This document shows positions 1 through 64,000 of a stretch of 64,000 bases of DNA, piece by piece. The stretch covers positions 1,054,001-1,118,000 of the forward strand of contig JACGCM010000004.1 in assembly GCA_014058105.1 (NCBI GenBank). Reading direction: 5' to 3'. Position numbers and translations under genes: made by a program. The stretch is from Kingdonia uniflora. Lineage: Eukaryota; Streptophyta; Magnoliopsida; Ranunculales; Circaeasteraceae. The notes beneath the pieces were generated by a model, which saw only the letters and a program-made list of their open reading frames with translations, was not told the origin of the DNA and ran no database searches. How positions within the stretch are numbered: position 1 is the stretch's first letter; each line of letters begins with the position of its first letter.

Positions 1-429
1 TTCAAGGTAATCCTAACCGCATTAGGTTAGCCTCAAAGCAAACCCTAGTAACAACTGCTTGTATATAAAGAGACTCATACAATAAAAGTATGCAAACAAT
101 CTAGGCTATCCAACTACCAACTTTGTTATTCTTTATCTTCTCATTACTACCATTGATAAGCTCAACATCGCAGGTGAATGACAGACAGGCTAAACCTTGT
201 TAAATTCCATATGAGCTTAACGACAGATATAAAGAGAAGATATATGAATCCATAAAAATAATGTAAATAACTTTATTGGAAGAAAAAAAATTTATAATCA
301 TCTAATTTTTATATATTGGAGCTTTTGATGCTAATTAACTAACTAAGTTCACAATTTTAGAATACGAGTCTAGCTGAAAATTAAACAAACAAAACAAAGA
401 AATGAGAAAGATTATGGCACAACTACCTG

Positions 430-935
430 GCAAATCTCTGATTTGGAGTTGTTCCCTTTCTGATGCATAATACCTACGGATAACTTATGAAAGCTATCAT
501 TCTGAATCGGTTCCTGTGGATATCAATAGTGAATTAGTTGAAACCTCACAAAAGTGTAAATCATACAATTGAACTAAAGAAAAAACACGTCACCTTTATT
601 TTTGGGAGAATATTGGAGGCATCTTTCATTTTAAGCTCCTTCAACGGAAGCTTGTTATCAAGTTGGAGGCTAATCTCATAATCGTTTGGCATAAAGGGAA
701 CTAATCCCCAAATAAACTCTTTTTGATCCTTGAACAATTCTTTAATCTTCAATACCACAATACTCAGTTTTTCACCTCTTTAATTTGTATTCAGCAAGGA
801 TGTCACTCAGTTTTTCAGTTTTCTGGATGTCTGCATAAGCAATGACATCTTTTCTTTTAAACATTCGAGTTGTTTTTTTCATTCTAGCTAGAACATAGGT
901 CCTGTGCTGCCCAGAACTTCATTAGCAAACAAATA
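430..935 (-). other. Possible exons of an unrecognised gene
   Basis: Three open stretches on the minus strand look exon-like. One (about 786-920) is preceded by a T-rich tract and AAG and encodes a basic peptide containing RMFKRKDVIAYADIQKTEKL. A second (about 592-758) encodes IKELFKDQKEFIWGLVPFMP and ends at AAG followed by GTGACG, a possible donor. A third (about 440-518) follows a TATCCACAG acceptor and ends at a CAG/GTAGTT donor. The gap between the first two is too short for a normal plant intron, so either the model is wrong or the gene is damaged. I do not recognise the protein. It lies just downstream of the F-box relic in the same orientation, but its sequence does not resemble an F-box-associated domain. 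Confidence 0.25.
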
Positions 936-1062
936 TAAAATGAGAAATTATGAAAGTTCTTATAATTAGATCGGAGTTCAAAAAGGTAACAAATTTATAT
1001 GGCGTAAAGCCAGAAAGACTTGAAAACACGGGAAAAAAGATTAGGACAATTAGAAGGATTAG

Positions 1063-2290
1063 TCACCATACAAATTTTGAACAATTTGATTCTGGATATT
1101 TTGCACTGGTAATAAACTTAAGTGTACGGAACCACAACTTCCCAAAACTGCAAAGCTCCTCAAACCTTTCTGTTTTTAGGTGATATGCACAAATTGACCT
1201 AGAGAACTCCATGAAGACAATATCACCTTGGAATGCAAAAGGATTCATGGTCCTGCTGGGAGTCGTGAACCAGTCAGACACATTATGTGGCTTTATACAC
1301 CAACTCTTCAAGAAAATTGAGTTGCAATCCATTTCCCATAAGGGGATGAAGTATTTATATGTCCACATGGGTTCGGAGTACTTCCAAATTACAAGGCTGA
1401 CCATGCTTAAGAAAAGATAATGGAGATATCCTTCTGACTCCCCCAAGCACATCTTTGATTTCTGCATGTTAAAAGAAGCCTCCGTCACATTGCCTGGTAA
1501 CTTCATAACTTGACACTTTTCATTTTCCAAGTCAAACGAGAGAATACTTGGGCCAGTTGTCCACCAATAATAGACTCCATTCGCAAGAGCACCTGAATTC
1601 GCGTCTATCCTAAATTGGCAAAAGCGGGTTTCCTTAGATGTAGTCCATGTGCGAGTCACTCATGAGTATATCTTGAATGAGTAATGGTCCTTGGAACTTG
1701 GCTTCCGTGGAGACACGACCATTACAACTTTATAATTCACGGAGGAGGAAGGACTCACCAAATGACGAGCCAAATCCTCTGCAGAGAAATCCTAAGGTGC
1801 TACATGCTTGACCATGTGCCAAGTTTGTTTCAATAGGAAACCACTTCTAAGTATAGGGATTGCAAACATATAAAACAAAATAATTTGGTCTACTTGACAT
1901 ACAAGTATGCATCCGTATTGAAAATAAATTACGACACAGGAGAAGTCCCTTGCACGAGGCTGCAACAATAACCTCCTCTAGCAAGAAATTCAAAGTTGTT
2001 TTGTCCACCAAGTGTTTTCCCTCCTTCCCGGCATTTGAAATGTAATCAACCATTTCATAAATTACTTTATCTTCACAAGAATTGCAGTAATTTGTCCCCT
2101 GGTAAAAAAAATCCATTGATGGCTTTCTGCTCAGACCTCTGGAAATGAGCTTTACGGAAAGTAGGGTGGGAAATAAGACAACGCTACCGCTTACAGACAC
2201 ATTTTAATCCAGCGAAAAATTCTATAGGCAACCGAGACAGGATTTCTATTGCGATATCATCACTTGAGAATACTTCTTTCATCATTTCAA
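1063..2290 (-). pseudogene. F-box / F-box-associated domain protein, broken
   Basis: Reading the minus strand from about 2290, an F-box is visible (DDIAIEILSRLPIEFFAGLK followed by CVCKR). The next codon, where these proteins almost always have Trp, is TAG (2186-2184). After a frame change near 2100-2150 comes the typical middle part with a CKGLLLC motif and CNPYT. The associated domain follows, with YKVVMVV and FKIYS, and ends in a clean 198-residue stretch (1659-1063) containing GALANGVYYWW. Further in-frame stops lie near 1845, 1795 and 1660. Intact family members act as substrate receptors of SCF ubiquitin ligases and are about 350-420 residues long. At least four stops and one frameshift make this a pseudogene. 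Confidence 0.8.
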
Positions 2291-2460
2291 CACAATAGAG
2301 ACACCTGGATAGAACAACGGTGCTATTAAGTTCAAACAAGAAAAACACTAATATCTTATAGATAGTTCAATGTGGTTCATCTGTAACTGTTTGTTACTTA
2401 CTGGATTTGGGCTAGGCTACATTTGATTTAACTTTTAATAGGAAAGCGATGTCAGGTTCC

Positions 2461-2516
2461 CATGCCCCCCCCCCCCCCCCCCCCCCCCCAACACACACAC
2501 ACACACACACACAGAT
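2461..2516. repeat. Poly-C run followed by AC microsatellite
   Basis: A run of about 25 C residues is followed directly by roughly ten AC dinucleotides. Another homopolymer, a G run, lies at about 3204-3215. The exact lengths may be affected by sequencing slippage. Confidence 0.9.
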
Positions 2517-2905
2517 CTGAGAAGCAGCCCCCTGGACTAGCTACGTATAAACGATAGAATGGAAGGTTGCAACCTAATAATTAGCTTCCACCTAGCAACC
2601 TCTTTTAATTTGACACGTAAGTCAGAGGCAAAAGAGATAAGGGCTAAGCCAGCATCACCAAAAAGAATGTGTATAGCTGCCAAGTAATCAACACATTTAT
2701 TAGATTCTCTACCAGAATGGACAATACAAAAACAGTCGAAAAGGGGATAATTGTCCAGATAGAATGTGATAGATCATGCCTCGTATACCCACGAGACCAC
2801 GTACTTTCTATTTTCTCTCTCTGTATATATATATAGATGTTAGGAGCTTCTTTTTCAGCTAGTTCTCTTGTAAGAGGTTTGGTTAAACTCTTGAAACCCT
2901 AGAAT

Positions 2906-3166
2906 TCAATTTGAGATATTATTTTGTGTTTCCGCATTGGAGAAACTAACAAAATGAATCAAGTAGTGGCATGGGGTTTCTTTGTTATCTCTGATCAAGC
3001 TCACCATGGCACTAGATTCAATGAAAACAGAAACATCCTTCAGTCCCTTGCAAACTGAAATCAGAAGCCCAAATCCAATCACTTGAGGTTCATGAAAAGT
3101 AATGCTGATAATGCCAGCACTCCCAGTGAAACCAAGTATCCAGCCACCTTCTGTGACAGAATCCAC
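2906..3166 (-). pseudogene. LINE-type RNase H domain relic
   Basis: An 86-residue reading frame has the layout of the RNase H domain found at the end of plant L1-type LINEs and related host copies: GGWILGFTGSAG, then a GFGLLISVCKGLKDVSVFIE stretch, then SSAMVSLI. In the active family the third block reads with an Asp (for example ETDS). Here it is ESS, so a catalytic acid is missing. No reverse transcriptase is visible next to it. It is a fragment, oriented like the F-box relic upstream. Confidence 0.6.
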
Positions 3167-3499
3167 CTTACATAAATTAAACTTTATAGCAGTAGCTGGG
3201 CTGGGGGGGGGGGGGACTTATCAAAAATTGATCTATTAAAATAAGACCGGTACCCAAATTATGGAGTCTAACCTAGTAGTATTTAACGTAGTTAATGTGT
3301 GATTCAATGCAATCCGACCAGGAGAGTAAACATGGTACTGCAACTATTGCAAATAGTACAACGCATTTGCAAATATTTGGACACAGTAGGCAAAATGTTG
3401 TATAAGTAGTCAAAGCTGAAAAACCTGAGACCTTATAAGAAACTCAAAGCTAGTATATCTAGTCTATATTAAGATCTCAGCATCATCTTCCTACCCGTC

Positions 3500-3578
3500 A
3501 GAAAGACCGTCGTCGATGAAGTCACCAATGTCCTCCTCAATAATGTCCATGTCATCAGCATCATCCTCCCCCTTTCTG
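3500..3578 (-). other. Possible acidic last exon of an unknown gene
   Basis: On the minus strand a good acceptor (TTTTATGCAG) is followed by an open stretch encoding a strongly acidic C-terminus, KGEDDADDMDIIEEDIGDFI and DDGLSDG, then a TAG stop. Such acidic tails are common in nuclear proteins. I cannot identify the gene and see no upstream exon in the next few hundred bases, where the 2.48-kb LTR-like element lies. Confidence 0.3.
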
Positions 3579-3788
3579 CATAAAAGGATGTACTAGACTA
3601 CAATACTCAGTAGCACATCAAATAATATCTTCCTTTTCGTTACAAGTATCCTATGTAATATGGACACGACATACATTCAAAAAATTCATGTCGATGCGTA
3701 CCTGTCACCGAAACTCGGACACACCGACATTTATTACTTTAAATTAGAATACGAAATTGAAGTTGAAAAATGTCCCATATATCGTATT

Positions 3789-6265
3789 TGTCACGCCCCA
3801 AAATCCAATAATCAGTCAGCTTGACCAATTACTAGATTCGAAGCTGTGCAGGTCTGGGAATCCACAGATTCGCCCACGAACAACCGAGCCATAGACAAGT
3901 TCAAGCTCAGTTATTCACTTTAAGCAATAACCATCAGAGTAAAGGAAGAATAATAAAGCGGAAGCAAAAGATATATATATACATCAGACTGAAATCAAAA
4001 TACAATATCTCGAATAAAGTACAGCGACATATGCTGAGATCACATACAAGAATGTCTAAACTAAAGAAGATCTGCAGTGGCAAAACTGGCTCCAATCAGG
4101 CTGAAGCTCACAGCAATCCAAGCTACTCAACCTCTGAAAGGGGGAACAAAGCGAGAGTGAGCAAACCACAGCTCACTAAACCCGACAGAGCTAAATAACC
4201 TACTAATAAGACTAGTGCAGGAGAAGAGAGTGAGGTGAATGAAATAGAGAAAGTTTTAAAGTAAAAGAATAGTAAACTAAGTGACTATAATCCAGATATA
4301 GAGTTATAAGAACAGAAGAATAGAGATAGGAGTTTAGAGAAAATGAGTAGTGACAAGGAATAATAATAAGTGATGATGATATGATATGATATGACATGAT
4401 GAACTGGGATAATCCCACAATTATCCAAATGTTGTATGCTTTAAATGTTTTAAAACGTGTTCAAGATCCTATTATAATATTGGTTAATCAACCGCTAACA
4501 TGTTTATTTTAAAGAGATCTGTTAAGGGGATACCATGGGTACGATTTTTGTCAAGCTCGACCAAGCTAGTGGATACTCACTTGATCAAAGTGTTCTGGGC
4601 TTTTCAACCCACGGAGCCAACGTCCGAACTTTATTTTCATTCCAAGGAATTTCAACCTCACCGAGGATAAGTCTAGCACCGGATTCAGACTTTCTCATAC
4701 CTTCCCACACTCCCGGATGGGTATTAAAGGTATGATAGTGTTCACAGCCAGTTCTTCACCTACTATTTTAACCCGATTTAGGACTCCTGCGACCCTATCG
4801 GAGGTTAACCGATGTAGAGCTGTGTTATGTATCTGATCTCGTTAATTTAAAAAAGTTTTACATGATTAAAAGATGCAACAGATCTCAAGGATCACAACAC
4901 AACAGCCGTAAACCCGGCATCACACATAGGACGACCACCTGCATAAGAGCGTAGCAAACAATCCTAAAACAGAATGAACAGCGACTCAGTTGCACGGTCT
5001 AAACCTAGATGAGACAGCAACCTAACCATCACCACATCTAACCAACATCAGTCTCTAGAAGACCGAAACCAACAACAAGAACACAGCTACAAGAATACCA
5101 CAGTAACAACTTCTAACTAAACCCAAAGCCCAATGCAAACTATAAACCAAGTTACAAAATAACTAACATATAGGTTAAGAACTTATACTGAGAATTATAA
5201 TATCAGACCATAACTAAATCACATGCACTTTTCTACACAGAGTACTACTCTAATCAGCATCTATTAACTAGTAAAGGAATTTAGAAATGAAGGGGAACTC
5301 CAAAACCCAAAATCAGCAATACGGTTAACGGAACACAGGACAAGCTACAACAGATAATCATAACAACAATTAATCAAACAATAAAAGAAACCAAACCAAA
5401 ACCAAAACCCTAGAAATCAACCCAACCTCTATTCGAATGAAACGAACGGAAAGGAAATAGGGGAAATACTCACCATGGATAAAGGCAAAGATCACGGCGA
5501 AGAATCGACGGGCGAGGGAACAGATTGGATTCGAATTAGGGAAAGAGGGGATTTGATTTGGGGGAGAGAGAGTGAGAGAGTGTTTTGAATAAAAGAGAAA
5601 TGAGGTTAAAGGGCCCAACATGTAGCTAAAAGCGCGCCTCTGTTCGAATAGAGTATATTTCTATTCGAACAAAATGAAACAGGTAGAACCTTGTTCGAAC
5701 AGAAATAAACTTGTTCGAACATAATGGAACAGAAAGAAATCAACTAAACAGACATCTATTCGAGCATAACAAAAGTTATTCGAATAGAATGAATCAGGCA
5801 GGAATGTATTCGAACAGAAGGAATCCTGTTCGAACATAATGAAATAGGTAGCTATGTATTCGAACAGATGCAAGGTCTGTTCGAACAGAATATGACAGAA
5901 AGAACCCAGAACACCCAAAAAGATTCCTTCGAGCGAAAATTGGGAAAACTCAAGAATCCTAACACAGATCCCCCTGGATCACACCACACCACAACCACAA
6001 ACACCACCACCAACCCCACAAAGGGTTCCCAAAGCCACAACACAACCACCTCCTCCTAATAACCACCGAAACACCGAAACGCAGAAAAGGAATCTAACTC
6101 CAAAACCTGCCCAAAAGGAATAAAATGGATGCATAAAGGATAGAAGGAATATATGCGAAAACTTAATGTAAGGCAATAAATGCAGATGCTAAATGGATAG
6201 GAATATATGCAGAAAATGGATATATACCAATAAATAAATAAATAAATAAAATACGGATCACTACA
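3789..6265. mobile_element. Solo LTR or non-autonomous LTR element, 2.48 kb
   Basis: The segment starts TGTCACGCCCC and ends GGATCACTACA (TG...CA). It is flanked by a perfect 5-bp duplication GTATT (3784-3788 and 6266-6270), which supports LTR-type integration. No internal LTR pair and no gag or pol is visible, so a solo LTR is the simplest reading. It interrupts sequence rich in GTGTCGGACAC-like words seen on both sides (about 3700-3780 and 6330-6450). The short ORFs inside it are not recognised. The orientation is undetermined. Confidence 0.7.
5640..5905. repeat. Degenerate minisatellite built around TTCGAA
   Basis: About eight to ten irregular copies of a unit such as TTGTTCGAACAGAATGAAAC occur in a row, spaced roughly 25-40 bp. 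Each contains the palindrome TTCGAA or its variant TTCGAATA. The array lies inside the 2.48-kb LTR-like element and interrupts no recognisable gene. Confidence 0.75.
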
Positions 6266-6270
6266 GTATT

Positions 6271-6885
6271 TCTCTCTATCATATTTTATTTTAAAACTAG
6301 GTAATAATAACACTTAACTTTAAAAAATAAAACGTGTCCGACACCCCGAACTCGAACACACATGTCCAATACTATTTAAAAGGCATTTTTCTATTTCCAG
6401 TCGTTTCCAACACCACATAACCGTGTCGGACACCAACACTCCATATCCGTGCCGTTGTAACCTAGCTTAAAAATGAACTAAAAGATAGAAAAATACGTTT
6501 GTTTTCCTGTTATAGTATTCGACTAATTAGTAGTAACAAAAAAAACCGTAGTAATTGCAAAGTAGCAGTTGAAAAGTTGCAATTGTGATGCTTATTGTGG
6601 TTTGTCGCAATTGGAATTGTGAAAAATAGAAGGAGATGACACACATTAGTAACCGCATGCATTAGAGGGGCTGCATTAGCAATAGCCATACCATCCCCTA
6701 TGAGCTTGCTGCCATTTGTTATCCCTATTTTGGATGGGTTGATTATCCGAGACGCATCATGAAGAAGATTTGTGGGGTAGACTAAATGAACTAAGCAAAA
6801 GAAACACATCATCAGGAAAATTCAGCTTTGATAATGGGTTTCTTCATTATACAAACCAAATTGTGATTGGACCCGACTCCCTTGG
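6271..6885. other. Spacer without a recognisable gene
   Basis: AT-rich spacer between the 2.48-kb LTR-like element and the chromovirus relic. It begins with sequence containing repeated GTGTCGGACACC-like words, which match the sequence left of the LTR element, so the two sides were once continuous. A 100-residue minus-strand ORF (6510-6812) resembles no family I know and is not called as a gene. Confidence 0.4.
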
Positions 6886-6889
6886 CGTA

Positions 6890-8190
6890 CACGAACATGA
6901 GCATCATTCTTCATCAACGGCCAGACACTCATGATACTTAAAGACATACAAAAGAGTCACTCGATCTTTTAATTAGAAAGTTATGCGTGAAGACATCAGG
7001 ACCTTTATTGAAGAATGTGATGTATGCCAAAGAAAGAAATTGGTAAGTGTTGCACAAACTGGTTTTTTGCAACCTTCATAAATTACAGAAAGAATTTGGA
7101 CTGATATTTCACTAGACTAATAGAGGGGTTGCATGTTTCACACGGGAAAAATGTAATTATGGTTGTGGGGGATCGATTGTCAAAATATTCTCATTTTCTG
7201 GCACTTTCGCATACATATTCAGCATCATTGGTGGCTCAATTATTTATTGAAAACATCTGGTATGGCGCTTTCAATTGTGAGCAATCGTGATCCTATTTTC
7301 GGTAGTACTTTCTAGAAGGAGTTTTTCAAACTACAAGGCACACGATTATGCATGAGCTTTGGATACCATCCTCAAACCGATAGACAAACCGAAGTTGTCA
7401 ATCCCTGCCTAGAAACCTATTTGAGGTGCTTTGTAACTGATCACCTCAAACAGTGGGTTTGTTGGCAACCATGGGATGAATGGTGGTTCAACCCTTCATA
7501 TCACACTTCGCCAAACATGACACCTTATGAAGCGGTCTTAGGCAAACACCTCCTCTTATTACAGGATATAAAATGGGAACCACAAGTGTTGCACAAGTCG
7601 AGTGTGAATTATTTGGTCGAGACAAAACATTGTGTTTACTTACAGATAATCAGCTTACAGCTAACACAGCAAAAAAAAAAAAAATTGCTTGCAGTTGAAG
7701 TACGGATGAAACAATAAGTGGACTTGCACCGGGATCGAAGAAAAATTAAGTTGGGGATATGGTCTATCTACAACTTCAACCGTATCGACGTGCTTCACTA
7801 GCAGTACGTGCATCCTTGAAGCTATTTTCTAGATTTAATAACTCGTATAAGGTGCTCCAAAAGATTTGTAAATTCGCATACAAATTGGAGTTCCCAACTG
7901 GATCTCGCATATATCCCGTGTTTCATGTCTCTCTTCTCTAAAACAAAGTGGGACAACAAGTTGTACCCATTGCAGATTTGCCCATTTTGACAGACGATGG
8001 TGTGTTACAAGTGAACCTCAAGCACTTCTAAATCGATGGATGGTCAAGCATAATAACGTTAATGTTACAGAGGTATTGGTTCAATGGGTTCATACCCAAC
8101 CAGAAGATGCAACTTGGGAGCAATGGGATCAGTTTAACGCTAGGATTCCAAACTTCCAGCATTAAGGACAAAGTCGATTTTAAGGAGGCG
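6890..8190 (+). pseudogene. Ty3/gypsy chromovirus relic: integrase and chromodomain
   Basis: In order on the plus strand: a His/Cys zinc-binding region ending in CDVCQRKK (about 6895-7040); an integrase core with WTDISLD and VVGDRLSKYSHF (about 7095-7200), then SNRDPIFGS (about 7285) and GYHPQTDRQTEVV (7360-7400); a C-terminal part with VYLQLQPYRRASLA and YPVFHVSLL (7759-7941); and a chromodomain with VLVQWVHTQPEDATWEQWDQ (about 8075-8140). The second catalytic Asp (SDRDP in active relatives) reads SNRDP. Several stops and frameshifts are present and reverse transcriptase is absent. The purine-rich AAGGAGGCGGGAA near 8183 followed by TGATGAG may be a polypurine tract and 3' LTR start. Confidence 0.85.
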
Positions 8191-8510
8191 GGAATGATGA
8201 GAAGCCAATTTTTTCCTTGGAGTGCTGTTACAATAGCAGTTATTTAGTAAAGTATACATCAATCATTGATGCAGTTATTTCTGTAGCTAGTGGGTTAAGT
8301 AGTTATGTTTGAATTTAAATTTTAAATTGTCCATAAGTTGTAAGAACAATGTGTTATTTTCACGAAATTGGTTATGTAAAATTTTGGAGGACGTTCCCCT
8401 TGAAGTGAAACAAAATTATTGTTCTTGATTTGCTTAGCAATTAGAGTTTAGATTATCATCGTCCTCCAGGCAAGATCTACTACTGCCATTGTCAGTAATT
8501 AGAGTTTAAA
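8191..8510 (+). mobile_element. Possible 3' LTR fragment of the chromovirus
   Basis: Non-coding sequence directly after the chromodomain and a purine-rich tract. In this position a chromovirus has its 3' LTR. It would begin near TGATGAGAAGCC and be cut off by the foldback element at about 8511. No second LTR is present in the window to prove it. Confidence 0.35.
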
Positions 8511-9363
8511 ACTCTCCCTCTATTACTTATCTACTCAATCTTCTCTCTCTTCCCCTCCCCTAGCAATAGCATGTTTAAAACCATTACATGTACATCTAAA
8601 TCATGTATTGTTCTAATCGAATTCAATCCATTTTCTCCCATCCAGAGATCATGTCCTAGATGGAAGATGAAGTAGAATAAGAACTTACAAATTATAAAGC
8701 AGATATCAAAGTTCACAAATTATAGTGAGAAAGTGGAGAAAACAAACCTTTGATTGAATCTTCACCTCCTACACTCACTCCTCCACACCAAAAGATCAAA
8801 CCTTTTTCTGTGAAAGATGAAACCTTTAAACTTCTCGCTGACATCGAAACCGTGAACTCTTCGGCAAATTTAGAAGCTGTCATGTCGGTTTGTACTTATT
8901 TTCCTACGCAAATACTGAGATGCGGTCCAGCTTTGCAAAATTAAAACCATGCTGTGATAAGAGCACTAAAATGGTCCAAACGAATATATTTGGTCGAAAA
9001 ATAATTTTATTTTTTATTGACAAGAGCATTGCAGCACTTATATTAGGTCGTACCACTAGTCGTGCACACACTTATAATAGGTTATGCAAGCGGACGCAAC
9101 TGCACAGAGATACGTTGCAATACTTGCAATGCACTACTGAGAAAGTGATTGGTTCGCCAAATTACATTCTCTTCTTCTAAAACTATTGGATATGAAAAAT
9201 TTGAGTAGGGAGAGAGAGAAAGGGAAGGCTTTAAGGGGAGATTTGGGGAGAAAGAGATTTGAGAAAATATTTTTAAGACTTGTGATTTCAAGGTTAGTCC
9301 GGATTTTGGACTTTGGGGACCGCAGGCTGCAAGGTGGTGCATATCATTTTGGTATGCATCCCC
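8511..9363 (+). repeat. Left arm of the foldback element
   Basis: Pairs with the interrupted right arm. Landmarks shared in inverted orientation include AAGCAATA(A/G)CATGTTTAAA near the outer end, a TCCACACCAAAAGATCAAAC block near 8783, and GGCTGCAAGGTGGTGCAT near the loop. A related stretch also occurs at about 53480-53609 plus 55219-55250. Confidence 0.8.
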
Positions 9364-9719
9364 ATTTGTATTGGTTTGCGGTATTCCGACACTTTTGTGC
9401 GATTCGTTATATCAAATGCACCGATGTGTATTGCAAGCCGTTGCAGTTAATGCAATTCATATCAAGAAAACTATTGCACCGGGTTGCATACCAAAATAAC
9501 ATGCACCACCTTGCAGCCAGCGGTCCCCAAAGTCTAAAATCTTGACTAACCTTGAAATCACAAGTTTAAAAAATATTATCTCAAATCTGTATTCCCCCAA
9601 ATCTCTCCTTAGAGCATCTCCAACAGTGCCTGACTGACTTGGATGCAAAAAAGGGAAATCCAAGTCAGTCAGACGCAATTTCCTCCAAGAGTGTCTGACT
9701 TGGATTTTAAACTAATTCA

Positions 9720-9850
9720 AATAGGCGCATAACACTTGGGCGCCTGTTTCTATTTTAAATAGGCGCATAACACTTAGGCGCCTGTTTAAATTTATAAAAA
9801 AAATTAGGCGCCTAAGTCTTAGGGCTTAGGCGCTTGTTCCATTGAGTCAA
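9720..9850. repeat. Left subterminal GGCGCC-word cluster of the Harbinger element
   Basis: Several copies of TTAGGCGCCTGTTTAAA-like words occur within 130 bp. They recur near the right end (about 16200-16310) and in the central hairpin. Position and repetition suggest binding sites for the transposase or its ORF1 partner. This is inference. Confidence 0.6.
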
Positions 9851-10341
9851 AAGCTACGAACTATTGTTTCTCTTTGTCTAATTTTTGCCCAACTAGAGCA
9901 TCTCCTCTCTTCAAGTATCTCTACACACATTTAATTTGAACTTCCTTGGTGTAATGCGCGTAAGATTATATCAAATCCAACACTTTGTTACTTGTTAATT
10001 TAGGGTATTCTTTGATTTTGTGATTCTTGGTGTATTTTAGGGTATTGTAATTTTTTTCCCAAAATTGTGATTTCTTGGTGGAGTATTGATTGAATTTGGA
10101 TGTCATAATGTTGAAATCACCAATTTCCACTCCTCTTGCATCCCAAAGTTTCACTCCAATGTGTTGAAAATAGGGTATTGTGTGGAAAATGAAGTTAAAA
10201 ACGACGAGCGCGCATTGGTGCTTTAATAGAAATTGACATTATGTTGATAAGAATTTGACACCCTCTGATTGATTTAATACTTCCTATTGCCTGAGTACTG
10301 TGATGGAATTTATATAAATTTATATGTATTTATTAATGCAG

Positions 10342-12610
10342 GAATTGACAATTTCGTCAGAAGAGGAAGAATATACTGAATCAAGCGATGAGGAAGAAGA
10401 ATATGATGAATGTAAAGTTTCTCAATTGCGCTTTTTATCTGGCAAAAAATGGAAAGTCGGGTTTGAAGAAGTTCTAAATGTTTCTACTTAATCTCCTCCA
10501 CCTCTTCCAGAATATTATGGACCACGTGATTTTCGGCAACTCACACAACCGGATGGGAAGGGTCATTTGTCCACATCGGTTGCCACTACATCGGTAAGTT
10601 GAAATAACGCAAATTAGTAAATTATTGGTTTTATACTTATTTCAAATTATTTACTTCCGGTAGAATTTAATTTAGATATTCTTATTTGTGTTTATTAATG
10701 CTTTTACAGGCTCGAGTTGGATTTAAATGTCTATCCATTTTAGCCAAGCTCCGTGAAATCTACTTGAGACAATTAAAGGTACCTCACTTGAAGCAGAAAT
10801 CAAAGGCTACCAATTTGATGAGTGAATTTGATTATAAAATTGGGAATGGAGACAACCAAGTAGTTTTGGCAATGGTTGAGCGTTGGTGACCAAGCACTCA
10901 CACATTTTACCTACCTTGTGGAGAGTTAGGGATCACTCCTAGAGATTTTACTGTGCTTACCGGGATAGGTATCGGGATAGGAGAGCCGATAATATTTGAA
11001 GACTTTTACACGGAATACGGTAAGGCCTTAACAACTTTCCCCGCAATGGAGTTTAAAGATTATGAAAAAGGATGTGTTAGTTTTGCTTACCTCGAGACTT
11101 ACCTTGACCATACAAGAGTAGACTTAAACGATAAAGGTAATACCAAAGTAATCTTTAGAGCATTTATGCTATTGCACTTTGGAGGTGTCTTATTTGGGAA
11201 CTCGAAGAGCTGGGCTCGACTAAAGTTGATAGGTCCACTTGCCATCTTAGAAAACAAGACTTATACGATAGACTTCGGCTCCACTATATTAGGGCATCTA
11301 TATTACTACCTTGACCAAGCATCGAAACAGGAGGTGAAATACATCGGCGCCCTTTTCCAATTGATTGAGGTAGAATATTTTTATTTAATAGTTCTAGTTA
11401 TTTTTATTTTTTTTGGAAATCAAGATTATTTGGATAATTAATATTTGTTTGTATCTTATGTAGTATCATTGCTACGAGTATTGTCAGATAGGCCATCATA
11501 TCTTGATAGATAATAGGTTGGATGATTTTTACCCAAGGATGTTAGCCTGGCAAATTACAAGACGAAAATTTACGGGAAATAAGGCGAAGCATCATCTAGC
11601 ACTGATGAGGCAACAACTGGATTTGCGTACAATCAATAACATACAATGGGACCCTTTTATAAATATAAAAGATGCACTAAAGCGGGAGGTAGTCATTGCC
11701 GGTAATATCAGTCGTAAAAGAGTACTCCTGCAGTGCCCATTTGGTGGATACGAGTAGTATCTTGGGGACCATTGTTGGGCTCAACTAGAGCATCGTGCAG
11801 TGCCGTACGACCCTCAAGAGAAACTCCATTGCTTCCCGACTAACAATTTGGTTACTTCCCTCCGAGAAGCGGGCTAGATCGAAGCACAACATTATATTGT
11901 GGGTCACCATGTCGACTATGATGCCTATTGGAGTCATGTTTCACACGGTGCACTCATGTTAGATATTGTGAGGTGTGGAATCATTGACATCCCAGGCCCT
12001 GGTGCTTCGACATGCAGAGTTACGTTTCCACATGTTGAGTTTCCTACTGCAGATTTTTTTACTCAGGAGACACAAATCCCTCCCCCACAGTTTGGTGATT
12101 ACCCTGGATAGACTATGGAGTTAGGGTCACCACATGGGACCACGTGGCATACCATTCCCTTTAGTGCTACGACCTCTAGTATAGACGTGCCAACAGGATA
12201 TGATTTTTTCGCTATGACTAAGGGTATGCGGAAGCTTACACTTGATATGACATAAGATTTACAGGCTCAAGACCTTCATGACGAGAGTCGTATTATACAT
12301 TTGACGGCAAACTTGAGACGTGCAAAGGGCCGTCTTTCCAAATTGAATGAATATTTAGATGGACAAGTAAGTTGTTTAAAGGAATCTTTTGATATATTTT
12401 CAGTTTAATTAATATTTTCCGTTTTGTCCGTAATTAATATTCCCATTTTTTATGCTTCAGGGGATTGAAGTTGAATGGGAAGATGGCGAAGGTGAAGCGG
12501 GAACTTCTCAAGCGGGGACTTCACATGGGAGGGGTTCGCGGGGAAGGACATCTGAAGGTGGGGCCGCTCTTCCCCGACGATCAAGATGTACCCGGGGATC
12601 TTTTATTTAG
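10342..12610 (+). pseudogene. Plant mobile domain (PMD) protein gene inside the Harbinger element
   Basis: Four exons can be traced with good splice signals: about 10342-10593 (acidic N-terminus, ends TCG/GTAAGT), 10710-11369, 11464-12366 and 12461-12610. Exon 2 shows the PMD hallmarks: a THTFYLPCGELGITPRDFTV block near 10890-10960, a tryptophan block near 11210 (SWARLKLIGPLA) and the DFGSTILGHLYYYLDQAS block near 11275-11325. Exon 3 has an IQWDPF block typical of the C-terminal region. Known PMD proteins (MAIL1/MAIN, PP7-like long form) act in nuclear silencing and genome stability, and many PMD genes ride on transposons. In-frame stops include ones near 10487, 10886, 11757, 11876, 12109 and 12255, so it is a pseudogene. 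Confidence 0.8.
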
Positions 12611-12789
12611 TGTTGTATGGGTCTTGACGGGGATCGTTTGTTTAGTGTTGGATAATGTGTCGTAAAGGAATATTTTGATTTTAATGGAATATTTTGTTTA
12701 TTCTTATGCAATTTACACTTTACAAATTACAATATTGTGCTAATAGATGTTGCCGTCTATCCCTCTTTGTTTTCATTGCAATTTACAAG

Positions 12790-12905
12790 ATTCAAGGGAA
12801 AAAATTTTTACTCAGCGCAACAGGCGCCTGATTGATTTTTTTTCGATCAGGGGCCTAAGTCTTAGGCGCCTACTGCGCTGAGTAAAATTTTTTCTTCTCC
12901 CAATG
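12790..12905. repeat. Internal GGCGCC hairpin between the PMD and transposase genes
   Basis: An imperfect palindrome: TTACTCAGCGCAACAGGCGC on the left is matched by GGCGCCTACTGCGCTGAGTA on the right, around a T-rich loop. The same words form the right subterminal cluster of the element (16196-16310). It sits exactly between the PMD module and the transposase module. Confidence 0.75.
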
Positions 12906-13020
12906 GCTATATTTTATTCGTGACGACTATAAGTTGTGAAATACATCTATAAGCCAATCCCCACACCTCATATTATCCAAAAACCAATTCTGATATTCTC
13001 TTAGTTACAATTTTAGTGTT

Positions 13021-14273
13021 GTGATAAATTTTGAGGGCACTCTTGATGTTTTTATCGATTCTTCATCCGAAGAGGAAGATCGATCTTCAACCGATTATAG
13101 TGATGACGAAGTTATTGATGAGATTAAGATGGAGATATTGATTCTTGAAGATGAAATTAAAGAATTAGAAGAGGCGAAATCTTACTACTTCCGTGATCAA
13201 AGCACATTCGAAAGTGAGAAATTCCACCGAAGATTCCGTATGAGCCGATGACTTTTTGATCGTATTTTGGATGCGGTGGTTGCTTATGACAAGTTTTTCG
13301 CTCGGAGGCAAAATTGTACAAATGTTTTGGGTTTATCGCCTCATCAAAAACTTACGGCGGTATTTCGTATGTTTGCATATGGAGTATCAACGGACACCTG
13401 TGATGAATATTCTCAGGTTGCAGAGAGCACAACCATTGAGTCTGTTAAAAGATTTTACAATACAATGATCGGGCAATTCGGTACGGAGTATTTGAGATCG
13501 CCAACTCCGAAGGATATACAATGGCTGTTGTATGTTGCCGAGAAGCGTGGATTTCCCGGCATGCTAGGTAGTTTGGATTGCATGCATTGGGAGTGGAAAA
13601 ATTATCCCACGGCTTAGGCGGTCAATACGCGGGGCATAAGAAAACACCAACAATCATTTTGGAAGCGGTAGAATCTTTTGATTTATGGATATGACATTGT
13701 TTTTTTGGAATGCCTGGCTCCAACAGCGACGTAAATGTTCTTGATCAATCAAATCTCTTTCGAGATCTTTGTCTTGGCCATTCTCCACCTTGCAACTTTG
13801 AAGTCGATGGAAAACCATACGACATGGGCTACTACTTGGCGGATGGTATATATTCGAAATGGGCAACGCTTATTCAAACCTTACGATTTCCCTGAGGTAA
13901 TGCAAATAAATATTTTGCCAAGCAGCAAGAGTTATATCGAAAAGACGTAGAACGAGCTTTCGGTGTGCTTCAATCTTAATTTGTAATTGTGAAATGTCCC
14001 GCAAGATGTTGGTCACCCAAAACCCTGCGCAAAATAATGTAAACATGTATAATTATGCATAACATGATCGTCGAGGAAGAAAGCAATAGGTACGAGGTAA
14101 GCATATTGACCAAATATTTTGTCATAGACCCTCAGCCAATTGACTTGAATCGGGAAGAAGTCACTTTACAAGGATATATTGCGAAGTACGATAAGATGAC
14201 AAGTTCGGACAGATATAAGACACTTCGAAATGATCTCATTACACATTTGTGGAAGCATCAGGGAAACAACTAG
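13021..14273 (+). pseudogene. PIF/Harbinger (HARBI1-like) DDE transposase
   Basis: An acidic and coiled N-terminal part (13021-13251) is followed by the conserved region: DKFFARRQNCTNVLGLSPHQ (about 13287) and QKLTAVFRMFAYGVSTD, then GSLDCMHWEWKNYPTA with the first catalytic Asp (about 13570-13615). In another frame come MPGSNSDVNVLDQSNLF with the second Asp (about 13710-13755) and MGYYLADGIY. Then KDVERAFGVLQ carries the catalytic Glu (about 13945-13975), and the tail reads MHNMIVEEES (from 14055). All three catalytic acids are present but in different frames, with stops after PTA and after VLQS. In the family this enzyme cuts and joins element ends and needs the Myb-like ORF1 protein as partner. 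The usual ATG is not evident at the 5' end. Confidence 0.88.
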
Positions 14274-14669
14274 CATTTTCAATTATTTGAAATTTATTTA
14301 AAAAAAATTATTTTTATTTTAATATAAATTCAAATAGAAAATAATTAAAAAACTAGAATTTTTCAAACAGATTCTATTATTTAAAATTGCTAAACTTCTT
14401 AAATCCAGATAAACTTCTTAAACAAGAATTTAAACAAAGTACAACCAAATTTAAACAAGGTTTTTAAACAAAGTACAACCAAACTTCTTAAACAAGAATT
14501 ACTAAAATACTACCAAACTTCCAAAATACGATTCTTCAGCTAGAACATCTTAGATATTATTATTAGCTTAAAACAATCTCGTCATAGCCGCATTACGTTG
14601 TGCCTCCCAATAAATCCTTTGAGTGTCGTCCAAAGTAGGCATGCCCATTGCCATCACATTTTGATCGTT
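14274..14669. other. AT-rich spacer between the two convergent Harbinger genes
   Basis: Non-coding, with small direct repeats of ACTTCTTAAACAAGAATT and AACAAAGTACAACCAAA around 14395-14510. Nothing else is recognised. Confidence 0.5.
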
Positions 14670-15939
14670 TTAAGCTTGAAATTGAGCTTCTAAATTCACC
14701 ACAGCCTTTGTCTTCCTTTCTCTTAACTCCATTATACGGGCATCTCTTTCTTCTTTCTTCTTATCTCTCTCAGCAATATACTCTTCTTTCTTTTTATCCA
14801 TTCGGTCAAGACGACTAATAAGTGCATTTTGGCGTTCAATCAACCGATTCATTCCTTTGCTTTTGTTTAGCACTTTTGACACCACCGGGACGTTCCGTCT
14901 CCTCATCCGTAACAAGTACTGGAGAGTCGTTATTGGAGCTAATGGGTGTATCGGGTGTTGCCGAAGTAGACGTTCCAGGGCTAGAATTTGATGTTTACTT
15001 CATTCGTACATTGCGAGCTAACGTGTCCGGGTGTTAGTCTTACAATATTTTCCAGCATTGATAAGCACTTAAAACTTCATAAGCATCTTTATACGACCAT
15101 TTGCCTTTGCCACGTGCTTCATACATCGCTTTCGCGGCATCGTCCTATAAAATAGATTAAAATAATAATAAAATGTATAATTTTGGTAAAAATAGTTTAT
15201 AATTCGTAATGACAAATGTTGAATTACTTACCAAATATTCTTGTTTTATACCGCTTATGGGACCTTGCATCACACTTTTCAAATAAGTCCCATAAACCTT
15301 GCAACCACGATTCATATCCGACCAATGATTTTTTAAATATGAAGCTGTACGTTCAACCGATTCACCATCCTCTTGACAAAATTCATTAAATGCATCCAAA
15401 ACTGACTCCCAAAAAACATCAAGTTGTTGGTTGTTGCTTTTGATTCTATCCTCTGAGACATAAACCTAAGCTTTTGCAAAAATTTTGTTTTGAATACCCG
15501 TCCATTTCAACAACTGAGACCCCCTCCCCCCTACATTGGTAGTTGTCTTGGTCGAGCGACGTCTGCCTTTGCCTTTTTGTCTTTTAACAACCCCCGCGTC
15601 TTCGGATTGAGATAAGTGAACCGGTTGAGAACCATATGATTGAGATGATTGAGGTTGTGAGAAATTGGCAAATGAAGAAGGATGTTAGAATTGAGTGGGA
15701 ATGGCGAATTAAGAGGGTTGTCCCTAATTATTGGGTGTTATAAAAGGTTGAGAGGGTTATACCCAATTGTTGGGAGAGTTAAAAGATTGCAATTGTTGTG
15801 ATTGAGATGATTGAGGTTGAGGGAAATGAGTGAATTGATACCCATTAGGTGGGATTTGTTGTTGTCCAAAATTGTTGGGTTCATTCAAATTACGCTCGGT
15901 ATTGGAATCATTCTCTTGCGTTGGATTCGAAGAACTCAT
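14670..15939 (-). pseudogene. PIF/Harbinger ORF1, Myb/SANT-like protein
   Basis: Minus strand, convergent with the transposase. From the ATG at 15939 it encodes a Gln/Ser/Asn-rich leader (MSSSNPTQENDSNTERNLNE, FPQPQSSQSQQL), then a trihelix/Myb-like block with LLKWTGIQNKIFAKA near 15480 and DAFNEFCQEDGESVERTASY near 15380, and SLKNHWSDMNRG-type signature (LKNHWSDMNRGCK). It ends in a charged coiled coil (MDKKKEEYIAERDKKKEERD, ending at 14670). This is the normal layout of the DNA-binding partner of PIF transposases. Several stops in the leader and frame changes around 14900-15060 and 15400 make it a pseudogene. Confidence 0.8.
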
Positions 15940-16195
15940 CTAATAATTTGCATATATGATGAATTATTCAAGATGAAAAACTTAAAACCCTAGAATATAA
16001 ACATCTAGAAAATTAAAAGGAATATGATAAAATTAAGCAAAAGCTTACCTTGAGAGATCAACCTTAATCCCAATAGAGTGAAGGAGAGTTGTGGTGCAAA
16101 TGGATTTGGTTTTTATTGAAGTGGTGAAGAGAGGGAAATGGTTTTTGGAAAAGTGATGAAGAAGGAGATGATTTGGTTTTGGAAGCTTCAACGAA

Positions 16196-16310
16196 TTTAC
16201 TCAGTGCAACAGGCACCTAAGATTTGGGCGCCTAATTAAATATTTTTTTAACTTAGGCGCCTGTTTAAAAATAGAACAGGCGCACAACACTTGGGCGCCC
16301 AATCGCTACT
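16196..16310. repeat. Right subterminal GGCGCC-word cluster of the Harbinger element
   Basis: Contains TTACTCAGTGCAACAGGCAC, TTAGGCGCCTGTTTAAA and GGGCGCCC words, in inverted order relative to the left cluster. It also resembles the internal hairpin at 12790-12905. Confidence 0.65.
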
Positions 16311-16653
16311 TAAAAATCCAAGACTCGGTCTTAGAATCCAAGACCGAGTCTTGGATTTTGAGACTCAAAAGGGAGTCAGTCAGGCACTGTTGGAGTATGC
16401 AAAATTGACGTGGCAGCTTAAATTCCAAGTCAGTCAGGCATTGTTGAAGATGCTCTTAAAGCCCTCACCCTCTCTCTCTCTCTCTCCACTCAAAATTTTT
16501 ATATCCATCACTTTTAGAAGAAAAAGTATAATTTGGCAAACCAATCACTTTCTAAGCAGTGCATTGCAGGTATTGCAACGCATTTCCGTGCAGTTATATC
16601 CGCTTGCAGTACCAAACACAACTTATTATAAGTACGTACACGACCAGTGGTAC

Positions 16654-17233
16654 TGTAATGGCAAAATTTTGTAGTTTGATACGATTAGGAATTAGCTATC
16701 ACACCAATGATCCTGTAACACTACACTAATATAAAGCAAGAATTGGAGACAGGTGTTTTTAGCGTGAAAGATCTCTGAACAGGTAAAAAACCACAACCTC
16801 GTATGGAAGATTTTTGTAAAAAGTATATTTATGGCTTGGAGTGGATATCTTTATTACAAGTGATCTCTAGAATATAGAAATATTTTTGATCTCGTAAATA
16901 AGAAGTTTGAGTAATTTTTCTGGTCCCTGTCTCTTCTGGAACTTCTTCTTTATATAGGCTTTTCCCACAGCTCTTCGTCTTGTTGGAACACATCTTCTGA
17001 ATAATGTGGTTAGTGGCGGTTGACTAGATAATTAACGAGTTTGTGGGAGACAGGTGTCTTTGATTAAATAACGTCTTTCGGGTTTAGCTCGACCCACGTT
17101 CTTGAGTAGTTCGTGGGGCTAGTTGGAATGTTTGACTGGAGTGTTAAGTGCTAAAATTGCGTGAGCCTGAGATGGAGGTAAATCGATCTGGATGAGCTCA
17201 ATTTTGTGTGAGATCAAGAAATAAGTCCCTACA
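16654..17233 (-). repeat. 3' LTR of the Tat-type element
   Basis: Direct copy of 30139-30717. A TTTATATAGG TATA-like box lies near 16949 but is oriented with the plus strand; on the minus strand no clear box was identified. It is bordered inside by a purine-rich stretch on the minus strand (GCGAGGGGGCGAT, complement of 17234-17246), which fits a polypurine tract. Confidence 0.9.
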
Positions 17234-17249
17234 ATCGCCCCCTCGCAAT

Positions 17250-18660
17250 CGAAGTCACGAGTGGCTTTGGTTGAGAAAGAATAGGTTAAAAGTTGTAAAT
17301 TCAAAATAGATCAATGATGGCGTTTAACTGGGTGTGAGTTACGTGATATTGGAAAGTGATGGGTATTAAATGATGATGCGGATGTATGTGACGGTTGCGT
17401 TTGAATAGTCTCGTCCGTAATAAATGATAATTCTTGGGAAAGCGTACCTGTATAATAAAGTTAGGGCTATATAAAGAGTACATTGATCAATCCTTTGAAA
17501 CAATTTTTACATGCGTAACTTTCTCTGAGATGGTAAAAACTCGGAGTATGGCTCTTGAATAGAGAATTACGTCTGAAACGCAGAGGTTAAAGTTGAAGTA
17601 CTTTGGTGATCGTTCCTTGGAAATGGCGATCTCAGCCTTTGTTCCTCCGATGTACCAAGGCTTGTCGGGAGAGGAAGCGGTTGAAGCTGAGGAAGATTTC
17701 TACTATAAGTGGTGATTTCATGTCTTCGTCTTGACAGGCGAGGAACGTTGGGCCTGTCTCTGCACCCTTGCAGAAGATAGGGTTAGGGGTTCATATGCAG
17801 GGAAAGATGTATCTGCGGGACAGATATGCTGATTTTCTATGTTGCCATGGATTCTAAGGTTGGGCCCTCTTCATCTCTACCAACTCTTCGGTAGTGGTGG
17901 TTATAGAAGAGGCGGTGGTGGCAGTGGAGGAGGAGAATTCGTCAGAAGTCCTTCCATCTTGTTTTTGTGGGTGCCACACTGAGTCTACTGCTTGCATAGT
18001 TCTCGCTTGGAGTTCAACTGGGCTTCAACCGAGCCATGTGAGGAAATTTTTGTGTTGGTTCTACTTTTTTTTTTGCATCAGGGTGAAAAATTACCAAAGT
18101 AAGAAGAACTGGACGGATAGCATTCTGTAAAGTACCTGGAGTTCGGTGTTGGACGGATAACATTCTGTTGTATTTCTATATGAAAACTTGCTATCTGTAA
18201 ATTGTATGTATTATGTTTGATATGAATAAAAGTTAATTTTCATGAAATTGTGGATAGAAAAACTTCTCGAATCGAACTGAATTGTGTTGGGTGTTAGTTA
18301 AATAATTGTTAATAGGGGATAAAACAATGGTGCAATGCTGTTCGAACTGAGATAAATATGTGCTATCAATGTCGTGCTGGTATAACTGATTTATGTTTAA
18401 CAGGTGATGGATAAAAATTGTAGGAAATACGGAATTGGAAATTTGAACTATTATAGGTCGATAGAGGAACAACTATTCGTCGCATGAGGTCGAAATGGTA
18501 AATAGTGTAGGTTTGACTTAGGAGATAAGTTCAAACAATTTACTCCCAGATTTTAGGTTTTCTGTTCATAGATACTTGGTATAAACCGCGTTAAAAGTGG
18601 GAAGTGGTTGAGAAATTTATAAATATGGGTAATACAATTTTTGTAAAAAGAAAATACGGG
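17250..18660. other. 3' spacer of the Tat-type element, no confident gene
   Basis: The region between the 3' LTR and the first antisense exons. A short plus-strand frame (17894-18130) encodes a peptide with VVVIEEAVVAVEEENSSEV but resembles nothing I know. No other structure is recognised. Confidence 0.4.
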
Positions 18661-18664
18661 GAAA

Positions 18665-18944
18665 GGTTAGGATAGTACGGACTCGATCTCAGAGAATTCG
18701 TCATGCCGCAGAAGAACGATTGGCTATAAAAACTGCTGAAGTACGGGAGAGAATCTTTGGTTCGCTTGGTTACGATGTTGAGTTACCAGTGAGGGAGTGT
18801 CAGCTTGAAGGATTAGATATAAGGAGCAGAGAACTTGAGTATGCTCGTTATTTTTATGAAGTATTCTTTCGTGTATTCGTGAGTGATTCAGAAGAACGAG
18901 AAAAGGTTGGTGGGTTTGAATGCTGGAGTAGAGATCGAATTTGA
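18665..18944 (+). pseudogene. Small basic/acidic ORF upstream of the antisense gene
   Basis: An open stretch of about 90 codons encodes RTRSQRIRHAAEERLAIKTA and then AEVRERIFGSLGYDVELPV. It is on the plus strand, antisense to gag-pol, and lies 5' of the larger antisense gene, so it may be an early exon or a separate ORF. I do not recognise the family. Confidence 0.35.
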
Positions 18945-19294
18945 AGATATGAGGATCAATGAATGATGTGATTAAATGCTGGTTGCTTAAGTGTACAAAA
19001 GTTGTGATGGATGTTGTGTAAAGTGTGTCTTATGAATAAAATAAATGCTGGAATGTAACAAAAATAATATAAGTCAATTGGATCCTCTATAGGGGCGAAT
19101 CTATTTTGAGACTGTTTAGCAAACATTTTGAATAAATTTGAATATTTGTACAATTTTCAAAATGACGTCAATCACTATAAGTATGATAAACAAGAACTGT
19201 GAAACAAAAATATGAAAATGCAGAAGCTTCTAGTTTTATTTTGTATGCAAAAAGGAAATAGAGTTCTGACATCGTGCAGTATGAGTCATCATGA

Positions 19295-22200
19295 GTGAGG
19301 AAGGTCAGGAAAAGATATGGAAATAAAGAAAAAAAATATGTTAAAAATGAGAGGGGTTGTAATGATGGAAATGTGGTTTTATCAAAAATGTACAAAGTGT
19401 CTGACATAGAGAGTGGAAAGAACGCATCGGTTATGGAATCGAGGACAGTTCGTGCGAAGAGCAATAAATGTCAGCCGCATGAGAGAAAAAGGATAAATCA
19501 TTCTTCTTTGTCTCCAAACAAACATTTTATCACAAAAAACTTAGAGAGCACTCAAAGAGAAAGATAAAAAATCAGGGGAGTCGATAAAGAGTTATCTGAA
19601 GGCGATAAGCAGTTATAGAGGGCAAAAGATTTGAGATCTCGTAGGTGGCAGTACAGCAGCGTTGTGAGGGGAAAGCTTGATTCTACTGCCGATTCTCATT
19701 CGGATACTGAAGGTTAGTAGAGATATATGTAATAAATTTTTATTTTTTATAGTTTAAAGATATTGTTATACGTGAATGATTGATTAGAGATATATGTTGA
19801 ATATATATATATACGTATACATAGTTGAAGAATGATAAATACCTTAACCTGTATGTAGGTCGAGCGTGAGAGGCATCGGTGTAGTTAAAAAAGTCCTGTA
19901 AAATTTGTTTTTAAGATGGGTAGGTCGTCTGTTAATGAGGTTTTGACCTCTGGTCGGACGAATGAGTCTGATAATGAAGGGGAAGGAGGATTGGAACAAT
20001 TCTTGGGTTTCTCTGGTCAGTTGATATCTTATCCCCCGGGTTCTGATGCCTTTAGAGAATTTTGTAAAGCCAAGGCGGCTGTAGGAGGGAAGTGGGGTAA
20101 ATGTGTAGAGTTTGTCGGTAGGTAGTTTAGGGGTAGTTCAGTAGCTGAGGGGGAAGAGTATTTTTTTCTGTTGGCAAATTTGGAAGCAGAAAAACAAGAT
20201 AGGGGTATAGATGAATCGATCTCATTAGAGTATTTCGATGGGGATGTCCAGAGTGACCTCTCAGAGGGTTTTCTGTTTTACCTATCTCAATTAGAGTATG
20301 GGTTGAGCCCTCCCCCCCCACACCAATTTGGCGAAGGGGATTATGAATGCAATTGGGGCATGTCCTGTTCAAATGAACGGGAACATGTGGGAGGTAATAA
20401 CTGTGTGTGACCATCTGAATAAAAGGTGGGAAAGGGAGGAAAAAGTAAGAAGGATAACCCCTGAGGACGTTCTGCAGTTTTACAGGGTGAAGAATTATAA
20501 GGCCAGTAGGGGGTCGTATTTCTGTGCGAGCGTAACTCGGCGTCGCTTTTTTGATCTGAATTCAGCAGATCGAACCTGGAATAACAACATCAAATGGGTG
20601 AAGGGTAATTGCCTTCAAAGAGATGATGAAGAACCTTTGGACCTTCAATTTAGATTTGTAAAGCAAAGTAAGTATAGACATGTATATATATAATTATTGT
20701 TATGTTTTGTTGACAACTGTAGTTGATAGTAAAATGTATTATTGTAGGTGTGAACTCTACAGTGGAAAGGAAAGAATCCCTATTGGACGAAGTTGTGGAG
20801 GAGGAGACTGAACTCGAACTAGTCTTGGGGAAACTTGGCCTGAGTAGAAAGAAGAGAGTTGACAGTAGGTCGAGCAAGGTTCGAAAGGCTCAGTCTACTA
20901 GATCGATGACGGGGGTCGATGAAGGAAAAAGGCAAACAAGTGGTGAGGATGCTCGAACGAATCCTTCTAAGACTCCTAGAACTGGCAGTTCAGCCCCGCC
21001 GAAACCCGCTAAACTGAACAAGGTAGCTCAATTCTTTCCGAAGAAATGGATGCTAAAGACTTTGTCGACCCTGGATGCCACGGAAAGTGGTAAGGTTACC
21101 AAAGTAAAAAGGAGGAGGGTTGTATCCTCTGGGGAGAAGGTCGCTGAGGTACGACCTGCTATGGTGGATGACCTTAAGGAGGTCGAGGAAAGGGCTAGGT
21201 TGGCAACTCTTCATGGGGAGGAAGACACGAGCAAGATGGTAAGTGTTATATTATCATAAAGAAATGTTTACTATACTTCGGGCTAATAACTGAGATCGAT
21301 ATAATTGTTGCAGGTTGCTCGTATTGTCAAGGGATTTTGCTCGGTATTGAAGAAGAAAAATCCGAGTTGAAGAAGGCGAAAAACGAGATGGAGAAAGACC
21401 TAGCTCGAACCAAGACTAGAGTCATGAAGGAAGTCAGGCAGCTGAAGGCTACTCACTCTGTGGCGATCGGCTAGCTACAGGTCAAAGCATAGGCCAACCT
21501 AGACGAGATTGTTGAGGAGCGTGACAGACTGGGTTGTCACTTGATGATGAAGGGCTATTCTCAGGAGGAGGTGGATGTCATTAAGGCTGACACCTATGTT
21601 GAGGTAGAAGATGAGGAAGCGGAAGTGATGGGAGTCGTGGATGGTCTGGATGGTGTCTCCCGCCTGACAGTACTTGACATCCAAGGGGATGATATCGAGT
21701 TCCCAGAAGGTAAAAGTGAAAAGGTAGGGTAGTTGTGTTGTATAAATATCTGTGAGTTGTTTGAATTGTGTATGAGGATGATACTTTCTGTAGATTGACT
21801 TTGTTTATAAACATCTTATAGGTAGTTAGAGAGATGAATCCCAAAATAAATGAGTTAGAGTTTAGACTTGCTAGGGAAAGAGAAGCCTCTAAGGCCTTAC
21901 TGTCTACGCAAGCTGAGCTGCAGGTTAGTTCGGTATAGGTTATTCGACTTTCATGTTACACCAACGTTAAGTTAAGTAAATATGATAGAAATGCATGACA
22001 AAAATCTAACGCTATTAATATGAAATAATATATCGAAAGTGTGTACCTTGTACGTTGAAAGAAGATTCGTGAAGGATTCATCTGAGAATGGAAGTCCAAA
22101 CTTTTAATCTAAAAGTACTTGGAAGCAGATGTTTAGAAATTACATAGTCTCTTAGAATGTAGTATGTAGATGTTAGGAATTAGATTTTTAGAATTGAACT

Positions 22201-23612
22201 ATACTAAAACTTGTTATATTTACTAGGCTGAACTGGATTCATCTCGTGCACATGAGGACAACGTACTCTTGTGCAATCGGGAATTTGTGAAGCAGTTTGA
22301 CAGGATGAAGGAGGCGAACGAGAACATAGAGGATCAATACATAAAAGCGTATTTCAGACTGGAGAAGTTGGATCAAGCCATTTCTCACCTGACTCTTCAG
22401 GTCGAAGAGAAAGATTATGAGATTAAGAAGGGATTAGTAAATTTATCTGAGGCCACAGAACGTGCCGAGAAACTTCAACGTTAGGTCGATGCGTTTGTTG
22501 CGAAGGGTAAGTAGGCCGACACGGCTCAATACCGTATTCAGGCGCTGGAACGATCTGAGGATCAATATCAATCTGATCTCCATAGGTGTTGGATCAATCG
22601 GGAGCGAATGAGACAAAAATTCATCGAAAAGGGTGACGAGCTGAGAGTAGCTCGAGAAAAGCTATTAGCTTCAGAGGCCGCAGTTGAACATTTGCAAACA
22701 GCCCTCCCCGCCAAGGATATGGAATTCTGAGAAATGCAATTCAGGTGCGATAACTTAAACGAGAAAGTTACTCGACTTAAAGCTGAAAAGGATCAAGCCA
22801 TTGCTCATGTCAAGAAAGTCGAGGCTAGAGAGCATTCTGGGGGAAGTAGAACTAAGGTTAAAGCTCCTTTAGTTTGAGGGGATATAGTTAGTCTCTCAGG
22901 TCAGATTAGAGAGCTGGAAAGTTACGTGTCTCAAATTTAGGGGAACGCTCAGAAGGGAAATACAAATTTGAGGGAATGTTAGCATAAGCTGGATGCTGCT
23001 CTTATTTGGGAGAAAGTTCTGGAGGGGGAGATTAAAATAAAGGAATTGCTGGTGAAGAAGAAAGAAGAATTATTAAAAGATCTGTCGGCCAGAGAAGAGT
23101 TGAACGCTGAGCTTGGGACACTTCGTACTTATATAATAGACTTAGAAGCCATGAATCTAGCGGAGCCAGCAAAGTACATTTCCAAGTTGGAGGAGGAGGC
23201 CATTTATCATGATTGGGCTAATACAGAAATAATTGAATAGAAGGATAATTGCGCTAGGTTAAAGGTACGCCTCGAGAGATTGAAGGCGAGATTTGTAACA
23301 GCGGTAGTACCTAGTGTGTCTCGATCTTGCCTATTAAGGGTGATCGTTGTATATTTTGTAAAGGAAGTTAAAAGACTTAAGTTAGAATGAGATACCTTGC
23401 TCAAAACTCTATCCGATAAGGGATGCACCTGTGGAGCTAAGATAGATCGAGGTAACTGTCTGGGCGCCATGGAGACCCAACTGGGCCCTCGAACTATTAA
23501 ATTAATAGATCAAGGTAGAGCTACTGTAGCCCACAAACTGAAAGATAGACCCCTTGATGATATGGGGGAAAACATTGATGACTCTCCATTAGTAGAAAAG
23601 AATCTTTTGTAG
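19295..23612 (+). pseudogene. Antisense multi-exon coiled-coil gene of the Tat-type element
   Basis: Plus-strand gene antisense to gag-pol. Exons with good splice signals can be followed: one ending ACTGAAG/GTTAGT near 19711; 19859-20668 (MGRSSVNEVL, GFSGQLISYPPGSDAFREF, then RITPEDVLQFYRVKNYKASR; a frame change near 20130 and 20330); 20747-21238 (basic, ends ATG/GTAAGT); 21314-21713 (ERDRLGCHLMMKGYSQEEVD and DTYVEVEDEEAEVMGVVDGL); 21823-21922; and 22228-23612, a long coiled coil (LDQAISHLTLQVEEKDYEIK). Antisense ORFs between pol and the 3' LTR are known in the Tat lineage, but their function is not established. At least six in-frame stops in the last exon make this copy defective. Confidence 0.65.
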
Positions 23613-23654
23613 TATGATTTTGACCTGAAAATAAATAGAATTGTCGCATACACA

Positions 23655-24270
23655 TTGTAATAGATGAAAGCTAGTATGACCATTGCCTTATCTTGTATCT
23701 GGCGGGGTCTTTGTTATAAAACATAGTATTCACATTCGTTTTAATCACAGAAATGGGTTGAGTTAAACCAATTTGAAACTTAATTTGAACTATAAAAATG
23801 TCACAGGCATATAAAATAGATGAAAGCTAGTATGACCTTTGCCTTATCTTATACCTGGCTGAGTCTTTAATGTGAACCAAGTTTTTACACTTGCCACAGT
23901 CGCAGAGATGTAAAGATTCAGCTGAACCAAGTGTTATCCTCGATCCAACCTACTGTAATGAGCCAAACAAGTTGTAAAAGATGAAGACTAGTATGACCTT
24001 TGTTTTATCTCTTGTTTAGTTGAGTCTTTGATGTGAACCAAGTTTTTACACTTGCCACAATCGCAGAGATGCACAGATTTAGCTGATCAAAGTATTATCC
24101 TCAATCCAGCCTACTATAATAAGCCAAACAAGTTGTAAAAGGTGAAGACTAGTATGACCTTTATCTTATCTCTTATTTGGCTGAGTCTTTAAGTTTTTAC
24201 ACTTGCCACAATCGCAGAGATGCAGTAATGGAAGCTAATCAAGTGATATCCTCGATTGAACTTGGAAAAG
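23655..24270. repeat. Tandem repeat of about 160 bp, four copies
   Basis: The block GA(T/A)GAA(A/G)(G)CTAGTATGACC recurs at about 23663, 23820, 23981 and 24142, each time followed by TTATCT and, in the later copies, GAGTCTTT and TTTTTACACTTGCCACA. Spacing is close to 157-162 bp. The array lies between the end of integrase and the antisense gene. Tandem repeats in this position are a known habit of Tat-lineage elements and can seed satellite DNA. Confidence 0.85.
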
Positions 24271-24444
24271 ATTGAGTATCAGCTAGTATTATCTATGCTT
24301 GAATTAACAAGGCTCATGAAGAGAATGACATTGTTTAAAAAAAACTTTCATTGATAAGTTAAGAATTTACATTGGATGGAGATAAAAATCATACTTTTGG
24401 AATTGAAAAAAAAAATGAGAAAGGGAAATGGAGTAGTAAGACGC

Positions 24445-25570
24445 CTAACAATAGTATCGTTTCAGTCGTCTAGTATTGCAAGGATTTAAAATGGGGACTC
24501 CCTCTTTTGTCATGAGATAGTATGATCCCAGGCCTGAGAGACCTGTGATAATGAATGAACCCTCCCAATTGTTGGCTAATTTTCCAACGTGAGGCTCTTT
24601 GCGATGTTGTGAAATCTCTCTGAGGACGAGATCTCTGATTTGGAAAGCATGGCTCCTGACTCGGTTATTATACGATCTCGCAAGCATATGATGATATCGA
24701 CCTAGGTTAGCGATGGCGCATTCCCTGGTGTCATCAATCATATTGAGGCTGCAAGCCAATTCAAACTCATTTTCCTCATCAGTCAACTCGTGATCGCGGA
24801 CTGGGTGATGATATTCAGAAGGAATGACTGCCTCAGTACCATAAGCAAGGAAGAACGGGGTACACCCAGTGGATTGTCGGGGAGTGGTTCGATACGCATA
24901 CAGAACGTGAGGTAGCTCGCGAACCCAATTTCCTTTTTTTTGTGAGTGAAGCCATTTTTTGAGTCTATCCACGATGGTTTTGCTAGTGACTTTGGCTTGG
25001 CCATTGCCTTGAGGGTAGTATGGATTTGATGGTGAGTGAATGATATTGTGATGATTAAGGAAGGTACGACCTTATCTCCCACAAATTGGGGTCCGTTATC
25101 AATACAAATTAGGTGTGGGCACCCGAATCGAGTGATTATGTGGTTCCAGATAAAAGAGATGACCTCATCTTCTCTAGTTCGACATAGTGGAATTGTTTCC
25201 ACCCATTTTGTAAAGTAATCGGTAGCTACGAGTAGGTGGCGGCGATTACTTGGAGAGTTAGGGAATTCGCCGACGAGGTCTAGTGCCCATCTTTTGAATG
25301 GCCAGAAAACCTTGCTTGCATGGAGCTCGAGCGCAGGGGCGCGTGTCATATTTCCATGTCTCTGGCAGGTGTCGCACCTGCGGGAATACTATTTTGCTTG
25401 CTTGCGCATGCCGGGCCATAATACTCCTTAAGTTATAGCTTGGTTCGTCAATGATCTATCCGGGGCATGGGGGCCACAAGTTCCTTCATGTAATTTACAG
25501 AGCAGTTTGTCTGCTTTTGACTTCGAGAGGCACTTGAGGTAAGGCCCTGTGATGGAAAGGCGGTAAAACA
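24445..25570 (-). pseudogene. Integrase of the Tat-type element
   Basis: Minus strand: a His/Cys zinc-binding part ending in CDTCQRHGNMTRAP (about 25390-25340), a core with FKRWALDLVGEFPNSPSNRR and RHLLVATDYFTKWVETIP (first Asp), and CIDNGPQFVGD (second Asp, about 25100). Near 25020 the motif that normally reads NGQAEVTN reads NGQAKVTS, so the catalytic Glu is replaced by Lys. The C-terminal part (24972-24445) is an open 175-residue stretch with LPHVLYAYRTTPRQSTGCTP and FFLAYGTEAVIPSE. A frameshift lies near 25050-25000. Confidence 0.88.
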
Positions 25571-26800
25571 TACCGTTATCAGTAATGTAGCGCTTCGAGT
25601 TGTGGATCAGGTGTCGGCGTTCTTTTGGATCTGCTAGGAGTGGTCCTTTACACTTGTTATCGACTCTGAGGTAGGCAAAGAAAGGCTTTTGCCAATCGTC
25701 GTCTCCCCCTTTATCGCCCCCAGTGTTGACCGTGCATACTGATATGCGATCAATGCTGGGGGTTGAAATGATTTTGATCTGAAGATATCGAGCTTCTGTA
25801 CCCAAAACCCCAACTAGATATGCCAATGAGACGGCGTGTCTGTTTTCCCCTCGAGGATGATATTCGAGAGTTGCTTTCATGAACTTCCTCTTCCTATCTG
25901 TAACGAGGGTTGCGTATTCGATCATCTTCCCATTCTTCTTATACTGCTTTGAATAATGATGAACGATGAGTAATAAATCTGTATAAACTGAGAGTTCGGG
26001 GACATCGAGCTCAAGTGCGAGGTCAAGTCCTTGAATGAGAGCTTGACATTATTTGAGGCCTCAAAATCTAAGCGGATTAATTTCTCAATTCTGCCATTTA
26101 AAGGGGAAATCAAAACAATCCCCATTACTGACCTTGCGGGTCCTGCTGATCCATCTGTGAGAAGCCTCCACCCTGATACAGTGATCTAGTCAGCTCGTTC
26201 ATCGAATGGCTTGGGAGTTGGATTCTCAGGTGTACTTTCGGTAAGGCCTGGGTCGTACTCCTCCCACTCGGGATCTTCCACTGGAAAATCCGCGAGAAAA
26301 TTGGCGACGGCCTGACCTTTTTTAGAATGTCGTTGTTCAAATTTGATATCATGTTCACCCAAACTCACTGACCATTGTTGCACTCTGCGTGACTTCTCTT
26401 TTTTGGACAAAACTTCCCGAAGTGGGTAGTTCGTCATCACTTTGACGGAATACGCTTGGAAGTAGTGTTTGAGTTTCTACGAGTGTAAACAAGGGTGAGA
26501 AGATGTTTATTAATTTTAGAGTACCTTATTTCTGCTGGTGTAAGTGTTTTACTAATAAAGAAGATTGGCTTCTCGATTTTCCCTTCCAGGCGAATGAGAA
26601 CCGAGTTGAGAGAAGTATCTGTGACTGCCAGGTAGATTATTAGTTCCTCATTAGTTACTGGGGTGCTCATTATGGGAGACCTCCCCAAATAGTTACTGGG
26701 GTGCTCATTATGGGTGTCCATGTGACTTCCGCAGTTGGTTGAACCTTTCCTCGTTTGGTACATCCGCGGAGTAATAGGAATAGCCAACGGCAGCGGTCTG
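25571..26800 (-). pseudogene. RNase H and second RNase H-like domain of the Tat-type element
   Basis: The first RNase H is seen at about 26800-26250: LYLAVTD-type start (ELIIYLAVTDTSLNSVLIR), PIFFISKTLTPAEIRYSKIN, then YPLREVLSKKEKSRRVQQWS and AVANFLADFP. A second RNase H-like domain begins near 26160 with DGSAGPA followed by GIVLISPLNGRIEKLIRLDF and EASNN, the pattern of the additional domain that marks Tat elements. After it comes the linker to integrase (25925-25428). The upper part around 26680-26700 contains a short duplicated CAT/TACTGGGGTGCTCATTATGG block. Stops and frame changes separate the pieces. Confidence 0.75.
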
Positions 26801-27760
26801 AAGATTTGGAGATGAAACGGTTGATCGTGGTAATCTTGCAGGCAAATTTTTTAACGTCTTTTATTGTCTTTGGAGAAGGTATGTCGATGAGTGCCCAAAT
26901 TTGATCTGGATCGGCCTCAATCCCTTTCTTGCTGATGAGGTGGCATAGAAAGCGGCCAAAATATACCCCAAATTGATACCTATCAGGGTTGAGATGCATT
27001 CTGTAAGATACAAGGATGTTGAATATTGTGTTAAGATTTGAGATGTGATTTTCTGACTATATGCTTTTCCACAAGAGATCATTGATGTAGACTTTAACAA
27101 TTTTTCCCAGGTGTGCTTTGAACATAACAGTCATTAATCGTTAATATGTGGCCCCTGCATTCTTGAGCCCAAGGGCATGACTTTGTAACAGTAAAGGCCA
27201 CTTTCGGTGATGAATGTTGTCTTCTCTTGATCTTCTTCCAGAAGTGGAATTTGATTATATCCTGAAGCAGCGCCCATCATAGATAGGAGATCATGGCCTG
27301 TAGTGGAATCGAGGATCTGATGAATATTGGGAAGAGGGAAACTGTCCTTCGGGGTATGTTTGTTCAGATCTGTAAAATCTACACAAACACAAACTTTTCC
27401 GTTCTTCTTTGGGACAACGACAATGTTGGATATCCTGTTCGGATACTTGGCTTCTCGAATGAATCCACTTTGATCAATTTCTCGATCTCGATGTTAACTT
27501 CATCTCGAAGATGAGGTGATAGTTGTTGCTGTATCTATTTGACCGTTGGGGCGTTTATGTTGATGGCTAACTTGTGGCAAGCCATAACCGGATCGACTCC
27601 GGGCATTTCTTTTAAAGACCATGCAAAAACATCTCGATTGAGTTGCAGGAACTGGATGAGAGCGTCTTTCTCGTGCTGAACCAACTTGGTTCCGATGAGC
27701 GTGCCTCTGCCAGGTCCATCAATATTGATATATTCCATGGGCTCCTCTGTAAGTGATTGG
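26800..27760 (-). pseudogene. Reverse transcriptase of the Tat-type element
   Basis: Begins with GTKLVQHEKDALIQFLQLNR and DVFAWSLKEMPGVDP (27690-27600), continues through a region broken by frameshifts (a VVVPKKNGKVCVCVDFTDLN-type block is recognisable near 27430-27350), and reaches the catalytic box at 27078-27089. Active relatives have YVDD or YIDD; here it reads YIND, so one metal-binding Asp is lost. The thumb and connection follow (HLNPDRYQFGVYFGRFLCHL, 26999 onward). Confidence 0.8.
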
Positions 27761-27789
27761 TCATCTAGGTGATCAATTTTTGGTAATTG

Positions 27790-29757
27790 CTATACGGCCA
27801 ATCTGTCAGAAGTATCTAGGATGGCAGAGACAATATTTTTACAAGCTCGAGAGAGCTTTTGACTACCTTTGATCTCATAAATACCATTGTCGTACTTGAA
27901 CCGGAGGGCTTGGTGATAGGTAGAAGCGATTGCTTCCATATTGTGTATCCAGCAGTGGCCCATAATCCCAAGATAGCCAGACTTGGCATTGATGATGTAT
28001 AAAACGACATCGATAGTGGTTGGTCCTGCGGTAATAGGTAAGATAATCTTGCCTATTCGTTCCTCCCTGGAGCCGTTAAACCCGCTGATGTCTATGTCGC
28101 TTTGAATGACTTGGTCGGCCAAACCCATCTGGTCGATCGTAATCTGAAAAAGAATTTCAATACCGCTTCCAGTATCGATCATCAATATGTGCATGACAAA
28201 CTGTTTCATCTTGAGGATTATGACTAACACGTCATGATGTGGAAATTTGACATGGCTAGTGTCGCAATCCTCGAAAGAGATTCCAAGTCGGCGATTTCTC
28301 GACTCGGGAAGAAGTTTGGCTTCTTTCCCTTGAGGTCTAGGATCACAACATTTAGAGAGCCTCCGGCGCTTCGATCGGTTGAAATTGTTGATCTGGCTAA
28401 TTTCGATCATGTTGCTGAGGTACATGTAGTAGATACGCTTCTCCTCAGCTCTATCGTTGACCTGAGCAACTTTGAGTTGTTTCTTATGGTTTCCATCTTG
28501 GTATGACTTTAGGTCAACAATGTATTCGAGCATCCGTCCTTCCTTGAAAATGAGTTCGAGCATCCGCTGTAGAGCATAACAATTGTTAGTAGAATAATGA
28601 TTTACCTTATGATGTAGGCAAAATGGTCGATTCTCGATGGGCTCCAGCGGTCGAGAGGCGCGGTAGAACGGGTCTTTTGACAGTAGTGGAAAAAGTGTGG
28701 AGACTCGGACATTCAGCTTTGGGAGGACAGGTTTGTTTTGCTGACCGCTTCTCCGAGGGTACTCAGTGTTTCCCTTGGTGCGTTTATGATCTCCCTGTTT
28801 CTCCTTAGGCTCGCTGGTCCGTTCTGTAGGTGGAGATTTGGTGGAGAGGACAGACTTAGTAGATTTTTGTCGCTCAGACATTATCCTCTTTAAGTTAACG
28901 TAACCGTTGACCTTGGTGATCATCTCCTCTAACGTCGTCGGTTTGTTAAGGAAGAGATATTCCTTGGCTTTACAATCGAGCCGAAGAACATTGGTGAAAG
29001 TGGTAACAACTGTCTTTTGGTCGAGGTTATCCACCTTTCTTGTGAGCTCTAGGAATTTCTTTGAAAAATCTTCAAGCTTATCTCCATGTGACTGCTTAAG
29101 AGCGATAAGAGAATACAAGTTCTCCAATTTGTCTCGGTTGTGGGCATATGTTTTGATGAATTACTTCCGCAGCTGATCAAATGTAAAGATAGATTCCTCA
29201 GGAAGAGAATGAAACTATCAGAGTGGCTCTTCCTGTAAACTTATGGTGAACAGACGGCAGAGAATGTGGTTGAGATTGGAGTACAACCCCAATAAATTGC
29301 GGTATTGCTGAATATGTTCCTTCGGATCAATACCTTTGTACTTATGAATTTGAGGAGTATGAAAACCTTTCGGTATATCCATATCGAATAGTTTTTTGGC
29401 AATCGGGCTTCCTTGTAACGTCGTGGTATCGTCGGTAGTACCCAGAACTTGTGCCTCGATTAGCTTCTTAATTCGTTAATCCATATGTTTTTTCGTGACG
29501 TAATGACGAGTTGGTTGAATTGTTGGACGTGCTGGCAGGGGATGATGAGTTCCCGTACCTTCACTCAAGCGATCTCGTGCTGGAATTTGATGTAGAGGTC
29601 GTTGGTCTTCTTCATGATGGATGGAAATCTGATGACCTCGACTGACTTCTGAGTGAACTTTTCTCCCTAAATGGATGGAAGGTTGCGGTCCATGTGGTAG
29701 ATTTATGGAGATGGCTTTACTGGCGACTCCCCGAGGTCCCAACCATTCCCTTGCCAA
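27790..29757 (-). pseudogene. Gag and aspartic protease of the Tat-type element
   Basis: The N-terminal gag region (29757-29220) contains PKGFHTPQIHKYKGIDPKEH and HIQQYRNLLGLYSN. After a stop comes FHSLPEESIFTFDQLRK, the usual gag signature, and then a clean 445-residue frame (29127-27790). This frame holds the end of gag (SLIALKQSHGDKLEDFSKKF), a Lys/Arg-rich linker with a remnant zinc-knuckle-like block (FCLHHKVNHYSTNNCYALQR) and the protease with LMIDTGSGIEILF (active-site Asp, about 28180). Two or more stops lie upstream of 29127. Confidence 0.88.
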
Positions 29758-30117
29758 AATACAGGAGATCCCTAAAAGTTGACCGTGACCCCTGGCTGGA
29801 GTAGCCGGCTGAGTATTTTACAGAGCCTCGAGTGCAGTCTACATCGTTGCCATCTGATCTTCATGCCGTTTGAGCGCGGTCAAACGAGCTTGTCGTTCTG
29901 TGTCGAGCTCTTTCTCTCGGAGCTCGCGATCCTTTGTCAATTGAAGTTCGAGATCGGCGCGTTTCTCTGCCTCTGTGTGAAGATTCTCCCGTAATTCGAT
30001 GAGTTATCCCGGATCCACAGAGATTTTGAGTTGAGTTCCAATGGCCTGTCGTCTGGAAGAAACCATAGTTGAAAATTGTAATAAAAGACTGCCTTAGGGT
30101 ATCGTGGAAATCTAATA

Positions 30118-30138
30118 TTTCTCACAGACGACGCCAAA
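30118..30138 (-). other. Primer-binding-site region of the Tat-type element
   Basis: Directly inside the 5' LTR on the minus strand the sequence reads TTTGGCGTCGTCTGTGAGAA. Many plant Ty3/gypsy elements have a very similar TTGGCGCCGTCTGTGGGAA here, where a tRNA 3' end primes minus-strand synthesis. Two or three positions differ from that form. Confidence 0.6.
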
Positions 30139-30717
30139 TGTAATGGCCAAATTTCGTAGCTCGATACGATTAGGAATTGGCTATCACTCCAATGATCCTG
30201 TAACACTACGCTAATATAAAACAAGAATTGGAGACATGTATTTTTAGCGTGGAAAACCTCTGAACAAGTAAAAAACTACGACCTCGTATGAAGGATTTTT
30301 GTAAAAGTATCTTTATTGCTTGGAGTCGATATCTTTATTACAAGTGATCTATAGAATATATAAATGTTTTTGATCTCGTAAATAAGAAGTTTGAGTAATT
30401 TTTCTGGTCTTTGTCTCTTCTGGAGCTTCTTTTTTATATAGGCTTTTCCCACAGCTCTTTGTCGTGCTAGAGCACGTCTTCCGAATAATGTGGTTAGTGA
30501 CGGTTGAATGGATAACTGACGAGTTCGTGGGAGACAGGTGTCTTTGACTAAATAACGTCTTCCGGGTTTAGCTCGACCCACGTTCTTGAGTAGTTCGTGG
30601 GGCTGGTTGGCATGTTTGACTGGAGTGTTAAGTGCTAAAATTACGTGAGCCTGAGATGGAGGTAAATCAATCTGGATGAGCTCGATTTTGTGTGAGATCT
30701 AGGGATATGTCCGTACA
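30139..30717 (-). repeat. 5' LTR of the Tat-type element
   Basis: Direct copy of 16654-17233, about 91 percent identical by hand count, mostly with transitions between them. On the minus strand it starts TGTACGGAC and ends GCCATTACA. Confidence 0.9.
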
Positions 30718-31231
30718 GGTAGGACCTATTATAAGTGTTGCAAAATGCTCTTATCAATTAAAAATAAAAATGATTTTCGACTAAAGATATTCGTTTGGTC
30801 CGTTTTCAGTGCTCTTATCACGGCATGGTTTTATTTCTGAATACCTGGATCAGTAGGAAGCATTTCAGTGTTTGAGTTGGAAAAAATAGTACAAACTGAC
30901 GTGATATCTTCTAAATTTGCCAAAGATTTCACGGTTTCGATGTCAGCGAGGAGTTTATGGTTTGATCTTTTGGTGTGGAGGAGTGAGTGTTGGAGGTGAA
31001 GATTAAATCAAAGGTTTGTTTTCTCCATTAACTTTGATAACTGTTTTATAATTTGAAAGTTCTTATTCTACTTCATTTTCAAGCTAAGACATGATCTCTG
31101 GATGGAAGAAGAGGGATTGAATTTGATTACGACAGTACATGATTTAGATATACATGTAATGGTTTTAAACATGTTATTGCTTGGGGAGGGGAAGAAAGAG
31201 AAGATTGAGTAAATAAGGAATAGAGGGAGAC
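30718..31231 (-). repeat. Outer part of the right arm of the foldback element
   Basis: Reverse complement of about 8511-9060. Directly adjacent to the Tat-type element; the junction word GGTAG matches GGTAC at 16649-16653 in four of five bases. Confidence 0.8.
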
Positions 31232-32114
31232 TTTTGTTTGTTTGTGAATCTTTGGCTTTTAACTGTGGCTATAGACTAGATAACTAGTGATCCATAAGAT
31301 GGCTTGTTAATCCGATTTGGTTATTTAAATCGCCGACTTAGTGATTTGGAAAGAGAGAAGAAATTTTGTTTGTGACTAGTACTACCCGTGACCCAGTCAC
31401 GGCAAGAACGTTGATGCGCCTTTGGCGCTGCTCGCGACCAAGTTACGGTAAATACATCGACACGCCATCGGCACTACAATTGCAACGCATGTGCGTGAAT
31501 CCTTTCACTATTTCAGAATAGGTTTAAAATGACATTAATGGATTAAATTCTATAATTATTGGAGCTAGTCGACTTGCTTAAAGTTTGCAATGAGAGACCA
31601 AAAAAACAATGATATGAGAAAATGTCTAGCTAAGACACTAAAGTGAACATACTCTTTTAGGGGGAAACTGCATATTTCTATAAGATATTAGACCCAGCTT
31701 CAATTTTTGTGCTTCCCCATGGAGTCCACTCCTTTCTAAATCGACTTTAAGTGTCCACTAAGATTTGCAAGGCGGGTGTCAAAATCACACTTATGATTAG
31801 TTGCCGCAAACACCATTTCTTATGTCGCTAATTCATCCAACATAGACTCGCAGTCTGGCACAAAACTACACACCTATGGGTTTAATTACTGGAATCACAA
31901 AACTATCAGACACCATAATTATTGTAACCTTATGATAATTTTATAGTTTTGAAAATAATACTAATGTTAAGAAAGAAATACCGACCCCTATAACAGTTTA
32001 ATCACTGTAACTTCTCCAATATTTCAATCAATGCTACTGTTGGTGTCTTAGGATAAAAATAAGAACCCGTGCCATCGATTTTTGCCGTTGATACTGGCCG
32101 TTGATTACCCCTCT
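31232..32114. other. Spacer without a recognisable gene
   Basis: AT-rich, no long ORF. A two-copy imperfect repeat of about 45 bp occurs near 31387-31475 (shared words GTCACGG / GTTACGG and GCGCC / CGCCATCGGC). Otherwise nothing is recognised. Confidence 0.4.
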
Positions 32115-32412
32115 GTATTTTGACAATTCCCATTTACTTCTTGCAACGAAAACCGTGGGTATTTTATCATCCCATTGAACAACTTTATGACATTATCAAG
32201 TGCAATCAGACATTTAAGAAATCAATTTGAGAGCGTGATTCTTCGTGGTTTAGAAGAGAATACATGGAATGTTTCAGACCCTTTATAGTTGAGCTCAGGC
32301 TGGAAGAAGTTTGTAGCAGACAACCATTTGAAAGAAAATGACGTCTGCGTCTTCAAGCTAGTTAAGAAGAACCATAACGAGTTAAAAGTCTTCATATTCC
32401 GTGTCGTTTGAG
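32115..32412 (+). pseudogene. B3 DNA-binding domain relic (REM-like)
   Basis: The plus strand encodes a partial B3 domain: FIIPLNNFMTLSSAIRHLRN, then VILRGLEENTWNVSDPL, a TAG stop at about 32287, and LSSGWKKFVADNHLKENDVC followed by VFKLV. The GWKKFV...N.L...D.C.F.L pattern is the C-terminal half of a plant B3 domain, most like REM-type proteins. Intact B3 proteins are nuclear DNA-binding factors. Only this single domain is visible and it carries a stop, so it is a fragment of a dead gene. Confidence 0.7.
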
Positions 32413-32833
32413 TTATGGCTAGATTGAGTCATGGAGAAGAGTTTGAGTGGAGTAAGAAAATAATGAATATTGTATCCTCGAACCAGGGTGCTTAAATATG
32501 CCTAGTTTCTTTAAAATCCCTTACTACGGAAACATTGGCTTATCTCATATGTTTGATCTAAATGGGATTTGGTTATCTCTTGTTTTTGCACTTACCTTCC
32601 ATTAATGATGGGGTTTTTTATGACTATGAAGATGTCTTTTAGTATATGAGAATTCCCTTGAACATTTTTGAAAATATGTTGCAGAATATTTCGTTCCTCC
32701 TTAACACGGAAAGTTAAGACATGTTAATCAATAATTTACTAAGATTTCTTCTTGAATCGAAACTAGAACTGTTTTCTTATAAAAATGTGATGTTGGTGAT
32801 AGATGATAAATGCACGACAGTGGTTTTGGTTTA

Positions 32834-33698
32834 TGTTGGATTGTTTCAAAAACTCATTTGGACCTTGGGCTTGGGGCCTTTGTTCTCATTTAAAGTGGGT
32901 CTTTCATCTCCTTCTTTCCAACGGCTATTACATTGATAGACCTGATCTTCAGGCAGCGTTTCGCATGAGTGTTTTGCATGCATTTATAGATTGTTATTCG
33001 ACGTTAAACTTGCTTATTACCGTTGTGTTTAACCCTGTAAATACCTTCCTTCCTCCTACAAACAAAAACACTCAGCAAACACACAAAACAACTGTTCATC
33101 GTCTTCTCTCTTTCTCTCTCTAAAACAGTTTATACTTGAGGTGCAAACTCATTCAGTTTTTACGTAGACTTCCGGCGAAGCTGCCGTATATGCTCGTTGT
33201 ATCCTGGGAGAGTACTTAAGATACTCTTTAAATAGAGTGCGACCCACGCCTCGAGTGCTAATCATCTTGTTACTCTTTCAGATCAATTGTTGTTACTGTT
33301 GCTATTGTTCAGAACTCGGTGTTGCTGTTACGAAGCTTAATTTTGTTGCGAAACTCGAGTTTGTTGTTACTATTCTAGTTCGAAATTGTTACTGTTACAG
33401 TTCGAGTTTGCTATTACAACTTCCGATCAACACTGCTGCTGTTTGAAGCAAACAACTGAGTTGCACTTCAGATCATACTTCTAATCAATTTGCTGTTACA
33501 AATTCAAAAATCGATTTGCTGTGTTTAAGAACTGAGGTGCTGTTGTTCATACCACAATACTTGCTGTTACCTTGCTACTATTACTGCTTGCTGTTTATCA
33601 CTCTAAGACTCCTTGCTGCTGGTTGTATAATTGTTGTTGCTGATTACGTCACTTACTTGGGGAAGCAAATTACAGGTTCCTTTCAATATTATTCAACA
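32834..33698 (+). mobile_element. Solo LTR, Ty1/copia-like, 865 bp
   Basis: The segment starts TGTTGGATTG and ends TTATTCAACA, the TGTTG...CAACA ends typical of plant copia LTRs. It is flanked by a perfect 5-bp duplication GTTTA (32829-32833 and 33699-33703). The second half is rich in TTGCTGTTA-like words and contains a CTTTAAATAG box near 33228. No gag or pol adjoins it, so it is probably a solo LTR left by recombination. Confidence 0.75.
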
Positions 33699-33703
33699 GT
33701 TTA

Positions 33704-34280
33704 TATAGATGAGATAAAACATCCTTAATACAGGGGATATGGAAACCCCAAAGGCAAAACACACTTTGGCGCAGTGGGTTCTTAAATCCACAACATTGTC
33801 CATCTGCATCTACTTGCGCTCACTACAATAACGAGTAGTGAGTAAAGATGGTCAAACTGACAACGCCTTTTGAAAGGAAGACAAGAACATGATCATTTAC
33901 ATAGTGAGCATATTCTATACATACTACTTATCATGCAAAGTTAATAATGTGTACAGGTTAGATTGGAAAATGGGAGACTTACTATTTTATGTGTAGGGCT
34001 TCACAACAAGAACATCAACATATTCATCAACAACAAATAGCTGCAATTATGCAATTGTACAATTAATATTATTCCCTCCTCTGATACAGGTGAAAAAAAG
34101 ACTGTAAGAAATTATCAACATTGCAGGTAAGGGATTCAATATCTTATGCCTTAATTTTTCAAAGGACGCCGGTATTTGGGTTCTGAAATGCCACAATGTT
34201 GTGTTTTTTCGAGCGTTGTTATTTGTGTTGGTGAAGAGAGAATCAGTGATGCCGAGTTAGTTGGCATTTTTGTCGAGAAG
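33704..34280. other. Spacer without a recognisable gene
   Basis: Non-coding sequence between the solo LTR and the large MULE. No repeats or genes are recognised. The last bases include one copy of the MULE target-site duplication (34281-34289 follows). Confidence 0.4.
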
Positions 34281-34289
34281 TTGTAAGTT

Positions 34290-34370
34290 CAGAAATTATG
34301 AGAATAAATACTACCTTTTGTCATCTTTACAAAATCGATACTTTGACCAGCCTATTCCAAAATCGATACT
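34290..34370 (+). repeat. Left terminal inverted repeat of the large MULE
   Basis: Pairs with 51315-51395. Strong identity over the outer 47 bp, including AATAAATACTAC and TTTACAAAATC. A 25-bp word TAGTCTAATCTGCTACAGTA recurs in the subterminal region near 34450 and, in variant form, near 34623. Confidence 0.88.
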
Positions 34371-35197
34371 AAAATCAACAAATCGATAATTGTCTCACCT
34401 ACTACCCCCTAGCTGCCACCCTATTCTCTAACATTAAATGTTGATGGGTAGTCTAATCTGCTACAGTAATAAATTTACCAACTCCAACAGATTACTTAAC
34501 AAATGACAAAGCTATACCAAAACAATTACAACGATACACCTCTCAAATGACAAAGTTCTCGCATAACCAATGATAAATAATGTAGAAAAAAATAAGAAAC
34601 TATCCCACTCGAGTTGTTGAGTAGTATAATCTGCTACAGTAATAAGAGGAAAGATTTCCCCTTAAATACGCTACCAACCTTAAACAACAAAGCTGCTACA
34701 AAAATCTAAGCACGCTCTCCTTGATATACTGTTTATCTCCTTCATGTGCCAAGTCTTCCAACTATCGTTCTGTATTCGATAAAGTCCTCACACAGAGATC
34801 ATTGGGAGGAAAAGATCGTTGCTATTATATGTTATTCTTGTTGCCAAAGACCGTTGTTATCCTTCTCTCCGACTATTAAAATAATCGTTTTAGTAAATAT
34901 TATTTCTAACTCTGTATCCATCATCTTTAACTGTGTATCCACATCACAATTTGTCCCATTTATCTGAAGAAAAGATGTTATGCAAGATGATATAATTCGT
35001 ACATAATCATTTTTCTTCGACTTTTTAATCATTTGTCTTCTGTTACTACATCACTAGAATTGTTCATCGATATCATTTATTTCAGGATTCCTATCATTTG
35101 TTTGAGGGATTGCTGGAGTTCAGTTTTATATTATTTTTCTCATTTGTTTTTGGTACTTTATCACCGGAATTGTTTATTTATATCATTTGTTTCAGTG

Positions 35198-38100
35198 ATG
35201 AATGAAGTTCACCTTTATACCATTGTTCATTTTGGTGGGGATATCGTACGTCCAAAGATCGGATCAATCATTATTTATGTTGGAGGAAGTACAAAACTTA
35301 CCTCACTAAGAGCGCACTCGTCATACGAAGATTTCGTTATACTCCTTGAAAAAATAAGTAAAATTCGTCGTGCGGACTGTAACCTGTACAACTTCATTCA
35401 TGGTTGTGTATGCGCAATTTCATCAGTCCAGGACTTTACCGTAATGATCAATATGCATAAAACCAATCCGGGCACCCCCTTTCACATATGGATTGCTAAT
35501 GACCTCAGGGTACCTTCCCAGAACTCCCAAAACTTTATTTATGATTTCTGTTCTTCGGGTAAAGGGTTGTCCACCACCAAAGATACTAGTTTAGGTAGAG
35601 GCTTGCCCACCACCAAAACGAGGGGCCCTTTGCGGTATAACTCATTTCCTGATCGTGAACCTAAATACAGGGGTTACCCTAAAACAAACGGTAGAGGGCT
35701 TGATCCACGCAGGTTTAAACCTTTTTTGGATGATGAAAATGATTCTTTCGAAACTATTCGTACTAAAGTTCTTCCCTCAAATGAACCTAGTATTCCTCAA
35801 TCAAATGTTCATCTCTCAAATGAACCTGTGTTAACTAATGTTCATCAATCAAATGAACCTTTTCAAATTATCCCTACTAATGTTCCTCTCTCAAATGAAC
35901 CTTCTATTCCTCAATCAAGTATTCATCTCTCAAATGAACATGTGTTAACTAATGTTTCTCCTTTAAATGAACTTATGTTAACTAATGTTTCTTTTTCAAT
36001 TGAACCCGAACCTATCATTGGACAAACTGAAACTTCAGGTAAATTAGCAGAATTTGTCAATTGTGTGCTATGTTTTATCATTTCTTATTCAATTTTTATC
36101 ATGATAAGTAAAATATTTCTCATTTGTTCAGCTGAGTTTCGGTTTAAGCCATAGCCCAAACAGGTGAAAGATCTCATGGATTTTTGGTTCAAATCTGTTG
36201 CGTACACGGATGATCCCTATGACTTCAGTAAAAAGTTTAACATTGGTGATCTATATCGAGATAGGATTGAACTCAAAAATTACATAAGAGCTTATGCAGT
36301 TGTAAACAAGTTCAATCTCAAACATGCTCTGGGCAACGAATATAAAATCGTGGTACGTTGCAAATGTCATAAATGTTCTTGGAAGATTTATGCGACAAGG
36401 TTGGTCAGTTCTGCCATATTTAGAGTAAATACTTATTCCTCTGTGCATATTTGCATCCGAGTAGAAACTGAAGGTCGGAACGCGTATAAGGCATCGTCTA
36501 GTAGTGGGTTGCTTCTATAATCAAGCAAAAACTACGAAAAGACCTAAACTACAAACCTTCCAAAATTATTGATGATATGCAAGTTCATCACAATATTGAT
36601 GTAACATACAATCTCGTCTGGCATGTGAAAGAAAAAGCCCACGCTGAGGTATCATCACTTTATATGTTATTTGTTCTTCCATACAAGTCATTTGTACAAC
36701 ATTATTTATCACTTTTTCTCATATCATTTGGTCGACTCACTGTGCCATTTGTACTTGCCATACAAGTCATTTGTAAAACACTGTTTATCATTTATCTTCT
36801 CCACAATTTCATTTGATCTACGTAATTATTTTAAATAAGAGGTAGCTTTGAGCACGCATACCAACTACTTACGAGCTACTTTGCGAAAGTGAGGTTGGTT
36901 GACCCAGATTTTGTATTTGACATACAAACTACGAGTTGTAAGGATAAGAGATTCACAATGTGTTTTTGGTATTTTGGTCCCCCCCAAAAAACTTATAAAC
37001 TATTGAGACCAGTTGTTGTGATTGACGGAACTTTTTTAAAATAGAGATATCGTGGGACTCTACTAACAACCATCGTCATTGACCCAAGTAATCATATTTT
37101 TCCACTTGCGTTTTTGATAACAGACTTGGAGACGACCGAAAGTTGGACATACTTCCTGGAGATGTTTGGGTCTAATTTTCATGGTTATGACATTAGATTT
37201 GTCGTCATCTCTGACATGAACCCCAAAATTATTAATGTTGTACCCAAGGTGTTTCGATTTGCAATCCATACGTTTTGCGCCTTTTACATATCTAACAAAA
37301 TTAAAATTACCCTCGAAAGTACGAGGATCGCATTTAGGATAGCAGCAGAGGCCCTAACCAGCATTGATTTTGATAAACACATGAATGCTATTCGGAATAT
37401 AGATCCAGTGGGTCTCCAATACATACTTAGTATTCCCAAGGAAATATGGTATAATCTATACATTCCAATGAGTAGGTACGTTGTTACTCTTTATTGTTCA
37501 ACTTATCATTTGTTTTAAGAAAACTAGTCATTGTAACTCTATTTACATTCATATTTGTTATTTTTCCCCATTATTTTTTATATATTCTTTATTATTCCTT
37601 TTACAGTTGTATGATCCCAATTGTCATCTATTTATGCTCATTTGGCATTTGACTTATATGGTTTGTCATTTTTTCAGATACGGAGTCGCTTACGCAAATC
37701 ATGTCGAGAGTTGGAATAACGTTATTTTGAAAGTAAGAGATCTCCCTATCTATGTGTTTATTGAGGAATTGCGTAGAATCTGTTCGGAAATGTCCTACAC
37801 GTATAGGGAAGAAGCTGAGAAAAGTCTAGCTCGCTTAACGCCATGGGTTACGGATCACTGTGTGAGCAGAAAGTTTGTGGTGGATTCACTAACCTGCAGG
37901 GTTCGTACATCACGTCACTATTTTTAGATGACTAGTTATGGTTGAATCGATTCTGTAAATATTGAAGATGGTACTTGTTCTTGTCGTTGGTGGTAAACGA
38001 TGGGTATACCTTGCGAACACGGAGTACGCGCTCTGGGTCTTGTAAATGTTGATCCAACTACACGTGTCTCTGAGTACTTCACAAATAATACATACAAGGC

Positions 38101-38425
38101 TGTTTATGAACCTATATGGATTCCTATAAGAGGAATTGAGCAGTGAAATTTTTTAAAAACTGATCCACATGTTTGTGCTCCTATTCCAACAGTTCGAGCC
38201 GACCGTCTTCGCATGCAAAGAAAGGGAAGGGAAAAAATGCCCGGTCTTGTTACCAAACTAATATTTTGCAGTCGGTGTCGAAAAAATAGACACAATCGTC
38301 GTTCTTGTAAGTTTATGCCAATCCCATCCAACGATAATACATGTCCGACAATGGCACCGTCTTTTACGATGAGCACTGAGCCACCTGTCATCCCAAATGA
38401 AGATGTTGCAATCAACTTACATTGA
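35198..38425 (+). pseudogene. MURA-type MULE transposase
   Basis: ATG at 35198 follows a TTTCAG acceptor. The first coding exon (to 36038, AG/GTAAAT) has a PB1-like start (HLYTIVHFGGDIVRP) and a tandem-repeat linker. Exon 2 (from 36132) holds the MuDR DNA-binding domain (FNIGDLYRDRIELKNYIRAY and RCKCHKCSWKIYATR). The catalytic domain follows with RPVVVIDGTFLK (first Asp, about 37015), PSNHIFPLAFLITD and FVVISDMNPKI (second Asp, about 37210). After an intron ending TTTTTCAG near 37677 comes the C-terminal part with a SWIM zinc finger (CSCRWW...GIPCEHGVRAL, 37975-38030) and a zinc knuckle (CSRCRKNRHNRRSC, 38267-38310). Stops follow RFKP (36151), FLK (37042) and others, with a frameshift near 36495, so it is inactive. 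Confidence 0.88.
35760..36015 (+). repeat. Tandem peptide repeat in the transposase linker
   Basis: A unit of about 33-36 bp encodes variants of PSNEPSIPQSNVHL and LSNEPVLTNVHQ seven or so times in a row. It lies between the PB1-like start and the DNA-binding domain. Copies differ from each other, so the array is not newly formed. Confidence 0.8.
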
Positions 38426-38929
38426 TAATTTTGGGTACTCTATGTATTATTTGTTTGTATGATTTTTATTGTCAGTGTTGTAAAAAGTCATTATTTGTTT
38501 AATTGTATCTGTCATTTGTTTGCTTGTATGATCTCATTGTTTGCTTCTGAAGTGTCATTTGTGGATGAATACTTTCTCATTTGTTTGTTTCCATGATATC
38601 ATTGTTTTATTCGGAGCTGTCATTTGTTCACAAAGAATTTTCCATTTGTTCGTTTCTATTATATCATTGTGCGCCAAGAATTTTTCATTGTCTGTTGAAT
38701 TTTTATCTTCAGCTTTGTTAAGTTTATCATTAAACTTGTCCCCCCTATATCATCATTATTTTCTTACAGAACTGTGATTGTTTTATTTACCACATATCAA
38801 ACATAAACCACTACTTAACAGTAAAAAACAAATGAAATTGCACCGAACAAAACATCTTTTAATTCATACAAAGGCAAAGTACTAGTTACCGCAAAAAACG
38901 AATAAACAAAGCACCAAAGATTCAAATGT
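38426..38929. other. Spacer rich in TCATTTGTT words
   Basis: Non-coding spacer after the transposase. It contains about ten copies of CATTTGTT-type words in plus orientation and no recognisable gene. Confidence 0.6.
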
Positions 38930-39367
38930 TCACAACTCCTCCTGATTACGTTCAACACATTCCATATCGCGCTCCAAAGCCTGGATCTTTTGCTCGAGAC
39001 AACTAATCTTAGAAGCTTAGTCTTCCCACAGTTTCTTGTGCTCATCTCGGTCTAACTTTACAGCGTAAAATTGATCTTCCAAAAAGTGCATATGGAACTT
39101 GAACTCTTCATAACGCTGGTCTCTTTTTGCTATAGTTTGAGACAGTTCATCCTGGATATAATCGAACGCTTCTAATTTCTTCCTGAAGTCTTCGTAATGC
39201 TCTTTCAGCATTTGTGCCTTCTCACCGGAGACATCTTTCTCCATTAGACATAGTCTATTCAGTTTGTAGAGACGTTGGTCACGCTGATCTTTCTGCATCC
39301 CTACCGACTCAAACTAATCGTATGGAGTACTCGAAGAGACATGGCTAACTCGAGTGGAGTACGACAT
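38930..39367 (-). pseudogene. Coiled-coil protein, copy 1
   Basis: A 145-codon frame on the minus strand from ATG 39367 to TGA 38930. It begins MSYSTRVSHVSSSTPYD, then a TAG where copy 2 has Trp (DWFE). The rest is predicted coiled coil: LNRLCLMEKDVSGEKAQMLK, HYEDFRKKLEAFDYIQDELS, FLEDQFYAVKLDRDEHKKLW, then a second stop and ASKISCLEQKIQALERD. It is a paralogue of the gene at 39909-40343, in the same orientation. I do not know a named function; the protein looks like a small dimerising factor. Two stops make this copy defective. Confidence 0.65.
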
Positions 39368-39908
39368 TTTTCTTCAGAAGTTAAAAAGAGTTTATGGTTT
39401 AGGGTTTGAATAGTTGAAGAGTAGAGTAGCTTATTTGAACTTAAAACTTTTATAAGGGGAGTTGAATGCATTGGGAAGGGACGCGTGTCGGATTACTCGT
39501 TGTATAGGGTAAAAGTTATTATTACTTTGTTCGGCACTGTCGTTTCTTGTTGTACACGCAAGTAATATGAGTATTTAAACTGAGTTGTCTAATCAATTAT
39601 CATTACTTGTCACATCGATTTGTCATATGTTAAAGATAAGTTCGCATTTGTTTTTATGCTATATATCATTATATCTTTCCTGAACTGTCATTTTTTCACG
39701 ATAATGTATTATTTGTCTGTTCAAATGTTATCACCAGTTTTGCTAAGTTCAACATCTATCTACCATTGTTCATGGAGTCTTTATCATTGGTTTGGTTCCC
39801 TTATATCATTTACTTTTGATGGAACTTCCCTAGAGAAAAACCGAAATGAAGCAAAACAAATGTTCATACTAATAACAACAATAAAAAAACTAAAAGCAAC
39901 CTAAATGT

Positions 39909-40343
39909 TCACAACTTCTCACTTGAGTAATTCTGATCACGTTTCATAGCCATGATCTTCTGCTCGAGACAGCTAATTTTACAGGCTGACTCATCCCACA
40001 GTTTCTTGTACTCATCCTGGTCCAACTTTAGAGCGCAGAGCTGATCTTCCAAGAAGCGGATATGAAACTTAAATCCTTCAGAACGCTCTCTTTTCTTTTT
40101 TATAACTTTATCTAGTTCTTGATCCATTTCATCGAGCTCTCCTAATTTTTCCTTGAACTCTTCATAATTCTCTTTCAACAACTGTGCCTTTTCACTGGTG
40201 ATATCCTTCTCCATTAGGCAAATTCTATTCAACGTGAAGAGACGTTCGTCAGCCTGATCTTCCTCAATCCCTGCCGCCTCAAACCAATCTTGAGGGGTAC
40301 GGGATGAGGCACGGCTAAATTGAGTGGAATGGGAGTGCGATAT
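39909..40343 (-). CDS. Coiled-coil protein, copy 2 (start codon altered)
   Basis: Open for about 144 codons from 40343 to the TGA at 39909. The codon aligned to the ATG of copy 1 is ATA, so translation could only begin at a later Met such as 40232 or at a non-AUG codon. Residues include SRASSRTPQDWFEAAGIEED, LNRICLMEKDITSEKAQLLK, FKEKLGELDEMDQELDKVIK and FLEDQLCALKLDQDEYKKLW: a charged heptad-like coiled coil with no membrane segment. It is about 60-65 percent identical to copy 1 by eye. The gene lies head to head with the GRF zinc-finger gene, about 380 bp apart, so they could share a promoter region. Confidence 0.55.
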   Translation of the reverse strand: MSHSHSTQFSRASSRTPQDWFEAAGIEEDQADERLFTLNRICLMEKDITSEKAQLLKENYEEFKEKLGELDEMDQELDKVIKKKRERSEGFKFHIRFLEDQLCALKLDQDEYKKLWDESACKISCLEQKIMAMKRDQNYSSEKL

Positions 40344-40722
40344 ATCTTGAGAAGTTTTAAAGAGTGTAGGATTAGAGCTTTAGTTTAGGATTTTTTTTAT
40401 ACTTGGTTGAATTAGGACTTTGAATCACGTGTGGCAGGGTTTAGGGCTTAGTATTTAGAGTGGCAGGAACCATGTAGATGTTTTGGTTGGATAACTTGTT
40501 GTAAACGTAATCAAAGTTGACTTTAAGAATGACTTGTCACATCGTCTGTAAAGGCAAAAATCTATTGGCTTTACAGTGGGGGATATAGCATTTGTTGTGA
40601 CCAAGGGTATCATCATAATGTGTTAATTTTCATTTCTTTATAAACAGCTTGTCATAACCTTATACTACATAACCTGTATACTTGCTTCCAGTTCTCAAGC
40701 ATTACATACTTCCCTACCAACG

Positions 40723-41160
40723 ATGCATTCCCTTATTTGCTGGTGCGGTGAAAATTGTGATCTTCGTCTCTCACGCACAAGCCTCAACCCTAACCGTTGG
40801 TTCTGTCAATGCGCTCATAAAATTTGTAGGTGTGGTTTATGGGCGTGGGTAGATGAGGTAAAAAAGTGTGATTGTGGTCTCATTTACAGAGTCTCTAAAC
40901 TGCTCGGTAAGAGATTTTACCATTGCTCACAATATCATTGTCAGTTCAAAACTTGGTTTCGAGAATCCTCTATGCCCGATGATTCTAAAAGGCCACAATC
41001 GTCAACGGCAGAAGATATCACAAATTCTGGCCAAGGGAGTAATCAGATCCTCGACACTATTACATCTGAAACTTACACTCAATTAAGGATCTCGGAGGTC
41101 AGAACGGAGATGCTGCAATATTTTTGGCCCAAGTTAAAATCTCTAGATCTTAACAAGTAG
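40723..41160 (+). CDS. GRF-type zinc finger protein, intact 145 residues
   Basis: ATG at 40723 to TAG at 41160 without a stop. Two GRF-like units are visible: ICWCGENCDLRLSRTSLNPN followed by RWFCQCAHKICRCGLWAWVD, then CDCGLIYRVSKLLGKRFYHC followed by FKTWF. The Cys pattern and the RT...NP.R.F/W..C and W residues fit GRF fingers, which bind single-stranded nucleic acid in some DNA-repair proteins. Plants have many small GRF proteins of unknown role (the At4g04775-like group). The C-terminal third is Ser/Thr-rich and ends in a short helix-prone segment. It is the best preserved gene in the MULE. The family call is firm; its role in transposition is inference. Confidence 0.8.
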   Translation: MHSLICWCGENCDLRLSRTSLNPNRWFCQCAHKICRCGLWAWVDEVKKCDCGLIYRVSKLLGKRFYHCSQYHCQFKTWFRESSMPDDSKRPQSSTAEDITNSGQGSNQILDTITSETYTQLRISEVRTEMLQYFWPKLKSLDLNK

Positions 41161-41584
41161 AGAAATATGTAAGAGTGAAATGTAATATTCATTATCCTTA
41201 TTGACGTTAATTTTTGGCATTAGAATGTTAAACTCTTAAGGATCAAATGATAAATCATATATAGCAAATGACAAAATTTCAATAATACCATGCAATTTTT
41301 GGATTTTAAATGACAAAAACCACAAAACAAATGATATATCGCTCACTTTTGGATGACATATAGTTTATTAAATAACAAATATATTTTCAATGTTTTTTCA
41401 TTTCCAATGAGTTTCGTCAGCATTTAATACTACTGTGTTTGAATTCATTCTGACATTGGGATTTGGAACTCAGCATTAAATACTGCTGTGGTTTGCAGTG
41501 CTATGGTATTAATACTGATGTGGTTTATTTGGCAAGTACCTCTTTATTCCTTATTTAATCTTGTGTATCTACTCTGTAAAGAAG

Positions 41585-41761
41585 ATGGTGTCCACCAGAC
41601 GCCAAACGTACAAGTCTAGGGTTCTTGCCAGGATACAAGAGCTAGGACTTAGATACTTTGAGACCCAGTCCCTTGAGCTTCCTACTTCCATTCTAGTGCG
41701 TCCTACCATCCATGGGATGACGTATGAACAGATGAAAGAGGCGGACGACGATTACTATTAA
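41585..41761 (+). CDS. Small basic-to-acidic ORF of unknown function
   Basis: A 58-codon frame starting MVSTRRQTYKSRVLARIQEL and ending EQMKEADDDYY, then TAA. It lies about 420 bp downstream of the GRF gene on the same strand. A possible further exon follows a TTGAGTAG acceptor near 41895 and encodes a Gly-rich and Pro-rich tail (RIRGRDSGGGEGYGGGDGGG, then PPPPPPSA) ending at about 41999. I do not recognise it. Confidence 0.35.
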   Translation: MVSTRRQTYKSRVLARIQELGLRYFETQSLELPTSILVRPTIHGMTYEQMKEADDDYY

Positions 41762-42499
41762 ATGCAATGCTTTTACTATATGGTGACGTCGGAGTAGGGG
41801 ATGAGAATTGGTCATCGTCTTCTGGCAGAGGATGCTGTAATAACGATCGATAAAGCGGTTGGTATACGTTTGTTGATGTCTTGTTGTTATCTTGAGTAGG
41901 ATCAGAGGAAGAGATAGTGGTGGTGGTGAGGGTTACGGAGGAGGAGACGGTGGTGGTGGTAGAGGAGACCGGCCACCACCACCACCTCCGAGTGCATAAA
42001 CTGATGTAATGTAATGTAAATTAAAAGTTAAAAGTAAATTGATGTAATGTAAATTAAAAGTTGTACAATATTTGAGCTAATGAATATTTTTTTTGTGCCT
42101 AATGAGTTCTGGGAAGGAAGGTACCTTAAGTTATAAACAAGTAATATCATTCATTTATATAATCTTTTTCATTTGTTATATCTTCTTTGTCATTCGTATA
42201 GTGCAGAATTGTTTGAATGACTAGTCTGTATAGTTGGATTATTATTAATTTTTCACTTCTTATGTATGATTTGGCATTTGTTATTATCGATTTGTCATTT
42301 GTTTCATATGATATGACATTTATTATCCTCGATTTGTCATTTGTAATATATGATTTGGCATTTTGTGATCAGAGATTATGGCTAAGTGTCTGGAGTAGTT
42401 ACTTGGGGAAGAGTGGAAGAGACGCATCGATTGACGTTTGTCAGTTTGAAAACTTAAAAATTTGTATCACCAAGTCTTAATACTCCGACCCCTCCATCT

Positions 42500-42535
42500 T
42501 CCTCCATCATTTCTCTCTCTCTCTCTCTCTCTCTC
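42500..42535. repeat. CT microsatellite
   Basis: A run of about twelve CT dinucleotides in the unmatched part of the palindrome's left arm. Confidence 0.85.
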
Positions 42536-42594
42536 AAGTCTCAGGACTCTCAACAATGTCGATTTTCCTTTAATTAACTCCCCCAATAACGCAC

Positions 42595-42855
42595 TATAGT
42601 GATAATGATGAGGGGGAGCAACAAACTGACTATATTTTAGACGAATGTCCCGAAGAGGACTTCGACGTCGAGTAAGACTGGGAGTTGTTAGAGGGTGGTG
42701 GTGGTGATGATGATGAGGAAGATGATGATGAGGAAGATGATGATGGCGATGGTGATGATAATGGTGGTGATGATGATGATGATGATGACGGTGATGATGC
42801 GGATGATGAAGATGATGAACCTCCTCCTTAGAAGAAGGGGAGGAGGTTGTATTAG
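42595..42855 (+). pseudogene. Acidic Asp/Gly-rich low-complexity ORF fragment
   Basis: A plus-strand frame encodes EGEQQTDYILDECPEEDFDV, a TAA stop, then a run of Asp, Glu and Gly from GAT/GGT trinucleotide repeats, ending PPP and TAG. It could be the last exon of an acidic nuclear protein whose repeats have expanded. Without upstream exons this is uncertain. Confidence 0.35.
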
Positions 42856-45343
42856 GTTATTTTAGTTTTGGCTTTTTGGAGGGAAATTGGTTGGGAAGAA
42901 GCCTTGAAACATACATTTATTGGGGGGTTTTTAAAGGTTTTTATGATGATAAATGTTAATGAATAATAGTCTTGAATGTTAAATGTATAGTTTTAAATCT
43001 CTTGAATGCTGAATGTTGAATCTTTTCGTGGTCATTATTTCGGGTCAAAAAACTAATTAACCTTTAATCAGAGATTTGTCATTTCTTATTTATGATTTGT
43101 CATTTGTTATATGTGATTTGGCATTTGTTAGGATATTTGTCATTTGTTATATATAATTTGGCATTTGTTATCTCTGATATATCATTCGTTATATATTATT
43201 TGTTTTTTAGATTTGCTATTTGTTATAAATGATTTGGCATTTGTTATAAAGAATTTGTTCATTTGTTGATTATGATTTATTATTTAGTATCCATGATTTG
43301 TCATTTGTAAGAGCATCTCTAACCGCATGGTATGTTACACTTTTCACATAATTATGCAAAAAATACTACTTGGGGAGTGGTATGTTCATACTACTTTTGT
43401 AGCTCCCCTACAAATATTTCTTCTCTTCCTTTCTTTTTTATCTCTAATAAAGGAACATTGTGGGTCCCAATTTTGAATAAAAATCTTCTTTCTCTCACAT
43501 ATAAATTTGGCGATAAATTCGTTATTAATAATTTATCATTTGTTGGCCTATATTTATCATTTGTTACCAATAATTTGTCATTTGTTAACTATTTATGGTA
43601 TATTTGGTTCTTTGAACAATTGCCTTGTGTTTGTATGATAGTAGTCTTCATTTGAACTGAAAAAAATTAGGTATCAATAATTTGTCATTTGTTCACCATA
43701 ATTTGTCATTTGTTAGCCATTATTTGTCATTTGTTAACCATCTATGGTCTATTTGGTTATTTGAACATTTGAATTGTGTTTTTATGATAGTAGTCTTCAT
43801 TTGAACAAAAAAAAAATAGGTATCAATAATTTATCATTTGTTGGCTTTGATTTGTCATTTGTTAGCCATGATTTGTTATTTGTTAACCATTTATGGTCTA
43901 TTTGGTTATTTGAACATTTGTATTGTGTTTGCATGATGGTAGTCTTCATTTGAACTCAAAAAAATTAGGTATCAATAATTTTCCATTTGTTAGCCATGAT
44001 TTGTCATTTGTTAACCATCTATGGTCTATTTGGTTCTTTGGACATTTGTATTGTGTTATTTGAACATTTGGTTCTTTGAATAATACAAATGACAAATAAT
44101 GGCTAACAAATGACAAATCAATGCCAATAAATGACAAATTATTGATAACCAATTTTTTTAAAGTACACATGCTGTCCACTAACAAATGAACACAATACAA
44201 ATGTTCAAAGAACCATATAGACCATAGATGGTGAACAAATGACAAATTATTGGTAATAAATGACAAATATAGGCCAACAAATGATAAATTATTGATACCT
44301 AATTTTTTTGAGTTCAAATAAAGACTACTATCATTCAAACACAATACAAATGTTTAAAGAACCAAATAGACTATAGATGGTTAACAAATGACAAATCATG
44401 GGTAATAAATGACAAATAATGGTGAACAAATGACAAAGTATTGATACCTATTTTTTTTTAGTTCAAATAAAGACTACTATCATACAAGCACAATATAAAT
44501 GTTCAAAGAACCAAATTGACCATAGATGGTGAACAAATGATAAATTATTGGTAACAAATAACAAATCAAGACCAACAAATGATAAATTATTGATACCTAA
44601 TTTTTTTGAGTTCAAATGAAGACTACTATCATGCAAACACAATACAATTGTTCAAAGAACCAAATAGACCATAGATAGTTAATAAATGACAAATTATTGG
44701 TAACAAATGACAAATATAGGCCAACAAATGACAAATCATTGGGACCCACGATGTTCCTTTATTAGAGAGAAAAAAGAAAGGGAGAGAGGAAATATTTTTT
44801 GGGGAGCCACAAAAGTAGTATGAATATACCACTCTCCAAGTAGGGTTTTTTACATAATTATATGAAAAGTGTAACATACCATGTTGTTAGAGATTCTCTT
44901 ACAAATGACAAATTATGGATAATAAATGACAAATGACAGTCGATAAATGAAGAATCTTGTATATTAAATGCCAAATCATTTATAGCAAATGACAAATCTA
45001 TAAAATAAATAATATATAACAAATGATATATCATAGATAACAAATGATAAATATCAGATAACCAATTCTAAATCATATATAACAAATGACAAATATACTA
45101 TAACAAATGCCAAATCACATATAAAAAATGACAAATCTATATTAACAAATGCCAAATCTTACATAAGAAATTAAAACTTAATAATAATCCAACTATACAG
45201 ACTAGCCATTCTAACAATTATGTACTATACGAATGACAAAAAAGATGTAACCAATGAGAAAGATTATATAATTGAATGATATTACTTGTTTATAACTTTA
45301 CAAAATTACAGAAATTATACATATTTCAACAGCAAAATGGATG

Positions 45344-48300
45344 TCAAAGTTTCAAAATCTCCTCCGGCCCAACTCCCAACCTTAATATGTCATATGCAAT
45401 TGTGTAACAACATTCATCACCGTCTATGAGATCTGGAAATTTCATCCCCCTTAAGAGATTATCCATAAAGACAAGCATATAGACCCCTCAGTTATTACCA
45501 ATTGGATGTACTGGACATTTCCCAAAATGAGTTGTCCATTTAAAGTTTAGACCATAATCTTTTACCTCTGAACCAGTAGGTGGACTACTGCGATCGGCAA
45601 AATCTCTCCATTTTAATATTTTCGGGATGATCGTTGATATCTGATCTTCAATAAGCTGGTGTCCAGGAGATAACTTTTTCCTCTTCTGTGCATTTGCAAT
45701 TTTTGAATCTACCATTAAATCGTAGATGCATATTTTTTTTCCTTAAAGGACACAACACAAATGACCCAGTGGCTGTCATTGATATTCCAGGGAATGAGTA
45801 ATAATTTTGAATTGACCACTTTTAAATCTCCTCGATGGATGCAATTAGAAAATGTACGATCCTATTGCATAAATATAATTTGTTCCCAAATTGATTTCTT
45901 CTTCAGTTCCACACCTTCTGGAGATGACATATTACGAGTCCAAACATTGAAAGCTCTGCCAATATATTGACAGGCAAAGATATCTGCCAGTACAATCCTT
46001 TCTTTATCTAGGCGGGTACGATATTGTGTGTCAAAATATTGAATAAGGGCTTTAATGTACACATCAATGACCTGAACTGGAAAATAAAATGACAAATTAG
46101 ATAACAAAAATGATAAAGTTTAATATTATAAATGACAACAAAGGCAAAACTAATGATAAAGTACAAACGAATTAATGACAGAAAATGTGAAAACTAATGG
46201 TAGAGACTCTTGTATAAATGACAGAGAAAAATAAATAAATGATATAAATACCTCATTGTCCAACCATTGATTTAGATATAAAGTGTAGAGAGCGTTAAGA
46301 CAAACAGTTTCTTCACATATCCTCATATAGGTACTCCTGTTGTTCTTCTTAGCTTCAGGAGATAATTCATCTTTCCTTAGTGACCAGACTTGGTCCACCT
46401 AGTTTTTCTCATCTTGGGAGATGGGTCTGTGAATAAAAGATTCTAATAATACTCCTGGAAGAAGCTGGTCAAGGTGAGCATGCAATTGGTTCATTTGACA
46501 AGCCATTTTGATGGTTTTTTCATTATTTTCTTCCTCAGTGAGTGCATGCCTCTTCTTTAAGGTACCATCCACTTCTGACTCCATTAAAATAAGTTGGAAC
46601 GGATATGTCGAAATAAGAAAATAAAATGTAAATGTGCTTATTACATTAGATTGAGTAATAAACCAGTTGCTTGGTTTAAAAGTAGTTCATACATTGGTCT
46701 GGTCAGCAACCATTTCTTTTATTACTTGTTCAGGGTCTGGTTTATTCTGTAAATTTCCATTATCATCATCTTTGCCTTCAACCACTTCCTCTTTATTCTG
46801 TTCCACTTCTTCTTTACTCTCTTTACTCTGTAAATAAATAGATTACAAATGATAAGAGTGATACAAGATATAGGAAAATAAATAGAAGAAAATGAGAAGT
46901 TACCAACAAACAAATGATAAGTTATTTGACTAGCTTCACCAACATCTTTCTCCTGGTGGTAGATTACTACTTCAGTTTGTGTAACCTCTATAGTCTGTTT
47001 CTCGACAGATACAACACTAGCCTGTAAATAAACAAACTACAAATGATAAGAGTGATACAAGATATGGTAAAACAAAAGAAGAAAATGAGAAGTCAACAGC
47101 AAACAAATGATAAGTTACCTGATAAGCTTCACCAACAACTTCATCCTGGTTGAAGAATACTATTTCATTTTTTGCTATCTCTGTAACCACCATAGTCTGT
47201 ACAACATAGGTTAAAGAAGAAACAAATTAAAAAAATGGTATGGATAGGTCAATACATAACTTGATGTTATGAATCCTCTACTTCAGAAAATACCTCATCT
47301 TTTTTTTTTCATTATAATACACCACTACAATTGGTGGTTCTGAATCTTATTCTTCAGCAACTTGAGGTTGCTCTTCTTTAGATTTTTTCTCCTCACCATC
47401 TTTTTGAACATCATCAACTTTCTCATCACCATTATTCGATTCTTCCATCTATACAATAAGATATACATACTACGAATGGTAAAATTAAATGAACAAATAA
47501 CAGGGTAGCAACAAATATGATAAATAGCCCAAAACAAATGTGAGATAAATAAATAACTCTTGAACTTTCTCTCCTTCAGCAAGTTGAGGTTGCTTTTCTT
47601 CAGATTTAACATTCTCCTCTACATCTTTCTTATCATCATTATCTTTTTCGTCACTCTTTTTCCACTTTACATACAACAAATAAAATGACAAAAGACATCA
47701 GAAGAAATGAAAGTTCTAGAAAAGAGAATAACAAAGACATCCTCACAAATGCCAAAATATCCTGAACAAATGACAAACTTCTAAATGAAATGACAAAGTT
47801 AATAAAGTAAATGCAAATTGTTTAAAAAACAAATGTCAAATAAAACCATATAAATAATAAGAAGTAACAAACGGATGATACCTCTAGAAGATCACCACCA
47901 TATTCAGACTATATCGCATTAAAATTTACTTCCCTCCCAACTTCAACATCATCATTTACCATTAAATCGTTTACCACCTACAATCCCTCTCCAGGCGCAA
48001 CTTGCTAAAGTAAATTTTTGGTAGTTGATTAAATATTCTCAAGTTCAGGGAATGTCACCCGTCTCTTCCTTGACAATCTATTAGCCAAGCCCTTCCTGGG
48101 GATTTTGGGTATTAAGGCTTTCAATTTGATCAGTGGGACATGATCAAATTGATCATCAGTAAAAGCTTCTTTCTTCAAGCCTTCAACCTTTTTCTTCTTG
48201 CTGGTCACATCAGTTTCTTCAGCCTTCTTCTGCCATTCTCCCTTACCTTTTTTTGGTTCTCGACTCCGCCTTCTTCCTTTTCTCATCTTCTTTCTTATTG

Positions 48301-49919
48301 CCTCATTCCCGCTTGTGTTTCGTGGTTTTCTTAGGAGTAGAGAACTTGTACTGCCCAAGGAGTGGAGTATCTTCCACAGTAAACATCAAAATTTGTTCCA
48401 ACATTTTACCATGATTATACAACATTTTGTCATGCTCCTCCAACTGGGAGCATACCCTAACTACTACAGCTCCGATCTCAGTGGTAGAAGAACTGCTACC
48501 TATTACAGGTGCACCGACTACAGGTGGTTTGATTGCTGGTGCAGCGCCGATTACAAGAGCTTTGATTTGATTTCTCTGAAATATTCAAACAGATGACGAT
48601 GACAAAGGGTAACTTAGAAATGACAGGAAATACTAACAATGATAATTGGCATACAACAAATGACAAAAAAAGACTTCATAATGACTAAAAAATTAAACAA
48701 ATGTCAAGAAGAGTATACAAAATGCAAAAACTGAACAAATAAAATGATAGGAAACATAAATTAAATGACAAAGAAGCAAAAAAATGAATCAAAATCATAC
48801 AAAGAATGGAAGATTACCATGACCTTTTGTACAAGATCTTGCTGCATGTTAGTCTCAGGGGGCTTTATAGCTATTACCAGCAAATTGGGGTTAACAAAAA
48901 ACTTTTTAAACGTCACAATTAGGCGAAGTTTAAAGGATGTCATCCTCCATCCCTGTAGCTTAGGGAACAAATGTATAGATTCCTCAATTCATGGAAACTA
49001 CAGGCTGAGAATAGAAAGGAAAGTCCATATTATCAATACCCAGGTACATCTATGGAGTGATAAAGCTTTATCCGATTTTTTATCAGGGGCCGATCAATAT
49101 TTGGCAAACTCCATTATTTGTCTCCACAAGAAATTATAGACTTGCTTACCCTAAGGGAATCTGTTGAACTATTGTAGATCACCTACCAGATCAAGATACT
49201 TCACCCAAATGTTTCTCCCCTTGATCGGGAAGAGAAATGATAGTATATTTTTTAACAAATTTAATTGAAGAACATCTTCTACAAAGCGAAATAACACAAT
49301 GTAATTATAAGAATCTTAGAATATAATGAGCCAAAAATGGTAAATACAATACAAATATTGGAGGGGTGAGAAATGCAATGAAGAATAATGATAAAGAATA
49401 CAACACAAATGACAAATTAGAGGCTTACTATGATGTCTTTCCAATTTTGCCTGTTTTAAAGCATCATCAATTTCCTTCAGCCCATATGTATTCTTCTTCT
49501 TGAGGAATTGCCTCACTCTAAAAATTTTCATATGCTCAGAATCAACAAATAAGAACTCGTTTGCAATAGGCGAGACACGTAGCCCCAAATTCAGGCAAAC
49601 ATGAATAAGCTTTATCTGAATTATCGTCTCCCCAAATTGGAACTTCATATCACCCAGATGATGGTCGAATATTTTCACAACCAACGTCGACATTGGCGCT
49701 ATTGGATCAATCAGCAGTAATGGTACAAAGTAGGTGGCACGAAGAGTACCCTTCTCCTTTTCAGGCAGAACTGCAAACATTTTGTAAAGTCCCAAACCTG
49801 TACACCAAGAGGTATAATTTTTAACATTTGAGGTGCCCTTCTTGGCTCTACCCTCCTGTGTTTGGTTCTCCTCATCAACTTATTCATTTATTTCTTTATC
49901 AGACTTCATTGTGGAAGAA
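45344..49919 (-). pseudogene. Ulp1-type (C48) cysteine protease gene carried by the MULE
   Basis: A multi-exon gene on the minus strand. The first exon from ATG 49919 encodes LYKMFAVLPEKEKGTLRATY, FVPLLLIDPIAPMSTLVVKI and GETIIQIKLIHVCLNLGLRV, the N-terminal pattern of plant MULE-carried ULP proteins. Middle exons include a basic part (RSREPKKGKGEWQKKAEE, near 48250) and duplicated acidic exons (46800-47650). The catalytic domain is at the end: IPWNINDSHWVICVVSFKEK with the active-site His (about 45800), IYDLMVD with the Asp (about 45725), and PIGNN followed by a TGA (45490-45488) where the catalytic Cys should be, then GVYMLVFMDNLLRGMKFPDL to the stop at 45344. Active relatives cleave SUMO-like modifiers. 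Another stop lies after the ninth codon, so this copy is dead. Confidence 0.8.
46829..47215. repeat. Tandem exon-intron duplication in the Ulp1-like gene
   Basis: The block starting TGTAAATAAAT at 46829 recurs at 47023, an offset of about 194 bp. The copies share AAATGATAAGAGTGATACAA, AGAAGAAAATGAGAAGT and a TAGCTTCACCAACA/AAGCTTCACCAACA exon. A second, looser pair lies at about 47340-47420 and 47575-47655 (Lys/Glu-rich exon). Each unit contains an intron and a short acidic exon. Confidence 0.75.
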
Positions 49920-49933
49920 GAAGAAAAAACAAA

Positions 49934-51255
49934 CTTTGATCAAACACCTAGTAGGCAGTAGTTACACATATGATTTGCCACTTATATAGCACTAAAATTA
50001 CACAAACAGATTGATGATTTGCCAATAATTTTTTAGAAAAAGATTTGTGCGACTAGGATGGATTTTAAGCTCATCAATCACACACACAATTTGTAAAAAT
50101 GGGATGATTTTTCCTGTCTTTACAGTGGTCGTGCAGGAAGAAAGTGTTTGAGGAATAGGAATGGTTTTTGGTGCCAAAAGCTAAACGAACTCGTGTGAAT
50201 TACATTCTTTAGCTAACCCTAGAGAACAGTAAACAAATGCCAAATAATATAACTGATGGTGACAAAGTCTGCATGATCCAATATAACTGATGCTTAAACG
50301 CATAAGAAATTTGTTTCAGTAAATGACAATGATTACATGTAATGGCGACAGGGTCTGCTTTACACGTCTCGAAATAGTAAGGACACGTGTAGATTGAGGA
50401 ACGATTAAAATTGGACACGTGGTGTGATAATAATATTTTTAAATGATTTAAAGTTTTTTAGTATTAATTACGAAGTGACATTCAAACATAGTGGATCCCA
50501 CGGCCTTACCTGTTGCCTTACCTATGGAGCCCATGGCCTATAAACCTACTTTAATATTCAAGCAGTTGATATTTTTGGAAAAAATGACAAAAATGTATAA
50601 AACAAATGGCAAAGAAGACTGAAGAAATGGGAAAGTTACATAACAAATATGATAACAGTCTGTTAAAAATTACATAGACGTCTAAAAAAATACCAGAGTT
50701 GAACTAAATAAATAACATATTTTTGTTTGCCGCAGTCGCGTAGACAATTTGCCATCATTTGTTCCACGAGTTGAGTATAGTAGAGTACCATCTACAACAG
50801 TTACGAGTACCATCATTTCCTCAATGCCGAAGGTGTAGTGTACCAGTCTTCAATCAAACACTTAGTAGGCAGCAGTCATACAGATGGTTTGTGATTAATA
50901 ATCAGGATGGTTTTGGCGGTTGAGTAAGAAGAAGAAACTGTACGATGAATCGGGATAGCTTTTGTCTCCAAAAGCCAGGCGAACTCTTGTGAACCGCAGG
51001 TGATACCTAACCTTAAACGATGAGAAATAGTAGTAGAATTGGTGAAAGAGACTGTCTTTTAATAAATAATAAATATGTTCAAAGGTAAGACAAAATGTAG
51101 TACAACAAATGACAAGTAGGTCATAAGATGGTGACAATGTCAGCCTTCCTCGTACATGTAGCTTGATATAATACTTTTAAATGAGTTAAATAATTTTTAA
51201 CAATTTTTTATTAGGCCGGATGTGACATTTGTACTTGTAGATCCCAAAAGCAGGT
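49934..51255. repeat. Direct duplication upstream of the Ulp1-like gene
   Basis: The segment about 49934-50500 and the segment about 50847-51255 align in the same orientation. Shared blocks are ATCAAACAC(C/T)TAGTAGGCAG, a CCAAAAGC...CGAACTC block, and GAC(A)TT(C/T)...GTGGATCCC/GTAGATCCC near the ends. The offset is about 750-910 bp. The pair lies between the Ulp1 start codon and the right terminal repeat, where the promoter of that gene would be. Confidence 0.65.
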
Positions 51256-51314
51256 GGTTGTTTGCTGTAACATTGGAAGTTTAGTAGGGGCAAATATGGT
51301 TTTTCCTCCTGCCA

Positions 51315-51395
51315 TTACCAATTTTGGAATTTATTGCTCCCTGGGTCTGATTTTGTAATGATGGCAAAAAGTAGTATTTATTCTCATAATTTCCG
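51315..51395 (-). repeat. Right terminal inverted repeat of the large MULE
   Basis: Reverse complement matches 34290-34370. It is followed directly by the second copy of the 9-bp duplication TTGTAAGTT. Confidence 0.88.
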
Positions 51396-51404
51396 TTGTA
51401 AGTT

Positions 51405-53480
51405 GGCCAAATAATTTGACAGCTTCTGTAAAAAAATTGTTATATTCTTGATTAATCATAGAATTGACTGGTATTCGGATAATTGGATGGGAAACGCCCG
51501 GAGTTGGTGGCAATGAGAAATCCATATGATATCATGAAACTCAGAAATCTCCATTCAGATATATATATCCAAACTTTGGAAAACATGTAAAATGCTACAA
51601 TCAACATGGAGAAGATAACAAAAACCCTTGAAATTTGAATAAAATTCCTTAGGGATTGGGGACAGTGCTTACGGGTTACAGATGTCTTAGTTCGAGATTG
51701 ATAAGTTGGGAGGATTCAACAAGAGAGTGGGAATTAAGAAGACAAGGGAGAGGGGAGAAGTTAAGGTATACATTCAAATGAAATAAATGTAGTGAGTGTG
51801 AAAATACTCCCTACAGTCGTTTGATAAGCTCAAATGATGATCAATGGTATTCAATTAAGAAGAAGAACAAACGAACAAACAAAATTGGTAGAACAATCAA
51901 TTTTTACTTTTACTATCGATGTCAATGGTATTCATTCCGTAATTGATACATTTATTAATACTCTTTGGAAAGCAATGAGTGATTTTGAGGAGGAGAAGGA
52001 TTTTGAGGTTTAAAATATTTTGATGAAAAAATTTGAAATTTATTGTTAGAAGCTTCTCACCTTGAGGAACAATAAGACTTCAGAAAAAGTTTATGGAAAC
52101 AAATAAATATTATCGTAATTGGTACGTTGATGATAGATCATTTTCTAGGGTTTATCAATAATTTTGTTACTTTGTTTAAAAAAAAACTCGACCTACTAAA
52201 TCTGATCCAGCGTTTGGGCTTGCCGTTGGGGAATTTCTTCTTTTTGCAGTGATGTGGTCCATATGGCTAAAATGTAATGCGTGAAAGTTGAAAATGAAAG
52301 AGAAGTTAAGAGCTTCGGTCATGGTTTGTATTAAAACGTTCATTCTTTGGTGGAGTAAAGCCATGACGAATATGTCGAGGACATCTTTTGAGTCGTTTAT
52401 GGTGAAGTGGAAGCAGACGATTACTGGATATACTTGATGGATAGTGGTTTAAGTAGTTGTTTTTTTGGGGTTTTTCTTTCTTTTCGTTCGCTTTTTTCCC
52501 TCTTGGTAAGGCGTGTTTTTTTATCCTCTGGTTTCCTCTTGATTGGGCCTTGTATTTGTTTTTTCATCAATAAGATTTACACTTATCAAAAAAATTAAAA
52601 ATGAAGAACATACTCTGTTTCTTTGATCTTTCTCTATCCTAAGTTCCTAACTCAATGCATTGTTTTCTCTCTAACACTAATTCTTGTTTTTGACAATGGA
52701 GAGAGGAATAGATACTCTGGTAAGCTTCTTTGCCCATGATTTAATATGTTTTTTCTTGAAGGAAAAAAAAATCTGCCATTAAAGATTTTTGAAGCTTTTG
52801 GGTGGTTAGGACAAAGTTCATACACTCATTGGTTGCCAAGTTCTGAGTCGTTGTTTCAAAGTCAAAAGAGAGAAAATGATAACCGCTTGCCAAGTTCACA
52901 TGCTTACATGAGAGGGTAACTTTGTTACTTCATGTAAATTAGTCTAACTGAGGTAAAACCTTGGTCAGAGCCAAAACAGAGTCCATAGGCATATTTAGGC
53001 CAACAGTGGGGGGCAAGTGCGATGCATCAAATAATGTGGTGAATGAGCAAATTTTCTCTTAACACAAATACCTACAACAAGTAAACGAAATCACACAAAA
53101 ATCAAAAGAGATTAAACATGTTCAATTGGTGTCTAAACGAGCCGGATTCTAAGTAATTTCACGTCATCGTGAATTCTCTATTCCAGGTAGGTCTTCCAGA
53201 TCTATTTGGTTTCGTCAATCCTGCTCAAAATTATTTGAATTTTCAATTAGAAACGGATTAAAATCAATCTCAGATTAGAAATATCAAATTGAGTCGTAAC
53301 TCATAAGACTTAAAGTATGTAAACATAACTGATATATATTCTATAGTTTATATTGTAGAATTTGTCTACATAACTTGTAGAAAATAGATAAACTCATCAT
53401 ACAAATTCTATGAAGAGTACCGCTTTTGTATTGAGTAGTTAACAGAAGTAAGCAAAAAAATAATATTACAAATTGTAGAG
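51405..53480. other. Region without a confident gene
   Basis: A minus-strand frame (51525-51331) starting MDFSLPPTPGVSHPIIRIPV is interrupted by the right end of the MULE at 51395. Its family is unknown. Around 52240-52440 a plus-strand stretch (VVWSIWLKC-like, then SFESFMVKWKQTITGYT) vaguely resembles the tail of a plant LINE, but I do not call it. The remainder is AT-rich and unrecognised. Confidence 0.35.
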
Positions 53481-53609
53481 CAAAAATCAAACCTTTGATT
53501 GCATCCAACTCGAGCCCTTCTTCTCCACACCGAAGCCTTTGCATTAAAGATGAAAATTACGAAGTAGATTGAATCCCTCCCGATATCAAAACCTTGAAGC
53601 ACTCTCAGC
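53480..53609 (+). repeat. Third copy of foldback-arm sequence, left part
   Basis: ATCAAACCTTTGATTG, CTTCTCCACACC and AAAGATGAAA words occur in the same order as in the foldback left arm around 8740-8830. The match resumes after the hAT insertion at 55219 with AACAAATTTAGAAG (compare GGCAAATTTAGAAG near 8862). Confidence 0.6.
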
Positions 53610-55218
53610 CATGGTTTTAAACAGCCGTTATAACAACGGTAACGTTTTGAAGCCGTTCTGTTATACCTCATGTTCCGTTCTAAAATACAATACCCATTAT
53701 TTGTTGTTACAGACCGTTATTTTATGCTATAACGGCTGTTGTTACCGTTATAACAATACATTATTTTCAATGTTTTTCTTCACTTTTATACACCGGTATA
53801 ACACCGTTATATGATGTTATATGTCGTTATATGATTCTTGAGGAAAATCATTTCTTGTGATATGATATGAAATAACCATTAAGGTAAGGAAAATATTTCT
53901 TGTGATAAGTTATGAAATAACCACTAAGGAGATATGAAAAAAATTATTAAAGTGGTAGGCCACTGCCATTTTGATATGGAAATAAAAATTAATGTGTCAA
54001 ACACTAGCATAGTGATAAGAAATTTTTTTCATTTGACACAGATATGAAAGCTTCTTTTTAAGCCAGGTTGTATGGGGTCAGAAGCTGTATGCATAGTAGC
54101 TTAACATGGAAGTCCTGATGAGTTCTTAAATTATTACCATAAGATTTTGTCATTCATTTTTTAACTGAACTTTAAGCCATTTTCTTAGTTGATTGGTGGA
54201 ATTCATATGGAGTGGAGTTGCCTCAACATCGAAAGTTGGCTGTAAGAATTTTAAGTCAAACATGTACTTCGTCCGAATGTGAAAGGAACTGGAGTACCTT
54301 TGACAGGATCCACACAAAGATTATAAATCGATTACTTTCAAAGAAACTCAATGATCTTGTCTTTGTTCAATACAATGCTCGGCTTGAAAGAAGAAGGGAA
54401 GATAGGCGTCGACGTTATTGTGTAAACCCCATAAGTATGTCTGCTATTTTATTGGAAGATCCATTATGTGAATGGATTGCTAGAGGTGACGATGAGCCTT
54501 TATTGCAAACACATGAAGAATGGCCAGAAGAGCTTGAAAGAGTATTATCATTTGAAGGCCTGGAGGTCAATGAGCAAAAGAGGTACTCTACTTCTGTTAT
54601 TGACACAGATTTCCTAAAAAAATTGTCACAAGCACCTATGTATCAAACACAAATAAAGTCATTGCTTGAGGCGTATTTTGATTTCAATTTCAGCCAAATC
54701 AATCTCGAGCATGGCTAACCTTCGAACTACTCTGAATTTGATACCAATCAGTTCGACTTCGTTTACTAGTGAATGCAATGTCGCATTCCAGAATAATTAT
54801 TTTTCATTTGATGTTTATGAGATTTTTAATGTTCTGGTGGATGTTTATTTTGTCGGTGTGGTGTGGTATGTTGTTTTAATATTGTAATAAGTAATAACTT
54901 CAATAATAATAAGTACTTTGGTTTTTTCCTTTATTATCCTTTTAATTATAAAAAATAATGTCTATGACAGTGTTATAACGCTGTTATAATGGTGCTATTT
55001 GTAAAATAACATCTATAATGGTTGTTATAATTGAAACTTAATATGTATATATAGAGAAAACAAAAACACAACCGTTATTTTAATATAACACCGTTACAGG
55101 ACAAATAACGCCGTTATAACATTTTTTTCTTGTCATCTAGCCAAAAATAACGTAACACTGTTATAACGGTAACGGCCTTTGCCCGTTACACCGTTATAAC
55201 GTACCCTTTTAAACCTTG
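53610..55218 (+). mobile_element. hAT element, 1.6 kb, internally deleted
   Basis: The left end CATGGTTTTAAAC and the reverse complement of the right end CAAGGTTTAAAAG form short inverted repeats. The flanking 8-mers CTCTCAGC (53602-53609) and CTCTCAAC (55219-55226) match at seven of eight, as expected for an old hAT insertion. Both subterminal regions are crowded with CCGTTATAAC-type words, probable transposase binding sites. Only the last transposase exon remains. Confidence 0.85.
54189..54718 (+). pseudogene. hAT transposase C-terminal exon (dimerisation domain)
   Basis: The exon follows a TTTTCTTAG acceptor and is open to the TAA at 54718. It encodes DWWNSYGVELPQHRKLAVRI and LSQTCTSSECERNWSTFDRI, the signature of the hAT dimerisation region, then RLLSKKLNDLVFVQYNARLE and an acidic tail (WPEELERVLSFEGLEVNEQK). 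The exon itself has no stop, but the zinc-finger and catalytic exons are missing from the 1.6-kb element. It therefore cannot encode an active transposase. Confidence 0.85.
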
Positions 55219-55406
55219 CTCTCAACAAATTTAGAAGGTCCCAACATCGATGGTTGTAGCATTTTTTTTTTTTTGAAACCCGACGTTTCAGATTTACTAT
55301 GAACCAAGTCCAAAACCTGGTTAGTTAGGCCTAATAAGACTTGCTTGGGACCCCGCATAACCAAAAGGCATAGAGGCATGTCACTCTTTGTGGCTTCATG
55401 TCAACT

Positions 55407-56510
55407 ATAGATCAAAATATCCATGATGATTGATTATACTTAGATAAATATCATTTTTTTTTGCCGGTTTGGTATTTTTGTGATATTATCAGTGGTTTAC
55501 CAATGCCTAGTTTTGTGACTTAAAATCATTAATGGATCATGATTTTATCAATTTATAACCAAACTATCACGATAATTTGATGGTATTAAATATTAAGAGA
55601 TAATTGGTTTTTAACTTTTAACATTCTCAAAATTTGATAGTTGATACCTTTAAGGGCTATAAAAACTAAATAGAGATATAGGTATGAGCATGGGCAGCAT
55701 GGGCATTGGCAACTACCCATCTGTCCACCTTCAATGCTCAGCAAAACATCTCGCTTGGAGGTTTCTTTGGTAATGACCATCCGTATGTTGACCTATCCTC
55801 TAGGTATGGATATGTTCATAAAGAGTCATCCCAACCTTCGAGACTAAATTGCACACAAAGAAGAAGAGCTGGAGTAATTGTTGTATGCGACTACCTTCCC
55901 CAGGGTATTATGCCGTACTTACTACAATAAGAGTATGAGAACCACATAAGAAAATGGAATCTCTATTTAAAGCATTTGACGTAGGAGGAGTATTATTGGA
56001 ATGTTTATAACATCAATCAACAGTTAGAAAATAACGAATTTGAGGAGCCACGTCACTCGTATATGCACTAGTTTATCGATAACTTTATGAGAAAATTTTT
56101 AGAGTTCAAGTTGAAATTTGTAATTGAATTGCTCATACCAAGTTGTAATAAATAATGGTTATCTAAATAAATAATAATTATCTCATATTCCTTCACATTT
56201 TATTTTCATATTTTTTTCTAAGCTCACATTTTTTGAGACTCATACACTCTTTCTTGGACATTTTTTGAAATACTTTCTTATATTTCTTTTACATCTCTAC
56301 TAGTTTTAAACAACATTATAATTTATCATGATAAACATCAAAATACCAAAAATATTATCGATAAATGCAGATTTTTTGATATAAACCGGTTATTTCCTTT
56401 AAGGATCAAAATATTGAGTGACGAAAATATCGTGATAAAATCAAAATACCATGATAAAATCAAAATGGTGAGGGGTCGATAAATACACTGGTTTCGATAT
56501 TTTGATCTAT
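55407..56510. mobile_element. Non-autonomous inverted-repeat element, 1.1 kb
   Basis: ATAGATCAAAATATC (55407-55421) is matched in inverse at 56496-56510. Flanking sequences ATGTCAACT and ATATCAACT (just outside, offset by one base on the right) resemble a 9-bp duplication with one mismatch. The interior has further inverted TATTTTGAT/ATCAAAATA words and a 74-residue plus-strand frame (55706-55930) that I do not recognise. The duplication length suggests Mutator or hAT mobilisation; superfamily is unresolved. Confidence 0.5.
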
Positions 56511-56958
56511 GATATCAACTAATAAGTAATAAAGATTTTTAGCTTATACCCCCATTTGGTTCCTCGTATTAGCGTCTACCCCCATATTTGCTACTTACGA
56601 GTGACGACCCATTTTAGCCTTGACTATTAGTCAACAGTTTTTGATTGATGTTGACTCGGGTTAAAAGCATATTAAGCCAGTTTTGCCCCTCACGTGACAA
56701 ACACGTGATCTTGTTAACTTGTTATAATAGGTTACCATCCATGTCAGCTGGAGGGCCTACTCCCAACAGCTACTTCATCTCTTTCACTGAACCCCTGCAT
56801 CTTTCTCTCCCTCTAACACATTTTTAACTCTCTCTATCTATATTTAGTGTATCTTAATGGGTGGTGGTGGCTTAAATAAAAATGAGGTAATTAGGGTTTC
56901 TCACCATTAATTTAAGTTATGTAGATTCTCAAAAGGATGACTTTGGGAAGCAAGTGGG

Positions 56959-57262
56959 ATGCAAATTAAATCTAGTACAGGTTACTTTGAAGAGGGATGT
57001 TTTGGGCGTCCTGGCACTGAACATTGGTGGAATCATTATCCCTGGAGAAGTGTTATTTGTGAAAAAAGGCTTGTGGGCCTAATGAAGTTGTGCATCTCCA
57101 GAACTGAGAGTAGCGAAGGCAAGAAGTTTCTCAAGTATCAAAACATACTATGTGGGAAGTTCATATAGATTGACGATGCTATTAAAGTAGCTGCAAACAA
57201 TAATGCTGGAACTAAGGATAAATTGAGCATGGAAGTTAAGATCAATGTAACAATGGATTTAA
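56959..57262 (+). pseudogene. GRF-type zinc finger relic next to the second MULE
   Basis: A plus-strand frame contains LMKLCISRTESSEGKKFLKY, then QNILCGKFI, a TAG (57166-57168), and IDDAIKVAANNN. The SRT....G..F..C....CG.F pattern is a GRF finger; the stop stands where such proteins have Trp before a short acidic stretch. The 5' part is less clear. A decayed MULE transposase lies about 1.5 kb away, on the opposite strand. Confidence 0.5.
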
Positions 57263-57289
57263 ATTAGTTTTGTATGCAGTTTAAGGGCA

Positions 57290-58715
57290 AGTCTACTCTA
57301 GGTTAAATGTAATTGGTGCAATTGCAAGAATACTCCAATTACAATTAATCCATAACACGAATAGAGAGACCCTGATTAGCAAAAAAGTACGAAAAACAAA
57401 CCAATTGGTTGGGAAAAATCCCTTTAGAGCTTCAATTGCTCAATTACAATCGAATTCTCTCAAACCCTAAGTCTCTCTCCTAGAATTTCCATTGATCTCC
57501 CATCCTAATCTTGCCTAGCCTTTCCCCTTTTTATAAGGGTTACAAGTTCCTAGTTCTAATAGGACTTGCCTAGCCTTGCCCCTTTTATAAGGGTTACAAG
57601 TTCCTAATTATAATAGGACTCCTACTGCTAAATTAGAGTAATACTCTAAATAGAAGTAGGATACTAAATTAGTGATACTTCATAGATCCTTCTGGATTAG
57701 CAATCTGAGACTATAGTTGGCACTGTGTTTATGAATGTAACAGTGGATTGTAAGAGTACTCCAATTTGTGTACTTGTGTTTATGAAGGTCATTGTGCTTA
57801 TGATTGTCTTATGTATTTGTGTTTATGAACATAAAAACTACATCATATATTAGAAACATTACACATAATCACATAGGCACAGTTTATAAAAACTGCATAT
57901 AGCCTCTATATACAGCCTATCCATACCTGCATATTAGTGCTACATATAACCAAAACCTACACACAAAGAACATATTCTACAAGAATACAAATTTGTACAT
58001 TACATAAATACATTGGACTGCACATCACTTAAGATGAAATTTCACTGAAAACTGAAACTAAAAACTATATAGGCAAAGTACAGTCAAACTGTATATCCAC
58101 AAACATAACCTGCAAACTGTATATTCTTAAACACATCCAGAAAACTATAAACATATTACGAAAACTAAAAATTGAAAGCCTGCACAAACAGCCTAAAAAC
58201 TGAAAATTGAAAGCATATCCTGAAAATTACAAAAATGAATTCGCAAACAATTGCAGTTTCATACAAAAAACATAGGCATATCCTGAAAATTGAAAGCCTA
58301 CACAAATAACATACACAAACATAGGCATTTTGTACATTCACAAACAACATACACAAACAACATACATAAACATATTCTGTATATTCAAACTACATTAAAA
58401 AACAACCTCAATGTAAACAACTGCAGGGTGTGTCCATGATGCAAAATTGAAAATTGCATTCATAAACAACTGCAAACTATAAATATATCCTGCATATTCG
58501 AACAATATATCCATAAATAGTACAAATTGCATTCACTAAAAACTGCATTCACAAAAAACTATATTTCTATAAATTGTATATCCAACAAAGCACCACTACT
58601 ATAAAAAAACATACCACTAAATGCATTCAAAAGTTAAATATGCCATCACCAAAAGCTGTGATCACTCCAAAATTATACTGCACATCATAATTTAGGAAAC
58701 ACTACTTAGATGATA
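57290..58715. other. Non-coding region with short repeats
   Basis: Contains an imperfect direct duplication of about 56 bp (TTGCCTAGCCT, CCCCTTTTATAAGGGTTACA, near 57512 and 57568). From about 57830 to 58600 it is A/C-rich with many ACTGCATA and CACAAACA words, without a clear period. No gene is recognised. It could be the 3' part of the second MULE. Confidence 0.45.
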
Positions 58716-58720
58716 CATTT

Positions 58721-61700
58721 TCATCTAGGTTGAACAAATGTTTTCTTGTAGGGATTTGAACTTGAAGGTTGAGCTTGAGACTATTGTTTTTGTGACTGCC
58801 TTGGAGCTTTTACTTGTGATTGAGAATCTTGAGTATCACCTTGTAAATGCCTTAGAGCTTGAGAAGTAGATACTTGAGTAGCACCTTGTGATCGCCTTGG
58901 AGCTTGAAAATTTTGTTTTGCTCTACCCCTAGTTCCACCTCTAGATCTACCTCTATCTTTACTTCCCCTTGCACTAGTCTTTCCGCTAACATTGCCTCCT
59001 ATAGTCCTTTCTCCCACTATATTTCATCCAGTCCTCCCTCTACCTCCCCTTGTACAAGTTCTTCCTCCCACTATATTTCTTCCAGTCCTCCCTCCATCTC
59101 TAGTTCTACCTCAATCTCTACCTCTAGTCCTCCATCCGCCTCCAACTCTACCTACAACTCTTCCGCCTCTTGTATCCACTAGTAAGCCAATGTTTCTCAT
59201 AAAATTAGCCATACTGGTATTTATGTCTAGCATTTGTCCAGTTCTAACCACTCTTAGGGTTGGTACTGCAGGTGGTTACATGTTTTTTTGTTGTGACCAA
59301 AGCATCCACATGTACCATATCTTTTATGAGGCCTTTTTTCATCTGGATCATGTATCATTTCTTTTCTTGGCCTTCCAGGTCCTCTCACTAATGGTGGTGG
59401 CAAAAAGTAAAGAGGTTGAGGTTGTATAAACATAAATAAACAAAATAACTTTAAGAAAACACATGGTATTAAGACATATAAGAGTAACAATTATATATGT
59501 ATAAGCATTTAGAGAAGCATCTTTGTATGTCTTCACATATGATATATATATATATATATATATAAGCACATGGTATTGGGACATATAAGAGTTAATTATG
59601 ATCAAGTTGATAGAGTTGTACCTCTCCCCAATATGAAGGATCAACCGCATGATATATAACATCTTTGTAACCACAGGATATATGGCATCTTTGTATGTCT
59701 TCACATATGAAGACACTTTGTGATATTCAGAGACAAAACTGACAGTTAACCAAACATTGTCACATATTAATATTAGGCATTCAAATAACATTAAAAACAC
59801 TCTACCATGTAAATAATACTCAAGAATACTTACTTGACCCATGGATATCTATAAGGGACTATAACAGATACAACATAGACACATGAATGTCCGGTAACCT
59901 GCCACTCATGACAATCACATTCATGTATCTCTAAATTGACTCTCCATCTATGCCCACTCACTGCAATTCCAACATATGGGCCAGTTATACCTTGGCTAGT
60001 ATTATCATCCCCCTTCTTAGTCCCAATTCAATCCTATATTGACCATACTGTCTCTCTAGCTTATCAATATGGGCTTATGCTCTAGGCACTAACACCAAAC
60101 CTGCATTTAGAGAAGCATACTAATTATATATATTTGCATAACAATTATATATTACCAAATTATAAATTAATTAAGTTAATCTTACCTTTTTCTTCCCAGT
60201 CCTTTGCTTTTTGTCTCCTATCAAACATTAACTTCGTCAGCATTAAGTTTAATTTATTTAGTGCTTTATGAATTGGTTTATCCCTGATCTTAAGAATTCA
60301 ATTGTTGAAAGACTCAGAAATTATTTGTGATATGTTTACACTTAGCAGTAAAGTCAAAGTAGGATCTAGCCCAATGTTTAAATGGCTCTTTCATCAACTA
60401 GTCATGTGCTGATGGGTTGTCCAGCTTAAGTTCATCAAACATATTCTTCTTCTCTACCTGTTTATATGCTCTTGCTACTTTCCAAACCAAACTTTCCAAA
60501 TATGTGCCCCTGTGAACTTTTTTTATATTATTATACATGTGTCTGAAACAACACCTGCCATAAAATACTAATAGAATCTTACTTGTGGTTTGAAAAAAAG
60601 AAAAAAAGAAAATAAAGGAAGTTATACCTGTGGTTTGAAAATGGAAATATGTTTGCAACTGCATCAATAAGTCATTTCTGCCTATCTGAGATAAAAGTCA
60701 ACTTTGCATCATGTAAAACAAAGTAGGGATGTATTATCTACAAAAATGAGTGCCATGTGTCTTTATACTTAAACCTACAAAAGTATACTCCTAATGGGAA
60801 GAGTCCATTGTTACCATCCAATTAAATAACCAATAGGCACACACCCTCATATGTACCCTTAAGAAAACATTCATCTAAGCCAACAATAAGTCCGTAACCA
60901 TTAAGAAATCCATCAATACTTGCCTTAAAAATCACACATGCCCCAGTCGACTGGCTAGTATCATGGTCTTTGCTAACAGCAGCTATGCTCCAAGGATTTG
61001 AATGTAATATCTGTAGATATAACTCTGGTTGCATGATGTATCCCTCATCATACGAACATACTATCTTCTCCTTGTAGATTGACCAAGTATTCAAGGCTAT
61101 ATAATATGAAATGTCTACACCAAATTGTGTTGATATCAAGTCTTGGACACTAGCAGGTCAAGTAGCCCTCACAGACCTTATCACTGGCTCAACTTGTTTG
61201 GCCACCCAAGTAGCATTTGCCAATCTGTTCTTAGCTCCACCACTACAAGTATGCTTGAGGTTACTATTTTTTCTTTAAGTGAATGTGTGACCATCATTAA
61301 TCCTCCTGGCATAGAATATCCATTCACAGTTTTTATCAATGCGATATAATCTAACCCTATAATTTTTATTTTTTCTTGATAATACTCAAACTTATTCATT
61401 ATTGACTACTGTCTAATGTATGCCCTGCACTCATACATAGATTCCCACTCCATCCCAACTCTTAATTCATCATAAGTAGGTTGAGGAGGTACACTATAAA
61501 CTGTATCATCTTCTTCAGCAAAGATGTTATCATACTCCTTAGCTAGATTTCTAAACTTAATATCACATCTGTCTGAGTAGGACCATTATCACCATCTTGA
61601 GATGTGTGTGCAGAGTAGTATCCTTCTTCTACATTTAGATTGCATGGATTTAATTTTTCATAATTATTAGTGTTTATACCCATATCCCCAACTCCTCCAC

Positions 61701-61860
61701 CATGCTCTCCATCAATAGTGTTTACACCCATATCCCCAACTCCTTCACCAACAGTGTTTCTACCCACATCAGTATTTTCTAGAATAACCTCATCATCACT
61801 AAAATATAATGTTGGGAGCTCATCTAATGCCTCAAAGGTAAAGTCGGAGATGCAGAAATA
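58721..61860 (-). pseudogene. Second MULE transposase, decayed
   Basis: Minus strand. The N-terminal part (61860-61540) has ELPTLYFSDDEV and a repeated GVGDMG(V/I)NT peptide. It continues with WLANK-like and MLLGWPNKLSQ blocks (about 61230), AVSKDHDTSQSTGACVIFKA, and LIVGLDECFLKGTYEG with the first catalytic Asp (about 60870). FISDRQK marks the second Asp (about 60700). A SWIM finger lies at about 59940-59880 (CDCHEWQVTGHSCVY, with Tyr where His is expected). The end is PGRPRKEMIHDPDEKRPHKR and a knuckle CGCFGHNKKTC (59385-59290), then a Gly/Gln/Arg-rich tail to the stop at 58721. Many stops and frameshifts are present. I could not find its terminal repeats. Confidence 0.75.
59536..59563. repeat. 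TA microsatellite
   Basis: About eleven TA dinucleotides. Nearby a longer block containing GTATGTCTTCACATATGA and AAGCACATGGTATT is repeated (about 59460-59580 and 59690-59710). Confidence 0.85.
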
Positions 61861-62930
61861 CCATTTGCGGATGCGAAGTTACCTGCAAGGGAAGCTGCTG
61901 GTGTGGAAGACATAAAAATAACCTGTCAGAACCTGTTGATCTCATCCAGAGAGAAAACATTAAAGGCCAAAGAATTTGGTACATTAGAGTCGACATATAA
62001 GTGTACTGAGGAATGAGATGGATGGGGTTGATAACCAGCTGGATGATCGTGCAAAGGATGATAAGTATCTTTAGATGTACCCACTTACCATAAAAATCAC
62101 ACTTCTTTTTTGGGTGATGAAAGTTACTGAAAGCCACGCATAATGGAAAAGGCTAGGCGATTATGTATGTGAAGGAACTGACTGTAGTACCGGATAAGCC
62201 TAACGAACAACCATTCCTGAAGTCTCTGAAGGGATCCCGGAGATAGGAGGCATAGGTGACCGACGACTCTGACTCTGACCGGAGAGACAATATGCACGTG
62301 CCTCCTCAAGAGTTAAAAAGGAGTCCTATCATGTAGAAGAAATCATGTATATTCAAAGTCAGGATTGAGCCCTGCAAGTAACTGAAGCACCCAAGTCTTT
62401 TCTACAATATTTACATAAATCTCTGCTGTTGTAGGTGGAGTAGGAACCTTTCACTTGGTGTGCTTGTTGGCCCCTCGATGAAGCTATCATAATATAAAAT
62501 TCTTTCCAACTTGATTGAGGTCTTGTATAATACATCCCCAAAGTCTAAGTACCCTATTTAAAATTCCCAATCTCATTAAAAAGTTGGAAGATCTTAGCAT
62601 TATTCTCTTGTTGAGAATATACCTTACTAAGTGACTCCGAAATCAGATGCACATTGTTCGTGAATAAGTACCCATCGGAGATCGTCAGCTGCAATGAATT
62701 AATCAACCAAGTTCTCACCATCGAATCATTAAAGAACCACTTTATATACTTCAAATTAATTTGATCTTGCAGGCTCTTTTTCTGTGCCAAGAAGATACCT
62801 TATCTTTCCACGCCCACCAACAAATAATTTTGCCGACTACGCGCCATCGAACATAATTCAAGCAATCTAATAGGTATGAGCTAATCTTTAGATTCAGATT
62901 ATCATGAGCAGAGTTGAAGGACTGAACATC
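61850..62930 (-). pseudogene. Ty1/copia gag relic
   Basis: Minus strand: a start region with LLDCLNYVRW and KIICWWAWKDK-type words (about 62870), then SLQDQINLKYIKWFFNDSMV, VRTWLINSLQLTISDGYLFT, ENNAKIFQLFNEIGNF (62790-62560) and TLEEARAYCLSGQSQSRRSP (about 62310-62250, in another frame). A zinc knuckle with CDFYGKWVHLK follows (about 62100); the second Cys reads Tyr. These are hallmarks of the gag part of plant copia elements. No protease or polymerase follows, since the second MULE lies directly downstream. Stops and frameshifts are frequent. Confidence 0.75.
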
Positions 62931-63039
62931 TTTACTTGTTCAAATCTACCAAATGGTTAGACTCGAACTCGAATCGACGAAATGGGTGGGGGGTAGAGGG
63001 GGTGGTTATACTTGTTAATAGCACACTTTCAAGTTTACT

Positions 63040-63460
63040 TGTTAACTATATTTTTTTATTCTTCCTACGAGTGTTCTATAACATCTAAGTTGAAGATGAT
63101 TGCAAGAAACTTCCTTTTGGGTGACACTGAAGGAGCTCGTAAACTCCATTTATTGAGATGGAAAATAGTTTGTACAGAGAAAGAAGTTGGCGGATTAAGG
63201 CTCGAATTTGTATTTAGATGAATACAGTACTGCTTGGAAAGTGGTTATGGAGCTTTTGAAATGATAGGGATGGCTTATGGGTTGAGGTGATTGAATTGTA
63301 GTTTGGGATTGGGGTAAATGCTTGGCTCCCAAACAAGCCTATCACTTCATATGACGTGGGGTTATGGAGGCTGGCTTTCAACCCGTGGAATAAGTTTAAG
63401 AAAGGCATCGATATTAGCATTGGAAATGGGCAAATGGTTAGTATTTGGCATGATGTCGGG
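63040..63460 (+). pseudogene. LINE (L1-type) reverse transcriptase C-terminal relic
   Basis: The plus strand encodes NFLLGDTEGARKLHLLRWKI, VCTEKEVGGLRLEFVF and, after a frame change, LLGKWLW, then YDVGLWRLAFNPWNKFKKGI and ISIGNGQMVSIWHD. This is the region between the reverse transcriptase and the terminal zinc-binding domain of plant L1 elements. It breaks off at about 63460, where foldback-core sequence begins. Confidence 0.75.
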
Positions 63461-63462
63461 TG

Positions 63463-63655
63463 TAATTCAAGAATATTAGACTTTGGTGACCGCGGGCTGC
63501 AAGATGGTGCATTCCATTTTGGTATGCAACCCAGTGCAATAGTTTTTTTTAATATGAATTGCATTGGGTACAATAGCCTGCAATGCACAGTGGTTCATTT
63601 CATATAACAAATCACACAGAAGTGTAAGAATACTGCAAGCCAATGTAAATAGGGA
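63463..63655 (-). repeat. Second copy of the foldback core (one arm end plus loop)
   Basis: It matches the reverse complement of 9545-9350: GACTTTGGTGACCGCGGGCT, GGTGCATTCCATTTTGGTAT and GCAACCC(A/G)GTGCAATAGTTT blocks in the same order. The match stops at GGGATGCA, which is exactly where the opposite arm begins in the foldback element. Confidence 0.75.
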
Positions 63656-63659
63656 TGCA

Positions 63660-64000
63660 ATGAATTAAACATAGTCTAAGTTTTTTGTATGAAATATTGG
63701 TTAGCAGTTGACCACTGCTGGGAACGATCAGCAGACACTATACCAAAATAGGGACATCATACTTAAGTAGATTATCCCCAGCAGTCAAAGAGAGCTCGGA
63801 AGATTCTGGACCTAGATAACGACTCAAGGAGACCAGACAAAGTATGACTCAAAATGATAAGGGTCAATAAATCATATTACCCGTGATCATGGAGTTGTTG
63901 CAACTAATTTAGCTACGATCGCAAGTTGGTTGCAACGGCGAATAAATTCCTTTCGTCGTGTTACTCTAGGTCACTTCTGAGTTCTGAAATGAGGACTAGA
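63660..64000. other. Window end, possible CACTA-type terminus
   Basis: CACTATACCAAAATAGGGAC at 63736 resembles the outer end of CACTA elements. Around it are repeated AGCAGT and CTGCTGG words and, further on, GTTGCAAC repeats. The element, if real, runs off the window. No gene is seen. Confidence 0.3.

Follow-up and report, generated by a model that had tools for sequence, protein, structure and literature searches.

The maize element MuDR is a Mutator-like element (MULE) that combines a MURA-type transposase with 9-bp target duplications, as does the family from Kingdonia uniflora described here, and it differs from that family in its long terminal inverted repeats (TIRs) and in having no DUF1985-Ulp1 gene. 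Both are multi-gene MULEs, MuDR carrying mudrA and mudrB (PMC6446971). The anti-silencing transposon system used for comparison is that of Arabidopsis (PMC5735166), in which VANC21 binds a 9-bp motif arrayed in the introns, intergenic and terminal DNA of VANDAL21 (Hiun), with VANC containing a DUF1985 domain (PMC5735166). A reverse-oriented gene with an Ulp1 protease domain is described for the Kaonashi (KI) MULEs of Arabidopsis (PMC2528002, PMC13317346, PMC6117577), and Ulp1-bearing VANC genes are termed KIU and constitute one of the three genes of KIU elements (PMC13317346). The combination of TIRs with an Ulp1 domain is shared by the Kingdonia family and by melon TIR-MULEs with ULP domains, for which the consulted part of the description contains none of the GRF genes, coiled-coil genes and phased motif arrays of the Kingdonia family (PMC2528002).

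In the window, i.e., the whole 64,000-nucleotide stretch of K. uniflora DNA that was analysed, a Mutator-like element spans positions 34290-51395 (17,106 bp), with a perfect 9-bp duplication at both flanks. It is a decayed member of a plant MULE family that is present in many copies and moves as one unit of 15-18 kb, and the full copies that were read have in common a transposase, a DUF1985-Ulp1 gene in reverse orientation, two coiled-coil-like paralogues and a gene for a GRF-like double zinc finger. The best explanation, to which we assign a probability of roughly 60%, combines this family structure with a KIU/VANC-type anti-silencing activity that the DUF1985-Ulp1 protein would exert via arrays of the motif TTTGTCATTT. 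The features of the window copy are as follows.

34281..34289, no strand: left target-site duplication TTGTAAGTT, present once at the empty site
34290..34336, plus strand: left terminal inverted repeat, 42/45 identities with the right end
35203..38425, plus strand: MURA-type transposase gene (Pfam, translation), in 10/10 other copies; several exons, approximately 35203-36040, 36155-36520, 36870-37518 and 37690-38425, with limits set by eye
36053..37671, plus strand: seven sense-oriented TTTGTCATTT-like sites (one mismatch allowed) in the transposase introns
39017..39313, minus strand: CC1 coiled-coil-like gene, 98-aa open stretch flanked by stops
39909..40379, minus strand: CC2 coiled-coil-like gene, 156-aa open frame, paralogue of CC1
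40723..41160, plus strand: GRF-like gene, 145 aa from ATG, intact frame, two tandem GRF-like zinc-finger patterns
41245..41379, no strand: cluster of motif sites in the interval from the GRF-like gene to the small ORF, oriented against the former
41582..41761, plus strand: small ORF, 58 aa, conserved in position, of doubtful coding status
42128..45298, no strand: large imperfect palindrome, built of 149-bp and 21-bp units that contain TTTGTCATTT and are arrayed in inverted orientation
45290..46071, minus strand: Ulp1 (Peptidase_C48) exons, carrying a frameshift, a Q-to-H change and a stop in place of the catalytic C
46087..49416, minus strand: twelve sense-oriented TTTGTCATTT-like sites in the introns of the Ulp1 gene
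46252..48580, minus strand: further exons of the same DUF1985-Ulp1 gene, repeat-rich variable middle region, exon limits uncertain
48800..49879, minus strand: DUF1985-like part of the same gene, exons 48800-49285 and 49421-49879
51349..51395, minus strand: right terminal inverted repeat, from alignment to the left end and comparison of the ends across all copies
51396..51404, no strand: right target-site duplication TTGTAAGTT, present once at the empty site

An earlier note had proposed an element of about 17.1 kb with a perfect 9-bp duplication, all of whose genes had moved together, and this is borne out by an uninterrupted site at C369:1118601-1119400 (minus strand), a paralogous location on the same contig as the element, where TTGTAAGTT is single; the element flanks, joined at one TTGTAAGTT, align to it with 653/784 identities. 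The inverted-repeat ends that had been claimed are present as well, but not at the 80 bp given for them, as the termini are approximately 47 bp long, with 42 of 45 aligned bp identical in the window copy; in the copy C1642 the similarity extends over 80 bp at 82.5%. Ten other copies were fetched from the same genome for comparison. Nine of these are collinear with the window element from end to end, with lengths of 15.4-18.1 kb, and the tenth has the left half in common, which together with the empty site supports the movement of the genes between the termini as one unit. Both ends are found in nine of the ten, and a perfect 9-bp duplication of their own sequence in seven of those nine, the remaining two being C1151, with a duplication of 8/9 bases, and C272, with none. 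Chance boundaries are excluded by the empty site, the duplications of the other copies and the recurring gene content.

With respect to the latter, each of the nine left-half features occurs in all ten copies and each of the seven right-half features in nine. In the copy C1852 the single Ulp1 match among those listed on its contig sits 32.6 kb from the left end, so that an insertion into this copy is likely. At loci picked by the GRF gene alone (nine) or by the CC2 gene alone (nine) the partner gene was present in 18 of 18. Among the best 150 matches per query, 71 of the 72 GRF and CC2 pairs within 25 kb lie 688-798 bp apart on opposite strands, Ulp1 lies downstream of GRF on the opposite strand in 51 of 54 cases, and the three genes keep the same order and orientation genome-wide. 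The first-look candidates numbered 2247 for CC2 (a count that may include CC1 relatives), 1467 for the GRF-like gene and 1059 for Ulp1, the best 150 of each being scored; each of the three genes has more than 1000 such candidates in a genome of 1.0 Gb. The gene set thus recurs between the termini of other copies, contrary to the possibility allowed for in the earlier note that the GRF, coiled-coil or Ulp1 genes would never be found there or would belong to a nested element.

The MURA transposase named in that note is confirmed by its DBD_Tnp_Mut, MULE and SWIM domains (Pfam 7.3e-7, 3.4e-9 and, with stops read as X, 2e-6, all over the cut-off), next to which a CCHC-like knuckle is found by eye; its frame is broken in the window copy. 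The reverse-strand gene is predicted to be a DUF1985-like plus Ulp1 protease gene, as in the Ulp1-bearing VANC of the Kaonashi/KIU type. Peptidase_C48 is detected at 1e-10 (Pfam) in the single copy C1975, and DUF1985 in the single copy C1642 at 5.8e-7, with 30.0 bits against a gathering score of 35.1; a score just over it (35.3 bits) was reached only for exons joined from two copies, and the window DUF1985-like exon alone had no Pfam match. The middle region of the gene contains a 120-bp duplication (46873-46992 / 47066-47185). The Ulp1-like protease gene is a recurrent part of the cargo, as had been claimed, but the protease of the window copy itself is dead owing to the three lesions given above, whereas the residues H, D, Q and C are kept in some family members, e.g. 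C1642. The comparison with Kaonashi drawn in the earlier note proved apt, since a MULE with an Ulp1 protease gene oriented in reverse to the transposase is found in both, and it is strengthened by the DUF1985-like domain. KI-MULEs, however, are non-TIR by description, and the Kingdonia family, which has in addition a palindromic motif array and three further genes (one GRF-like, two coiled-coil-like), is not classed as a Kaonashi MULE because of its TIR (42 identities over 45 aligned bp).

The remaining genes were assessed in the same way. The zinc finger that had been taken for an intact GRF has its 145-aa open frame, but it is termed GRF-like only because its PF06839 scores stay under the cut-off of 25.9 bits, the window ORF being unlisted by Pfam and three other copies giving 14.3 bits, 11.1 bits and no listing. 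Outside this genome, no relatives were found in the protein collection (four candidates, all with E above 0.001) or in the PDB (10 weak rows, E 0.59 or worse), and a single-sequence structure model of the window protein had a pLDDT of 33.9 and no usable fold. Pfam GRF genes do exist elsewhere in the genome (128 matches among the best 150 scored); by eye, none of them coincides with an element GRF-like place among the best 150 of each, and the nearest pair on shared contigs among the places listed is 11.9 kb apart (27 Pfam places checked). Both of the coiled-coil paralogues previously noted are there, with 56% amino acid and 0.75 nucleotide identity in the window copy, although CC1 has stops around its open stretch; their Pfam matches are all below cut-off, several of them to coiled-coil models, and the coiled coil is thus putative. 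The small ORF holds its position among the copies, but whether it codes is doubtful. Among the titles listed in our literature search, none was of a paper on MULEs with GRF-like and coiled-coil genes of this kind. Of the suggested larger accessory system, the recurrence of the added genes in the family stands, while a working system finds weak backing in the selection tests on these genes.

Features that go beyond the earlier note are a motif spaced at 21 bp and missing from exons, the palindrome, the lesions of the protease and the termini of about 47 bp. Exact copies of AAATGACAAA/TTTGTCATTT number 41 in the element, none of them in an exon, against 0.3 expected from shuffles and none in the 46.9 kb of window flanks; with at most one mismatch, TTTGTCATTT occurs 85 times in the element and 10 times in these flanks. 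None of the 36 motif sites outside the palindrome falls in an exon of the element (p 5e-11), and the 10 copies have 8 such sites in exons against 364 elsewhere. Among 571 same-strand successive spacings of up to 130 bp, 241 are exactly 21 bp, with 6 at 20 and 17 at 22, and motif pairs at 21 bp number 3750 genome-wide against 0 for the reversed pattern; in a column test on 666 of the 21-bp units, motif columns differed only modestly from spacer columns. The palindrome, of approximately 3 kb, is itself an inverted motif array, and array length varies between copies. A short family motif arrayed in non-coding DNA is thus present as in VANC-type systems, its genome-wide specificity having been checked in part. 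As in VANDAL21, the motif avoids exons and is arrayed in non-coding DNA, namely in introns, between genes and near the ends, its copy number varies between copies, and the gene of the factor has a repeat-rich variable region (PMC5735166). The Kingdonia family differs from the VANDAL21/VANC system in its motif (TTTGTCATTT at 21-bp spacing, as against YAGTATTAY), its Ulp1 domain and its TIRs.

How far the extra genes are under constraint bears on whether the family could be an ordinary TIR MULE, in which the GRF-like, coiled-coil-like and small ORFs are functionless captured passengers multiplied from a source copy. Relative to simulation, the N/S of shared substitutions was 0.80 for GRF (41/400 simulations) and 0.81 for CC2 (37/400), which is constraint that is weak at best beside the 0.83-1.15 of non-coding control frames; GRF transversions alone point the opposite way (2.38), the dN/dS of CC1 against CC2 was 1.12 (3 of 25 rows dropped beforehand), and few gap-free full-length copies have an open frame (7/23 for GRF, 2/18 for CC2). 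The CC1 rows of the N/S test include some CC2, and row mixing may remain in the CC1-CC2 comparison, in which nucleotide identity was 0.86 as against 0.75 between the window's own paralogues. On the other hand, for variants common to at least four copies N/S drops to 0.63 for GRF (88/2000) and 0.56 for CC2 (26/2000), three of the four control frames then being above 1 and one (GRF) at 0.69, and the majority sequences of both genes are free of stops. All genes show nearly neutral differences within the family, and the test lacks power because the transposase exons (0.57-1.32) and the Ulp1-domain exons (0.63-0.95), which are expected to be functional, are equally near-neutral; the values for two pieces from the middle of the Ulp1 gene were 1.44 and 1.02. 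The support for purifying selection on the extra genes thus appears weak and partly contradictory, and we regard the passenger explanation as somewhat unlikely.

The arrays, too, can be read otherwise, namely as transposase-binding sites, U-rich intron signals or slippage-prone tandem repeats and not as anti-silencing targets. In line with that, the TIR of most copies includes TTTTTG(C/T)CATCTTT, which is similar to TTTGTCATTT, and the intron motifs of 10 related copies are nearly all in T-rich sense (76 to 1 and 114 to 0), an orientation that could follow from the introns being T-rich; the motif sites at 34501-34545 and 41245-41370 are exceptions to the orientation rule. The arrays are, however, densest near the centre of the element and distant from its ends, and simple T-richness does not explain why the same 10-mer returns in 21-bp phase although the spacers between its copies differ, and we find these alternatives unlikely. 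A composite origin, with one independent element or several lying inside a smaller MULE, as might be thought from the resemblance of the palindrome to a foldback element, is extremely improbable, given that the same genes and motif array occur in the same order in copies at different insertion sites and that the empty site corresponds to one insertion; for the window copy, collinearity of the copies and the empty site rule out a nested origin. The VANC-type reading itself is countered by the single-copy DUF1985 score under the gathering score, the dead window protease, the near-neutral differences and the orientation exceptions. VANDALs are, moreover, usually described without TIRs or with degenerate ones, and the TIR kept by the present family counts against it.

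In the anti-silencing model, the SWIM-type MURA transposase would move the element by its ~47-bp terminal repeats, generating the 9-bp target duplications, while the DUF1985-Ulp1 protein would serve as a KIU/VANC-type factor that recognizes the phased TTTGTCATTT arrays and removes DNA methylation in trans from members of the family, whose spread it would thereby have permitted. The GRF-like and coiled-coil-like proteins may assist this factor or the transposase. The anatomy of the element is that of a VANC anti-silencing system, and the shared extra genes and repeated motif suggest a home-made escape from plant gene silencing. In the VANDAL21/VANC system, the helical periodicity of the motif is reported to matter (Sasaki 2022, EMBO J).

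Only a small number of transposon systems are known to undo host silencing actively. If the anti-silencing model is true, the DUF1985/Ulp1 type would be extended to an element that has TIRs and, in addition, zinc-finger-like and coiled-coil-like genes, and from the dense, phased motif the binding site of the factor can be clearly predicted; if it is wrong, the family still provides a well-bounded large MULE with an empty site. A further-reaching version, which we consider doubtful, would be a five-gene silencing-escape kit, in which the 10-bp motif at two helical turns (21 bp) is an address code in non-coding DNA, its polarity following transcription in the introns and the arms of the central palindrome, to be read by the DUF1985-Ulp1 factor with the element-specific GRF-like and coiled-coil proteins, and in which the array may have expanded into satellite DNA. 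The family is a case for asking whether target arrays grow into satellites; among the titles listed in our literature search, none concerned a satellite of this kind. Among the first motif-pair places listed genome-wide, some fall in satellite, and on the contig C3 motif pairs extend over approximately 40 kb, of which the 3 kb that were read are a tandem array.

The unit at 34281-51404, described in the earlier note as a 17.1-kb Mutator-like element, carries MURA-type transposase domains together with inverted termini and a 9-bp duplication, and is by its transposase and duplication a Mutator-like element (MULE). The transposase matches the Pfam models DBD_Tnp_Mut (7.3e-7), MULE (3.4e-9) and SWIM (2e-6), with a CCHC-like knuckle recognized by eye, and the duplication is perfect, with TTGTAAGTT at both 34281-34289 and 51396-51404. 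The ends do match as inverted repeats (42/45 bp identical), but the 80-bp length ascribed to them is not seen in the window copy; in the copy on contig C1642 the terminal repeats are 82.5% alike over 80 bp. The window corresponds to G000:C369:1054001-1118000, and its MULE, DUF1985-like and plant mobile domains mark the DNA as that of a plant.

For the empty site, the host genome was searched with 150 bp from each flank, fused at a single copy of the duplication, and then with 400-bp flanks. The shorter query returned seven places, namely both own flanks, four short partial matches and C369:1118829-1119127 (minus strand), which lies 829 bp past the window end and matches bases 1-294 of the fused flanks at 84%. 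With the 400-bp flanks, the alignment to this inverted paralogue of the insertion site (G000:C369:1118601-1119400) crosses the junction uninterrupted, with 653 of 784 positions identical and one TTGTAAGTT. A paralogous element-free target is thus present on the same contig, and the 17.1 kb arrived as a single insertion. Taken alone, the insertion as a unit with its gene set is near certain.

A 120-bp left-end query gave 1630 first-look candidates in the 1.0-Gb genome, the best 40 scored being the window element and 39 others at 89-94%. Ten of the 39 were studied in full (2 x 10 kb each), nine of them picked for a nearby GRF match, so that the selection was not blind. Nine copies are collinear with the window element from end to end (15,396-18,133 bp), the 9-bp duplication being perfect in seven of these, retained at 8/9 bases in one and absent from one. 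Each of the nine left-half features tested is found in all ten copies and each of the seven right-half features in nine, where in five copies the best match to the coiled-coil-like gene CC1 was its paralogue CC2, CC1 itself being confirmed by a separate comparison. The recurrence of the same genes between matching termini, a check proposed in the earlier note, is thereby observed, nine of the ten copies holding the whole set, with GRF-like, coiled-coil and Ulp1 genes; the outcome named there as refuting, copies that never contain these genes, is not what is seen. The C1852 copy is common with the window only in its left half, up to the palindrome, and a later insertion into it is likely, because the sole Ulp1 match among those listed on its contig sits 32.6 kb from its left end. 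Seven left ends were examined as 3-kb loci (three belong to fully studied copies), and six of them retain roughly its initial 1.5 kb; at the seventh, C1709:410222, an internal deletion fuses element position ~1190 to ~6380, which brings the left end up against the GRF region, with most of the transposase and the coiled-coil genes gone at this locus, which makes the copy a likely non-autonomous derivative.

At loci chosen by the GRF gene alone (nine) or CC2 alone (nine), the partner gene was found in 18 of 18 cases. The genome lists hold the best 150 of 1467 GRF, of 2247 CC2 and of 1059 Ulp1 candidates, and the pairings therefore describe top matches, not a census. They contain 72 GRF-CC2 pairs at most 25 kb apart, 71 of them on opposite strands at 688-798 bp, and 54 GRF-Ulp1 pairs, in 51 of which Ulp1 lies downstream of GRF and on the other strand; a GRF match from the best 150 of 1467 lies 6.1-8.1 kb inside 10 of the 40 left ends, always on the same strand.

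As to the genes themselves, the proposed GRF zinc finger corresponds to a 145-aa gene with two tandem C-x-C-G...C patterns, but in the three other copies scanned the Pfam GRF matches stay under the cut-off (0.045 over two stretches, 0.43, and one not listed), and the gene is therefore named GRF-like only. Across the whole genome, 128 Pfam GRF-model matches occur among 150 scored, many of them in 125-126-aa open frames with identical scores; a different transposon family has probably spread these GRF genes. CC1 and CC2 are paralogues, as proposed (56% aa identity). The small ORF keeps its position but lacks a clear coding signal (ratio of nonsynonymous to synonymous variants, N/S, 1.04-1.05 for shared variants and 0.57 for variants in at least four copies, with 310/2000 simulations as low). 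The reverse-strand gene resembles DUF1985 in its N-terminal region, at 5.8e-7 and 30.0 bits in the single C1642 copy against a gathering score of 35.1, and at 35.3 bits in a two-copy join; its C-terminal domain is Peptidase_C48 (1e-10 in the single C1975 copy, 1.1e-15 in a two-copy join), and some copies retain H, D, Q and C of Ulp1 (C1642: IPWNINDSHW, IYDS, QPNGNDCG). The window copy is frameshifted, with Q replaced by H and the catalytic C by a stop.

Differences within the family look like post-insertion decay. Expressed relative to simulation, N/S of shared variants is 0.80 for GRF (41/400 simulations) and 0.81 for CC2 (37/400). The four transposase pieces span 0.57-1.32 and the four Ulp1-side pieces 0.63-0.95, the DUF1985 piece gives 0.88, two middle pieces of the Ulp1 gene give 1.44 and 1.02, and non-coding control frames run from 0.83 to 1.15. 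When only variants present in 4 or more of 27 copies are counted, the ratio is 0.63 in GRF (88/2000) and 0.56 in CC2 (26/2000), with contrary values in GRF transversions (2.38) and one GRF control frame (0.69). Between CC1 and CC2, dN/dS is 1.12 (control frames 0.80 and 1.20), and the frame is open in 7/23 (GRF) and 2/18 (CC2) gap-free full-length copies, out of 26 distinct other copies each. In this test of low power, constraint on the GRF-like and coiled-coil genes looks similar to that on the transposase and Ulp1.

The centre of the element and its non-coding DNA carry a 10-bp motif, AAATGACAAA, which is TTTGTCATTT on the other strand, and the densest stretch is the following:

42128-45298: palindrome, inverted arrays of a 149-bp unit (e.g. 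43527-44018 versus 44249-44740, 89% complementary)

A motif array of 19-63 sites (one mismatch or none) occupies this position in each of ten aligned copies, that of the window among them, with a length that differs among copies and without the central 149-bp units in C1642; being at the same place in all ten and variable in length, the array belongs to the element and has no fixed size. The element has 41 exact motifs against 0.3 in dinucleotide shuffles (maximum 2 in 40), 13 of them outside the palindrome (0.2 expected), and the window flanks (46.9 kb) contain none. With at most one mismatch, the element has 85 sites and the window flanks 10. Of the 85, the palindrome holds 49 and the remaining non-coding DNA (7176 bp) 36, while the exons (6768 bp) hold 0 (p 5e-11); exon limits were drawn from translations, and the less certain exons in the middle of the Ulp1 gene counted as non-coding. 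Pooled over ten copies, the numbers are 388 in the palindrome, 364 in other non-coding DNA and 8 in exons, and the flanks of these copies (77 kb) hold 2 exact motifs and 31 with at most one mismatch.

Same-strand neighbours (up to 130 bp, 11 copies) are spaced at 21 bp in 241 of 571 cases, at 20 bp in 6 and at 22 bp in 17, while the spacer sequences are unlike among introns, termini and palindrome. The intron sense strand reads TTTGTCATTT in 190 of 191 sites (transposase 76 versus 1, Ulp1 gene 114 versus 0; ten copies related by descent), and motif polarity follows transcription in 19/19 sites of the window introns (36053-49416). The motifs of the two palindrome arms point in opposite directions, each arm following the sense of the adjoining gene; the exceptions, outside introns, are the sites at 34501-34545 and 41245-41370. 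Since the element introns are T-rich, this polarity may be due in part to splicing. The 21-bp motif pair occurs 3750 times genome-wide and the reversed pattern 0 times; about half of the ~100 first-listed pair places fall on contig C3, within a stretch that resembles a satellite. There, motif pairs extend across ~40 kb (C3:7058-46710), all on one strand among the places listed, and the 3 kb examined (C3:13001-16000) form a satellite-like tandem array with a unit of ~138 bp and a higher period of 275 bp. Its similarity to the motif arrays in several copies of the element is ~70-73%, and it contains 26 exact motifs and 48 with at most one mismatch, in one orientation only.

The unit insertion, gene set and motif distribution observed here give the window element a build similar to that of VANC and KIU elements. 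From this match in anatomy we infer, with a probability of about 0.6, that the DUF1985-Ulp1 protein of the family would read TTTGTCATTT arrays and lift the silencing of its own family, the GRF-like and coiled-coil proteins being accessory. In VANC systems the helical periodicity of the motif reportedly matters, according to a 2022 paper. In PMC5735166 and PMC10398659, the YAGTATTAY arrays that VANC21, the VANDAL21 factor, binds lie in introns and in intergenic and terminal DNA; it binds exon probes much less and causes loss of DNA methylation, and DUF1985 is contained in VANC proteins. In a 2026 review (PMC13317346), the KIU genes of Kaonashi MULEs are Ulp1-bearing VANC genes, and the targets of such genes are the motifs of the group to which they belong. 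One defining feature of Kaonashi MULEs is, however, non-TIR termini, and the window element, which has TIRs, is therefore not filed under them; TIR-MULEs with ULP domains are described for melon in PMC2528002. The 9-bp duplications, SWIM and CCHC motifs and 46-174-bp TIRs that a MULE survey (PMC6446971) gives for the VANDAL clade are compatible with the window element. Among open-licence papers on MULEs, partly among top-ranked matches only, none was found to describe comparable GRF or coiled-coil genes. The element is real, a variant of a known build.

Elsewhere in the window, four further features were recorded:

1063-1659, reverse strand: F-box-associated beta-propeller-like ORF (0.00048, below cut-off)
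10890-11441, forward strand: ORF encoding a plant mobile domain (PMD, 5.7e-16), indicative of another transposon
24445-29160, reverse strand: ORFs resembling LTR-retrotransposon gag-pol by eye, two of which had no Pfam match at 0.01
54176-54718, forward strand: hAT-type dimerisation domain (4.2e-11)
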